From Siphonodentalium dalli (lineage: Eukaryota > Mollusca > Scaphopoda > Gadilida > Siphonodentaliidae), in contig CP136061.1 of the NCBI GenBank assembly GCA_032622095.1, positions 7,326,734-7,390,733 of the forward strand: a DNA stretch of 64,000 nucleotides. Reading direction: 5' to 3'. The position numbers and the translations under genes were made by a program. The notes under the pieces are model-generated. The model saw only the letters and a list, made by a program, of their open reading frames with translations, did no database searches and was not told where the DNA came from. Positions 1 to 64,000 of this stretch are shown here, in pieces; position 1 is the stretch's first letter, and every line of letters begins with the position of its first letter.

Positions 1-42
1 TACAACATGTCATTGTCATCGTGAATTATAAACTGAGTTAAG

Positions 43-228
43 TTATATATAGTTTATGTGAGGTGATGTTTTTTTTAATATAACCTCTTTGAAATACGTT
101 GTGTCCAAATCCGATAGAGTGGACACCATCCTCGAGATGAACTCCTCATCACGCTCGATAACCATCCATTTACAGTCAACTTCTGTGAAAACAACAAAAT
201 CACAACTCTGTTTTGCGTGCAAAACAAT
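43..228 (-). pseudogene. YqaJ-like exonuclease C-terminal fragment
   Basis: A minus-strand frame of about 62 codons runs from just after an in-frame stop near 229-231 to a TAA at 43-45. It contains SCDFVVFTEVDCKWMVIERD followed by an acidic helix ending in TTYFKEVI. This resembles the tail of YqaJ/lambda-exonuclease-like nucleases, where a CDFVVYT strand is followed by a charged helix. In invertebrate genomes such domains are frequent in mobile-element proteins. The catalytic core would lie upstream (higher coordinates) but is not present in frame, so this is either a 3' exon or a remnant. Recognition is by eye; assignment is moderate. Confidence 0.4.
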
Positions 229-1203
229 TTACTCTCCTTGTATTTGATAATAATAGTCATGTTTCTTGTCCAAAGCTAGTGACCCATTATCATTTTTCTT
301 TACAGGCACGGACGGCGTTCGTTCCAGAAATATTCATATTTGTTCAAATCGCCGCCAACAGAAGGAATGTTAAAATATATGTAGGCCTATAGTGTTGTTC
401 ATATGCCAAACATAATCAGCCTGTAAACAGTATATTGTCATCAAGACGTAGGCTCCGATGGTGTGCGTAAACAAGAGCCCAATCGTGTTACAGAAGTTTT
501 GCTTCTGTTTACATATCATAACATAAGCAATTATTTTGGTTATTCGCACACAAATGATATAAACGCTCTTTATTATTCCAGGAAACAGTAATAAATAACG
601 CTCTTTATGTTTACCATATCCGGATCTAAACAAACGCCAGGTTCTGCATCCATGTTTCCTTTTGTCTACATAACAAAGGAAAAACGTTTGACAATAGCAT
701 ACTGTTTATGCCATATTTCTGATTGGTATAAGAACTAAGTCCGACTAAATTTTACTATTATTTCTGTTTATGGCGGTTTTTGACGAAGGTGAATACTTTA
801 ACAGCATACGTCAACAACGTACGCCACCCGAATCTTTAAATACTGTACATTTTCTGAAGAAATTATGTGGTTTCGCATTGTGTGTGTAAGTAGGTCACAT
901 TACTTCAACTATTCTATCTAGTAGAAGGCCTAAGCTAGCTAGGAAAGGTTTTTCGGTTGAAATGAAAATCCCACAGCTTGTGACATGGAGTTTCGTTTCG
1001 TCCATTTAATTTGTAATCGCCACATGCACTTTCAAACTATCGGCAACTTATCGTCTGGAAGTTCCATAAGATAGGCCTACTCGGGCTCCAGATTTTCTTC
1101 GTTATCAAGCTATTTGCTGTTTTTGTAACATTCCAATCTTGAATACGAAATTAGTTTGTTTCAAATGTTAATTTGACCACAATTAATGCTATTTGTCATC
1201 AAT
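229..1203. other. No gene recognised
   Basis: AT-rich sequence with only short random frames. I see no convincing splice-bounded exon, repeat or RNA gene here. Confidence 0.5.
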
Positions 1204-1234
1204 ATGTAGTATATTTTGGGTAATTCCTGACATA
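1204..1234 (+). repeat. Detached 30-bp match to start of the 3' LTR-like repeat
   Basis: The run TTTTGGGTAATTCCTGACAT with its flanks is nearly identical to 13480-13510, where it directly precedes the LTR-like repeat. Here the match stops at ATAG and the other half of the repeat reappears after another ATAG at 3013-3016. Either about 1.78 kb was inserted here between ATAG copies, or the 3' copy lost it by recombination between two ATAG microhomologies. Confidence 0.5.
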
Positions 1235-1590
1235 GTGTCAGAGGGTTACTATGGGTCCATTTAAGTATTAATGTCCTCGAGCCTTTGACATTAAATTTAT
1301 AAAGTTAGCTTTGGCAGTATGGGCTCTGTCAATGAATTCTCAATCTTGGTGGGCAGGGTCAATGGAAAGTTCATATTACCTGTATAGGTCTTCAATAGCA
1401 TTTATTCATCTTTCATAAGAATAACAGATCTCTATTAACATCATCATCACCATCAGCACATACAATCGAACATCATCCACAGACTGGCATAGTCTGATAA
1501 TACATCTAACACACAGAGTGTTATAATACACCACTATAGGCATAGAATAGGCCCTGCAACCAAATGCAAATATATTACCATTTGCATACA

Positions 1591-1776
1591 TGATAAATAT
1601 GTGTTATATACACAATGTGTTTGTAACGATTCATGTATCGCGACGAGGCAAGTTTTCGTGGCCATATAGCGACGAGGCGACCTTGGTCGCCGAGTCGCTA
1701 TATGGACACGAAAACTAGCCCGAGTCGCGATACATGAATCGTTACAAACACATTGTGTATATATAACACATTTATC
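1591..1776. repeat. Large near-perfect palindrome (foldback/MITE)
   Basis: Two arms of about 90 bp are inverted copies of each other, running from GATAAATATGTGTTATATAC at 1591 to its mirror at 1776. The centre lies near 1684. The centre, CGAGGCGACCTTGGTCGCC, resembles the centre of the hairpin family at 28, 33 and 37-38 kb. The DNA could extrude a long cruciform or, if transcribed, form one long hairpin. No coding capacity is seen. Confidence 0.85.
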
Positions 1777-3015
1777 TACCATCCACCACACAAATTACAT
1801 TTTAGGAGTTTCTTAAATGCCAAATCTGTTGAATTTGTGTCCGATGATTCGCTTTCTAGAGTAAATTCTCCCAACCTGCAAAGGTATCTGTGTCACGCGA
1901 TTAGCTCGCTTTGCTAAATTCTCACAACCTGCCTGTTCACGCGAATATGCCTAACGGAAATGTATTCAATGGACACAATTTCTTACACTTATAATACATA
2001 CTGAACACATACATATTAGTTCCCTTGTGATGTGTTATACCATAATACCCGTGATGGTTACCCGGTAGGCAATCAAATAATGTTAAAACATTTGAACTAT
2101 TTGTTTATAGTACGCAAGAATATACGTTGGAATGTCGTTTTGATTTTTCACGCGTTTGATGTGACGTCAGTTCATTCATGATTTTGATCAGTCAACGACG
2201 TCACGAGCGCCTTGTATCGCAACTGCAGTAACGATACGGATGCTTTTATCGCCCATTCGTTATCGCCCATTGTATCAGGGATTTCATAGGAAATGGTAGA
2301 TAAGCACGCATATGTGCATACACAAATATATGTTAAAGGAACTTGAGGAGTTCCTGAAAATACAAGAGATGCCAGATATCCAATCTATATCTATTGAGAT
2401 GTCTACAAACTGGCATCTCAGGTTATCGGGAGATAACCTCACAAAAGTAATCACATTAAAATATAATTAAAATAGGAAATATACTTTATGTCAAAATGGA
2501 CAAATTCTATGGTGATTTACTTGAAGACAAAAGTATTAATAAAAACATGATTATAACGATAAAATATGGAAACTGTGAACATACCAGTTCAATGGGACAT
2601 AGGCCACTATGTCAGCATAATCTGCGTTCAACCATAATCGAAACTTGGCGACATCTTTACGACAAAATAACCTAAAACCTGAAGACAATACTTTCTGATA
2701 AGACAACTTTACTTTCTGACCAACTAATCTAAAACCCCGCGAAACTGTTTAACCTTTGACAACTTTACGCGCGGCTGTGTCTCATCCAATCAGCATTGAG
2801 CTTACCTGTGGTATTTAAAATAGCGATACTAGAGCGTTTAGCATTGGCCTAAAGTGACAGAGTAATAGTTACAGGGACGGATCGAAACAGCGAAATAGAG
2901 AGGGTAAACGGGATGTCGTAAATACCGGTGATATGGATGAATATGTTAGCTGCTAGTTGTCAGTATTAACTTGTATTAGTTGTATATAAACTAGGGCTAA
3001 ATTACACCGTCATAA
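1777..3015. other. No gene recognised
   Basis: Non-coding, AT-rich. It is the right part of the stretch that separates the two halves of the left LTR-like repeat. No ORF or tandem repeat stands out. Confidence 0.4.
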
Positions 3016-3192
3016 TAGCGCGCATGCGCGGGAAAAAAAGAGAGAGAAATACCACGCCGACCACCGATCACAATGACCTGCTTGCTCGATATAAATCCAT
3101 CAGCATCAGCCGGCCTGTGACATCAACCGACGTGACATTTCGACCACGACTTGCGGGGACGTCTGCACCTTATAGGGTGTAAGTTTACTTTA
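3016..3192 (+). repeat. LTR-like direct repeat, left copy
   Basis: About 176 bp starting TAGCGCGCATGCGCGGGAAA and ending near GTGTAAGTTTACTTTA is repeated in the same orientation at 13509-13684 with only a few differences. A direct pair about 10.5 kb apart, with gag-like fragments between, suggests LTRs of one retroelement. Immediately after this copy lies TGGCGTCGTCGC, which could be a degenerate primer binding site, but I cannot assign a tRNA. The repeat lacks a clear TG...CA frame at these borders. Confidence 0.55.
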
Positions 3193-3639
3193 CTGGCGTC
3201 GTCGCAAAACAGACTTTTGGAGGACTTTTCTCCGACAACTTTTGTGAAAGTTGTGACCAGGGCTATTTTTAGCGCGAGGCTGTTTACAGAGGGAAATCGC
3301 TTTTTATTTCCACCAGGACGAATAACAGTGAAATAAGAGGAGTTTACAACTCTATTTCAACCTTACTACATTACTGGACATTAATAACAACTTTGTGTCA
3401 GTTTTCGGAGAGTGCAGAAGGCTCTTAGGTGGTCTTTCGTACGCGCGAGGCACATAAGAGCCCGGGATGAGAGGTCGGTGAACCGGAAGTATTAACATCA
3501 GCTGTCAACAATAACATTGCAGCGTAAGACAGGATAGAGAACCAGTACATTCATTGGACTTCACTTGAAGACTCAAAACGAATAGTCAGCATCTGTTTCT
3601 GTCTGTCTTCGGTGAAGATATAGATCAGTACCCATTGTA
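3193..3639 (+). other. Leader-like region of the retroelement, no gene
   Basis: No coding signal. By position it would be the untranslated leader between the left LTR-like repeat and the gag-like fragment. Confidence 0.3.
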
Positions 3640-4160
3640 ATATTTAAAGGGAAGTTTCATTTTCATAACAATCAACATTTCCACAGTCATCTCAAAGTTG
3701 CACTTCAACATTAAAGTGGCATTCCACATTTCACATTGATTTCCTTCTGTGAAGGAAATTGCAACCATTGTCAATTCATTAAAGTCACACTTCAAGTTGA
3801 CACACGTCAATTCATCCACAATTCATTAAAGTGAGACTTCATGTTCATACACATAATTTCATAACAAGTCATATTTCACTTTCACATACATCATTTACAT
3901 TTCATTAAAGTGACACTTCACATACATATTCACATTTCATTAAAGTCATATCTCCCGTTCACATACGTCAGTTCATATTCATATTTCATTAAAGTCATAT
4001 TTCACATTCACACGTCAGTTCATTCATATTTCATTAAAGTCATACTTCACATTCACACACGTCATTTACATTTCATTAAAGTGACACTTCACTTTCACAT
4101 ACATCAAATTCATATTTCATTAAACTCATATTTCACGTTTCCTTTCGCGAAGGAAATTAG
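3640..4160. repeat. Degenerate tandem repeat, about 43-53 bp period
   Basis: The core CATTTCATTAAAGT recurs about ten times, each followed by CACTTCACATTCACATAC-like sequence. Spacing drifts between roughly 43 and 53 bp. Open frames here are by-products of the repeat. Confidence 0.75.
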
Positions 4161-4826
4161 TCATTGTCTAGAAATTAAAGGGACACCTACCACTCAACGC
4201 TTTTATTAAAGCGACACCAGCTCCCGACCGAGATTTTCTTCAGCGAGGAAATCCAGACACATTGTTCCCGCTCCTTCAGTGAAGGAGAATCCTGACCACT
4301 TTAAAGAAGGGATCAGTCTTGGCCCGTAAACTGCTTTAACAAAGGCATTAGCTGTGAAAAATTTCATTCAGTGAAGGAAATTAGTCATTGTCAAGTAATT
4401 AAAGGGACACTCACTCAACGCTTTCGTTAAAGCGACACCAGTTCCAAACCGAGATTTTCATCAGCGAAGAAATTCAGACACATTCAGTGAAGGAGAGTCA
4501 TTGTCAAGTAATTAAAGGGACACTCACTCAACGCTTTCATTAAAGGGACACCAGCTCCAAACCGAGATTTTCTTCAGCGAAGAAATTCAGACACATTCAG
4601 TGAAGGTGTAATGTTGTAGTTTACGGTAAATTTCAAACTGAGATTTCTTCAGTGAAGACAGTCAGCGCCAGCTCCAAACTGAGATTTTCAGAGAAGGAGA
4701 GTTATTGACAAGTAATTAAAGGGACACTCACTCAACGCTTTCATTAAAGCGACACCAGCTCCAAACTTCAGTGAAGAAAGTCAGACACATCCCGCGAAGG
4801 AGCAATTAAACATTCTACTTTCCGGT
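4140..4826. repeat. Degenerate longer tandem repeat with GTGAAGGA blocks
   Basis: At least four imperfect copies of a module that starts near AAATTAGTCATTGTCAAG, continues with TTAAAGGGACACTCACTCAA and CGACACCAGCTCC, and ends in a CAGTGAAGG block. The copies begin near 4147, 4372, 4490 and 4690. They follow on from the shorter repeat and share the TTAAAG core, so the two probably have a common origin. Confidence 0.7.
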
Positions 4827-5043
4827 ATGTTTCAACACGCGACCATGTACCCGATGAAAGTAAAAATAAACCAATGCTCGTACAAAACATTGCTGGATAT
4901 CCCTGGTGTAGGAAAGAAGACTGCCTCATTAATTGTCTGGTATAGGCACGCAATGGGGAATATTACACCAGAGAACATTCGATTGGTTCCAGTTCTCAGA
5001 TTCAATGAACGACTGCTAGAAGCGATTGATTATGAAAGCAGAC
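4827..5043 (+). pseudogene. Gag-like helix-hairpin-helix fragment of a retroelement
   Basis: An ATG-started frame encodes YKTLLDIPGVGKKTASLIVW, a textbook helix-hairpin-helix with the GVGKKTA hairpin. It is followed by a GNITPENIRLVPVLRF segment and then LLEAIDYES. This arrangement (HhH, a G-N-(I/L)-T segment, a P-x-LR segment, then L-x-x-(I/L)-D-(F/Y)) is one I associate with N-terminal regions of invertebrate LTR-retrotransposon polyproteins. Similarity stops at about codon 72, where the frame runs into the antisense of the amylase fragment. It lies about 1.6 kb after the left LTR-like repeat, as expected for gag. Probably dead. Confidence 0.6.
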
Positions 5044-5098
5044 AGGATAGGGAGTCCGATGATCGATATAAAACATATATATATTTTAGGCGTGAGAA

Positions 5099-5289
5099 TA
5101 TAGCTGACATGTCACCCGGCCACATATGCTTAGCAGCATCCACTCGAAAGGCAGCCACGCCCAGCTCAATGCAATGGTTCATATAATCTGCTATTTTTTG
5201 CCTGACGAAATCTTTTCCTAGTGCGAGGTCCAGCAGTCCAACTAGTCGGCAGTTGCGCACTTCATCGGCATTGTTGTAGTTGTGGATGC
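5099..5289 (-). pseudogene. Alpha-amylase exon fragment
   Basis: The minus strand encodes [20 protein letters not shown] and then [26 protein letters not shown] is GH13 conserved region II, containing the nucleophile Asp of animal alpha-amylases. The calcium/chloride-site surroundings also fit. The piece is about 63 residues of a roughly 500-residue enzyme. It begins right after an AG dinucleotide, consistent with a real exon start, and loses similarity after RLK with no GT donor visible. No other amylase exon is present in the window, so this is a captured or relict exon, antisense to the surrounding retroelement. Directly upstream of its AG starts a 16-bp array. Confidence 0.85.
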
Positions 5290-5664
5290 TCATAAAACAT
5301 ACAACTCATAAGACATACAACTCATAAAACATTCAACTCATAAAACATACAACTCATAAAACATACAACTCATAAAACATACAACTCATAAAACATTCAA
5401 CTCATAAAACATACAACTCATAAGACATACAACTCATAAGACATACAACTCATAAAACATTCAACTCATAAAACATACAACTCATAAAACATACAACTCA
5501 TAAAACATACAACTCATAAGACATACAACTCATAAAACATACAACTCATAAGACATACAACTCATAAAACATACAACTCATAAAACATTCAACTCATAAA
5601 ACATACAACTCATAAAACATACAACTCATAAAACATACAACTCATAAGACATACAACTCATAAG
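5290..5664. repeat. 16-bp tandem array
   Basis: About 23 copies of ACAACTCATAAAACAT, with variants having ATTCAACT or CATAAGAC. It abuts the amylase exon on one side and the G-rich minisatellite on the other. In the exon's orientation it occupies the end of the upstream intron. Confidence 0.95.
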
Positions 5665-8600
5665 ATTATTATTTATGTGGGCAGTAGTCTCTATACGGGC
5701 GCCTGTGGCGCATAAGATACTATGGGTGGCGGGATGGGGGGGTGGGTGGGATCTCATTAGACTCCTTCTTATTTATGTGGGCAGTAGTCTCTATACGGGC
5801 GCCTGTGGCGCATAAGATACTATGGGTGGCGGGATGGGGGGGGTGGATGGGATCTCATTAGACTCCTTCTTATTTATGTGGGCAGTAGTCTCTATACGGG
5901 CGCCTGTGGCGCATAAGATACTATGGGTGGCGGGATGGGGGGGGGGGTGGGTGGGATCTCATTAGACTCCTTCTTATTTATGTGGGCAGTAGTCTCTATA
6001 CGGGCGCCTGTGGCGCATAAGATACTATGGGTGGCGGGATGGGGGGGGGGGTGGGTGGGATCTCATTAGACTCCTTCTTATTTATGGGGGCAGTAGTCTC
6101 TATACGGGCGCCTGTGGCGCATAAGATACTATGGGTGGCGGGATGGGGGGTGGGTGGGATCTCATTAGACTCCTTCTTATTTATGTGGGCAGTAGTCTCT
6201 ATACGGGCGCCTGTGGCGCATAAGATACTATGGGTGGCGGGATGGGGGGGGGTGGGTGGGATCTCATTAGACTCCTTCTTATTTATGTGGGCAGTAGTCT
6301 CTATACGGGCGCCTGTGGCGCATAAGATACTATGGGTGGCGGGATGGGGGGTGGGTGGGATCTCATTAGACTCCTTCTTATTTATGTGGGCAGTAGCCTC
6401 TATACGGGCGCCTGTGGCGCATAAGATACTATGGGTGGCGGGATGGGGGGGGGGTGGGTGGGATCTCATTAGACTCCTTCTTATTTATGTGGGCAGTAGC
6501 CTCTATACGGGCGCCTGTGGCGCATAAGATACTATGGGTGGCGGGATGGGGTGGGGGGTGGGTGGGATCTCATTAGACTCCTTCTTATTTATGTGGGCAG
6601 TAGTCTCTATACGGGCGCCTGTGGCGCATAAGATACTATGGGTGGCGGGATGGGGGGGTGGTGGGATCTCATTAGACTCCTTCTTATTTATGTGGGCAGT
6701 AGTCTCTATACGGGCGCCTGTGGAGCATAAGATACTATGGGTGGCGGGATGGGGGGGGGGGGGGGTGGGTGGGATCTCATTAGACTCCTTCTTATTTATG
6801 TGGGCAGTAGTCTCTATACGGGCGCCTGTGGCGCATAAGATACTATGGGTGGCGGGATTGGGGGGGGGGGGGTGGGTGGGATCTCTTTAGACTCCTTCTT
6901 ATTTATGTGGGCAGTAGTCTCTATACGGGCGCCTGTGGCGCATAAGATACTATGGATGGCGGGATTGGGGAGTGGGTGGGATCTCATTAGACTCCTTCTT
7001 ATTTATGTGGGCAGTAGTCTCTATACGGGCGCCTGTGGCGCATAAGATACTATGGGTGGCGGGATGGGGGGGGGGTGGGTGGGATCTCATTAGACTCCTT
7101 CTTATTTATGTGGGCAGTAGTCTCTATACGGGCGCCTGTGGCGCATAAGATACTATGGGTGGCGGGATGGGGGGGGGGGTGGGTGGGATCTCATTAGACT
7201 CCTTCTTATTTATGTGGGCAGTAGCCTCTATACGGGCGCCTGTGGCGCATAAGATACTATGGGTGGCGGGATGGGGGGGGGGGTGGGTGGGATCTCATTA
7301 GACTCCTTCTTATTTATGTGGGCAGTAGCCTCTATACGGGCGCCTGTGGCGCATAAGATACTATGGGTGGCGGGATGGGGGGGGGGGGGTGGGTGGGATC
7401 TCATTAGACTCCTTCTTATTTATGTGGGCAGTAGTCTCTATACGGGCGCCTGTGGCGCATAAGATACTATGGGTGGCGGGATGGGGGGGGTGGTGGGATC
7501 TCATTAGACTCCTTCTTATTTATGTGGGCAGTAGTCTCTATACGGGCGCCTGTGGCGCATAAGATACTATGGGTGGCGGGATGGGGGGGGGGGGGGGGTG
7601 GGTGGGATCTCATTAGACTCCTTCTTATTTATGTGGGCAGTAGTCTCTATACGGGCGCCTGTGGCGCATAAGATACTATGGGTGGCGGGATTGGGGGGGG
7701 GTGGGTGGGATCTCTTTAGACTCCTTCTTATTTATGTGGGCAGTAGTCTCTATACGGGCGCCTGTGGCGCATAAGATACTATGGATGGCGGGATTGGGGG
7801 GTGGGTGGGATCTCATTAGACTCCTTCTTATTTATGTGGGCAGTAGTCTCTATACGGGCGCCTGTGGCGCATAAGATACTATGGGTGGCGGGATGGGGGG
7901 GGGGGGGGGGGTGGGTGGGATCTCATTAGACTCCTTCTTATTTATGTGGGCAGTAGTCTCTATACGGGCGCCTGTGGCGCATAAGATACTATGGGTGGCG
8001 GGATGGGGGGGTGGGTGGGATCTCATTAGACTCCTTCTTATTTATGTGGGCAGTAGTCTCTATACGGGCGCCTGTGGCGCATAAGATACTATGGGTGGCG
8101 GGATTGGGGGGGGGTGGGATCTCTTTAGACTCCTTCTTATTTATGTGGGCAGTAGTCTCTATACGGGCGCCTGTGGCGCATAAGATACTATGGATGGCGG
8201 GATTGGGGGGTGGGTGGGATCTCATTAGACTCCTTCTTATTTATGTGGGCAGTAGTCTCTATACGGGCGCCTGTGGCGCATAAGATACTATGGGTGGCGG
8301 GATGGGGGGGGGGGGTGGGTGGGATCTCATTAGACTCCTTCTTATTTATGTGGGCAGTAGTCTCTATACGGGCGCCTGTGGCGCATAAGATACTATGGGT
8401 GGCGGGATGGGGGGGGTGGGTGGGATCTCATTAGACTCCTTCTTATTTATGTGGGCAGTAGTCTCTATACGGGCGCCTGTGGCGCATAAGATACTATGGG
8501 TGGCGGAATGGGGGGGGGGGGTGGGTGGGATCTCATTAGACTCCTTCTTATTTATGTGGGCAGTAGCCTCTATACGGGCGCCTGTGGCGCATAAGATACT

Positions 8601-11425
8601 ATGGGTGGCGGGATGGGGGGGGGGGTGGGTGGGATCTCATTAGACTCCTTCTTATTTATGTGGGCAGTAGCCTCTATACGGGCGCCTGTGGCGCATAAGA
8701 TACTATGGGTGGCGGGATGGGGGGGGGGGGGTGGGTGGGATCTCATTAGACTCCTTCTTATTTATGTGGGCAGTAGTCTCTATACGGGCGCCTGTGGCGC
8801 ATAAGATACTATGGTGGCGGGATGGGGGGGGGGGGGTGGTGGGATCTCATTAGACTCCTTCTTATTTATGTGGGCAGTAGTCTCTATACGGGCGCCTGTG
8901 GCGCATAAGATACTATGGGTGGCGGGATGGGGGGAGGGTGGGTGGGATCTCATTAGACTCCTTCTTATTTATGTGGGCAGTAGTCTCTATACGGGCGCCT
9001 GTGGCGCATAAGATACTATGGGTGGCGGGATTGGGGGGGGGGGGGTGGGTGGGATCTCTTTAGACTCCTTCTTATTTATGTGGGCAGTAGTCTCTATACG
9101 GGCGCCTGTGGCGCATAAGATACTATGGATGGCGGGATTGGGGGGGTGGGTGGGATCTCATTAGACTCCTTCTTATTTATGTGGGCAGTAGTCTCTATAC
9201 GGGCGCCTGTGGCGCATAAGATACTATGGGTGGCGGGATGGGGGGGGGTGGGTGGGATCTCATTAGACTCCTTCTTATTTATGTGGGCAGTAGTCTCTAT
9301 ACGGGAGCCTGTGACGCATAAGATACTATGGGTGGCGGGATGGGGGGGTGGGTGGGATCTCATTAGACTCCTTCTTATTTATGTGGGCAGTAGTCTCTAT
9401 ACGGGCGCCTGTGGCGCATAAGATACTATGCGTGGCGGGATGGGGGGGGGGGGGTGGGTGGGATCTCATTAGACTCCTTCTTATTTATGTGGGCAGTAGT
9501 CTCTATACGGGCGCCTGTGGCGCATAAGATACTATGGGTGGCGGGATGGGGGGGGGGGGGGGTGGGTGGGATCTCATTAGACTCCTTCTTATTTATGTGG
9601 GCAGTAGTCTCTATACGGGCGCCTGTGGCGCATAAGATACTATGGGTGGCGGGATGGGGGGGGGTGGGTGGGATCTCATTAGACTCCTTCTTATTTATGT
9701 GGGCAGTAGTCTCTATACGGGCGCCTGTGGCGCATAAGATACTATGGGTGGCGGGATGGGGGGGGTGGGTGGGATCTCATTAGACTCCTTCTTATTTATG
9801 TGGGCAGTAGTCTCTATACGGGCGCCTGTGGCGCATAAGATACTATGGGTGGCGGGATGGGGGTGGGTGGGATCTCATTAGACTCCTTCTTATTTATGTG
9901 GGCAGTAGTCTCTATACGGGCGCCTGTGGCGCATAAGATACTATGGGTGGCGGGATGGGGGGGGGGGGGGTGGGTGGGATCTCAATAGACTCCTTCTTAT
10001 TTATGTGGGCAGTAGTCTCTATACGGGCGCCTGTGGCGCATAAGATACTATGGGTGGCGGGATGGGGGGGGGGTGGGTGGGATCTCATTAGACTCCTTCT
10101 TATTTATGTGGGCAGTAGTCTCTATACGGGCGCCTGTGGCGCATAAGATACTATGGGTGGCGGGATGGGGGGTGGGTGGGATCTCATTAGACTCCTTCTT
10201 ATTTATGTGGGCAGTAGTCTCTATACGGGCAACTGTGGCGCATAAGATACTATGGATGGCGGGATGGGGGGGGTGGGTGGGATCTCAATAGACTCCTTCT
10301 TATTTATGTGGGCAGTAGTCTCTATACGGGCGCCTGTGGCGCATAAGATACTATGGGTGGCGGGATGGGGGGGGGGTGGGTGGGATCTCATTAGACTCCT
10401 TCTTATTTATGTGGACAGTAGTCTCTATACGGGCGCCTGTGGCGCATAAGATACTATGGGTGGCGGGATGGGGGGGGGGGGTGGGTGGGATCTCATTATA
10501 CTCCTTCTTATTTATGTGGGCAGTAGTCTCTATACGGGCGCCTGTGGCGCATAAGATACTACGGGTGGCGGGATGGGGGGGGTGTGGGTGGGATCTCATT
10601 AGACTCCTTCTTATTTATGTGGGCAGTAGTCTCTATACGGGCGCCTGTGGCGCATAAGATACTATGGGTGGCGGGATGGGGGGGGGGGGGGTGGGTGGGA
10701 TCTCATTAGACTCCTTCTTATTTATGTGGGCAGTAGTCTCTATACGGGCGCCTGTGGCGCATAAGATACTATGGGTGGCGGGATGGGGGGTGGGTGGGAT
10801 CTCATTAGACTCCTTCTTATTTATGTGGGCAGTAGTCTCTATACGGGCGCCTGTGGCGCATAAGATACTATGGGTGGCGGGATGGGGGGGGGTGGGTGGG
10901 ATCTCATTAGACTCCTTCTTATTTATGTGGGCAGTAGTCTCTATACGGGCGCCTGTGGCGCATAAGATACTATGGGTGGCGGGATGGGGGTGGGTGGGAT
11001 CTCATTAGACTCCTTCTTATTTATGTGGGCAGTAGTCTCTATACGGGCGCCTGTGGCGCATAAGACACTATGGGTGGCGGGATGGGGGGGTGGGTGGGAT
11101 CTCATTAGACTCCTTCTTATTTATGTGGGCAGTAGTCTCTATACGGGCGCCTGTGGCGCATAAGATACTATGGGTGGCGGGATGGGGGGGTGGGTGGAAT
11201 CTCTTTAGACTCCTTCTTATTTATGTGGGCAGTAGTCTCTATACGGGCGCCTGTGGCGCATAAGATACTATGGGTGGCGGGATGGGGGGGTGGGTGGGAT
11301 CTCATTAGACTCCTTCTTATTTATGTGGGCAGTAGTCTCTATACGGGCGCCTGTGGCTCATAAGATACTATGGGTGGCGGGATGGGGGGGGGGGTGGGTG
11401 GGATCTCATTAGACTCCTTCTTATT
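5665..11425. repeat. G-rich minisatellite, about 55 units of 99-113 bp
   Basis: Each unit runs ATTTATGTGGGCAGTAGTC, then TATACGGGCGCCTGTGGCGC, then ATAAGATACTATGGGTGGC, then GGGAT followed by a G run of variable length, TGGGTGGGATCTC, and ATTAGACTCCTTCTT. Unit length varies mainly through the G run (about 5 to 15 G). The stretch GGG-N4-GGG-AT-G(n)-T-GGG-T-GGG satisfies the G-quadruplex pattern several times over in every unit. Open frames in both strands are an effect of the repeat and vary with the G count; I do not call them genes. The array sits inside the gag-like region. Confidence 0.97.
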
Positions 11426-12187
11426 AAAGTAGAAGAGCTCGAGGAGGTCGAGGAGCCCGGGACTCCAGACGAGTTGGACGACAGAATATCCCGGGTCATA
11501 AATGGCCGACATAGCACCCCAGATGGGAAACTGGGATTCAGACAGGACCCACCAACTAAAAGGACCCTTGGTCAGTCTTCGGGTGTGGATAGGGATTTCC
11601 TATTCAGAGTAGTCCGATCTGGACAGACTAGAAGAGGTATTGGACTCATTGTCTCAGAAAGTGTGCAAGCTGGAAAAACGGGAGGACTGGGTCAAACTGA
11701 CAGTCGACTCACGACTAATGAAATTCAAAGCGACAATGGACTCGACTTTCAGTTTCAGAAATTTCAAAGAAGATTTCGAAGAACACAGCAACCAAGCACG
11801 GAAAGACTTCGAGGAACGCCTGGAGGCCATGCGGGGTCGATGGCTGTCGAGGGTTGGGGCAGTCCCATATTTAAACAAACGAGGGTCACACCCAGATTCC
11901 TAGGGGTGACACGAAACGACCGAGGCCAATTGAACGGGATGGAGGAAGATTGGTTTCAATGCAGCTTTGGGCAAGGGCCCAGAAGTGACCGTCCAGGAAG
12001 GTCAGAACATAGATGGAGGACAGAACCAAAGCAGTCACTTTCAGGGGGTGACCAGGACATACACCTCGCGGAGAGGCATGGTGCTTCCACATCTTTTCTC
12101 AGAAGACAAAGGTCGCCTCATAAAATAGACGATGTGCAGGAACACTTACCACCAAGACCCACTTTGTCACAAAGAGACTTCATTTAA
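11426..12187 (+). pseudogene. Gag-like coiled-coil fragment, frame-shifted
   Basis: The sequence after the minisatellite opens with an acidic stretch (KVEELEEVEEPGTPDELDDR) in one frame. From about 11619 a second frame encodes LDRLEEVLDSLSQKVCKLEK, then a FKEDFEEHSNQARKDFEERL helix. The heptad-like pattern and charge suggest a capsid-type coiled coil. The two frames switch around 11610 and stops then accumulate, so the gene is broken. Together with the helix-hairpin-helix piece at 4.8 kb and the LTR-like pair it is best read as gag of one element. No CCHC knuckle, protease, RT or integrase is visible. Confidence 0.45.
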
Positions 12188-12529
12188 ATCAGGTCTTCCA
12201 GGAAGACCAATCAGGGGGAATCCTGCAAATAAGTGGATCACTCCAAGTCAGGAATTGAAGCAGAGCTCCAGTGGTGACCTTATCGTCCTACATATCAGCT
12301 CGCCATCCAGTGAGGGCGACATAGGGGGTGCATGCTTCAAGGAGTCCATTAGTCCGTGTAGAACCCCAATAAAAACTCTGGCATATTGAGAAGGAGACAT
12401 ATACAGCTACTTGGCAATGACATTTCGATGCCCACATGTGACATCATAAACCAATTGGTGAGAGGCAACATCCAAGATTCAGAGCAGAGCACAACCTAGG
12501 GTCACGGTGGATCCATCACAGATGGAACC

Positions 12530-12997
12530 ATGAGTCCTACCTTCGTTGAACAGAATATATTTGACAGTAACCAGTCATGCCACACAGAAACTAGCTCGAA
12601 TGAGAAAAGAGGACAGATTACTGGTTGTTCAGAAAGTACCTGTATCTCTCCATATGGTGAAAACTCACGAGAATTATACACATGGGACGAAATTCTGCCT
12701 CTCCCAGTGGACCAAGTGGAACACTTGGCTAAGCTAGGACACCCCAGTGATACAGAAACTTCCAAAGATGAAATGACCATAAATGACCTTGGTGAAAATT
12801 CCATAATTCAATACAGCACGGGAATAATAGTCAAAGAAACTGAATCCGACGAAACTGAAAGGAACGACAGTACTCCTGCCACATTCAGCATCTCCTCTGA
12901 AAACTTGTTCAGCCGACATTGCACACCGGCCTCATTAACAATCGTTGCTTCGTCTAACACAAGTGGGATAGAAGAACACTACAGTGAATACATTTAA
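12530..12997 (+). CDS. Hypothetical Ser/Thr/Glu-rich ORF, 155 residues
   Basis: An open frame from ATG to TAA, rich in Ser, Thr, Glu and Asp, with no signal peptide, membrane segment or motif I recognise. It lies between the gag-like fragment and the right LTR-like repeat and may be a remnant of the same element. A competing short frame overlaps it. Could be chance; low confidence. Confidence 0.25.
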   Translation: MSPTFVEQNIFDSNQSCHTETSSNEKRGQITGCSESTCISPYGENSRELYTWDEILPLPVDQVEHLAKLGHPSDTETSKDEMTINDLGENSIIQYSTGIIVKETESDETERNDSTPATFSISSENLFSRHCTPASLTIVASSNTSGIEEHYSEYI

Positions 12998-13479
12998 TTT
13001 AATGGCACGCACAGCCATGGCCTTCTGGGAAGGTGTCGTAGTAGCGTACTGGCACAATGGCAGTATGACAGTAAACAGCAGACATAACCATAGTCTTCCA
13101 GGAAGGCAATACGGTCCAACCAGTGGGTCCAGTCAACATATATCATCAGTGATGGTATAAGGTATAATTTGTTCCAAACACAAACTTGAAACAGACAAGC
13201 ACGGTCTATTGACTTGATCTGGAAACCTTCATGGACTGAAAAGTACTATGGGGGCATCCCTATAAGGAAGTGGCTACCAGCATCCTGCTTATCGTTATAG
13301 ACCAAATGAGCCTCTGGCACTGATAGCAGGTCCCTTCATCGAAAGGATATACAGTAATGGGCGCAGCCGCACTTGATAAAAACACAGAAAATGGAGACGA
13401 GAACCAATAGAGGATGGCCTTTATTTTGGATGCCTGGATTCCACCATGGAAGGAAACGGAAAGAGAAAGTGGGGAGGAG
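12998..13479 (+). other. 3' internal region with purine tract
   Basis: Non-coding. It ends in a purine-rich run (GGAAACGGAAAGAGAAAG, then TGGGGAGGAG) directly before the TGTAGTAG that starts the right repeat. This is the placement expected of an LTR-element polypurine tract. Confidence 0.4.
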
Positions 13480-13684
13480 TGTAGTAGATTTTGGGTAATT
13501 CCTGACATAGCGCGCATGCGCGGGAAAAATAGAGAGAGAAATAGCACGCCGACCTCCAATCACAATAACCTGCTTGCTCGATATAAATCCATCAGCATCA
13601 GCCGGCCTGTGACATCAACCGACGTGACATCTCGACCACGACTTGCGGGGACGTCTGCACCTTATAGGGTGTAAGTTTACTTTA
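13480..13684 (+). repeat. LTR-like direct repeat, right copy
   Basis: Begins TGTAGTAGATTTTGGGTAAT, then joins at ATAG to the 176-bp block shared with 3016-3192. The first 30 bp match 1204-1234, so this copy is contiguous where the left copy is split by about 1.78 kb. It follows a polypurine-like tract, supporting an LTR role. Confidence 0.55.
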
Positions 13685-14000
13685 AATATATTTAAACCGA
13701 CAATGACTAGCGTCGTTGTGAACAAGCGACATGTGGGGATTTATTACTTGAGCATTCCCTTTGGGTGTTATGTAAACAAAGTATACAGATGGGTGTGTCA
13801 TTCTCAGTGGAGGAAGACCTGTTGACAGTTAATCTAATTACAAATCACACTGTCGGTGGTCATAATAAGGCGCCAAAGCTACATTTTACCAAGAATCCTA
13901 AATAGGCATACCCTATAAAATTACGTCACCACACTATCATGCGCTCGGCTAGCACGTGCCACCCACACGTATTCATATATATATATTGTTGTATATCCAT
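13685..14000. other. No gene recognised
   Basis: AT-rich spacer between the retroelement and the host repeat that carries the Polinton. Nothing identified. Confidence 0.4.
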
Positions 14001-14447
14001 ATACAGTTTGCCGTTGTGCATACATCTGATGGGAATATTTAGTGTAAACATTATCAATTTATCTGATATATATGTTTCTTTTGTGTTATAGTTTGTTCTA
14101 TTTGGGTGTAAATAAATGTAATAAACCACGATATATGCCTATGACTTTGCGTGCTGTTATATATAAGCCGTGGAATAAATAATTTGTTTCTCAACAGGTT
14201 AGTCAGTGTAAACACTATTTTATTATGGGTATTTCCTCTGATGTACAGATAATATAAGAAAAAAATGACACACCAATACAATGAGCAGCAATTGTGAGAG
14301 GCGATATCGGTGAGAGATGCTTAATTTGTTTATTATTCGATAATATTTGAAACATACCTCTGTTTTAATTCCTTTTTTTCGGCACAACAATTTATCGCCT
14401 TGCTTTCTCAATTCATCTTTCAGTTGTGCCAAGTTCATTTCATCACA
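14001..14447 (+). repeat. Host repeat, left part, interrupted by the Polinton
   Basis: 447 bp starting ATACAGTTTGCCGTTGTGCA and ending in CATTTCATCACA, nearly identical and in the same orientation as 24859-25306. The Polinton terminal repeat starts at the next base. Short shared frames in the two copies simply reflect the duplication. Confidence 0.9.
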
Positions 14448-14735
14448 CGACAGTTAGCAATTTGAACTACAGTGTCATTGACATAAAAAGGTCGTTTTCA
14501 ATTGCTAACTTGCACCGACTACAAATAGATTTTATTTGCTAACCTGCACCCTATAAATAGAATAGTCGTTTTCAATTGCTAACTTGCACCTACTATAAAT
14601 ATAATATTATACTATAGTACGAGTGTAAATATGACCTCATTGACCTGATGTTGACATTATAGTTCGAGAGTATTTAAAAAAGCGCGCCCCCACCCCCTCC
14701 CCCTTTTTAAAGGGGATGGGGTTTAAAATGGGGGA
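14448..14735 (+). repeat. Polinton left terminal inverted repeat
   Basis: CGACAGTTAGCAATTTGAAC is followed by GCACC(T)ACTATAAAT, ACTATAGTACGAGTGT, and then C-rich/G-rich tracts (CCCCCTTTTTAAAGGGG). These features recur in order, inverted, at the right end. The left copy has an extra internal duplication (three GCTAACTTGCACC blocks), so it is longer than the right copy. Confidence 0.88.
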
Positions 14736-14782
14736 ATGGGGGAGGTAAAAAAAAAAAACACAAAATTTGTTTTAAAAATGTT

Positions 14783-15278
14783 TTATCCTGAATGAATATG
14801 AGGATAGCGGATAAGTTTGTTTCTGATATCCATAAGAATTTTTCCAAGAAGATTGTCACCGATCCATTTCTCTTGATAATATGCACATGGATCTGAAGAA
14901 GAGAATCCGATTCCCCAATTAAGATCCGTAGGTGATGCTTCAGCGAGAATCTTCGGATAGGTCGCCACAAGACAATCTCCGAATTCTTTGATTTGTGTGA
15001 ATTTTGCTTCCACACCGATTTTCATTATGGTGTAGGAAACGTCTGACCAAACATCGGTATCGAAGTTTCTCACTGTTCTTCCGAATCGTTTAACTTGTCC
15101 AGGATTGTATATCGAGATGATTTTCTCAGCTGTCTTATAATCGTGAAAGTAGAGAGCTTTTTGGTGCTGGTAGTATTGCTCGACACAGTTGTAAGTTTTT
15201 TTTATGAACAGTGAATATTCCAGGGTATAAATTTGAGAACACGTTGTATTTCCCGTAGAATGGTAGTATGTCAGCCAT
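14783..15278 (-). pseudogene. NADAR-domain protein (YbiA-like), one frame shift
   Basis: NADAR proteins belong to the YbiA/COG3236 group. They are N-glycosidases acting on riboflavin intermediates or, as reported for some members, removing ADP-ribose from guanine in nucleic acid. Visible family features are an N-terminal FYGKYNVFSNLYPG strand/loop, then VEQYYQHQKALYF with the conserved Glu, and EASPTDLNWGIGFSSSDP, the catalytic-site loop. The C-terminal KWIGDNLLGKILMDIRNKL helix also fits. Length about 165 residues, normal for the family. The chosen ATG is at 15276-15278, 67 bp after the protease stop. The N-terminal strand and the rest are in different frames; the switch falls in an eight-base homopolymer at 15196-15203. 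It is the last gene before the left terminal repeat. The domain call is firm; the function in the element is unknown. Confidence 0.85.
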
Positions 15279-15345
15279 CTCACACGAAGGTCGGGGTAAG
15301 AATGACAAACAAGGTGTTCATGCAATGCGATTTTATATACAGAAA

Positions 15346-15798
15346 TTATGGTTCCAATATAACATGTGTGAACAACAATACAAGTATATAATTGAATCTG
15401 CCTCGATTTTCAAAATATATGAGTGGATTATCAACATTATGTGCAATAGAATACATATAGAACAAACAATATAATCCGCAATTAAAAGAGATAATAGATT
15501 GAATTGTTTTGGTCGAGTAATGCAGTTCAATGCCTGGAAATTGCTCAAAGAAATTGAAAAATGGAGGTGGGGGTCTATCGCCAACGGGATCAAAATAAAT
15601 TAATTTGTCATTTGATGGTCTATAGATAACGATCCAATGTTGACCGGGTTTATGTGATGGATCAGTATTGGCAATAATTCCGTAACCAGCTGGTAAATGT
15701 GTTGGCAATAGATCGCAAGTTGTAACTCTAAATATAATATCCCAAACTTTTCTATCTCTTTGAGCAAGATGTTCTATGTCGTTAGTGGTAAGCATCAT
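15346..15798 (-). CDS. Polinton adenain-like cysteine protease
   Basis: A maturation protease of the adenain (C5/Ulp1-like) fold, expected to cleave capsid precursors. The 150-residue frame shows the triad region in order: His in GQHWIVIYR (about residue 54), Asp in LIYFDPVGD (about 70), and Cys in NCGLYCLFYM (about 107). Its start overlaps the capsid-gene stop by four bases (15795-15798), a typical tight coupling. It seems unbroken. The C-terminus is slightly short and ends in a hydrophobic stretch that could be altered. Adjacent capsid genes agree with the assignment. Confidence 0.88.
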   Translation of the reverse strand: MMLTTNDIEHLAQRDRKVWDIIFRVTTCDLLPTHLPAGYGIIANTDPSHKPGQHWIVIYRPSNDKLIYFDPVGDRPPPPFFNFFEQFPGIELHYSTKTIQSIISFNCGLYCLFYMYSIAHNVDNPLIYFENRGRFNYILVLLFTHVILEP

Positions 15799-17104
15799 AC
15801 ATAATCTTTGTACACGCCTCTATTGCTGTCTATTTCGATAGTATTGTCATACTCTGCATATACGATAACGTTGATGGTGTCGGGTAACGCCTGTTTAAAT
15901 TGAATGAATAGTTTTCCACTTCCTCTTTTCTTCGGTCTAAATGCACCAGAATCAGCTTGTTGGTCTGCAGTTCTATCGAAACCGAACGTGCTGTAACCGT
16001 TGGTAAAATCGTCATACGATATTTTTACATCATCTGTAGAGTAATCTTTATTGATCGAGTTCAGGAAACTATAGTAGGATGTGGTGTAGCGTTTATCGCC
16101 GACGTTTTGCTTGTAAGGAATTCCAATTACACTTTTTCCGTTGATCGTGAGATCTACTTCTTCACAATCGTAATGTTTAAAATTGAATGGTGAGCTGTCG
16201 AGTGATCCGTTATATGAGCTGTTTTTAACAAAAGCTATAATGACACGTTTTGGAAGTTGAGCATCACCTAGAAACATGTTATCATTAGTGAAACTTTGTT
16301 TTCCCTGCGCAATAGTAAACGAAGTAAGAGAAACTCTGTTAATCGGATACAATGCTCTAGATCCTGCAATGAGTTTCGACATTATAGAATTTGATTCAGT
16401 GTCACTAAGTTCAACGGTTCTAACGAAAAAGTTTGCCGAGTCTATACTAATTTTGAATGGTCCACCCTTTCCTTGCAATGCAAATTCTGGTTTGGTCCTG
16501 TACATTTTGACTCTGACTTGAACTCCCGGAAGGTTGAGTCTTTCTTGAAAAAAAGTATCGCAATGGAGTCTTCCAGTTAGTTGAAACATTTTAGGTGTCG
16601 TTTTATTCGCCTTCAGTGTAATGTTCGTAATTTTCCTCTGTCGCGTTTCATCATCGTACGGCGTATCCAGCGTCCCAGCTTTTTGTTTGATGAACATGTC
16701 TGTGTTGGCTAAGGAATTTTCAGTGCACGACGACAGTAAATTTTCAATGTAACTCCTGCAATGATATCCTCTGCCTTCACTGACTTCTTATGCGTTGAAT
16801 AACACATCAACTCATTCGAACATCGAGTGTAGGAAATTGTTAGTCGTGACTGCTTTGTTATCATTATCAAAATCCGTGCCATCTGATCTTGAAATTGTGA
16901 CATCTAACTGAATGAACGATTTCGTCAGATCGAGCCAATGACCTGCAGGTCCTTCGAAGGCAAATTCTAGTAAACCATCATATTGGTATCCGTGGTTGCG
17001 GGTTGTTTCTCGATGTATACGCCATCTTCTATAGTAACGATTGTCGGTGGCATAGAAAACAAATCAGTTTCTGATTTCCCGCAGCACTCTGATTGTCGAT
17101 GCAT
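15795..17104 (-). pseudogene. Polinton major capsid protein (double jelly roll), broken N-terminus
   Basis: The double-jelly-roll capsid protein that builds hexon-like capsomers. A 300-codon frame (15795-16697) covers the C-terminal two thirds. It contains NRVSLTSFTIAQGKQSFTN, LPKRVIIAFVKN, then an F-x-H-Y-D segment and a KVIGIPY-like segment, all standard for metazoan Polinton capsid proteins. The N-terminal third is present but spread over successive frames between 16700 and 17104, with a stop at 16967-16969, a change near 16820 and another near 16710-16760. I infer an ATG at 17102-17104, three bases before the upstream peptide's stop at 17107. At least three lesions make this copy non-functional as assembled. 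Confidence 0.88.
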
Positions 17105-17106
17105 GA

Positions 17107-17481
17107 TTATGAGAAGATATCCCTCGATTTTTTCTTCTTCTTTTTTCGTTGCGCAACCTTCGATTGTTTAGATCGTTTTGATTGTTGAATACTGTTGTTC
17201 TGGCTTTTACGCTTTCTGCTAAGATTTTCCGTGGCACCAGATAAGATATCTCGAGCTGCCTGTTTACTTCTGTCAGAAAGTGCACTTTTTAAATCTTCGC
17301 CAGCTAAAAGATCGTGACCGACATTCGCCACTGTTTCAAGTCCTTTGGACAGAATGGATTTTCCAGCTTTTCTGGCGAGTGGCGATACGATTCTTGCCAT
17401 TTTGCTGAAGAAATTTCCGACGCCATATCCTCGTTGATTCCGTTGACCGACGTAAATAGGAATTGACCGCCCTACATGCAT
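17107..17481 (-). CDS. Basic virion-associated peptide of Polinton
   Basis: A 124-residue intact frame starting MHVGRSIPIYVGQRNQRGYG, then GVGNFFSKMARIVSPLARKA, and ending in a Lys/Arg-rich tail (KVAQRKKKKKKSRD). A small basic protein directly upstream of the major capsid gene, with a short N-terminal leader and a Gly-x-Gly site that could be cut by the protease, is a constant part of metazoan Polintons. It is compared with adenoviral core/pX-type peptides and presumably binds DNA inside the particle. The cleavage and DNA-binding roles are inference. Confidence 0.7.
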   Translation of the reverse strand: MHVGRSIPIYVGQRNQRGYGVGNFFSKMARIVSPLARKAGKSILSKGLETVANVGHDLLAGEDLKSALSDRSKQAARDILSGATENLSRKRKSQNNSIQQSKRSKQSKVAQRKKKKKKSRDIFS

Positions 17482-17516
17482 CTTGCTTTAATGAACTTAA
17501 ACTAGTTCGGTATTAT

Positions 17517-18588
17517 TTATATCAATTTTCTTCTACAGTGAAGAGTGAGTATCGTTCTACCTTGGGATTTGAATTGAATTGGAGCTCCAGTATCATCTGT
17601 GATTTTAATGGTAACAAAAGACGTTTTAGCATCGAGAATAGGAAAGTATTCAATATTTCGGAATTCGTGCATGAAAACTCCCTCATCGCGTTTTCTCGTT
17701 ACAACGGCTAAGAGTTTTGCGTAAGTGTCGCCCACTATACGATTCTGTATCAAGTCACAATAAATAAAGAATACGAATCTGTTATTTTTCCGCCTTGCTT
17801 TTTATAATCTAATTGATAATCGTTTTTCAAATTGAATAAGCGACCTAAATTGGAATCTCGTTTATACTGAATGAAAGCATAAGCCCAAATTTTCTCAATG
17901 ACTGAGCCTGCCTGAGTTTAGAGAATGTGATGCAATAAATATCACCGGAACAAATGATTTTGGTAAATAGTATATTACTGTCCACGAGATTCTCGATAAA
18001 ATCAGGATACCGATCTTGATGGTTGGAAAATTCTTGTTCTCCTACATGTTCGATCATACTTTCTGAAAGTTTATTAGTGTTCATAACCTTCTTGGTTTTT
18101 CTCGAATAGACTTGAATCATTTTCCGTTGAACCGTAGATATGAAATTTGGCAAATCTTCTAGCTTTTCCGAATTCAGCGGGAAATGAAGAGCATACTCCA
18201 GAGTGAGATAATCTTTGGATTCCTGGTTAGATGGTTTGTTCTCTTGAATGCTATCAGCAATCAGTGTTGCAACCACATTTCTGTTAACTGTAATAATCGG
18301 TTTTATGGGTTGTTGTCCTATTAACACTGACGCCAAATGAACAGTTATGGTGCAGGCTGGAGATTTGTCATCAGTAATGGTCAAGTCCGATAAACCCTGA
18401 ACCGGTTCATTCCAATCAGCTGGTAGAACCACTCGATTGAGCCCGACTTCATATTGGTCATGCGGTAGATCCATTATTTGTGGCAACTGGACAGTGTACT
18501 CGCTCAGAGTGTTGCCAGTAAAGGTATCCATACTGGCATTGGATGGTAATGTCAATGTGAATTGTTCAGAGTTTGCTGTGGCTGCCAT
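17517..18588 (-). pseudogene. Polinton penton-like minor capsid protein, broken near the C-terminus
   Basis: The single-jelly-roll vertex protein. The N-terminal frame (17845-18588, ATG at 18586-18588) contains FTLTLPSNASMDTFTGNTLS, the hallmark start of metazoan Polinton minor capsid proteins, then LPHDQYEVGLNRVVLPADW. The C-terminal part lies in another frame (17517-17753) with VFMHEFRNIEYFPIL and ITDDTGAPIQFKSQGRTI, the usual closing strands. Between 17753 and 17880 two frame changes separate these parts. The start overlaps the end of the membrane-peptide gene. Confidence 0.87.
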
Positions 18589-18841
18589 TTCTTGATTTTC
18601 GGTGATGGCACAAATATCCAATACAGCTAGATAATAAGGTTATCCACAGTGGACTGTTGGCACCGTTCAAGCTCAAATTAACAATCGATACGATGCTTAT
18701 AATGTAGATCAGGAGGACTTGTGAAGCGAATATAATTTCTCCTGATGGTGCACGTTTTCCAAATCCAATGTTCCAGTCAGGCATTCCATCAATCACTGCT
18801 TTCTTCGCTTTATCGCCTCCACGTTTTGTTTCGATATCCAT
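18566..18841 (-). CDS. Polinton small membrane protein
   Basis: A frame of about 91 residues from the ATG at 18839-18841. It has a tail-exposed MPDWNIGFGKR segment, one strong hydrophobic helix (IIFASQVLLIYIISIVSIVN) and then LSLNGANSPLWITLLSSCIG. A helix followed by S-P-L-W-I-x-L-L-S-S-x-I-G-Y-L is conserved in a small ORF next to the minor capsid gene in metazoan Polintons. Its start overlaps the integrase end by 49 bp and its end overlaps the minor capsid start. The last dozen residues are unlike the usual ending and may be shifted. Function unknown, possibly a virion membrane protein. Confidence 0.75.
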   Translation of the reverse strand: MDIETKRGGDKAKKAVIDGMPDWNIGFGKRAPSGEIIFASQVLLIYIISIVSIVNLSLNGANSPLWITLLSSCIGYLCHHRKSRNGSHSKL

Positions 18842-19881
18842 GAATTGAAATTGGGAGGATACCCTAACCACTTGACGAGTACTTTGTCACCTTTCCTTCT
18901 GATAATTTTTTCAACTTCCTACAATTTATTAGGTTCGACAGTTACTGGGTTAATTCTTCATTGTAAAATGTACCTTTGATTTCTTCGTCATTATAATCTT
19001 TCAACTTGTACACATTTGGAGTTCTATTTGACACCATACTTTTTACCGTAAAAATTTCGTAAGTGTAATTGGGTTCATAACCTTTGGCAAATTTCCCTTT
19101 AAACTTGTTGATTCTCACAGTTTGACCAGGTTTGAATTTTATTTTTTTCGGTAAATTTCTCTGCTATTTTTGGGCAACCAAAACTTCGTCGGCAATCTCA
19201 ACCACATCCTTAAGTGCTTTTCCGATAGATGGATGAACTCTAGAGTTGTAACCATTGACAAAGTCAGACAAAACGTCTATGTAACGCCTCGTTTTGAATT
19301 TGAGGAAATATTTTTCCAATTTTTGTTTTAGAGTGCGTTGAAACCGTTCTACAATGGCAGCCTTAGTTATTCTATTTTCAGTCGAATAGAGATGGATATT
19401 ATTACTTTTCAGTAAATATTTGAATTCGCGGAGAGTAAATATTTGAATTCGCGAAGAGTTTACATTTTCGTTCAGTTAAAAGTTTTTTAAATGCTTCTAC
19501 CAAACTATAGGCGTGTTTAGTTTTAATAGGAATTACCCATGCGTATCTAGAAAACACATCGATTACACATAACAGATAACGAAAACCGCTATTGTCCTGG
19601 CTGTATTTGGAATAGTCAGTCAAATCAGCTTGCCAAATATGATCCTTTCCGGGAGAAATAGTCCGAGATCTTTGAAACTTTTTACGAGCTGGTGCATGAA
19701 TCGTGTAAACATCTTGCGCCGATAACCAATCAGAAACACATTTCTTGCTGATGAGATGTTTCTTAGCAGCCTTAACTAAATCCTGTTTGCTTCCGAAAGC
19801 GATAGGGCTTTTAGGATCGATATACAAATCCTCAAGAATCATATCCCCATCTCTCCCAGTCTGTGACTTCTTCTCTACCAT
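18793..19881 (-). pseudogene. Polinton integrase with chromodomain, catalytic block lost
   Basis: A retrovirus-type DDE integrase. Seen in order: the N-terminal region, WQADLTDYSKYSQDNSGFRY with the first catalytic Asp, VIDVFSRYAWVIPIKTK, then AAIVERFQRTLKQK with the catalytic Glu, the SH3-like FKPGQTVRINKFKGKF, and a C-terminal chromodomain (VEKIIRRKGDKVLVKWLGYP). The second Asp normally sits in a TDKG-x-EF motif. Here that block is missing, and a 24-bp segment encoding REFKYLL is duplicated at 19410-19455. Further frame changes occur near 19410, 19150 and 18950. I chose the ATG at 19879-19881; a 27-bp direct duplication lies just upstream. Confidence 0.87.
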
Positions 19882-20043
19882 ATTTCTTTCCTTTTTCACT
19901 GTGTGACCGTTTGTGACCTTTTTCACTGTGTGACCGTTTGTGACCACTTATCGGAACATGTTTCTCTTTCAACTCTCTCGCACGATGAACATTCCTATGT
20001 ACGAAACTGGAACATCAGATTTTATCAATGACTGTTTCAGTTC

Positions 20044-20553
20044 TTACCAATTTGGAAGTTCTTTTTTTGATTTTTGTCCAACTCGTTTTGGAACGAGATC
20101 ATCCAAAACGGTTGACAGTTCTCCAACAGGTTTCTCGGATATTGACAACTGTCCAGAAGAATCCCAACGAACTTCGGGGTTGTACTTTTTCAGATGATCC
20201 AATAGTTTCTGAGCTTTCTGTTTCGAATAAAGCGGTAGTGCCGATATAGCATTCTGTTCCGTCTGGTTTATATCTCTGACTTTCGGTTCTTGTTTGTTCA
20301 CAATTTCAACTGGAATAGGTTTTCGTGACTCTAAATCACTGTGTCTTTTAGCCGTTTCAAAACTCTCTTGAAGTTCGTCCAATTTTCTGTGTTTCACAGA
20401 TGGAGGTATATAGTTATTTTCACTGACATCAACAATATTGTTCTTTATTTCTGACATCTTTTCGCGTTCTATAGATGTGTTATCCTTTGAATTGGTTTTC
20501 ATCTCCAGAAACGTTCTGTAGAGAATAAGAACCATTTTATTCACTGTTTCCAT
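20044..20553 (-). CDS. Polinton accessory ORF, 169 residues
   Basis: Intact frame with an N-terminal charged half and a conserved C-terminal module: YSKQKAQKLLDHLKKY, then VRWDSSGQLSISEKPVGEL. Metazoan Polintons often carry an ORF with a helix of the K-A-x-x-L-L-x-x-L type, followed by W-(D/N)-x-x-G-x-L/I and a basic tail, as here. Function is unknown; the gene stays with the capsid/packaging block. Start taken at the first ATG, ten bases after the upstream stop. Confidence 0.65.
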   Translation of the reverse strand: METVNKMVLILYRTFLEMKTNSKDNTSIEREKMSEIKNNIVDVSENNYIPPSVKHRKLDELQESFETAKRHSDLESRKPIPVEIVNKQEPKVRDINQTEQNAISALPLYSKQKAQKLLDHLKKYNPEVRWDSSGQLSISEKPVGELSTVLDDLVPKRVGQKSKKELPNW

Positions 20554-20562
20554 GCTTTTTTG

Positions 20563-20934
20563 TTAGAAGAGTTTCTCAATCACGTCTCCAATTACTGGTG
20601 CCAGAGCTCCCAATAAACCGAATAAAAGTGGATTCCCGCCTTTCTGAATGACACGTTTCCTGGTACCTAATTTTAACTTCTTGTCAGCAATTTTTCGAAT
20701 ATCTGTTTTGAATTTCCCTAACTGTTTCTTCTTCACTGGAGATATCTTGATATTTCCACGCAGTAACTGGTAACAACACTCTCCTAATGCATTTATACTG
20801 TTTTTGTTTAAGAACTTCTCGGAACCATTCTTCAACTCAGAATACATCTTTCGGATATTGTTTCGAAGCTTCTTGTTCGGTTTTCTGCTTTTTTTCCTCG
20901 CCATGTTCACACGATTGAAAACTCTCTCATCCAA
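20563..20934 (-). CDS. Polinton basic protein with GG-hydrophobic tail, 123 residues
   Basis: Lys/Arg-rich protein ending in KRVIQKGGNPLLFGLLGALA and a hydrophobic tail. A Q-(K/R)-GG motif before a hydrophobic, amphipathic C-terminus recurs in metazoan Polintons and related adinto-like viruses. There it is thought to be a protease-processed, membrane-active virion peptide; that role is inference here. Its 5' end overlaps the upstream 187-residue ORF by 28 bp. Confidence 0.65.
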   Translation of the reverse strand: MDERVFNRVNMARKKSRKPNKKLRNNIRKMYSELKNGSEKFLNKNSINALGECCYQLLRGNIKISPVKKKQLGKFKTDIRKIADKKLKLGTRKRVIQKGGNPLLFGLLGALAPVIGDVIEKLF

Positions 20935-21470
20935 TTTTCGTCAGGGTTCTCGTCCCTGTTCTGTTCAAGAAGTTCATCTGGTAATAATTCCGAAAAATTG
21001 TTCAATATATAGTTTGGATCTGACGATTCTGGAGATTTGGATGGTGCAGGAAAAATATCCGGAACAGACGTTCTACTAGGTTTCGGATTAATCCGAACTT
21101 TTCTCTTCTTCGTGGGAACTCTGTCAGCAATAGTGTCTCTGTGTAATTTCGAGTTGATTCTGTCTTTCCATTTGAGCACCATTTTCACTAATATTCCGGC
21201 TACTGTTCCAGTTCCGCCTCTTGATAACAAAAAATTAAGCTTTTCTTTATTGTTAGCACGTGGATCAGCCAATTTCCTTAATTTATCTTTGTTCCGTTTG
21301 ACCCAATATCGCTGTTGCTGCATCATCGGTATTCGCAGTTTCAGAATCATCCCAGATATGAATCCGAAATATTTCAAGAGTTGTTCGTTCTCTTTCCCTA
21401 GAAATATCTTCTGCCGTTTCGGATCTTTTTCCAAAGAAAGTGTTTCAGCCAAAAGTTTGTTATCTCTCAT
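20907..21470 (-). CDS. Polinton accessory ORF, 187 residues
   Basis: Intact frame, basic overall, with an N-terminal helical part (LAETLSLEKDPKRQKIFLGK), a central NFLLSRGGTGTVAGILVKMV segment, and an acidic C-terminal tail. I do not recognise a family. RGGTG followed by a hydrophobic run could be another protease-cleavage and membrane element. It overlaps the ATPase end by four bases and the next gene by 28 bp, so it belongs to the same compact transcription unit. Confidence 0.55.
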   Translation of the reverse strand: MRDNKLLAETLSLEKDPKRQKIFLGKENEQLLKYFGFISGMILKLRIPMMQQQRYWVKRNKDKLRKLADPRANNKEKLNFLLSRGGTGTVAGILVKMVLKWKDRINSKLHRDTIADRVPTKKRKVRINPKPSRTSVPDIFPAPSKSPESSDPNYILNNFSELLPDELLEQNRDENPDENWMREFSIV

Positions 21471-22085
21471 TTTGGGTAGTACACGATCGGTGACGTAGAA
21501 AGAACTTCGGACATCAGTCTCATCGAATCTGGTGTTTGGGACGAAACATCCACCATTAAATATCCGTATGGACGAGAAATTGCATCAGCGTATGCTTCTT
21601 CTACACTTTTCATCATCCCGAGTTGACGTCCGAGTGTACTAACTTGATCCCTGTTTCTGGGTGATTTGAACAGAATGAAATATTGAGTGTTGAGTGAAAT
21701 AGTTCTTATATCCTTGAGAAACAGATTCTGTACAACGAAAATGACGCTAGTGTTCTCGTGATGAGCTCTCTGTGTGAACCATTCTGTTATTGATTTCAAG
21801 TCACCATCCATACTGTCATCAAATATCAACAAGTTCGGTTGAGAAGTATCAAAACTGTTGTCAAATTTTTTCTGGAACCTGACACCTTTCATTCGTAACA
21901 GCTTTCTCGGCACATCATCGTGAGGACAAACATATACAATCTCTTTCGGTGATGGCGTGATAACATAATTTTTTTCGAATAACCAATTCTTCGATAAAAG
22001 TGGATTTTCCACTCATGGATGGTCCTCCAATTAACATGGTGAACGGATGTTTGAACGAGGGTTTAAAGTCTGTAATTTTCTCCAT
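21467..22085 (-). pseudogene. Polinton packaging ATPase (FtsK/HerA type), one frame shift
   Basis: Genome-packaging ATPase. The N-terminal frame from the ATG at 22083-22085 has the P-loop GGPSMSGKST. The downstream 181-codon frame has Walker B in NLLIFDDSMD, then SVIFVVQNLFLKD and LNTQYFILFKSPRNRDQ, a conserved pair of strands in the poxvirus-A32/Polinton clade. The C-terminal RPYGYLMVDVSSQTPDSMR also fits. The two frames switch at a seven-base homopolymer at 21969-21975. With that single lesion the gene would be of normal length (about 205 residues). Confidence 0.9.
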
Positions 22086-22090
22086 CTTTC

Positions 22091-22240
22091 TCAAAAATAA
22101 TCTTGTAACTGAGAAAAGTCTAATCCTGCAGAGGTCAGAGAAGAATATAGAACATCGAAGGTAGGCGGTTGGTCTTTTATTGAATCCTGGTACCCGAATG
22201 GTACAGTGTTAAAATCACTGTTCACGATCCTCTTGTCCAT
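22091..22240 (-). CDS. Small ORF upstream of the ATPase, 49 residues
   Basis: From an internal ATG at 22238-22240 the frame encodes MDKRIVNSDFNTVPFGYQDS and ends LDFSQLQDYF, five bases before the ATPase start. Tight spacing and its place at the head of the minus-strand gene block suggest it is translated. The frame stays open upstream to 22294. No family recognised. Confidence 0.4.
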   Translation of the reverse strand: MDKRIVNSDFNTVPFGYQDSIKDQPPTFDVLYSSLTSAGLDFSQLQDYF

Positions 22241-22294
22241 GGTTAGTTGTAATTTTTGAATTTTTGATTGTGAAATATACTCAACAATCACCAA

Positions 22295-22725
22295 CAGATT
22301 AGAGGTCTGGTTCCCACCATTGTCTGCTTGGTGTAACGAGAACCATATGCCTTTTGAATGTGACTACGTATGTTGCATAACTATACCTGACCTAGTTCCC
22401 ACCAATGCATGTAATGCATACCATATGCCGATTGAATGTCACGGTGACTATACGGTTGCTGCATAACTATACCTAACCTAGTTCCCACCATCGGTTGCTT
22501 TGTAAACCCCTTGTCTAGACTTTTTTTTTCTAGACAGTGACCGGATTCCCCCCTGACTTGCAATATGCAGATCATATGTGTCCTAGATAAGGATACAGTG
22601 ACCACATGTGTTGATCAATTGCCCTAGAAAATAATTGCAAACCTTTACCATTTTTGCACCGTCCTATATTCGAAAATTGTGGTGACTGTCTTATGCTTAC
22701 AAATAATAGCTCAGCAAAATTTTTA
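22295..22725. promoter_or_regulatory. Divergent promoter region with imperfect tandem repeats
   Basis: Lies between the minus-strand gene block and a plus-strand gene. It holds two to three imperfect copies of a roughly 100-bp unit with GTTCCCACCA, GCATACCATATGCC and GTTGCATAACTATACCT blocks. Its position suggests a shared control region; this is inference. Confidence 0.45.
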
Positions 22726-22728
22726 CCC

Positions 22729-22735
22729 TATAAAA
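22729..22735 (+). promoter_or_regulatory. TATA box of the plus-strand Polinton gene
   Basis: TATAAAA, 56 bases before the ATG at 22791. The spacing fits a short 5' UTR of about 30 bases. Confidence 0.6.
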
Positions 22736-22790
22736 TAGTTGGAACCGGGAACTTCACATTCATTCTGCTCGAAAAACTCAAACTCTCATT

Positions 22791-22869
22791 ATGTTTAGAC
22801 AAATGCAGATTTACAAGGATCTGAAGAAGCAAATCACTGACTGCAAATTTATCATTGCAAAGACGGAAG
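22791..22869 (+). CDS. Exon 1 of a small spliced gene at the Polinton right end
   Basis: ATG-started exon encoding MFRQMQIYKDLKKQITDCKF plus a few residues, ending GAAG before a perfect donor GTAAGT in phase 1. A TATA box precedes it. Joined to exon 2 it would give about 57 residues with an N-terminal amphipathic helix. No family recognised. It is the only plus-strand gene of the element and occupies a spot next to the terminal repeat. Confidence 0.5.
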
Positions 22870-22888
22870 GTAAGTTTATTCTTGACTT

Positions 22889-23112
22889 ATTCTGTGCTTC
22901 TCTCCAGCGTTCTCAGACTGCATCCACCGTGTTAAACATTCAATAATTCACGAATTTTTATCGCTTTAGATCGGGACACACGAAACCGCGACAAATTGCC
23001 AGATTATTCTGTTTTGTGCTCTCTAGTGTTCTCAGACGGGACACACCGTGTAAAAAAATTCAATAATTCACGAATTTCTATCGCTTTAGATCGGACACGA
23101 AACGGTGACAAA
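22889..23112 (+). repeat. Intronic duplication of about 110 bp
   Basis: The block TTCAATAATTCACGAATTT, then ATCGCTTTAGATCGG, preceded by a GTGTTCTCAGAC-like stretch, occurs twice in a row within the intron (about 22889-22998 and 23005-23112), with several differences. Confidence 0.75.
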
Positions 23113-23440
23113 ATAATTCAATGCTAAACTGGTCGCTCAAAATGCATAAGCGAAGTAAATTACCCAGTGCAGTAAAAACACAGCTGTGCGTTCTCCCGTA
23201 CTTTCTCAGTACAGTTAATTGGTTTTCCCTGTTATCACCTGTATTCCGTTTTATCATCCTATATCATGTATACACGCTATATATATTGTTAAAGAGGTTC
23301 GACATAATATGCGATAAGGGGGTGGGGGTCTTTGAACGTGTACAATAATTACACGTATATTTGTCATTGTTAAAGAGGGTTCAACATTATTTACATCCTT
23401 TTTTGGGGAAATCTACAAATTATTTTTTCTCTTTTTCCAG

Positions 23441-23535
23441 AAACATTCCCGATTACGAAGGAGGTGTGTCATGGGTTCGATGAGAACCTAGAGGAGTATC
23501 AGACATGTGGAGGAAGAAAAGATGCGACAATGTGA
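23441..23535 (+). CDS. Exon 2 of the small spliced Polinton gene
   Basis: Follows a strong acceptor (pyrimidine run TTTTTTCTCTTTTTCCAG). In phase 1 it reads ETFPITKEVCHGFDENLEEY, then a Cys-Gly-Gly segment, to a TGA at 23533-23535. A different frame beyond the TGA (from about 23505) is open and protein-like (STVYFLQGLERDFARENIK), so the real gene may extend to about 23650 with a frame change. No family recognised. Confidence 0.45.
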
Positions 23536-23628
23536 CAATAATGCGACATGTCAATTCAACAGTATATTTTCTACAAGGACTAGAGAGGGATTTTGCGAGA
23601 GAAAATATCAAACTCTATGATAAGCTGA

Positions 23629-23799
23629 GACCCCATTTTTACCCCCCTTTTCAAAAAAGGGGAGGGGAGGGGAGGGGCCCGCTCCCGCCCGCCAACTACA
23701 TCAGGGGATCAATATATTTACAAAAATAACACTCGTACTATAGTTCTAATTCTATTTATAGTAGGTGCAAGACACTGTAGTTCAAATTGCTAACTGTCG
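23629..23799 (-). repeat. Polinton right terminal inverted repeat
   Basis: Reading inward from 23799, the complement starts CGACAGTTAGCAATTTGAAC, then GTGTC, GCACCTACTATAAAT, ACTATAGTACGAGTGT, and a C-rich/G-rich tract, mirroring the left end in the same order. Confidence 0.88.
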
Positions 23800-23811
23800 T
23801 GTATACACTAC

Positions 23812-23880
23812 TAACTACGATAAATATATGTAAGAACATATAGGACCTCTCTAAATTCTGATCGAAAATATACTGTTGTT
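23812..23880 (+). repeat. Host repeat, right part, after the Polinton
   Basis: 69 bp (TAACTACGATAAATATATGT and onward) identical to 25318-25386. In the second copy this segment follows the 447-bp block after only about ten bases, showing that the Polinton interrupts a continuous repeat here. Confidence 0.9.
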
Positions 23881-24202
23881 CGTTATAAGTGATTGGTTTG
23901 GGGTGGTTGGCCCCGGGATTGTCGAAAGGGTCGAGAGGCCCTTTCCTTAATCCCTCATGTTTTTTGCCTTTAATTAGATATAAAGAAAAAAAAAACATGG
24001 AATATAACATTTTACAGAATTTATTTTTTCTTCTTTTTTCTTCTTTTGGCAGGTGGCTGTTCCTTTAGTGGTGTGTTGTTGTTGCTGTTGTTTGCGGTTT
24101 TAGCCAGTGCACTTTCTGCTCGCAGGTTCTATATGTAGGCGACTGTTAGGTCGTATCCCGGTCCTGGGGATAGCTGTTGCAATGCATTTGTCAGTGAACT
24201 AA

Positions 24203-24510
24203 TTAGCCGCTCAGGTGTACCAGGTATTGCTTCTGCCTGACCAGGATTTTCCTCCGGGGACACCTGCCGATGTAGGTTGGCGTCTCCGGTGTAGAGAATG
24301 GTGGATCCATCTCCATTTCTGCCCGAGCCGCCGCTGTGTGTGATGGTGATTCCAGTTGCATTTCGAACCGCTCAGGAGCTGATGGTGGAATTTCAGTCTC
24401 CTGCACGGGAATACGACTGGAAGCGGCAGTGTCTGGATGCGGAATGGCCGCTGGTGTGACCTCAGTGGTCTCGGTGCGGGGATCAAGTGGGAGGAGGGAT
24501 ATGGGCGTCT
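24203..24510 (-). pseudogene. Proline/glutamate-rich ORF fragment, possibly retroelement-derived
   Basis: A minus-strand frame open for about 100 codons encodes TPAAIPHPDTAASSRIPVQE, then IPPSAPERFEMQLESPSHTA, and ends with a basic block (GRCPRRKILVRQKQYLVHL). A Pro/Ser/Thr-rich stretch before a basic end is common near the end of retroelement polyproteins, but I cannot name a family. GC content is higher than in the flanks. It sits between the two host-repeat copies. Confidence 0.3.
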
Positions 24511-24858
24511 CTCAGATCGCCTGGCTTTCCACCCGGTCATCCTCGCTTCATCCCTTCTACATATGGAGGGTGTCTATCTCTTCTTGGTGGTTAAGCTTCT
24601 TCCGGGCGCAGCTGTAGTCGCCGGTGTCGAGTTGGCAATTCGATAATCCAAGTACACCTACACGTGTGATCCCCGAGCTTGGATTGTCCAGCTCAAGGTA
24701 CTCACTACGTGCAGGCGAGACAATAGATCTACCACCGCAGAGGGGATTAAATTACCCATTGTCCGCTACAGGGTTGTCAATCGATCGACAGCCGGGTAGT
24801 CACTGGAGCGATCCATAGAGCTACTTCTCCTGTCACCGGCTAACTCCAGAGTGTGAAC

Positions 24859-25386
24859 ATACAGTTTACCGTTGTGCATACATCTGATGGGAATATTTAG
24901 TGTAAACATTATCAATTTATCTGATATATATGTTTCTTTTGTGTTATAGTTTGTTCTATTTGGGTGTAAATAAATGTAATAAACCACGATATATACCTAT
25001 GACTTTGCGTGCTGTTATATATAAGCCGTGGAATAAATAATTTGTTTCTCAACAGGTTAGTCAGTGTAAACACTATTTTATTATGGGTATTTCCTCTGAT
25101 GTACAGATAATATAAGAATAAAATGGCACACCAATACAATGAGCAGCAATTGTGAGAGGCGATATCGGTGAGAGATTCTTAATTTGTTTATTATTCGATA
25201 ATATTTGAAACATACCTCTGTTTTAATTCCTTTTTTTTCGGCACGACAATTTATCGCCATGCTTTCTCAATTCATCTTTCAGTTGTGCCAAGTTCATTTC
25301 ATCACATTTACGACCCATAACTACGATAAATATATGTAAGAACATATAGGACCTCTCTAAATTCTGATCGAAAATATACTGTTGTT
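24859..25386 (+). repeat. Second, uninterrupted copy of the host repeat (empty site)
   Basis: 24859-25306 matches 14001-14447 and 25318-25386 matches 23812-23880, separated by only TTTACGACCCA. It therefore looks like the pre-insertion state of the Polinton target, in the same orientation about 1 kb after the filled copy. Confidence 0.88.
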
Positions 25387-28221
25387 GGTTAATTATACCA
25401 CTGCTGCTCTTATAGCCACTTATCGCTTGGAGTTACTCAGTTATCGCTTGGACCGACTTTGCGTATAACGCCGCCAAGCGCAGACAGCCGCAGATAACCG
25501 ACTCCTATCTCTCATTGGCATGTGTACGATATAACACACAGACAGACAGAACAGGTTAGAACTGGTTTTGAAACGGCAGTCAACGGCAGTCTGTTAAGCC
25601 AGATAGTGACAATAAAAGCAATTACTGCGGGTAATGCTCAGTTTAATTTCAAGGCTAAGTATATGAGCTACTTATAGAATTGAACACACACACACCCAAA
25701 TAAAGAAACAGGATATTTCGATATCTATTTAGGCCATGAAGAACTAACAGGTTAGACCAGTTTGTAAAGATAAAGTACCCACTTATATCTCCGATCAACC
25801 GGCGTCAAGGGTAAATACGTTTGAGATCTCTCACCGTCGATGTCGACTGAGGAATTCATTTACACTGTGAAAAATTCCATTTCGGGTTAATCCGAGCACA
25901 TCCACAGAAAATGTTTGGAGAGCGCGCACTGTGGATTCGAAATTGAGAGCAAGCTCTGTGGTTTCTGTTATACATATAGAACACGCAACATGGACATATA
26001 TGTCTCGCACTCAAAGGGGATTTATGAGACTAACATGTACCAATTTAACATTTAAACGGTAAACAAATCACAAGGTGCAGACACCCACTGGCTTTTACAC
26101 ATTGGAGTTTAAATAATTATTGTGAAAAAAATGTTCAAGCTTCGACGGTGCCCAGTTAGTATTGGACGATACACGATTTAAACAGCTACACTAATTGTGG
26201 TAAGTTCATGGCGGAACATGCAAATATTGGAATAGCATTGACAGTAACAACATATTATCTACAAACTTTCTGTCGAGGACAGTTAGTTCATGTATCGACT
26301 CGTTTTTATCCTCAAATGTCACAAATTCACAATTCAGCGTAGAGTTATGACAAGAATTTCACTTTAGAATAATCGCATTACGGTTAAATTAATTGTCTGA
26401 ACTATTCTTAAGAATAGTGGATAATAACTTCAAAATAGTTGCATTACGCTTAAGTGTAATTTATTGAATAATGATGAAGCGTAATTGAGAACAACGCTTT
26501 AACATAATATTTCGTTATGATTAAGCATAGTTGGCTGAATTATTCTCAACTATTTTTGTCATTATTTTTGGAAAAATTCTTTACATTCCTGTAATTGACG
26601 GGCAGCCTTGTGATAAATATATAGATATAATCGTATTAGTGTCTGGATTTTGACGGAATTATCGGACGAGATTTGTTGGCGGAGCATTACATCGATTGCG
26701 GGACGAGGGGTATCGCGTTCCGCCAATAAATCAAGTGCGATAATTCTATTTTTATTACATATCTATCTCCGTATCATAGTAAGTTGACTCACAATCGTAC
26801 ATCTCAGGTACAGAAAATGTGAATTTAATTGAGTTTTAACCGCATTTAGGGTTAACGCAATAATCAGACAGGGAACTCGTCTATCCATGAGTGGCCTTCA
26901 CCCATCTTGACCCGCGCAAAGGTGTTAATTGGGTTTTCCCAGCTTTTCCAAAAATATAATCCAATCAGTGCGCTGCGAGTTCGGCAAGTAAGTTATCGCC
27001 ATTGCGTTGAAAAAGTAAAAATAGTAACGGCGAGAACCAGTCTAACAACACTGAATGAAATAGTTCCGTCGACAGATTGCACTATAGTGCGATTCTGAGA
27101 ATTATCACACATCTGGAAACTCGTGCGATCATGCGAATTACGTTGATAGATATGCAATAAAATCTAAGGCTTGGGACTTCGTAGACGTTTTATAAAGAGG
27201 GAGGAGAAATAAATGAACACGATACTGAAGTTATGTCTCATCTTACCAAACTCCGGGCATGGTTTAATTACCTCCCTTGATGACTCGGTAAGACCGCTGT
27301 TATCGGCGACATTTCACTTACATTTAGTGGACTTCCGCGATATTAAAATATATACCAAGCAAGCAGAGCAAAATGCTGCCCTTATTAAGCACACACAATA
27401 TCGGACAAAATTTGTGTGGTTTCGTACCTTAACTTTGGAAAATTCCACCAGAACCAAAGAACTATATTTTGAAACGGTGTGATTTGGTGCTCAGATTATT
27501 TTATTAGCACAAAAGTCTAAACGCACATGGACGACAACGTCCCGACAATACGCATTGAAAGTCAAACACAAGAGTTCTAATTTGTACAATTTTGATAAGT
27601 TGCTTGCGAAAATCGTCAACAAAACTACCGCCCTGATCCTCCATTTTGTTATTAAGTTTTTAGTGCGGGAACATAGGAAAGTTGACTCTGGGGCGATCGC
27701 TTTTCGCCATTTTGATTGGAAAATCCCGCGCTAAATATAGAAACGGCATACTAGTACTCAGCCGGTTACAGAGTCTGAAAGGAAGTATGACTGGTACCCA
27801 GCCGGTTACAGAGTCTGAAAGGAAGTATGACTGGTGCTCTCTGGTAGAGATTGTTATCTTACATCACGATAAGACTATAACTGTTGAAAGTGATATAACG
27901 CCGAATTAATCAGCTAACTCACTTCACTGGTTAATTATTTATGTCCATGACTGTTTAACCACGTATCATATTGAACAACGTTGTTCATTACTCTCCATGT
28001 AAATATGGATATGTTAACATGTTGATTATACTGACAATCTAATGACTAGATATTATTCCGGCTAAAAGTTCAAAGAACCACCTTACACGTGTGGTGTTTG
28101 TCCAACTATTTATATGAAGATGCCCTACAAAGTAATATATGAGTCCTCCACAATTGTGAATCTAGATTTTAAATGAGATAGGTCAAATTAAGCAGAGTCC
28201 ACAGAAGGCAGGGAGCACATA
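25387..28221. other. AT-rich region, no gene recognised
   Basis: I see no convincing exon. One exact direct duplication is present: a 35-bp segment containing CAGCCGGTTACAGAGTCTGA occurs twice in a row at about 27760-27830. Short frames around 26.9-27.9 kb have no recognisable content. Confidence 0.45.
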
Positions 28222-28345
28222 TGTGACCCGCCATATCAAATCCAGTCGTAAGTCGGGATTTTTTTTACCCTGTGCCAATGCATTCTCTTATATATGCGAG
28301 TCGACCATAGGTCGCCTCGCATATATAAGAGAATGCATTGGCCTA
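28222..28345 (+). mobile_element. Half copy of the TIR-plus-hairpin element
   Basis: CATATGTGACCCGCCATATC is followed by a GTCGGGATTTTTTTTACCCTG run and then a perfect-looking 70-bp hairpin (arms CCAATGCATTCTCTTATATA; centre CGAGTCGACCATAGGTCGCC). The same order occurs at 37646-37770, there followed by an inverted second half. Here only one half is present. Confidence 0.85.
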
Positions 28346-29245
28346 ACAATTGTTATCAGTTTTTTAAATGTGTTACTGATAACAAAGGATAGGATAGTAT
28401 AATTTATTTACAATAAACACAAATATTATACAATGACAGTAACACATAACAAGGCGATGCTGTATATTGTTAGGGGTAACCTAGCACTGCCGGGCTGTCT
28501 TCCTACTACCCCCTAAAACAAGTACTACTATACATAATTGATTAGATGGCATTGATTTCATATCCACGCACACGTACATACTATAATCATATATAAAACT
28601 ATATAGAACCTAGTATTTAGGGCATATCAGGTGTTGGTGTGGATTTGAGCCAATCCTGACGAGTTAAACGATCGAAAATGTGTTATCTCACCATAGGAAC
28701 TTTTTGTACTGTTGAGATTTAAAAAAACATATTAACAGTTTCGGTTCAAGTTCCATGGGTACAAATACACTGCATGATATATTAACTTACCGACAAACAG
28801 TTTAAGAGAAACATAATGGTCGCAAGAATGTGTTGAAATCAAGTTCAATAAACCATAACGCGCAGTATGTATGATTTGGTTGGAATGCACGAAAACCCGA
28901 AACTGTATTACAAAGTGAATTCAACGGAATGTTGCCACTTCGCAAGTTGACGTCGATCCTGTGTACAAATTTTCACAGTAATGTTTTAATTTCGTTTGTA
29001 CACGCCTTAGTAAATTGGTGGACACATAAGCATGTGTATATATTGATGCTTCTGTTCACGGCTTTTTGCATGCTAGTTTGATATAGTAGTGTGGTAAATT
29101 TAGCACGATACCATACGAGTATAGTGCACACTTAAATTTAGCACAGCACTACACAATGTAGAGCACAGCACTCGACCAATCAGAAGTCCATTTCTATCTG
29201 AGAGTTTAAATACCTAAAATAAAAATATATGGACATCTGCAGCCC
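28346..29245. other. No gene recognised
   Basis: AT-rich, with scattered inverted motifs (for example GTTATCAG...CTGATAAC at 28355-28382). Nothing coding seen. Confidence 0.4.
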
Positions 29246-29640
29246 ACAATTGATACGTAAAAAAATGTGTGGACCTCCGCAGGCCCACATTGCTTGGTCT
29301 GAGAATACATAATTTAGGTGTCTCCGATCTAATATTAGACACATCTTAATGACGCGATGAAAGAAAAGCACAATTGATATGTAAACAGCTTTGTTTGATC
29401 TGAGAATATGTAATTTAGGTGTGTACGATCTAGTATTATACAAATTGTAATGACGCGATGAAATAAACACACACTTGATATGTAAAACATTTTGCTTGGT
29501 CTGACAATACGTATGGTAATTTAGGCGCCTGCGGTATAATCTTAAACAATGACCGCTGGTAAAATAGTAATACATGACGCTCAAAACACTTACGCCAAAT
29601 TTAACGATTGACACTCAAATACATAGTGTCATAGTACTAT
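29246..29640. repeat. Imperfect tandem repeat, about 110 bp, 3-4 copies
   Basis: Blocks GATATGTAAAACATTTTGCT, TTGGTCTGAGAATAC, TAATTTAGGTGT and AATGACGCGATGAAA recur in the same order about every 110 bp, with clear divergence. The open minus-strand frame follows the repeat and is not called. Confidence 0.7.
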
Positions 29641-30165
29641 GATCGTCAAAAACACTTACGCCCAAGTTTATAGCTGTTCATATAGAACCACACATACCAT
29701 TAATGGTAATGTATTACTTTAATGGACCCACCCTTGGGTGACATCAACAAAACCCAATATCGCCACGTGACTTTACGAAATAGGATATGGAGGTGATATT
29801 AGGCACTTATTGAACTTTCATAACACATCCTAGGAAAGATAAAATAAATATGATATGTCAAATATCAGACACTCAGAGAAACATGATTACAAAAAGAACA
29901 TAACATGCTCGATACAACTTCACTCGTTCTCGTTCGTCCTATTAACTCGGGACCAAGCCTCAGTCATCAGTCAACGTAATACCATAGCCATATTTGGCAT
30001 CGAGTGAATACATGATTGACACACTCTAACGGGTTACCACACCAGTACATTGCATAGGTGTCATTTCCGCGTGTGTTTGATCCAGGAGAGTGACGCGGTG
30101 TCAAATATGATTTGTCTCCTCGCTAGGAAACAGGAATTGTGGTTCGACATTACACACAAATGTTT
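29641..30165. other. No gene recognised
   Basis: Nothing identified apart from low-complexity AT runs. Confidence 0.4.
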
Positions 30166-30570
30166 ATGCAAATCTTTATTTTGAATACGTGGTAGTATTA
30201 TGGAAACTGGCTTATACTTACTGTTTACTGAAGATTTACATTTATTATGCAAATCTTCATTTTGAATACGTGGTAGTATTATGGAAACTGGCTTATACTT
30301 ACTGTTTACTGAAGATTTACATTTATTATGCAAATCTTTATTTTGAATACGTGGTAGTATTATGGAAACTGGCATATTCTTACTGTTTACTGAAGATTTA
30401 CATTTATTATGCAAATCTTTATTTTGAATACGTGGTAGTATTATGGAAACTGGCTTATACTTACTGTTTACTGAAGATTTACATTTATTATGCAAATCTT
30501 CATTTTGAATACGTGGTAGTATTATGGAAACTGGCTTATACTTACTGTTTACTGAAGATTTACATTTATT
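30166..30570. repeat. 81-bp tandem repeat, 5 copies
   Basis: Copies start at 30166, 30247, 30328, 30409 and 30490 with ATGCAAATCTTTATTTTGAA. Eighty-one is 27 codons, so frames stay open on both strands; divergence between copies is random with respect to codons, so I do not call a protein. Confidence 0.95.
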
Positions 30571-30724
30571 ATTCAGACTAAAAAAATCTGATGTATCGCA
30601 CTATTCGTAACTTGTGAACGGATCTGTTACTAATTACTCTAAATGTCGATTATAGTGACAACATACAATCAGACTCTGGACTTCAGCGCGTTGATACATA
30701 AGACTGTGTTCAATAACAAGACCA

Positions 30725-30830
30725 GACTGGTGTTCAATACACCATGTGAGTAACATGCTTCAACAAGACCAGACTGGTGTTCAATACACCATGGGAGTAA
30801 CATGCTTCGTGCAGATTGTTTACCAATCAC
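30725..30830 (+). repeat. 53-bp direct duplication
   Basis: Two adjacent copies of a segment containing ACAAGACCAGACTGGTGTTC and ACCATG(T/G)GAGTAACATGC, about 100 bp upstream of the CARD exon. Confidence 0.85.
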
Positions 30831-30934
30831 CCATATGTATCATTGTTCTAAGCATTACATTACACACGTACTATGTAAACGATTTAACAATTATATATCG
30901 TTTAATAATACCTCACGCCTATGTCTTATTGTAG

Positions 30935-31265
30935 GTGACACAGCCAAATGATATGAAACCCTCTCAGAGAATCAAGCTGGACAAAAACATCGTCTATTTG
31001 GAGGAAAACATGACTCCCCCAGATGTAGTGGGCCACTTGGTTGCCAATTGTGTTATAACTGATTTCCATATGGATGCAATACTTAAGGAGAAAACACAGA
31101 GAGAACAAGTCAGAAAACTGATATCAATCCTGAAGACCAGGGGTCCAGAGGCATACAGCAAACTGATGAAGGCATTAAAAGATTCAGATTCGTTTTTTAT
31201 AGTGCTTCATCTTGATGAGTCGCTGATATTGGCACCCAGTGAAAAAGATATTGATTCATTCAAAG
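30935..31265 (+). CDS. CARD-domain exon (coding exon 1)
   Basis: Bounded by acceptor TTATTGTAG and donor AAAG|GTGAGC. The ATG at 30953-30955 is the probable start, so coding begins in this exon and an upstream UTR exon is implied. The 104 codons encode a death-fold CARD: TPPDVVGHLVANCVITDFHM, then DAILKEKTQREQVRKLISIL, KTRGPEAYSKLMKAL and SFFIVLHLDES. The R-K-L-x-x-I-L-x-x-R-G-P-x-A-Y pattern is characteristic. CARDs mediate homotypic assembly in apoptosis and innate immune signalling. Ends in phase 1, matching the next exon. Confidence in the domain is high; the ortholog is not identified. Confidence 0.88.
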
Positions 31266-31317
31266 GTGAGCTGATGGTCGTGACCAGTCACAGCGATTAT
31301 CAGGATTGAAGCAACAT

Positions 31318-32386
31318 AGGAGGCCCCCACCCCCTTTCGTACGTCGTATTCCATGCCCTGTTATGAGGTACGCCGTATTCCGGCCCTCTCTTATAGTGCC
31401 AACGCACACGCTGCGATTAAAATCGAAAGTGGGGAAAATCGTAGGAGGAAGCATCCAATGCGCATGCCCACGACAATATCGTAGCCAAATCGTAGCGACC
31501 AAGCACTGTTCGATTTTACCAGGAAAATCGTGGCGTGACCTTGGCAACGCGCGCGATCGTAGCTGTCACATGACCACTATCGCACTGGTCATATTGTAAA
31601 TACCACGAAAAGAACAAATTCAAAAATGGCGCAAAGTTTACAAACTTCTTGGACTTACAAAAACGAGGCCAGATTGGTGGAGATGTGGCACGGCAGGGAG
31701 TGCAGGTCTATACCACATATCAGCCATCAGCATTCTGATATGCATTCAAGGAGTAGTCTAGATGGCTGCCGCAATTGTTGAAATTGACAGGTACAAAAAT
31801 GGCAAAATAAAAAACTTTCAACATCAACTTTTTAGTTTAGAAAATTGAGATACATGCCATGTATATGTATATAATTGCATAATGCGGAGAATGTGATATA
31901 ACATTTTGCTATCATGAGATCGATCACGTGGATAAAATCGTAGCTGCAAACATCGCAGCACCGTAGCGTCTGCGGGCAAGTTACTTTTCTCCACCTGCGA
32001 ATTTCCCCACTTACGATTTAAATCGTAGCGTGTGTGGTGGCACTTAGGAGGTATTCGGTATTCCAAAATTACCGTTATTCGTACGCCGACCTTCCAAAAA
32101 TGATCATAATAATAATATAAATGCGATTTTTGTCACAATAAATTCACGGTTTGACATACAGATTGTCGATCATCGTCGTTTTAGAACAGTTTAGACGTGG
32201 ACACTGCGGGATGACCGGCGTTTTACTATCATGTTGCCTTCTAGATCCTTTTTTCATCACTAAATTATCTTATCTGATCTTATCTGGTACTCTGTATTCC
32301 ATATGGCTGTTAACTAGTATTCGGTATTCCACCCTCTGGGTTAAGTGGTATTCCGTATTCCAGGGGGGGTGTGGGGTGGGGGCCTC
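31318..32386. mobile_element. MITE-like element in intron 1 with a second one nested inside
   Basis: Outer inverted ends are AGGCCCCCACCCCCTTTCG at 31318 and its near mirror at 32370-32386, each followed inward by GTATTCC-type motifs. Inside, 31390-32048 has its own inverted ends of about 50 bp (AGTGCCAACGCACACGCTGC against the mirror of 31998-32044, with the shared core GTGGGGAAA). The inner element carries several ATCGTAGC motifs. No transposase frame is visible, so both are non-autonomous. Lies just after the CARD exon. Confidence 0.7.
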
Positions 32387-32414
32387 ACATAGATTATATA
32401 GTTCAGTCCATAAT

Positions 32415-32722
32415 TTAACACAACATATTAGTTGGCGTATCGTTACACAGTGTGGCATGTTGGTGTATAACACGTTACACAGTGTGGCATGTTGGTGTAT
32501 AACACAACAAATAGTTTGCGTTACACAGTGTGGCATGTTGGTGTATAACACAACATATTAGTTGGCGTTTCGTTGCACAGTGTGGCATGTTGGTGTATAA
32601 CACAACATATTAGTTGGCGTTACGTTACACAGTGTGGCATGTTGGTGTATAACACAACATATTAGTTGGCGTTACGTTACACAGTGTGGCATGTTGGTGT
32701 ATAACACAACAAATAGTTGGCG
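32415..32722. repeat. About 50-bp tandem repeat, 6 copies
   Basis: CACAGTGTGGCATGTTGGTG followed by TATAACACAACA occurs six times; one copy is shortened to about 28 bp. Confidence 0.92.
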
Positions 32723-32763
32723 TCCTATTCTTACATTTTTATGAATAGATATGTGTACATTAC

Positions 32764-33165
32764 TTAACCCTTTACCCAACAAACCGGCCAAAACCGGCCA
32801 AATAAAGCTTCAACAGCCTAAAATATCTTCGGTCTGTCTCAATAGAACCATACAAATATGGATATCATTGGAACCGGCTCCTTGACCACATTGTGATAGT
32901 TACAGTTATGCCCTGTGCCAATGCATTCTCTTATATATGCGAGTCGACCATAGGTCGCCTCGCATATATAAGAGAATGCATTGGCCTAAAAAAAATCTTT
33001 TTTTAACACTTTTTACCATTTTTTCTTACATTCTTTAACAATTTTATAATTTTTAATGTGTTAAGCCAATGCATTCTCTTATATATGCGAGGCGACCTAT
33101 GGTCGACTCGCATATATAAGAGAATGCATTGGCACAGGGCCGTTCTGTTGGGTAAAGGGTTAATT
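32764..33165. mobile_element. piggyBac-like MITE with TTAA target site, containing two hairpins
   Basis: TTAA at 32764-32767 is followed by CCCTTTACCCAACA; the right end is TGTTGGGTAAAGGG followed by TTAA at 33162-33165. CCC ends and a TTAA duplication are the signature of the piggyBac superfamily. The 394-bp body has no transposase. It contains the hairpin module twice, at 32912-32988 and inverted at 33065-33139, separated by about 75 bp of AT-rich DNA. Confidence 0.85.
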
Positions 33166-34238
33166 CAATACAGTTAGCGAACACATTCTGATAAACAGTA
33201 AATTTAAATTTAATTTATTTCCAAAAATCTTTGTTATTTACTTGCAGCTGTAGTTTATATCGTGGCCTCGGGTTTTTTCTCGCATTCGGCTTATCTGAAT
33301 CGTTGTATCGATACATGCCGCTAAATAGTTGTATTTTGGATTCCATTTTATTTTATACTGGGATAAGTTACATGTACATGTTTATGGCTCAATAAGATAG
33401 CCCCGCATTTGTGGCATTTTAGACATGTGATTCGCGGGAAAAAAATGTTCCTGTTATATACTCAGATAAAGAAACAGCGCGACAAGTCAAGTTGTCATTA
33501 TTTAGGAACGTCCGTGAGCCATAAAATATATTGATACCATAGACGTGAATGCGAACTATGGTAGAATATGCCATCAAAGTCGTAACATCCTTCCATCAAG
33601 GTCCGAATCGGCATCTCAGCTCAGACTAGGTTTTATTCTAGATCTGGTTTTACTCTAGATTAAACTAGGTTTTAGTAAGAGTAAAACTTGGTTTTACTGT
33701 AGAAAAACTAGGTTATAACTACACTAAAACTATTTTGAGTGTAGTTAACCCAGTTTTAGTTTGTGGAATTCGATCTCAATTAAAACTAGGTTTTATTGAT
33801 GTAATAAAGTTATGATAATTTCACTAATTGTTTGTGGTGAATTGGCTATATAATTACCAGGATACCATTAGCTATATCTGATTGATGCGTACCATATGTC
33901 TCGTCTTGAAAATATACCATTAAATATACTTTGAAAAAACATCAAAGTGAAACCATCCTACCGCAGGTTTTACTAAAACCTAGTTTGGTGGGTTTTGTTA
34001 TTCGGTCGATGTTTTTGCCCAATATTGATGTTGTTTCTTCGCATACATGTATATGGGAGTGTTTCTTTTGGGGTGTTTCTTTTATGCTCGGGGCGTTTGT
34101 CACACAATATACATGTGGTGTTTATGCACATATAGGAGAGTTTCAGTAAAATTGGGGGAGGCGGTAATGTGGGTAATTTTATGATATCTTCTAAAAATAT
34201 ATACCAGTGTGATGGATGATTTCTTGCTTGTCGTAAGA
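33166..34238. other. No gene; degenerate AAACTAGGTTTTA motifs
   Basis: Between about 33625 and 33800 the word AAAACTAGGTTTTA(C/G)T and its inverse recur loosely; the same word returns at 33970 and 35495-35540. Otherwise AT-rich with nothing coding that I recognise. Confidence 0.5.
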
Positions 34239-34890
34239 TTTTAATGATTGATTCGCTTGTTCAGAGGTCGCTTTGGCGACAGATAGAGCATGGATAGATC
34301 GGTTTGATCCGTTTGACACGTTTATCTTAATGATTGATTCGCTTGTTCAGAGGTCGCTTTGGCGACATATAGCATGGATAGATCGATTTGATCCGTTTGA
34401 CACGTTGATTTTAATGATTGATTCGCTTGTTCAGAGGTCGCTATGGCGACAGATAGCACGGATAGATCGGTTTGATCCGTTTGACACGTTGATTTTAATG
34501 ATTGATTCGCTTGTTCAGAGGTAGCTTTGGTGACAGATAGCATGGATAGATCGGTTTGATCCGTTTGACACGTTGATTTTAATGATTGATTCGCTTGTTC
34601 AGAGGTCGCTTTGGTGACAGATAGCATGGATAGATCGGTTTGATCCGTTTGACACGTTGAATTTAATGATTGATTCGCTTGTTCAGAGGTCGCTTTGGTG
34701 ACAGAGAGCATGGATAGATCGGTTTGATCCGTTTGACACGTTGAATTTAATGATTGATTCGCTTGTTCAGAGGTCGCTTTGTTGACAGAGAGCATGGATA
34801 GATCGGTTTGATCCGTTTGACACGTGATTTTAATGATTGATTCGCTTGTTCAGAGGTCGCTTTGGTGACAGAGAGCATGGATAGATCGGT
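34239..34890. repeat. About 84-bp tandem repeat, 8 copies
   Basis: Each unit has TAATGATTGATTCGCTTGTT, CAGAGGTCGCTTTGGTGAC, then GCATGGATAGATCGGTTTGA and TCCGTTTGACACGT. Eighty-four is 28 codons, so a minus-strand frame stays open; not called as a gene. Confidence 0.95.
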
Positions 34891-35432
34891 TTGATCCGTT
34901 TGACACGTTATAGAGCATGGATAGATCGGTTTGATCCGTTTGACACGTTATAGAGCATGGATAGATCGGTTTGATCCGTTTGACACGTTATAGAGCATGG
35001 ATAGATCGGTTTGATCCGTTTGACACGTTATAGAGCATGGATAGATCGGTTTGATCCGTTTGACACGTTATAGAGCATGGATATATCGGTTTGATCCGTT
35101 TGACACGTTATAGAGCATGGCTAGATCGGTTTGATCCGTTTGACACGTTATAGAGCATGGGTAGATCGGTTTGATCCGTTTGACACGTTATAGAGCATGG
35201 ATAGATCGGTTTGATCCATTTGACACGTTATAGAGCATGGATAGATCGGTTTGATCCGTTTGACACGTTATAGAGCATGGATAGATCGGTTTGATCCGTT
35301 TAACACGTTATAGAGCAAGGATAGATCGGTTTTATCCGTTTGACACGTTATAGAGCATGGATAGATCGTTTGATCCGTTTCGTTTGACACGTTATAGAGC
35401 ATGGATAGATCGGTTTGATCCGTTTGACACGT
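34891..35432. repeat. 40-bp tandem array derived from the 84-bp unit, about 13 copies
   Basis: TATAGAGCATGGATAGATCG followed by GTTTGATCCGTTTGACACGT repeats every 40 bp. It is the second half of the neighbouring 84-bp unit, amplified on its own. Confidence 0.95.
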
Positions 35433-35459
35433 TGATTTTAAAAGGCGTTATTGATTCAT

Positions 35460-35663
35460 CAAGGTTTTACAAGGAGCAAAACTTATTGGAGTTAAACTAG
35501 GTTTTAGTGTAGTAAAACCCAGTTTTGTGATAAACTCTGCTTTAGTTTGAGGAATTCGATCTTTCTTGGCTTGAAGTTTCATCCGTATCCAGACACCTTT
35601 CAGTTGTTGAAGCGTTCTTTTTATGGTCGTCCCTCTGTTAAACTCAGCAAAATTAGCTTCCAT
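35460..35663 (-). pseudogene. Myb/SANT-like DNA-binding domain fragment
   Basis: The minus strand encodes ANFAEFNRGTTIKRTLQQLK, then GVWIRMKLQAKKDRIPQTKA. This matches the second half of the Myb/SANT-like domain (F-N, then R-T-x-x-Q-L-K-x-x-W-x-x-x-K-x-x-A-K-K) found in Harbinger-associated Myb proteins and NAIF1-like proteins. Only about 45 residues are recognisable and the upstream helix is not in frame, so it is a relict. Confidence 0.5.
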
Positions 35664-35957
35664 TTGGCGTTTTTGGCATGGCTCATGTTGGTACCCAGTT
35701 GCTTATTCTCCAGAACTTAGATGTAGGGCGTCATTATTTCTGTAAGACGATGCTTGCCGTCGATGGAATTTTTTTCGTAAACCATATTCTGAGCCATGAT
35801 ATTAGATTATAACTAACCGCTATACAGTCCATGAATTTGTCGTGATTTCATCAGCACGGGTTATTCGCCTGATTTGGAGACTAGGTAGCTACAACCGGGC
35901 GCGTCAAGATCCATGCTAGACATACAGCCCACGCCTCATATGCTTGCAAATGAACTA

Positions 35958-36155
35958 TTGTGGCCCACAGGGAACGCAATCGACTACATCTATGTGGTTC
36001 CCGCGGTCGAGTAAAACTTGGTAGGTATAAAGGTATAAGCTGAGATGCCGATTCGGACCCAATTGTTCTGAATATTGATGGTTCTGAATGTTGAATGCCG
36101 TAGCCACACACCATACCACAATAAGAATAGCCACAGTTAAAACTAATTTGGACAT
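35958..36155 (-). CDS. Candidate small secreted peptide, about 65 residues
   Basis: From the ATG at 36153-36155 the frame starts MSKLVLTVAILIVVWCVATA, a clear signal-peptide pattern (Lys, hydrophobic core, small residues), followed by FNIQNHQYSEQLGPNRHLSL. It ends HIDVVDCVPCGPQ at a stop near 35958. The C-x-x-C-G-P ending recalls the start of Cys-rich modules, so this may be the first exon of a longer secreted protein, though I see no clear donor. No family assignment. Confidence 0.4.
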
Positions 36156-36283
36156 GGGACTTCAAGTATGAGTTGATATAACGCCATGGTCTCTTCTAGA
36201 ACATCATTTATGTTAGCATTGCTATTTACAAAATCAATTAAATTCAACAGCCAGTCATTGGACAATCTGCGCATTAATGTGTC

Positions 36284-36642
36284 TTATATATACATATACA
36301 AGTATACATAGACAATCACCTCGTTCATATACATGTACAAGTATACATAGACAATCACATCGTTTATATACATGTACAAGTATATACATAGACAATCACC
36401 TCGTTCATATACATGTACAAGTATACATAGACAATCACATCGTTTATATACATGTACAAGTATACATATACAATCACATCGTTTATATACATGTACAAGT
36501 ATACATAGACAATCACCTCGTTTATATACATGTACAAGTATACATAGACAATCACATCGTTTATATACATGTACAAGTATACATAGACAATCACATCGTT
36601 TATATACATGTACAAGTATACATAAACAATCACCTCGTTTCA
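36284..36642. repeat. 39-bp tandem repeat, about 9 copies
   Basis: TACAAGTATACATAGACAAT followed by CAC(A/C)TCGTTTATATACATG. Period 39 is 13 codons, giving repeat-driven open frames on both strands. Confidence 0.95.
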
Positions 36643-36710
36643 AAGTAATTGTTCACAATTTGCAAATATACAGATGATGCTCATACCATCCGGTTGTGAT
36701 TGTGTACATA

Positions 36711-36822
36711 ACAATAATAATAATATGGTTTTACCCCATGTGTATATAACAATAGTAATAATAATAATATGGTTTTACCCCATGTGTACATAACAATAGT
36801 AATAATAATAATATGGTTTTAC
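36711..36822. repeat. About 51-bp repeat with AAT microsatellite, 3 copies
   Basis: ATATGGTTTTACCCCATGTG followed by TATAACAATAGTAATAAT recurs three times. Confidence 0.85.
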
Positions 36823-36825
36823 CCC

Positions 36826-37160
36826 CAGTGATTACAATGTTGTGCACCCCAGTGATTACATTGATGTTCAACCCAGTGATTACAATGTTGTACACCCCAG
36901 TGATTACAATGTTGTGCACCCCAGTGATTACAATGATGTGCAACCCAGTGATTACAATGATGTACACCCCAGTGATTACAATGTTGTACACCCCAGTGAT
37001 TACAATGTGGTGCACCCCAGTGATTACAATGTTGTACACCCCAGTGATTACAATGTTGTACACCCCAGTGATTACAATGTTGTACACCCCAGTGATTACA
37101 ACGTTGTACACCCCAGTGATTACAACGTTGTACACCCCAGTAATTACAATGTTGTACAAA
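36826..37160. repeat. 24-bp tandem repeat, about 14 copies
   Basis: CCCCAGTGATTACAATGTTG with TACA; the period of eight codons keeps frames open. The array passes directly into the LINE fragment. Confidence 0.95.
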
Positions 37161-37390
37161 AAGAAACCGAGAAGGTTAAAATATGTTGACCTGCAGATAG
37201 AAGTACTAGTAAGCAGAATATGGGATTTGAAGACAACTATAGTTCCAATTGCCATCGGAGCAACAGGCGCCATAAGCAAAAACTTGTCTAATTGCCCCAA
37301 TCTAATAACAGCAACACTATCGGTTGGACACTTACAAAAAAACAGCCCTACTTGGAACATCGAGATCCCTCAGAAAGGTAACATCTATGA
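37161..37390 (+). pseudogene. LINE ORF2 C-terminal tail fragment
   Basis: Encodes VDLQIEVLVSRIWDLKTTIV, then PIAIGATGAISKNLSN. This matches the tail conserved downstream of the reverse transcriptase in RTE/CR1-like LINE proteins (K-T-x-x-(I/V)-P-I-V-I-G-A-x-G-x-I-x-K). The following residues are truncated before the usual L-L-G-T-A-R-I-L end. An isolated relict; no RT core nearby. Confidence 0.7.
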
Positions 37391-37640
37391 AGACAGTTTA
37401 GGTTGTATTGTTATGGTTTTATCTGACAGTCAATACAAACATATACACATCCTCCTTGAAAGTGGACAAAGGTCGAATAAACATAAAAATAATAATAATA
37501 ATAATAATAGATATACTGACCACCCGATGTCATACCCTCTGAAATAATCCACTTATGAATTTTGTCCAACCTGAATAGAATGTATTTACTCACATCATTT
37601 GTCTTCTGAAACTAAGATAGTCCTGTGCCAATTTCGAAAT
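37391..37640. other. Intronic spacer with AAT microsatellite
   Basis: Contains an (AAT)n run at about 37487-37508. Nothing else recognised. Confidence 0.4.
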
Positions 37641-37643
37641 GGT

Positions 37644-38109
37644 ATATGTGACCCGCCATATCAAATCCAGTCGTAAGTCGGGATTTTTTTTACCCTGTGC
37701 CAATGCATTCTCTTATAATTGCGAGTCGACCATAGGTCGCCTCACATATATAAGAGAATGCATTGGCCTAACAAATTTTTACAATTTTAATAATTTTTTC
37801 TTGTATTCTTTAACAATTTTATAATTTCACCCATACAGAGTCCCAGACAAACATGAGCAGACGACAATCTTTTTGTGCTTCTATATATGTGTGGGGCTGC
37901 CTGCAGGGTAATGGATGTTTTTTATTTTATGTCCTAAAAATTGTAAGAAACATTTATTTAAAAAACATGATAAAAAATTGTTAGGCCAATGCATTCTCTT
38001 ATATATGGGAGGCGATCTATGGTCGACTCGCATATATAAGAGAATGCATTGGCACAGGGTAAAAAAAATCCCGACTTCCGACTGGATTTGATATGGTGGG
38101 TCACATATG
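37644..38109. mobile_element. TIR element with a hairpin inside each terminal repeat
   Basis: Inverted ends of about 130 bp: TATGTGACCCGCCATATCAA, GTCGGGATTTTTTTTACCC, then hairpin CCAATGCATTCTCTTATA... with centre GTCGACCATAGGTCGCC (37700-37770). The whole set is mirrored at 37981-38109. The spacer holds a segment (37857-37920) shared, inverted, with 56985-57048. No transposase. Confidence 0.85.
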
Positions 38110-38372
38110 TTGTAGCAGTTAAACAGAAACCGTCTGGAAAACAAAGTAAAAAACGCCGACAAGTTCGTTTCATCAAGCGCTGAAGTGAAGCTTTTATTTC
38201 AATAAGCTGTGGTATATATAAACCTTTTGCAACTGCAGTGATAACAATTCTCCATATAAACAACATAGCTTCACACGTGAATGGATTAAAAAGTATGCTA
38301 GTTACTGGCGTGACACACCATACCCCACAGTATTATATTATATGTAAATTAATGTGTGTTATTTGTTTCCAG

Positions 38373-38541
38373 AATGCTATAAGCTAACAATCAAATGCAA
38401 TGATTTACACGACAAAGTGGAACTCAGGGACACCAACAGTAGCCAGTTCAATGCACTTTGTTACCAGCTAACGCAGGCATTCGAATATTTCTTCTTTTGT
38501 AAATTGAAATGTCCGTCTACAATCAACATTACCGGGATCAG
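38373..38541 (+). CDS. Coding exon 2 of the CARD gene (inferred)
   Basis: Acceptor TTTGTTTCCAG and donor AG|GTCAGT. Enters in phase 1, as the CARD exon leaves, and exits in phase 2. Encodes CYKLTIKCNDLHDKVELRDT, then FNALCYQLTQAFEYFFFCKL and INITGI. With exon 3 it forms a module of about 157 residues that I do not recognise. The pattern of hydrophobic strands and a F-x-x-L-x-x-x-L-x-x-A-F-x-x-F-F helix suggests a folded alpha/beta domain. Confidence 0.7.
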
Positions 38542-38901
38542 GTCAGTACGCCATAATCTATACAATATTTGTTAAGTTAATAACTTAAGAAACAACAAAA
38601 CGTCAAATAGTGGAAAAACCGGGCTCTCCTGCACACTTGTAAAACCATTTCACTGCAACGTACATCTCCCACTATCATACGTGGGTGTATTACGTGTTTT
38701 AAGATAAGATAAGATAGTTTATTGCAATACACAAGTGCAGGCAGTTTCAAATAACATAAAGTACAAGTAAATCAAACATAATACATAATATATGTGCATA
38801 TAACAGTAAACAAACCTATAACTATATCCTACATACGATTGTTAAATATAACTTTCCTATAATTTCATTTCCCGATATTTATATTTGTTCTCCTTTGTAA
38901 G

Positions 38902-39203
38902 AATAACCGGATCATATTATATGACTCATCTTTTTAATAAAACGTATCAAATGAACAACACATTGCCCCGACAAACATGTATCTTGGTCGATGTTCTGTC
39001 GTCTGCCAAACGAATAATTCGTGTTCTGCGTCCATCTGTTGTTGACAATTATTTCAGCACGGAGTCTGTTGACTTATACCTCTCCATCCGCGACGAATAT
39101 GACGGAGAAGAAGTTCACCGGATTATTGCCGACGCCGTTTATAAAGGAACGGTCGGATCAATCGAAGTACAAAGAGAAGGATTCACATTCACTCCTGTCA
39201 AAG
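38902..39203 (+). CDS. Coding exon 3 of the CARD gene (inferred)
   Basis: Acceptor TTTGTAAG (weak pyrimidine tract upstream) and donor AAAG|GTGAGT. Enters in phase 2 and exits in phase 1, exactly continuing exon 2. Encodes TCILVDVLSSAKRIIRVLRP, then VDLYLSIRDEYDGEEVHRII and GTVGSIEVQREGFTFTPVK. The two exons share one intron of 360 bp, the smallest in the gene, which supports that they encode one domain. Family unknown. Confidence 0.72.
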
Positions 39204-39296
39204 GTGAGTGAACTTATCGTGATATTATGGGGTTCGGCGGATGTAGTTATATACGTCGACTTAATGGCGAACATCAATATGTGAAACACGTGATAT

Positions 39297-39738
39297 GTAT
39301 ATATTTACATACTAAGTGTGAATATCACTTAATCCAGAATTGTAATTGGTCGGCGCCCACGTGGCTAGTTGCAATTATTTCTCGGTGAACGCGCAACAGC
39401 TCATAATTGCAGCCTCATAATTACATCGACGCGTCATAGGTTTTGGAAAGACGAACGCGTAATGTTTGGGCGCATTTGGACTCGCGCAGGATTGACTTAA
39501 TAAATCATTGGGTTTCAATATAAAGATAAATTGTTCCTGTTAACTTTTGCCAAAGGTGCTATGGGTTATTTTGGGCTGGTTTTGTCACGATACACTTTTC
39601 GATTTAAATACATTTACAAAAGTGGCTTTTTCGCTAAATGTATATAAATATAAGGATTAACTTTTACACAAGTTATGACCACTTACCTCACGGTTACATC
39701 TCCATAAAAACAGTCCACATGACAGTTAATCCTGATTA
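39297..39738 (+). mobile_element. Dispersed repeat, copy A (end segment flipped)
   Basis: Begins ATATATTTACATACTAAGTG, includes TCGGCGCCCACGTGGCTAGT and TTTTGTCACGATACACTTTT, and matches 47697-48130 in the same orientation. The last about 75 bp, from GGATTAAC to GTTAATCC, run opposite to copy B. Confidence 0.85.
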
Positions 39739-39895
39739 AATAACGCCACAGACTGGAATGCACTAATTTAAATCATGATCTTCACAGCAATAATTTGAGA
39801 GATAGCCCATTATGCATATGTGTCATATGTGGTTCCAAAGAAACAGCAGAACATTTCTTTTGTATTGTCGTAGATTCTCTACTGAACGAAATAGG

Positions 39896-42800
39896 TCCTT
39901 CACAGGGTTAATAATACGACCGGGCGGTGCTTCACAGGGTTAATAATACGACCGGGCGGTGCTTCACATGGTTAATAATACGACCGGGCGGTGCTTCACA
40001 GGGTTAATAATACGACCGGGCGGTGCTTCACAGGGTTAATAATACGACCGGGCGGTGCTTCACAGGGTTAATAATACGACCGGGCGGTGCTTCACAGGGT
40101 TAATAATACGACCGGGCGGTGCTTCACAGGGTTAATAATACGACCGGGCGGTGCTTCACAGGGTTAATAATACGACCGGGCGGTGCTTCACAGGGTTAAT
40201 AATACGACCGGGCGGTGCTTCACAGGGTTAATAATACGACCGGGCGGTGCTTCACAGGGTTAATAATACGACCGGGCGGTGCTTCACAGGGTTAATAATA
40301 CGACCGGGCGGTGCTTCACAGGGTTAATAATACGACCGGGCGGTGCTTCACAGGGTTAATAATACGACCGGGCGGTGCTTCACAGGGTTAATAATACGAC
40401 CGGGCGGTGCTTCACAGGGTTAATAATACGACCGGGCGGTGCTTCACATGGTTAATAATACGACCGGGCGGTGCTTCACATGGTTAATAATACGACCGGG
40501 CGGTGCTTCACATGGTTAATAATACGACCGGGCGGTGCTTCACATGGTTAATAATACGACCGGGCGGTGCTTCACAGGGTTAATAATACGACCGGGCGGT
40601 GCTTCACATGGTTAATAATACGACCGGGCGGTGCTTCACATGGTTAATAATACGACCGGGCGGTGCTTCACATGGTTAATAATACGACCGGGCGGTGCTT
40701 CACAGGGTTAATAATACGACCGGGCGGTGCTTCACATGGTTAATAATACGACCGGGCGGTGCTTCACAGGGTTAATAATACGACCGGGCGGTGCTTCACA
40801 TGGTTAATAATACGACCGGGCGGTGCTTCACATGGTTAATAATACGACCGGGCGGTGCTTCACATGGTTAATAATACGACCGGGCGGTGCTTCACATGGT
40901 TAATAATACGACCGGGCGGTGCTTCACAGGGTTAATAATACGACCGGGCGGTGCTTCACATGGTTAATAATACGACCGGGCGGTGCTTCACAGGGTTAAT
41001 AATACGACCGGGCGGTGCTTCACATGGTTAATAATACGACCGGGCGGTGCTTCACATGGTTAATAATACGACCGGGCGGTGCTTCACATGGTTAATAATA
41101 CGACCGGGCGGTGCTTCACAGGGTTAATAATACGACCGGGCGGTGCTTCACATGGTTAATAATACGACCGGGCGGTGCTTCACAGGGTTAATAATACGAC
41201 CGGGCGGTTCTTCACAGGGTTAATAATACGACCGGGCGGTGCTTCACAGGGTTAATAATACGACCGGGCGGTGCTTCACAGGGTTAATAATACGACCGGG
41301 CGGTGCTTCACAGGGTTAATAATACGACCGGGCGGTGCTTCACAGGGTTAATAATACGACCGGACGGTGCTTCACAGGGTTAATAATACGACCGGGCGGT
41401 GCTTCACAGGGTTAATAATACGACCGGGCGGTGCTTCACAGGGTTAATAATACGACCGGGCGGTGCTTCACAGGGTTAATAATACGACCGGGCGGTGCTT
41501 CACAGGGTTAATAATACGACCGGGCGGTGCTTCACAGGGTTAATAATACGACCGGGCGGTGCTTCACAGGGTTAATAATACGACCGGGCGGTGCTCCACA
41601 GGGTTAATAATACGACCGGGCGGTGCTCCACAGGGTTAATAATACGACCGGGCGGTGCTTCACAGGGTTAATAATACGACCGGGCGGTGCTTCACAGGGT
41701 TAATAATACGACCGGGCGGTGCTTCACAGGGTTAATAATACGACCGGGCGGTGCTTCACAGGGTTAATAATACGACCGGGCGGTGCTTCACAGGGTTAAT
41801 AATACGACCGGGCGGTGCTTCACAGGGTTAATAATACGACCGGGCGGTGCTTCACAGGGTTAATAATACGACCGGGCGGTGCTTCACAGGGTTAATAATA
41901 CGACCGGGCGGTGCTTCACAGGGTTAATAATACGACCGGGCGGTGCTCCACAGGGTTAATAATACGACCGGGCGGTGCTCCACAGGGTTAATAATACGAC
42001 CGGGCGGTGCTTCACAGGGTTAATAATACGACCGGGCGGTGCTTCACAGGGTTAATAATACGACCGGGCGGTGCTTCACAGGGTTAATAATACGACCGGG
42101 CGGTGCTTCACAGGGTTAATAATACGACCGGGCGGTGCTTCACAGGGTTAATAATACGACCGGGCGGTGCTTCACAGGGTTAATAATACGACCGGGCGGT
42201 GCTTCACAGGGTTAATAATACGACCGAGCGGTGCTTCACAGGGTTAATAATACGACCGGGCGGTGCTTCACAGGGTTAATAATACGACCGGGCGGTGCTT
42301 CACAGGGTTAATAATACGACCGGGCGGTGCTTCACAGGGTTAATAATACGACCGGGCGGTGCTTCACAGGGTTAATAATACGACCGGGCGGTGCTTCACA
42401 GGGTTAATAATACGACCGGGCGGTGCTCCACAGGGTTAATAATACGACCGGGCGGTGCTTCACAGGGTTAATAATACGACCGGGCGGTGCTTCACAGGGT
42501 TAATAATACGACCGGGCGGTGCTTCACAGGGTTAATAATACGACCGGGCGGTGCTTCACAGGGTTAATAATACGACCGGGCGGTGCTTCACAGGGTTAAT
42601 AATACGACCGGGCGGTGCTTCACAGGGTTAATAATACGACCGGGCGGTGCTTCACAGGGTTAATAATACGACCGGGCGGTGCTTCACAGGGTTAATAATA
42701 CGACCGGGCGGTGCTCCACAGGGTTAATAATACGACCGGGCGGTGCTTCACAGGGTTAATAATACGACCGGGCGGTGCTTCACAGGGTTAATAATACGAC

Positions 42801-44648
42801 CGGGCGGTGCTTCACAGGGTTAATAATACGACCGGGCGGTGCTTCACAGGGTTAATAATACGACCGGGCGGTGCTTCACAGGGTTAATAATACGACCGGG
42901 CGGTGCTTCACAGGGTTAATAATACGACCGGGCGGTGCTTCACAGGGTTAATAATACGACCGGGCGGTGCTTCACAGGGTTAATAATACGACCGGGCGGT
43001 GCTTCACAGGGTTAATAATACGACCGGGCGGTGCTTCACAGGGTTAATAATACGACCGGGCGGTGCTTCACAGGGTTAATAATACGACCGGGCGGTGCTT
43101 CACAGGGTTAATAATACGACCGGGCGGTGCTTCGCAGGGTTAATAATACGACCGGGCGGTGCTTCACAGGGTTAATAATACGACCGGGCGGTGCTTCGCA
43201 GGGTTAATAATACGACCGGGCGGTGCTTCACAGGGTTAATAATACGACCGGGCGGTGCTTCACAGGGTTAATAATACGACCGGGCGGTGCTTCACATGGT
43301 TAATAATACGACCGGGCGGTGCTTCACAGGGTTAATAATACGACCGGGCGGTGCTTCACAGGGTTAATAATACGACCGGGCGGTGCTTCACAGGGTTAAT
43401 AATACGACCGGGCGGTGCTTCACAGGGTTAATAATACGACAGGGCGGTGCTTCACAGGGTTAATAATACGACCGGGCGGTGCTTCACATGGTTAATAATA
43501 CGACCGGGCGGTGCTTCACAGGGTTAATAATACGACCGGGCGATGCTTCACAGGGTTAATAATACGACCGGGCGGTGCTTCACAGGGTTAATAATACGAC
43601 CGGGCGGTGCTTCACAGGGTTAATAATACGACCGGGCGGTGCTTCGCAGGGTTAATAATACGACCGGGCGGTGCTTCACAGGGTTAATAATACGACCGGG
43701 CGGTGCTTCGCAGGGTTAATAATACGACCGGGCGGTGCTTCACAGGGTTAATAATACGACCGGGCGGTGCTTCACAGGGTTAATAATACGACCGGGCGGT
43801 GCTTCACATGGTTAATAATACGACCGGGCGGTGCTTCACAGGGTTAATAATACGACCGGGCGGTGCTTCACAGGGTTAATAATACGACCGGGCGGTGCTT
43901 CACAGGGTTAATAATACGACAGGGCGGTGCTTCACAGGGTTAATAATACGACCGGGCGGTGCTTCATATGGTTAATAATACGACCGGGCGGTGCTTCACA
44001 GGGTTAATAATACGACCGGGCGATGCTTCACAGGGTTAATAATACGACCGGGCGATGCTTCACAGGGTTAATAATACGACCGGGCGGTGCTTCACAGGGT
44101 TAATAATACGACCGGGCGGTGCTTCACAGGGTTAATAATACGACCGGGCGGTGCTTCACAGGGTTAATAATACGACCGGGCGATGCTTCACAGGGTTAAT
44201 AATACGACCGGGCGGTGCTTCACAGGGTTAATAATACGACCGGGCGATGCTTCACAGGGTTAATAATACGACCGGGCGGTGCTTCACAGGGTTAATAATA
44301 CGACCGGGCGGTGCTTCACGGGGTTAATAATACGACCGGGCGGTGCTTCACAGGGTTAATATTACGACCGGGCGGTGCTTCACAGGGTTAATATTACGAC
44401 CGGGCGGTGCTTCACAGGGTTAATAATACGACCGGGCGGTGCTTCACAGGGTTAATAATACGACCGGGCGGTGCTTCACAGGGTTAATAATACGACCGGG
44501 CGGTGCTTCGCAGGGTTAATAATACGACCGGGCGGTGCTTCACGGGGTTAATAATACGACCGGGCGGTGCTTCACAGGGTTAATAATACGACCGGGCGGT
44601 GCTTCACAGGGTTAATAATACGACCGGGCGGTGCTTCACAGGGTTAAT
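39896..44648. repeat. 32-bp satellite, about 148 copies
   Basis: TTCACAGGGTTAATAATACG followed by ACCGGGCGGTGC. Very homogeneous; variants (TTCACATGG, TTCGCAGG, TGCTCCAC, GGCGATGC, ACAGGGCGG) come in blocks. Similar variant orders recur around 43.1-43.5 and 43.65-44.0 kb, indicating higher-order duplication of roughly 0.5 kb. Lies in the intron between coding exons 3 and 4. Confidence 0.98.
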
Positions 44649-44861
44649 AGCAACTTAGTTACGTGGAAACTGCGAACTGTCTCTGAAAGAGGATATAGAT
44701 ATTTTTCTGAGGGTTCAAAATTTATATTGTTGTCTAAACGATTCTCAAATTGATCTTTCCCTAAGTCGCCCTCTGTATAAATAAATACAAATTCATGCCC
44801 ACACATAAAACAAGTTAAACGTGTAAAAACACATTATCACATCGACGTGACCAAATATGCA

Positions 44862-45013
44862 GTATAATTCAGTATAATTCAGTAGTATAATTCAGTATAA
44901 TTCAGTATAATTCAGTATAATTCAGTAGAATAATTCAGTATAATTCAGTATTCAGTATAATTCAGTATAATTCAGTAGTATAATTCAGTAGTATAATTCA
45001 GTAGTATAATTCA
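44862..45013. repeat. Short repeat of TATAATTCAG
   Basis: About 13 copies of CAGTATAATT with an optional AGT insertion (10-13 bp period). Confidence 0.92.
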
Positions 45014-45144
45014 GAAAAATATCTCATATCTCGAATCTCGGGCATGACCATCTGGAGTTGCTCGCAATAAGTATACACGTTGCATCACTCTTGTCGTTTT
45101 GATCTTGGAATTTTAATTTCGCTACGATCATTGGAAACTGATGG

Positions 45145-45242
45145 ATATGTTACTGTTTGACAGTCTGTGCCCCTGAATGCTGATAATGATGATGATGATT
45201 TTTACTGTTTGACAGTCTGTGCCCCTGAAGGCTGATAATGAT
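45145..45242 (+). repeat. About 52-bp direct duplication
   Basis: TTACTGTTTGACAGTCTGTG followed by CCCCTGAA(T/G)GCTGATAATG occurs twice, with a GAT microsatellite between. Confidence 0.85.
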
Positions 45243-46083
45243 AATAAGATAGAAAATTATCATAAACACAAAATCTAACTGGCAAAAGAACATTACGAAA
45301 AAGCAATACAGACACCAAATGTGTATGCCAACAACGTGAAAATGGCTAATATAAGCGTCACACTTTCTGCCAAATATCATTATCTAAAATAATTGTCTTT
45401 AGAACGTTCCATATCAATATCATTTAACATGATCTGGTTATTCTGACATATTAGCACAACGTACATATACATGGATATTCATATATCAGACTTGGCGGAT
45501 GCATGGGCTAAGTATAATGTGTCAATGGCTCCAAAATATGCGTTATATTTTTCATTTCTTATCACAATATCACGTTATAATCGGATTGGCCATCAATCCA
45601 TCAATTCAGAGCCATGTAGCAAATTGGTCCCGATAATGATGACCAATACCTAATCACTTTGGCTCAGTGTCTCTTAAATCGAACCCTAGCCGCAGAGCGT
45701 TGAGTTCCGTATGGGTCCGACCGAGTACTTAATGTGTGACATAGTGCAGAGCAGTCTACATTAGAACAGACTTCCGCTATATATCACCCTATGCGACACT
45801 GACTTTTAACACAATAAATACAAACCATGACTTCCCCAAGTTAATTAATTTTGCTCAAGTTTATGTTTTAATTGCTTGTGCTCGATTCTTATTACTCGGA
45901 TCTCATTTAGTGCACTTATGACTACCATCGTCTGTCCTTTACCTCGTGTTGTATGATGGATCACTAGGCACAAACTCGTATTTGACGTTTTTGTCGAATA
46001 GTGATGGCATTCAATTACGGAACCATTCCCCATTTCTTATCAGAGCAAGTTATAATTTTACATATTGCTCATTTCCTCATAAG
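45243..46083. other. Intronic, nothing recognised
   Basis: AT-rich intron sequence before coding exon 4. Confidence 0.4.
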
Positions 46084-46251
46084 GTTCAAGTTGTCCCAAG
46101 GAAGACGAGACCTTGATAAACAAACTGGTGGAGGAGTATATGGAAGCTCAGGCTGAACGACATAAAATGGAACGTGATGCTGTCATAAGGGAATTACGAC
46201 GAAAAATCGAGCAAGAACGACTGAAACGCGCAGAGTTGAGCAAGTTGACAG
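46084..46251 (+). CDS. Coding exon 4 of the CARD gene (coiled coil)
   Basis: Acceptor TCCTCATAAG; donor ACAG|GCGAGT, which would be a GC-AG intron. 168 bp, phase 1 to phase 1. Encodes DETLINKLVEEYMEAQAERH, then KMERDAVIRELRRKIEQERL, a long charged helix with heptad leucines/isoleucines, i.e. a coiled coil likely to oligomerise. Phase agrees with exons 3 and 5. Confidence 0.65.
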
Positions 46252-47696
46252 GCGAGTACACGATGGCCGCAAACTAATGAGAACAAAACACCTTATTCAG
46301 CATGTTAACCATTGAGTAGTTGACTAATTGCGATAATTCGTTTTGATGCCTCGGTTCTTTTGGTTGAACTATTCCAATTTAACAAAAACATGGAAATTAG
46401 GATGAAACACTTGTGCAGGAATTCAGTTGAACGATATCAATGGACACTTATTATATGGATAACTGTTGGATCATTCGAAAATACCCGGTTACTAGATAGA
46501 TATATTCAATTAGGATATATTTTTAATGAAATAGTTGGTCAACGCAAATCACGGTTATTCCTAGTTTGTCATAGTAATGTGTGGAACTAACATGTGAATA
46601 ATAACCATGTAATGCCCAATCAATTACGTTTGTTTGTTTTTCATGAATACTTTCTTAATTTTTCGCCTTAGGTTTATATCCATAGCTTCATTTCTACAAC
46701 CTTGCTCGCTATTCACGTTATTTGCAACCACCCGTCATTGTATCCATATTTATCATGGATGTATAATGGGGTAGCATAGTCTGTTAGCAGCTACACGAGC
46801 ATGTATGGGCATGAACAACCTGTGCAAAATATCACGTCTGGTATAAATCAAATAGAGAATATAAAATGACAGTAAACTAACACAATTGGCACTATCTGGT
46901 GCATATCATATCATTTTGATGTCTGATGTCTACATAAATAAATATAATAAAAACAGTCTGAGGGACATCTTTAACTCGTGTGATACATTGGATGATTATG
47001 ATATACACATGTACATGAACACGAGAACAATCTTCGAAAGGGGTTTCTGACTATAAAATTAGAATACAAATGAAGGCGTGGGTTACGGATATAATGCAGT
47101 AAAACATATACAATGGTCGAAAACCGGAGTTGTGAGTGACTACAATTACCAAAACAAAAACAGTAGACTACGTGCCATTAATCTTTTGATGACCACCCGA
47201 TTAAATGTCAAAGTATTTCCGCAATCCGACCTAGACCCAATACCATTACCGGGTCTTATCGTTATCTTCATAGAGTCCTGTTGATGTTTTCTATAACCTT
47301 ACTATACTCCACATTGAAATCCGTACTTATAACATATCGCTGCATTACGTATTTAATTTCAATTTTCCAAAGTGAGGGAGTGAGTTTTTAATCAATAAAG
47401 TCAGCAGCTTGTATTCTCACATTGTCAGGTTCCCTCAACCGGCCAATCATACATTTAACATAACCAGCCTGGTCCAAATCCCAATCAGAATTAATCACGA
47501 TATTATTCAATGAATGTTCATTGTGAACCCCAAACTGGACAGAGTCACATTCAAGCCCAACAGTTTGTGTGTGATATTTGTATCATTACTCGATTCAAAC
47601 ACCTACTTAAAACATGAATATACTGTGGTTTCGTGTATGGATTTCACAACACGATTATTGGCATGCAGATAACGCACGATTTACTTTTAATTATGG
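46252..47696. other. Intronic, nothing recognised
   Basis: No exon, array or element that I can support between coding exon 4 and the dispersed repeat. Confidence 0.4.
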
Positions 47697-48130
47697 ATAT
47701 ATATTTACATACTAAGTGTTGTCATCACTAAATCCAGCATTCTGATTGGTCGGCGCCCACGTGGCTAGTTACAGTTATTTCTCGGTGAATGCGCAACGGA
47801 TCATAACACCAAGCTCATAACACCATCGATACGTCATTGGGTTTGGAAAGACGAAGGCGTAATGTTTTGGGCGCATTTGGGTTTCAATATGAAGAGAAAT
47901 TGTTCCTATTAACTTTTGCCAAGGGTGCTATTGGTTATTTTGGGCTGTTTTTGTCACGATACACTTTTCGATTTAAATACATTTACAAAAGTAGCTTTTT
48001 CGCTAAATGTATATAAATATAAGGATTAACTGTCATGTGGACTGTTTTTATGGAGATGTAACCGTGAGGTAAGTGGTCATAACTTGAATGTAAAACCCGA
48101 AAAAACAGTCCACATGACAGTTAATCCTTA
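47697..48130 (+). mobile_element. Dispersed repeat, copy B
   Basis: Matches 39297-39738 in order. Its end carries an inverted pair: GGATTAACTGTCATGTGGAC at 48023 and the mirror at 48103-48127, with about 55 bp between that are inverted relative to copy A. Confidence 0.85.
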
Positions 48131-48410
48131 TGTATCTATAACAAACCGTTGCGCACGAAATCAGACTTCAATTGTGATGAGAGCATCACATTATGATTCA
48201 CATATTTCCAATTTCTGTCTCACGGTATGTTATGTACTATGTATAATGTATGAATTTTTGTTCTATTTACCCCGCTCAAGTTTGTGGCATTTTTCTCTAT
48301 TTAACAATTTGCCCAACTTGTTACCGGAAACTATACTGTAGTGGTTCGGTTAAAATTTGAATTACTAGTAACATGCATAATCTTTGTTTATATGTATTTT
48401 ATCGACACAG

Positions 48411-48476
48411 ATGAAGAAATTTGGGAATTGAGTTGTGGAACAAAGAAGGGCGCAGACGACGTAGACAAACCGAAAG
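48411..48476 (+). CDS. Coding exon 5 of the CARD gene (66 bp)
   Basis: Acceptor ATCGACACAG and donor AAAG|GTATGT. Phase 1 to phase 1. Encodes DEEIWELSCGTKKGADDVDK, a short acidic/basic linker. Its small size makes it the least certain exon of the set, but both splice sites and phase fit. Confidence 0.5.
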
Positions 48477-48930
48477 GTATGTTGTTTTGAGAATTACAGC
48501 TAGGACTGACCTTTGATTGACCCTCGTGAAACTAGATGTTAACGATGTGTCGCCTGACCCCACATATCTTGAAACACGGCATATCAAATCCTCACCCCAT
48601 TTAAATATAATAAGTACGGTTTCTATCAAAGAGCATTTTCGGTGAATACACGGGCTCCGCCCATATGTAATATTGAAACTATTCAGGTTGCACACTTCCA
48701 ATCAGAACTAAACATATGTGATGTATGGATTGAATAAAGATGACAGTTATTGTGGTCCACTGCTTTAACACTTACATTTCGATGCAACACATTCAGATGA
48801 CTTCCAGTATGTTGGTACAATGTAATTGCGTAGCAAAATTGTTGGCTGACACCACGATATATGTAATTGTGTTGACGCAATATAATATCTAAGAAAGAAT
48901 TAACGGTGTCTTCCTTTTCGATATGGACAG

Positions 48931-49107
48931 AAAATAACATGGCAAATAAAAATACCACCGACGATCCGACACAAGAGGAAGTGGCAGTCCTGACTCGTGA
49001 ACTAGAATGTCTGAAAGAAATGAAAACAGAAGCTCTTAACAGACAAAAGTTAAATCTCCAGGAAGGAATCGCACATGAGAATAGAGAACTCAATAAACTA
49101 AACATAG
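48931..49107 (+). CDS. Coding exon 6 of the CARD gene (coiled coil)
   Basis: Acceptor CTTCCTTTTCGATATGGACAG and donor ATAG|GTGAGT. 177 bp, phase 1 to phase 1. Encodes TTDDPTQEEVAVLTRELECL, KEMKTEALNRQKLNLQEGIA and HENRELNKLN, again a charged heptad-type helix. Confidence 0.68.
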
Positions 49108-50045
49108 GTGAGTATAATTTATGTATGCAGAAACCAAGTTATGATGGTAATATAGAAGACCGTTAATTTATATCTATCAGTGTTTAGTTTTGCCTTAAGT
49201 TAGCTCGGTGTTATTCAATAACATTTATATCTAATTTATTGGATGTGTTCATTTCGGTCAACTCAATCAAAGTGTTTTCTACACCTATTGTTATTGACAG
49301 TATAGAGTGATAAAATATGTACATATTGCTAAGTAATACATTTCACTTGATCGTCGCTTCAATGTGCAACTTGGTTAATCAGATAAAACACTGCATTTGG
49401 CTATTTAACAAGTGTGAAGTTTCTTTGGTATAAATATTCGGCACTCACTAGTTATGGCACATTCAAACTACCTTCAATTCGAGTACACCACACTCGTTGT
49501 AAAAGCACAGTAAAAGGTCATCAAGATACTACATCAAGATACTACATCTACATGTATGTCATGTGCCTGCAGAGAATCACAAACACTCATTTTTCTAGGC
49601 ATGATATCGACAATTTTCTAACGGCAGCTGAAGTATTTGCTGCCAAAATATAGTATAACTATTCCAGTGTGATTAGATACAAGTTTCAAACTATTTCGGC
49701 AAATCTTCCACTTTTTGAAAGCACCTGCATATTAATTACAGCAAAGGTTGATACTAATTTTGTTTTCCAAGAAATATAATTCATCTCCAAGCTTCCGTTT
49801 ATTGAGGGCCTCATGTAAACATTCTTATTCCAGATAAGGGTATTATGTGGGTGTTCTGTGGGAAATACTATTTGAATCTGGGCCGTCATTTCTGCCTCGA
49901 ATTAACGAGAGGTAGATATTTCGTATTTACTGTCTGGGAGCCTTCCAAAGCTTGTATCAGCTCAACCGATGCGCCCTGATTATTAATTATGAAATATATC
50001 GCCTCTTTTATCACTTGTAACATTAATTTGTCTTGATGTCGACAG
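49108..50045. other. Intronic, nothing recognised
   Basis: Includes a 15-bp duplication (ACTACATCAAGAT) near 49525-49550. No exon or element supported. Confidence 0.4.
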
Positions 50046-50138
50046 GAGCCAAGAAAAGCTGCACAAATACGGCACAGGACGAGGTGACACGTCGTGTAAG
50101 GGAGACAGCAACAGCGATCCCAACAATCAAGTTTAATC
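50046..50138 (+). CDS. Coding exon 7 of the CARD gene
   Basis: Acceptor TTGTCTTGATGTCGACAG and donor AATC|GTGAGT. 93 bp, phase 1 to phase 1. Encodes AKKSCTNTAQDEVTRRVRET, then ATAIPTIKFN. No domain recognised. The frame is still open at the donor and no stop-containing last exon is visible downstream, so the gene probably continues past this window or within repeats I could not parse. The 19/23-bp array begins 66 bp after this donor. Confidence 0.62.
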
Positions 50139-50204
50139 GTGAGTATGAGAAAATAAGTAACGAATATTGTTGACAACATGAACGAGATCCCTATAATGAA
50201 TAAC

Positions 50205-53200
50205 AACTTACTGCTGGAATAACAACTTACCGCTGGAATTAATAACAACTTACCGCTGGAATTAATAACAACTTACCGCTGGAATTAATAACAACTTGCC
50301 GCTGGAATTAATAACAACTTACCGCTGGAATAACAACTTACCGCTGGAATGAATAACATCATACCGCTGGAATAACAACTTACCGCTGGAATAACAACTT
50401 ACCGCTGGAATAACAACTTACTGCTGGAATAACAACTTACCGCTGGAATTAATAACAACTTACCGCTGGAATAACAACTTACCGCTGGAATTAATATCAA
50501 CTTACCGCTGGAATAACAACTTACCGCTGGAATAACAACTTACCGCTGGAATTAATAACAACTTACCGCTGGAATAACAACTTACCGCTGGAATGAATAA
50601 CATCTTACCGCTGGAATAACAACTTACCGCTGGAATTAGTAACAACTTACCGCTGGAATTAATAACAACTTACCGCTGGAATAACAACTTACCGCTGGAA
50701 TTAATAACAACTTACCGCTGGAATTAATAACAACTTACCGCTGGAATTAATAACAACTTGCCGCTGGAATTAATAACAACTTACCGCTGGAATAACAACT
50801 TACCGCTGGAATGAATAACATCATACCGCTGGAATAACAACTTACCGCTGGAATAACAACTTACCGCTGGAATAACAACTTACTGCTGGAATAACAACTT
50901 ACCGCTGGAATTAATAACAACTTACCGCTGGAATAACAACTTACCGCTGGAATTAATATCAACTTACCGCTGGAATAACAACTTACCGCTGGAATAACAA
51001 CTTACCGCTGGAATTAATAACAACTTACCGCTGGAATAACAACTTACCGCTGGAATGAATAACATCTTACCGCTGGAATAACAACTTACCGCTGGAATTA
51101 GTAACAACTTACCGCTGGAATTAATAACAACTTACCGCTGGAATAACAACCTACCGCTGGAATGGATAACATCTTACCGCTGGAATAACAACTTACCGCT
51201 GGAATAACAACTTACCGCTGGAATAACAACTTACTGCTGGAATATCAACTTACCGCTGGAATAACAACAACTTACCGCTGGAATAACAACTTACCGCTGG
51301 AATTAATATCAACTTACCGCTGGAATAACAACTTACCGCTGGAATAACAACTTACCGCTGGAATTAATAACAACTTACTGCTGGAATAACAACTTACCGC
51401 TGGAATGAATAACATCTTACCGCTGGAATAACAACTTACCGCTGGAATTAATAACAACTTACCGCTGGAATTAATAACAACTTACCGCTGGAATTAATAA
51501 CAACTTACCACTGGAATAACAACTTACTGCTGGAATTAATAACAACTTACCGCTGGAATAACAACTTACCGCTGGAATTAATAACAACTTACCGCTGGAA
51601 TAACAACTTACCGCTGGAATAACAACGTACCGCTGGAATTAATAACAACTTACCGCTGGAATAACAACTTACCGCTGGAATTAATAACAACTTACCGCTG
51701 GAATAACAACTTACCACTGGAATAACAACTTACCGCTGGAATTAATAACAACTTACTGCTGGAATTAATAACAACTTACAGCTGGAATTAATAACAACTT
51801 ACCGCTGGAATAACTACTTACCGCTGGAATTAATAACAACTTACTGCTGGAATAACAACTTACCGCTGGAATAACAACTTACCGCTGGAATAACAACAAC
51901 TTACTGCTGGAATTAATAACAACTTACCGCTGAAATAACAACTTACCGCTGGAATTAATAACAACTTACCGCTGGAATAACAACTTACCGCTGGAATAGC
52001 AACTTACCGCTGGAATTAATAACAACTTACCGCTGGAATAACAACTTACTGCTGGAATTAATAACAACTTACCGCTGGAATAACAACTTACCGCTGGAAT
52101 AACAACTTACCGCTGGAATTAATAACAACTTACCGCTGGAATTAATAACAACTTACCGCTGGAATTAATAACAACTTACCGCTGGAATTAATAACAACTT
52201 ACCGCTGGAATTAATAACAACTTACCGCTGGAATTAATAACAACTTACCGCTGGAATTAATAACAACTTACCGCTGGAATAACAACTTACCGCTGGAATT
52301 AATAACAACTTACCGCTGGAATTAATAACAACTTACCGCTGGAATTAATAACAACTTATCGCTGGAATAACAACTTACCGCTGGAATTAATAACAACTTA
52401 CCGCTGGAATAACAACTTACCGCTGGAATAACAACTTACTGCTGGAATTAATAACAACTTACCGCTGGAATAACAACTTACCGCTGGAATAACAACTTAC
52501 CGCTGGAATTAATAACAACTTACCGCTGGAATTAATAACAACTTACCGCTGGAATTAATAACAACTTACCGCTGGAATAACAACTTACCGCTGGAATAAC
52601 AACTTACTGCTGGAATTAATAACAACTTACCGCTGGAATAACAACTTACCGCTGGAATTAATAACAACTTACCGCTGGAATAACAACTTACCACTGGAAT
52701 AACAACTTACCGCTGGAATTAATAACAACTTACCGCTGGAATAACAACTTACCGCTGGAATTAATAACAACTTACCGCTGGAATAACAACTTACCACTGG
52801 AATAACAACTTACCGCTGGAATTAATAACAACTTACCGCTGGAATTAATAACAACTTACAGCTGGAATTAATAACAACTTACCGCTGGAATAACAACTTA
52901 CCGCTGGAATTAATAACAACTTACTGCTGGAATAACAACTTACTGCTGGAATAACAACTTACCGCTGGAATAACAACAACTTACTGCTGGAATTAATAAC
53001 AACTTACCGCTGAAATAACAACTTACCGCTGGAATTAATAACAACTTACCGCTGGAATAACAACTTACCGCTGGAATAACAACTTACCGCTGGAATTAAT
53101 AACAACTTACCGCTGGAATAACAACTTACTGCTGGAATTAATAACAACTTACCGCTGGAATAACAACTTACCGCTGGAATAACAACTTACCGCTGGAATT

Positions 53201-54495
53201 AATAACAACTTACCGCTGGAATTAATAACAACTTACCGCTGGAATTAATAACAACTTACCGCTGGAATTAATAACAACTTACCGCTGGAATTAATAACAA
53301 CTTACTGCTGGAATAACAACTTACCGCTGGAATTAATAACAACTTACCGCTGGAATTAATAACAACTTACCGCTGGAATTAATAACAACTTATCGCTGGA
53401 ATAACAACTTACCGCTGGAATTAATAACAACTTACTGCTGGAATAACAACTTACCGCTGGAATAACAACTTACTGCTGGAATTAATAACAACTTACCGCT
53501 GGAATAACAACTTACCGCTGGAATTAATAACAACTTACCGCTGGAATTAATAACAACTTACCGCTGGAATTAATATCAACTTACCGCTGGAATTAATAAC
53601 AACTTACCGCTGGAATTAATAACAACATACCGCTGGAATTAATATCAACTTACCGCTGGAATAACAACTTACCGCTGGAATTAATAACAACTTACCGCTG
53701 GAATAACAACTTACCGCTGGAATAACAACTTACCGCTGGAATTAATAACAACTTACCGCTGGAATAACAACTTACTGCTGGAATTTATAACAACTTACCG
53801 CTGGAATAACAACTTACCGCTGGAATTAATAACAACTTACCGCTGGAATAACAACTTACCGCTGGAATTAATAACAACTTACCGCTGGAATAACAACTTA
53901 CCGCTGGAATAACAACTTACCGCTGGAATTAATAACAACTTACCGCTGGAATTAATAACAACTTACCGCTGGAATTAATAACAACTTACCGCTGGAATTA
54001 ATAACAACTTACCGCTGGAATAATAACTTACTGCTGGAATTAATAACAACTTACCGCTGGAATTAATAACAACTTACCGCTGGAATTATTAACAACTTAC
54101 CGCTGGAATTAATAACAACTTACCGCTGGAATAACAACTTACCGCTGGAATTAATAACAACTTACCGCTGGAATAACAACTTACCGCTGGAATAACAACT
54201 TACCGCTGGAATTAATAACAACTTACCGCTTGAATAAAAACTTACTGCTGGAATTAATAACAACTTACCGCTTGAATAACAACTTACCGCTGGAATTAAT
54301 AACAACTTACCGCTGGAATAACAACTTACCGCTGGAATAACAACTTACCGCTGGAATTAATAACAACTTACCGCTGGAATAACAACTTACCGCTGGAATA
54401 ACAACTTACCGCTGGAATTAATAACAACTTACCGCTGGAATAACAACTTACTGCTGGAATTAATAACAACTTACCGCTGGAATAACAACTTACCT
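50205..54495. repeat. Mixed 19/23-bp minisatellite, about 200 units
   Basis: Units are ATAACAACTTACCGCTGGA (19 bp) or the same with an extra ATTA (23 bp). The order of 19 and 23 units repeats over longer distances; for example, about 50250-50690 recurs at 50740-51130. Reading the minus strand, each unit contains GGTAAGT and TTATTCCAG. No coding function. Confidence 0.97.
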
Positions 54496-54744
54496 CTAGA
54501 ATTTCATGTGGCGTGTTATATTCAACATGATTACATGATCAGCTGCGGCATATAGGTGCATGAAATAGAATCCGACACCCGGCATACATGCAATCATTTG
54601 GTTTGGATATCATCAATCGTGTTGTGGCATATTGATGAACCGATTTACAGACCGAGAAAGATTAAATCCACTCGCTTTGCAAATGATTATTAACTACCAA
54701 ACGTTTGAATAATGTGTCCTTTTATGTATTACCTACCGAACGTA

Positions 54745-56455
54745 GAATAGTCACTCCATGTACCATGTTACGTGTATATCCAACACAGGCATTAATAGTC
54801 ACTTCACGTGCCATGTTACGTGTATATCCAACACATGCATTAATAGTCACTCCACGTGCCATGTTACGTGTATATCCAACACAGGCATTAATAGTCACTC
54901 GACGTACCATGTTACGTGTATATCCAACACAGGCATTAATAGTCACTCGACGTGCCATGTTACGTGTATATCCAACACAGGCATTAATAGTCACTCGACG
55001 TGCCATGTTACGTGTATATCCAACACAGGCATTAATAGTCACTCGACGTGCCATGTTACGTGTATATCCAACACAGGCATTAATAGTCACTCGACGTGCC
55101 ATGTTACGTGTATATCCAACACAGGCATTAATAGTCACTCGACGTGCCATGTTACGTGTATATCCAACACAGGCATTAATAGTCACTCCACGTGCCATGT
55201 TACGTGTATATCCAACACAGGCATTAATAGTCACTCGACGTGCCATGTTACGTGTATATCCAACACAGGCATTAATAGTCACTCGACGTGCCATGTTACG
55301 TGTATATCCAACACAGGCATTAATAGTCACTCGACGTGCCATGTTACGTGTATATCCAACACAGGCATTAATAGTCACTCGACGTGCCATGTTACGTGTA
55401 TATCCAACACAGGCATTAATAGTCACTCGACGTGCCATGTTACGTGTATATCCAACACAGGCATTAATAGTCACTCCACGTGCCATGTTACGTGTATATC
55501 CAACACAGGCATTAATAGTCACTCGACGTGCCATGTTACGTGTATATCCAACACAGGCATTAATAGTCACTCGACGTGCCATGTTACGTGTATATCCAAC
55601 ACAGGCATTAATAGTCACTCCACGTGCCATGTTACGTATATATCCAACACAGGCATTAATAGTCACTCGACGTGCCATGTTACGTGTATATCCAACACAG
55701 ACATTAATAGTCACTCGACGTGCCATGTTACGTGTATATCCAACACAGACATTAATAGTCACTCGACGTGCCATGTTACGTGTATATCCAACACAGGCAT
55801 TAATAGTTACTCGACGTGCCATGTTACGTGTATATCCAACACAGACATTAATAGTCACTCGACGTGCCATGTTACGTGTATATCCAACACAGGCATTAAT
55901 AGTCACTCGACGTGCCATGTTACGTGTATATCCAACACAGGCATTAATAGTCACTCCACGTGCCATGTTACGTGTATATCCAACACAGGCATTAATAGTC
56001 ACTCGACGTGCCATGTTACGTGTATATCCAACACAGGCATTAATAGTCACTCGACGTGCCATGTTACGTGTATATCCAACACAGGCATTAATAGTCACTC
56101 GACGTGCCATGTTACGTGTATATCCAACACAGGCATTAATAGTCACTCGACGTGCCATGTTACGTGTATATCCAACACAGGCATTAATAGTCACTCGACG
56201 TGCCATGTTACGTGTATATCCAACACAGGCATTAATAGTCACTCGACGTGCCATGTTACGTGTATATCCAACACAGGCATTAATAGTCACTCCACGTGCC
56301 ATGTTACGTGTATATCCAACACAGGCATTAATAGTCACTCGACGTGCCATGTTACGTGTATATCCAACACAGGCATTAATAGTCACTCGACGTGCCATGT
56401 TACGTGTATATAGTCACTCGACGTGCCATGTTACGTGTATATCCAACACAGACAT
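54745..56455. repeat. 48-bp minisatellite, about 35 copies
   Basis: TAGTCACTCGACGTGCCATG, TTACGTGTATATCCAACACA, GGCATTAA. Because 48 is 16 codons and the unit lacks stops in three frames, frames of about 550-600 codons stay open on both strands. The plus-strand frame would read a 16-residue repeat RRAMLRVYPTQALIVT. Codon use does not differ from random drift of the unit, so I treat these as artefacts. Units contain CACGTG-like or ACGTG words. Confidence 0.97.
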
Positions 56456-56984
56456 TCGTCTGGTTACATGCAGTGAACGTGGCCGTATTCCATACCCTAT
56501 GACGTGCAAAGTCTGAACAAATCACAGCTTTGACATTCGCTTCATGTTGAACAAGCATTGTGTCTCTGTAATTATTGCCTGTATAAGTAAGTCCATTACT
56601 GCACTGAAAATCTCGTTTACTAACATCTTATACAACAATTACTCAAAGTCGGTGTAATTATATTTCGAAACAATGTTGTTCACTGAACTAGTTCTACTCA
56701 ACGATTTTACTAAACGGTCTACTCACATTTGAAGTCGAAATTGATCGAGTTACTGTACACAATCGTTGTGCAATTCTCTATTAACTGGGACTGAAAAATG
56801 TAACTAACGTTGAGAAGTCATCCGTCATTGAGTTCTTGTTACTCAACCGCCGAATACAATGGTACAGCGGCCTTAACAAATTATCACCCACCTGCTGAGC
56901 AGACATTTTAGTTAACATGATTTTCCGTGTAACCAGTAGAACGCTATACATCGTTTATTGAACCGTATATTCTGAGCAATAAAA
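56456..56984. other. No gene recognised
   Basis: AT-rich sequence after the 48-bp array, nothing identified. Confidence 0.4.
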
Positions 56985-57048
56985 ACATCCATTACCCTGT
57001 AGGGAGCCCCACACATATATAGAAGCACACAGAAGAGTGTCGTCTGCT
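56985..57048 (-). repeat. Dispersed repeat shared with 37857-37920
   Basis: The complement contains AGCAGACGACA, TGCTTCTATATATGTGTGGG and AGGGTAATGGATGTTTT, as in the spacer of the hairpin element at 37.8 kb. Cut by the assembly gap. Confidence 0.85.
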
Positions 57049-57148
57049 NNNNNNNNNNNNNNNNNNNNNNNNNNNNNNNNNNNNNNNNNNNNNNNNNNNN
57101 NNNNNNNNNNNNNNNNNNNNNNNNNNNNNNNNNNNNNNNNNNNNNNNN
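57049..57148. other. Assembly gap, 100 N
   Basis: Exactly 100 undetermined bases, a conventional scaffold spacer, so the true distance is unknown. Frames spanning it are meaningless. Confidence 0.99.
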
Positions 57149-57345
57149 GGGCGGTATTTTAAGGATGGAATTATGAAATGGACATATGAAAGTGACAATC
57201 AACAATGATTTGCCATCAACCGAAGTGCTCCCCCAGCGTTACTATCAATAGCGTTATTATTTGGCTAATTTCAGTAATATTCTCCCAGTTTACATTCAAT
57301 AAAACAAATTTGTCTCCGCATTTAAAATTCTTTGATATAGATCGT
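57149..57345 (+). repeat. Dispersed repeat, copy shared with 62028-62200
   Basis: GATGGAATTATGAAATGGAC, GAAAGTGACAA, CGAAGTGCTC, GCTAATTTCAGTA and TTTGATATAGATCGTTTAT occur in the same order and orientation at 62028-62200, with indels. Confidence 0.8.
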
Positions 57346-59860
57346 TTATATTCTGCACTAATTTGTACACAAGAGACGGATTCTTATGTTTTATTGTGTT
57401 TTTAAACTCTGAGGTGGCGGAATCTCGGTTTGTTTACATTACGAACATTTGAGTCCGTAATCGGAATCCGAATCCAAATCGGATTACCACGAAATTAGGA
57501 TTACGGTCTGTTCGTTTACTGATTCTGCAAATTTGTGGTCTGTTCTTTTGCCGAACCAAGTCGTACGGGGACCAATCTGTAATCTGGATCCAGAATCTGA
57601 AACGGATTTTAGCGAAATAACGCCTCTGTGAAACTATATATGATCGGATTTTCAGGTTCAGATCTCTGATTTTTCTTCTACTGGCAGAACCATGGTCCGC
57701 CCAGTGCATGACCCACACGTCTACTGATCCATTCAGAATAGGGCTATTATCCAGGCATGTGAAGGAACAGCCAAGGGGGTGCAAATTGAATTACACAAAT
57801 TTATTAGCCGCCCCCCCCCCCCAACCGAGACCATATAGCCGTACGTCCCTGCCCGTCATGGTTATTTTACCACGTGGTTTTAGATAGGCATACTGACGCA
57901 ATATATAGTGATATAGCGCGTTGATCTTGCTATTAAATTGTTAAAACGGTACAACGTTTTCGTATAAAAATAAACTGGACCTGATTTCATTCAGACAAGT
58001 TCAAAGCAAAATACCGCCTAAAGAATCATGTCCGACCTAAAATATGTATCAAATACCTACGAAATAGCGATATAAAACCAATAATTTCCACTCCTCAGAA
58101 TAGTAACATTAATTTCGTCGCTTGGAAGTCAAAAGCCACATTTTCTCACTAAATTTTACGTTTTAGAATTGATATAAAACTTCCTATTTTAGCCGTTTTG
58201 ACGAAAATCCTTATGAACGCTTTATGCCATTTTAAGAAATCATTTAGATTCGTCTTGAATTAAATGCGACGTTTGTTTCAACAGACGAATTATGAATTAA
58301 ACTCGAGTCTAATTCTAATTGAATTAGATTCGTCGGTAGTGCGACGTTTGTTCCAAGGGTTAGAAGTGTGTGACTATCTCCAATGTTTGTCCGTTTTAAA
58401 GGAGATACGGCGACAAGCGATTGCCCCAAAAATACAATTTTTGAGGGCCCACAACTCTTGTATTTCTACTCAGATTTAAAAAATCTGTCATAGTATATGA
58501 TCAGCTTTACGCAAAGCGTCGACACAAGTGTTGATGCCCATGGTCAGTAGGTCACATCGAGGTGTGCATGTGGTGCAAATTTGGATGCCCTGCTCTTCGT
58601 AATTTCCGAGATGGTAAAATGACATTTTTTCAGATAAAGGCAGATAACTCCAGGAGGAACGAGGACAATATTCGTTATATGACGATTAGTTAGAACTCGT
58701 TAGCCCCAATAAACGTACAAACCTTATGGTCTCATTCGTCATCTCCGGTTTAAGCCTCCGAGTTTAAACCTCAATAGGTGGTCAAGCCTAACTGGGTCTA
58801 AGGGGGCGTTTTTGTCGTTCAATTGCAACTAATTGACAACTCGATTTGGTGCTATGAGCATGCATTCAGACTCCCCTCTTACCAATCGGACTAAAATACA
58901 GGCCGATATTATTGACACGTCATACATTATCACGAACGCGTGCACGCTCAATGGATTTATTCATTGAGAAACACGTATCGCTCATGGAGAATTAATCCGA
59001 TCTCCATAGGGTTCAATGTTAAATTTGCAACTTTAGCCAGCAAGAACCCACTAATCACATCTAAATTTTCAAATATATATATATATATGTCCGAGGATCA
59101 CACTTAGTTAGCAGTTGTCATAATATTACAAAGCGCACTGATCACCATGCACCAAATAGCCCCATCTATCTTTTTCGATAAAAAAACAAAACGCTCTTTA
59201 AATTATTTTGATCATTTTAGGCCGACCCTCCAGAATGGAAACATGTAAATCCTGAAAATACACGTTGTTTTTTTAGTAAGCAAAAAATGTGATATTACAT
59301 AAGGAATCCGACTATTTGTCAAACGCGTCAATAAATATCATTTTCGGGGTGGGGTAAGTTTTTCATCCGTATTCGCACTATGTACGACATCGGGCCACAA
59401 TAATACAGCCATCCAATAGCCAATATGCCACGGATGACAACATTCGATAAGTTTTCGATAAACAGAGTTCAAACAGGCACATTTACCTGAATCAGCAGAA
59501 AAAATACATTCCCAATTAACGAAATACGTTACAGCTCAAACGTCCAACGATTATCTGACAACTTTTGACTATTTTTAATACCACTCACATAACTGTCTTC
59601 CAAATCAAAGGAGGAAATAGATAAACTGAATATAGCTTAAGAAGCTAAGATGGATGAACATCACCTAAACTAAACCGAAAAATGCATAAAAGTAAGGTTG
59701 GGTCGCATGGGGAAAATGTGAACAAATAATATTTTGCCCCCTATATTGACCCATCAACAACCTGAAATTAGAAAAGTTGGGCTACATAAATATGGTGGTC
59801 ACTGAAATTACCTTTTCTGGTGACACCTCGGGTAATGAGAGCCCATACTATTATGAAATT
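57346..59860. other. No gene recognised
   Basis: No exon supported. Contains a duplication of a TTAGATTCGTC...GCGACGTTTGTT segment at about 58245-58290 and 58322-58355, a C-run at 57811-57822 and a short TA run at 59076-59089. Confidence 0.45.
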
Positions 59861-59869
59861 CGTCATATA

Positions 59870-60665
59870 TGTTAAAAACATGGCCGCCAGCGGCCATCTT
59901 GGATTGTACCATTCGTTTGATGATTGTGAAGTGTGTCATGGATGTTGACATTGACATGTAGATGGGATCATATCATTTTGGGTCATTTGGCAAAAAACAT
60001 GGCCGCCGGCTGCCATCTTGGATTGTAATCTACTTGACTAAATCCCTTGGCACGGGCTATACATATGTACCTCAGGTCGGATCATTATAGAATTTGTCAT
60101 GGCTGTTGACATTTACATGTAGATGGGAACGTGTCATTTTGGAGTCTTTCGGGCAAAACACATGGCCGTTAGTGGCCATTTTGGATTTCACAATTCAATT
60201 CATTAGCATAGGCTAGAGGTCATACCGTTCATCTGATGATCATGTAATTTGTCATGGCTGTTGACATGTATATGTGAACGAGTCATTTTGGAGTCATTCG
60301 GCAAAAAAAAAAACATGGCTGCCAGCACCCATCTTGGATTTTACTCTTTGCATGACAAATTAATTTTGGGGTCCAACAGACGACATCCCTTGTCCGATCG
60401 TCACTAAACTTATGAATCTTCGGAATGACAACTAGATGGGTGTCATCTAATTTTTCTGAATTTCTTTAAAAAAACATGGCAACCGGCCGCCATCTTGGAT
60501 TTACGTTTTGCATGACTAAATCCTTCAGTATACACCTACAGACCACAACCCTCATCTGATTGTCAGCAAACTTCATATTGATATTCGGGGAGACCACTGG
60601 ATGGGAGCTATGGGTTTTTTTCAATGGAAAACATGACCGCTTGCGGCAATCTCAGGTTTTACTTT
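59870..60665 (+). repeat. Degenerate repeat of about 120-160 bp carrying CCATCTTGGATT boxes
   Basis: Six diverged units. Each has an A-rich run, then ACATGGCCGCC...GGC(C/A)ATCTTGGATT (near 59877, 59993, 60156, 60305, 60470 and, most decayed, 60625), then a GACATTGACATGTAGATGGG-type block. The GCCGCCATCTTGGA version (60488) matches the YY1 consensus. Confidence 0.75.
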
Positions 60666-60837
60666 ATATATATCTCTTGACATCTAGTATTACTCAGATA
60701 TTTCAACTTTCAACATTCCTAATCACTCCATTGACTGCAATATTTGAAATTATCTCCTCTCCAAGTTGAGCTACAGTGTCATTGACACTTTTATTTGGTG
60801 TAGTTATCCCGCCTTTTCGACTTCTTAAATACACCTG

Positions 60838-60960
60838 TGTGCTCTTAGTATGAACGATGTAAACAACATGGTAACCATGATGAAAATGAGTTTATGGCTC
60901 AAGCCATAAACTGAATTCCAATATAATTATCTTGCTGTTTACACTGTTCATACTAAGACT
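60838..60960. repeat. Inverted repeat (foldback), about 55-bp arms
   Basis: CTCTTAGTATGAACGATGTA at 60841 is mirrored at 60937-60958, with the centre GTTTATGGCTCAAGCCATAAAC perfectly symmetric. Small foldback element. Confidence 0.85.
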
Positions 60961-60966
60961 CTCCAC

Positions 60967-61048
60967 CTGGTTGTATATATCCTGTTGAGTATAGTATATA
61001 TCCTGTTGAGTATAGTATATATCCTGTTGAGTATAGTATATATCCTGT
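60967..61048. repeat. 20-bp tandem repeat, 4 copies
   Basis: TATATCCTGTTGAGTATAGT repeated four times, directly after the foldback. Confidence 0.95.
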
Positions 61049-62027
61049 TGAGTATAGTAGGAGATGGCCACAAACATGGCTGGATTTAGCCCCAATTAAA
61101 TCTTATGTATTTTTGTTCCCTGAACATGACACAACTCACCCAATCGATTCATGTCCAATAACCACTCAAGGTGGAATATAAGTTGAGAAATTCCAAAAAT
61201 GTTAAAGATGATCTGTCTCTTCCTGGTAATTTTATATAGATTTCGCGGTAAATTAATAAATATGAATGGACGACACTTGTCCGAATGTGCTTCTATGCAA
61301 TTATTATTGATTTTATTTAGATTTTTCTAATATAATACACACAACCTACGCTACACTTTTACGGCTATTTTTAGAATATAAACTACAGGGAATCTCGCGG
61401 AAATGTTGGGATCATACCAAGAGGGATAACTCTATCTTGTTAGCACCCTCCAAGGAAAATTTAATTTCAATTAACAAATTTCACCGCAAATTATGCTTGT
61501 CTTTTGAGATATAAACCACTTTATTGTGGCTTTATAGACAAGTAATAATCACAAACGTCAATGTTATTATATAACTTCATTCCGGCAAACATGTTTGGCG
61601 ATTATGGCATTTCGAGGGTTAGTTGCCAGGCTTCGGTGGGCGAATTTGTTTCCTTAGTGAATGTATATATCATATATTAGCCTATTTTTTATTTCTGTTC
61701 AAAATGTTGCTATGAAATGGTCATCGGTTGGACATTTTCCAACCTAGCTTAGCTTGGCTATTTTCAGGTTGGCTATTTCCAACAGTTGCACAGAAAGCTT
61801 AAAGTAGCCATTGTAGTACCATTGTACAATGTTGTTTTTTTTTATATACATTGGTAAAGTACCAGGGCAGAATGGCCGATATATTTATATAATATGGTTT
61901 TACAATGGTGCTATATGGGAATCCATAGCTATCATAATATCCTACTATTTCTTGAATATTATTACGAACAAAGCAGAAGATACATTCAGGTTCACGTGGA
62001 TTCGGTCAATGATGAAATCCACATGCG
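61049..62027. other. No gene recognised
   Basis: AT-rich, nothing supported. Confidence 0.4.
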
Positions 62028-62200
62028 TGGGGCCGATATTTTATGGATGAAAATTATAAAATGAACATGATGAAAGTGACAAGCTTCGCCATCTATAGTA
62101 TATCAAGCGAAGTGCTCACATAGCGCTATTATCGCTAATTTCAGTATAGCACACATTTGTCGTCTTCGTATTTTAAATACTTTGATATGGATCGTTTATT
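62028..62200 (+). repeat. Dispersed repeat, second copy (see 57149-57345)
   Basis: Same blocks in the same order as 57149-57345, more diverged. Confidence 0.75.
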
Positions 62201-62211
62201 TAAGAAATGGA

Positions 62212-62343
62212 TGTTGATTTGGTTGCGTTCCATAGAGTGTGGCTGTCAGTTGGTCTGACATTTTGTGTGGAACGCTTTCTATAAATGTCAGACCATCTTG
62301 CATCCATGACATATATACTCAATGGGACGCAACAAAATCAACA
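62212..62343. mobile_element. Short TIR element (MITE)
   Basis: Left end TGTTGATTTGGTTGCGTTCC is mirrored at the right by GGGACGCAACAAAATCAACA. Inside, GTCTGACATTT and its mirror lie around a centre near 62270. 132 bp, no coding capacity. Ends resemble hAT-type elements only loosely. Confidence 0.7.
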
Positions 62344-62414
62344 TTATCAACTTATATTTACATTCAACATGGTCAACTGGCAGATCATTTCCAAAGTATT
62401 CTCGTGACTTGATG

Positions 62415-62535
62415 CAAGTTGCGTCTGGTAGAGGGGGTAATGTTGTGTCTGGTATAGGGGGTAATGTTGTGTCTGGTAGAGGGGTAATGTTGTGTCTGGT
62501 AGAGGTGTAATGTTGCGTCTGGTAGAGGGATAATG
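62415..62535. repeat. About 22-bp tandem repeat, 5-6 copies
   Basis: GTAATGTTGTGTCTGGTAGA with one to three extra G. Confidence 0.9.
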
Positions 62536-62825
62536 TCGCAGGAGCTATACTCGACCTTCACCACATATAATCCTGGAAACCGCGTGAAATCCAATATAAT
62601 ATAATCGCTTAAAAAAAACGTCCGCGGTATATAATTGTTTTCAACGTTATATATTATAACTATATTTGGCAAATAAAAAACGTGTCATTTGATGAAGAGT
62701 AACAACGCGAAATGACTCCTTTTTTGAAACGTGAATTAGATAACGCGAATATAGAAATGATTCTTAAACTAAATTATACGTGTGACACATCATTATTGTT
62801 GTAGTTTGGTGAAAAGACAACACAT

Positions 62826-63330
62826 GTTAACCACTCATACAAGCGGACAGTAGCGATCGTATGGTGTAGCGATACGTTACTATCACAGTTAAACGCTCAT
62901 ACACGCGGACAGTAGCGATCGTATGGTGTAGCGGTACGTTACTCTCACAGTTAAACGCTCATAAGAGCGGACAGTAGCGATCGTATGGTGTAGCGATACG
63001 TTAATCTCACAGTTAAACGCTCATACAAGCGGACAGTAGCGATCGTATGGTGTAGCGGTACGTTACTCTCATAGTTAAACGCTCATAAGAGCGGACAGTA
63101 GCGATCGTATGGTGTAGCGATACGTTACTCTCACAGTTAAACGCTCATACAAGCGGACAGTAGCGATCGTATGGTGTAGCGATACGTTACTCTCACAGTT
63201 AAACGCTCATACAAGCGGACGGTAGCGATCGTATGGTGTAGCGATACGTTACTCTCACAGTTAAACGCTCATACAAGCGGACAGTAGCGATCGTATGGTG
63301 TAGCGGTACGTTACTCTCACAGTTAAACGA
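62826..63330. repeat. 62-bp tandem repeat, 8 copies
   Basis: CGCTCATACAAGCGGACAGT, AGCGATCGTATGGTGTAGCG, then (A/G)TACGTTACTCTCACAGTTAAA. Contains the dyads AGCGATCG and CGGTACG. Confidence 0.95.
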
Positions 63331-63332
63331 TC

Positions 63333-64000
63333 AGAGTTATTGTTTCGCCCGAAGGGGGAGTATATAACTTGGGAAATTTGGATTCCACTGCTTCGCATGT
63401 GCCACTTGGTTTACCAATATGAGTAAATGTTAGCCCGAAATTACGATTGGTTTTCTTTGTTATTGATTTAGATCCCGGCATAGATTTATCAAACAACAAA
63501 TTTAATGTAATTGTCGGTAAACGTAAGCAAAGATTACGAAATGAACACGTCGCCGAATTTATCAAATCGATCTTCGATGACAACAAGAAAAGTGGTGAAA
63601 ATAAATTACGAACTTATAGGCTTTTTAAAGATAACTATTCTATGGAGAAATATCTTATTGGAACAAAATGTGTGGAAGATAGAATGCGTTTTACAAGGCT
63701 AAGGATTAGTAACCACAATTTATCCATTGAAAAAGGTCGACATTTCAAACCGAAGAAGAAATCCATTGAAGATCGAATATGTTTACATTGTCCGATCAAA
63801 CAGAAACTAGTTGAAGATGAATTTCATTTTATAATGAAATGTCCGTTATATGCTGATTTGAGAAATGAACTATATGAAGTAATGAAAGTGCAATATAATG
63901 GATTTAGCGCTATGTCAGAAACTCGGCAATTCAATTTGATTCTCAAAAATGAAAAACCAGATTCTTGTTACAAAATATGCAACTTGATTAGAAATGTTTT
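63333..64000 (+). pseudogene. LINE ORF2 C-terminal region, runs off the window
   Basis: One plus-strand frame is open from 63333 to the end except for a single TGA near 63420. From about 63516 it encodes GKRKQRLRNEHVAEFIKSIF, ENKLRTYRLFKDNYSMEKYL, then RMRFTRLRISNHNLSIEKGR and a Cys/His region (ICLHCP..., then EFHFIMKCPLYADLRNEL). A basic helix, KLRTYRLFK, F-T-x-L-R-I-S-x-H-x-L, and a C-x2-C...H-x4-C knuckle are the C-terminal end of CR1/L2-type non-LTR retrotransposon proteins. The 63333-63480 part (IVSPEGGVYNLGNLDS) is not typical of LINEs and may be a different sequence fused in frame. Confidence 0.75.

Follow-up and report, generated by a model that had tools for sequence, protein, structure and literature searches.

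A probable dead, internally deleted copy of a NADAR-carrying Polinton family in Siphonodentalium dalli

Positions 14447-23812 of a 64,000-nt stretch of Siphonodentalium dalli contig CP136061.1 (referred to here, in its entirety, as the window) hold a Polinton/adintovirus-like element bounded by terminal inverted repeats. Very probably, this is a dead, internally deleted copy of an endogenous, adintovirus-like Polinton family of approximately 17 kb, for which NADAR is an accessory gene of the clade; the portion of this account concerning anatomy and lineage, namely that the element is an internally deleted copy of a PolB-bearing family, is close to certain. The features recognised in and beside the window copy are as follows:

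14447..14606, no strand: left terminal inverted repeat without its outermost 12 nt, plus subterminal repeats of ~45 nt
14786..15278, minus: NADAR pseudogene (body 14786-15202; N-terminal 28 codons, 15195-15278, in another frame)
15346..15798, minus: adenovirus-type cysteine protease, open, 150 aa (PF00770, 5.3e-7; 93% to the sister copy, stop-free)
15798..17104, minus: major capsid protein (MCP; predicted double jelly-roll), broken by one frame change and 2 stops
17107..17481, minus: open 124-aa ORF within the capsid block, no assigned function
17520..18588, minus: penton-position gene, split over three frames
18796..19881, minus: rve integrase, broken by frame changes and 2 stops (C-terminal chromodomain in the sister copy)
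19835..20553, minus: 232-aa conserved protein, broken
20563..20904, minus: 113-aa basic protein, open
20907..21470, minus: 187-aa conserved protein, open
21467..22085, minus: A32-type packaging ATPase (Pox_A32), broken beside the P-loop region
22094..22258, minus: PolB remnant reduced to the C-terminal 55 codons (94.5% to sister PolB residues 546-600)
22258..22306, no strand: internal-deletion junction, ~6.7 kb gone relative to sister copies L027/L039
22307..23761, no strand: right-arm non-coding region, common to sister copies
23762..23812, no strand: right terminal inverted repeat, outer end retained
25280..25340, plus: empty copy of the flanking repeat, revealing the target site abutting the right end

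The original prediction described a compact Polinton with a full virion-building set and an integrase. Protease, ATPase, MCP and integrase are all recognisable, but the set is non-functional, the frames of the NADAR, MCP, penton-position, integrase, ATPase and 232-aa genes being broken. The integrase core matches PF00665 at 1.6e-7 (32.0 bits against a cut-off of 32.6), while the L027 integrase matches rve at 3.7e-9 and Chromo at 1.1e-4 (22.5 bits, under the cut-off of 25.1). Similarly, the window ATPase matches Pox_A32 at 3.9e-4 (20.4 bits against a cut-off of 22.8), and an open sister ATPase does so at 4.1e-6. The window MCP shares 95% identity with its counterpart in a sister copy, an open MCP of 436 aa that is in turn 36% identical to an F54H12.2-like protein of Ciona; the predicted fold of the latter (pLDDT 88) matches the capsid proteins with a double jelly-roll from PBCV-1, Sputnik and mavirus. 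Via this modelled relative, the family MCP is assigned as a predicted double-jelly-roll protein. The penton claim fared less well, as gene order alone places that gene and its sole Pfam hint, FAKV_Clamp (PF24159), is weak (0.001, below cut-off). Scans of viral contigs with the MCP, the NADAR and an MCP alignment confirmed no relative.

Both terminal repeats were found, as predicted, with 90% identity over 41 nt (14445-14485 and 23762-23802); however, the left repeat lacks the outermost 12 nt present in sister copies, and the right boundary lies at 23812. Target-site evidence for the window copy consists of the right junction and the empty site only, the latter matching the element flanks at 98.2% over 447 nt and 98.6% over 74 nt. 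Inverted repeats together with a 6-bp target duplication were observed at L027/L041, L022 and L025; no target duplication was seen at L019 or L026.

The supposed absence of PolB holds for most of the gene, but its last 55 codons persist next to the ATPase; across a single junction, the window copy has been deprived of the rest, together with the right-arm genes. In six sister stretches, the ATPase is followed by PolB, and sister PolBs match PF03175 at 1.4e-22 and 1.4e-19. One copy, C7:26397834-26414716, is the only PolB-bearing example read from repeat to repeat: it measures 16.9 kb, carries both repeats and a 6-bp target duplication, and displays the window gene order with PolB and NADAR in place. 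Between its inverted repeats, the parent family encodes PolB, an integrase with a chromodomain, an ATPase, a protease, an MCP and NADAR. Loss of the polymerase is the decay of one copy and not a trait of the lineage. The compact PolB-less lineage previously envisaged is rejected, since sisters carry PolB at the same breakpoint; because PolB follows the ATPase in these sisters and lies between the repeats in the one read from end to end, the suggestion of a satellite of a larger Polinton is likewise unsupported for the window copy.

The family resembles Polinton/Maverick elements and adintoviruses in its inverted repeats, 6-bp target duplication, PolB (PF03175), rve integrase with chromodomain, A32-type ATPase, adenovirus-type protease and double-jelly-roll MCP; an integrase with a C-terminal chromodomain serves as a Polinton/adintovirus criterion in the available portion of PMC11071296. 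Unlike these systems, the window family has NADAR occupying the terminal slot past the protease. A sister family at L042 shows the same gene order, with no NADAR within the 9 kb read. A literature search found no report of NADAR in Polintons, although its absence from print is weakly supported; the term does not occur in the main text of PMC11071296 or PMC11071308, on adintoviruses and preplasmiviricots. In the accessible sections of a survey of viral NADARs (PMC9503650), phages, NCLDVs and invertebrate RNA viruses are covered, and Polintons are not among them. The element NADAR resembles the viral NADARs described there in being a viral accessory gene, standalone as in DNA viruses.

The presence of NADAR beside the left end was borne out: the frame 14783-15409 (minus strand) matches PF08719 above its curated cut-off (E 1.3e-41) and, by alignment, retains the catalytic E, K and E, though it is broken in a short A-run. 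This split rules out an intact NADAR in the window, and the start as first drawn gives a 180-aa frame with no ATG and with its N-terminal stretch out of frame. Nor is the gene peculiar to this copy; it is present at 16 loci of the window family, adjoining the left end wherever that end is readable. An open NADAR of 164-166 aa occurs in 6 of 14 copies examined, with a full-length domain (2.5e-45, profile 3-162), and the full open frame is missing in the other 8. As in NADAR/YbiA proteins (PF08719), the catalytic K of these sequences follows the E at a distance of seven residues, and the YbiA-type glutamate is present; in L027 numbering, K40 and E113 are invariant across 35 sequences and E33 is conserved in at least 90%, the residue roles being taken from the consulted part of PMC11543638 and mapped by spacing.

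Among the PolB loci listed, 10 of 71 have a NADAR within 20 kb, and all are found among the 15 with at least 52% PolB identity (versus 0 of the 56 below); the remaining 5 related loci have none within that distance. A second, distant Polinton-like family has NADAR in 9 copies; in every one of them, a 98-100%-identical integrase is encoded 3.3-8.0 kb from NADAR, on the strand that carries it. From these sequence patterns, NADAR most likely serves a clade of Polintons as a recurrent accessory gene, with a probable role in counter-defence.

Could the window element nevertheless be a true polymerase-less satellite, mobilised in trans by PolB-bearing relatives? Other shortened copies with both repeats do exist, including two of 5.0 kb that lack PolB and integrase and have a 6-bp target duplication, as well as a 0.5-kb stretch bearing repeats (L037). 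However, the shortened copies (L019, L022/L025, L026 and the window) differ in the parts they miss, the two 5.0-kb copies have common flanks and thus probably represent a single insertion duplicated later, and a deletion after insertion would leave the same target duplication. Given also the PolB remnant, broken genes and damaged left end of the window copy, this alternative is very improbable. It is also rather improbable that NADAR is functionless passenger DNA captured from the host. A source would be at hand, in that the genome contains, besides 26 unassigned NADAR matches, an open frame of 816 aa that comprises four NADAR domains, and many element copies are broken; breakage in 8 of 14 is expected of old copies, yet is compatible with weak selection too. 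Against capture of a useless gene, amino-acid change between lineages is far below synonymous change, which is saturated (pN 0.28-0.41 vs pS 0.77-0.85 in 6 between-lineage pairs), although within-family pN/pS is noisy (0 to 1.06, with few changes). Moreover, two element families carry NADAR, and the element sequences form a supported clade (98/92) separate from the four-domain frame; the tree disfavours derivation from that frame, with deep placements unsure owing to long branches.

As for what an intact NADAR may do, the element enzyme would act as an N-glycosidase during infection or transposition, freeing the guanines of element DNA (or RNA) from ADP-ribose and thereby undoing the work of a host or rival ADP-ribosyltransferase. 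By analogy with NADARs that hydrolyse guanine-ADPr in vitro (PMC11125620, PMC11543638, as far as the available text extends), guanine de-ADP-ribosylation is a possible, if tentative, assignment of activity and substrate. That this virus-like Polinton clade keeps a dedicated NADAR N-glycosidase for counter-defence is a more doubtful proposal; the available text of PMC11125620 cautions that in vitro activity is no guarantee of rescue in cells. Unlike the DarT-linked guanine-ADPr hydrolases, the window copy is frame-broken and has no linked ART toxin gene recognised among the ORFs scanned; a search for a Scabin-like (PF22596) DNA ADP-ribosyltransferase partner gave no match, with the control equally silent. 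Soluble ADP-ribose signals or nucleotide/flavin intermediates, instead of modified nucleic acid, would be somewhat less likely targets. Soluble targets have been proposed for phage NADARs, and a ribosyl N-glycosidase activity in riboflavin biosynthesis is cited, in the consulted part of PMC9503650; however, the same source takes macromolecular ADP-ribosylation to be the main target of the NADARs found in eukaryotic RNA viruses, and all E. coli and phage NADARs assayed, according to the portion of PMC11125620 available, hydrolysed guanine-ADPr.

These results correct a tempting misreading, in that the short PolB-less Polinton here reflects decay and does not represent a novel class of satellites. 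According to the accessible text of PMC11125620, NADARs are present in many metazoans, including molluscs, and their animal roles are unclear; the present case raises the question of what share of the NADARs listed as animal genes sits inside such elements. If the counter-defence proposal is true, guanine in Polinton nucleic acid would be ADP-ribosylated by rival elements or by eukaryotic hosts, probably animals. The recurrence of NADAR in the virus-like elements of one genome offers a testable setting for pitting an element enzyme against a predicted host nucleic-acid ADP-ribosyltransferase.

The window element is a decayed Polinton/adintovirus-like copy carrying a NADAR gene (PF08719). The element and its surroundings comprise the following features:

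6001-12000: segment of 53-55% GC with strong GC skew (0.32-0.40); its neighbours have about 36-45% GC
14447-23812: the element, with all of its virion, integrase, ATPase and NADAR genes on the minus strand
14445-14485 and 23762-23802: program-called terminal repeats, 41 nt, 90% identical
22094-22258: last 55 codons of the type-B DNA polymerase (PolB), the only part of this gene present
near 24859-25390: unoccupied second copy of the repeat that flanks the element
39766-44700: tandem array, 32-bp period, 97-99% identity among the inner copies listed, GC about 52-53%
54687-56516: tandem array of units about 16 codons long; three of its reading frames stay open for more than 550 codons

Pfam matches in the window lay above the cut-off for NADAR (1.3e-41) and adenovirus endoprotease (5.3e-7), and slightly below it for the integrase core rve (1.6e-7; 32.0 bits versus 32.6) and the packaging-ATPase profile Pox_A32 (3.9e-4; 20.4 bits versus 22.8). 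Sister-copy proteins matched NADAR (2.5e-45, profile positions 3-162), rve (3.7e-9), Pox_A32 (4.1e-6), PolB (PF03175; 1.4e-22 and 1.4e-19) and, below its own cut-off, Chromo (1.1e-4). A Pfam search of the 436-aa capsid protein returned no match; at E <= 1e-3 it had 58 protein matches, including an F54H12.2-like protein of Ciona (36% identity). The predicted model of this Ciona relative of the sister-copy major capsid protein (MCP) (pLDDT 88.0, pTM 0.86) matches the double-jelly-roll capsid proteins of PBCV-1, Sputnik and mavirus.

Alignment of sister proteins to the window indicated that this copy is dead. NADAR is split over two frames, the integrase lies in three pieces with 2 stops, and a 232-aa gene lies in two pieces with 1 stop; the 124-aa, 113-aa and 187-aa genes are open. 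Of the full virion-building set originally described, the protease is open, but the MCP (two frames, 2 stops), the ATPase (two frames) and the penton-position gene (three frames) are broken, and the last is named solely by its place in the gene order. Neither the N-terminal piece of PolB nor the three right-arm ORFs tested had a match in the window.

Twenty stretches around left-end matches, chosen from 49 such matches, were surveyed for sister copies. PolB sequence, open or broken, comes after the ATPase in six of them (L024, L027, L029, L030, L031 and L032). From L027, PolB runs on into stretch L039, followed by the right-arm ORFs and, in L041, the right repeat; this element (C7:26397834-26414716, 16,883 bp) has the same 6 bp at its left and right flanks. 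The match between the window and L027 ends at 22257/22258 and is picked up again at 22307, which corresponds to L039 position 4904; thus, about 6.7 kb is missing, and the PolB-less state of the window copy is, on sequence comparison, a deletion. The six sister stretches and the retained PolB codons speak against the PolB-less lineage originally proposed. Shortened copies miss different parts: L019 has most virion genes gone but retains PolB in its N-terminal half, and L022 and L025 are without integrase and PolB. The losses look like independent events. L022 and L025 (C9:210.34 and 210.48 Mb) are 5.0-kb derivatives. Their flanks and target duplication are the same, and they probably go back to a single insertion that a segmental duplication copied. 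L037 (C4:118443000-118445000) is a MITE-like derivative in which two inverted repeat copies are separated by about 0.5 kb.

In sister copies, the outer ends of both repeats extend 12 nt beyond the program call; these outermost 12 nt are kept on the window's right repeat and missing from the left. The flanking repeat is 98.2% identical to its unoccupied copy over 447 nt on the left and 98.6% over 74 nt on the right. On our reading of this occupied-empty comparison, the target site adjoins the right end, which implies a short post-insertion deletion across the left junction.

NADAR is a lineage trait that recurs in other copies. A Pfam search of the host genome (9 contigs, 2.23 Gb), in which 91 candidates were scored, returned 58 NADAR matches. 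Judged by genomic position, 16 belong to the window family, 9 to a second family, 4 to one host-like frame, 2 to loci with 58% PolB and 1 to a locus with 73% integrase, with 26 left unassigned. The PolB search gave at least 74 matches, merged to at least 71 loci after 3 second pieces of loci already counted were dropped (lower bounds; 73 of 1899 candidates scored). Among the loci listed, 10 of the 15 with PolB identity of at least 52% have a NADAR at a distance of 20 kb or less, against none of the 56 below 52%; NADAR is missing from this range at the related loci C5:224026817, C3:297509552, C5:259818131, C5:226933080 and C5:227234986. As PolB identity is just 58% at two of the ten NADAR-bearing loci, the association either predates the window family or had more than one origin. 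The genome also contains very many similar-scoring and mostly open copies of a roughly 950-aa PolB family (e.g. L009-L011, L043), including two that lie 7 kb from each other on C5. The sister family at L042 (C1:137919300-137928299) shares the gene order (MCP 52%, integrase 46% identical), and a direct reading of its DNA places a short zinc-knuckle frame after the protease; neither tblastn nor profile found NADAR in the 9 kb read, in which the element end was not located. Its MCP, protease, penton-position, integrase and ATPase frames are open.

The NADAR frames of the second family, nine in number and dispersed, are about 193 aa long; seven have no stop, and two compared directly are 99% identical. 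Beside all nine, on the same strand, lies an rve integrase (98-100% identical), at 3.3-3.4 kb in eight cases and 8.0 kb in one. In the 150 integrase matches listed (3039 candidates), a NADAR within 20 kb accompanies 10/10 at 98-100% identity (two sharing one NADAR), 1/51 at 59-77% and 0/89 at 37-39%. At L044 (C3:112975500-112984499), this integrase carries a chromodomain (3.2e-9) and is accompanied by an ATPase with 32% identity to that of the window family, a PC4-domain ORF (4.7e-11) and NADAR (1.4e-38). Since neither terminal repeats nor matches to capsid genes of the window or L042 family were recognised within its 9 kb, membership of NADAR and integrase in one element is drawn from their conserved spacing. 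This second, Polinton-like family has NADAR at L044 and eight further loci, and its copies are probably young because their integrases are 98-100% identical.

In the NADAR tree, the window family pairs with C3:37621329 and the second family with C3:174345942, a NADAR near 58% PolB. Both families, their partners and database protein P0073 form a clade (98/92) that excludes a probable host gene (C7:123564544-123566715, plus strand), an open frame of 816 aa in which four NADAR domains stand in tandem; two of these domains, compared with each other, are 89% identical. In an earlier tree built before the extra genome rows were added, the two families were neighbours (98/47). Given this different placement and the long branches, the trees fit one acquisition as well as two.

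An open 164-166-aa frame from ATG persists in 6 of 14 window-family NADAR copies (window, L019, L021-L032; truncated L020, L033 and L038 left out). Within the family, NADAR pN/pS ranges from 0 to 1.06 (undefined in 1 of 15 pairs), with 1-22 changes per pair, too few to judge; MCP gives 0.17-0.30 (3 pairs). Between lineages (6 pairs), synonymous change has reached saturation (pS 0.77-0.85) against a pN of 0.28-0.41, a pattern that fits purifying selection. Over 35 proteins, three residues are invariant or at least 90% conserved: a glutamate, a lysine at a distance of seven residues from it, and the YbiA-type glutamate. We mapped the catalytic roles given in PMC11543638 and PMC11125620 onto them by residue spacing.

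Both papers describe NADARs removing ADP-ribose from guanine in DNA, and PMC11125620 places NADARs in many metazoans. Among the literature entries listed, no publication links NADAR with Polintons. No partner ADP-ribosyltransferase was found; a Scabin-like search had no match in the host, and its controls were equally silent. A proposed role of the element NADAR is to repair the element's own DNA or RNA after attack by an ADP-ribosyltransferase of the host or of a rival.
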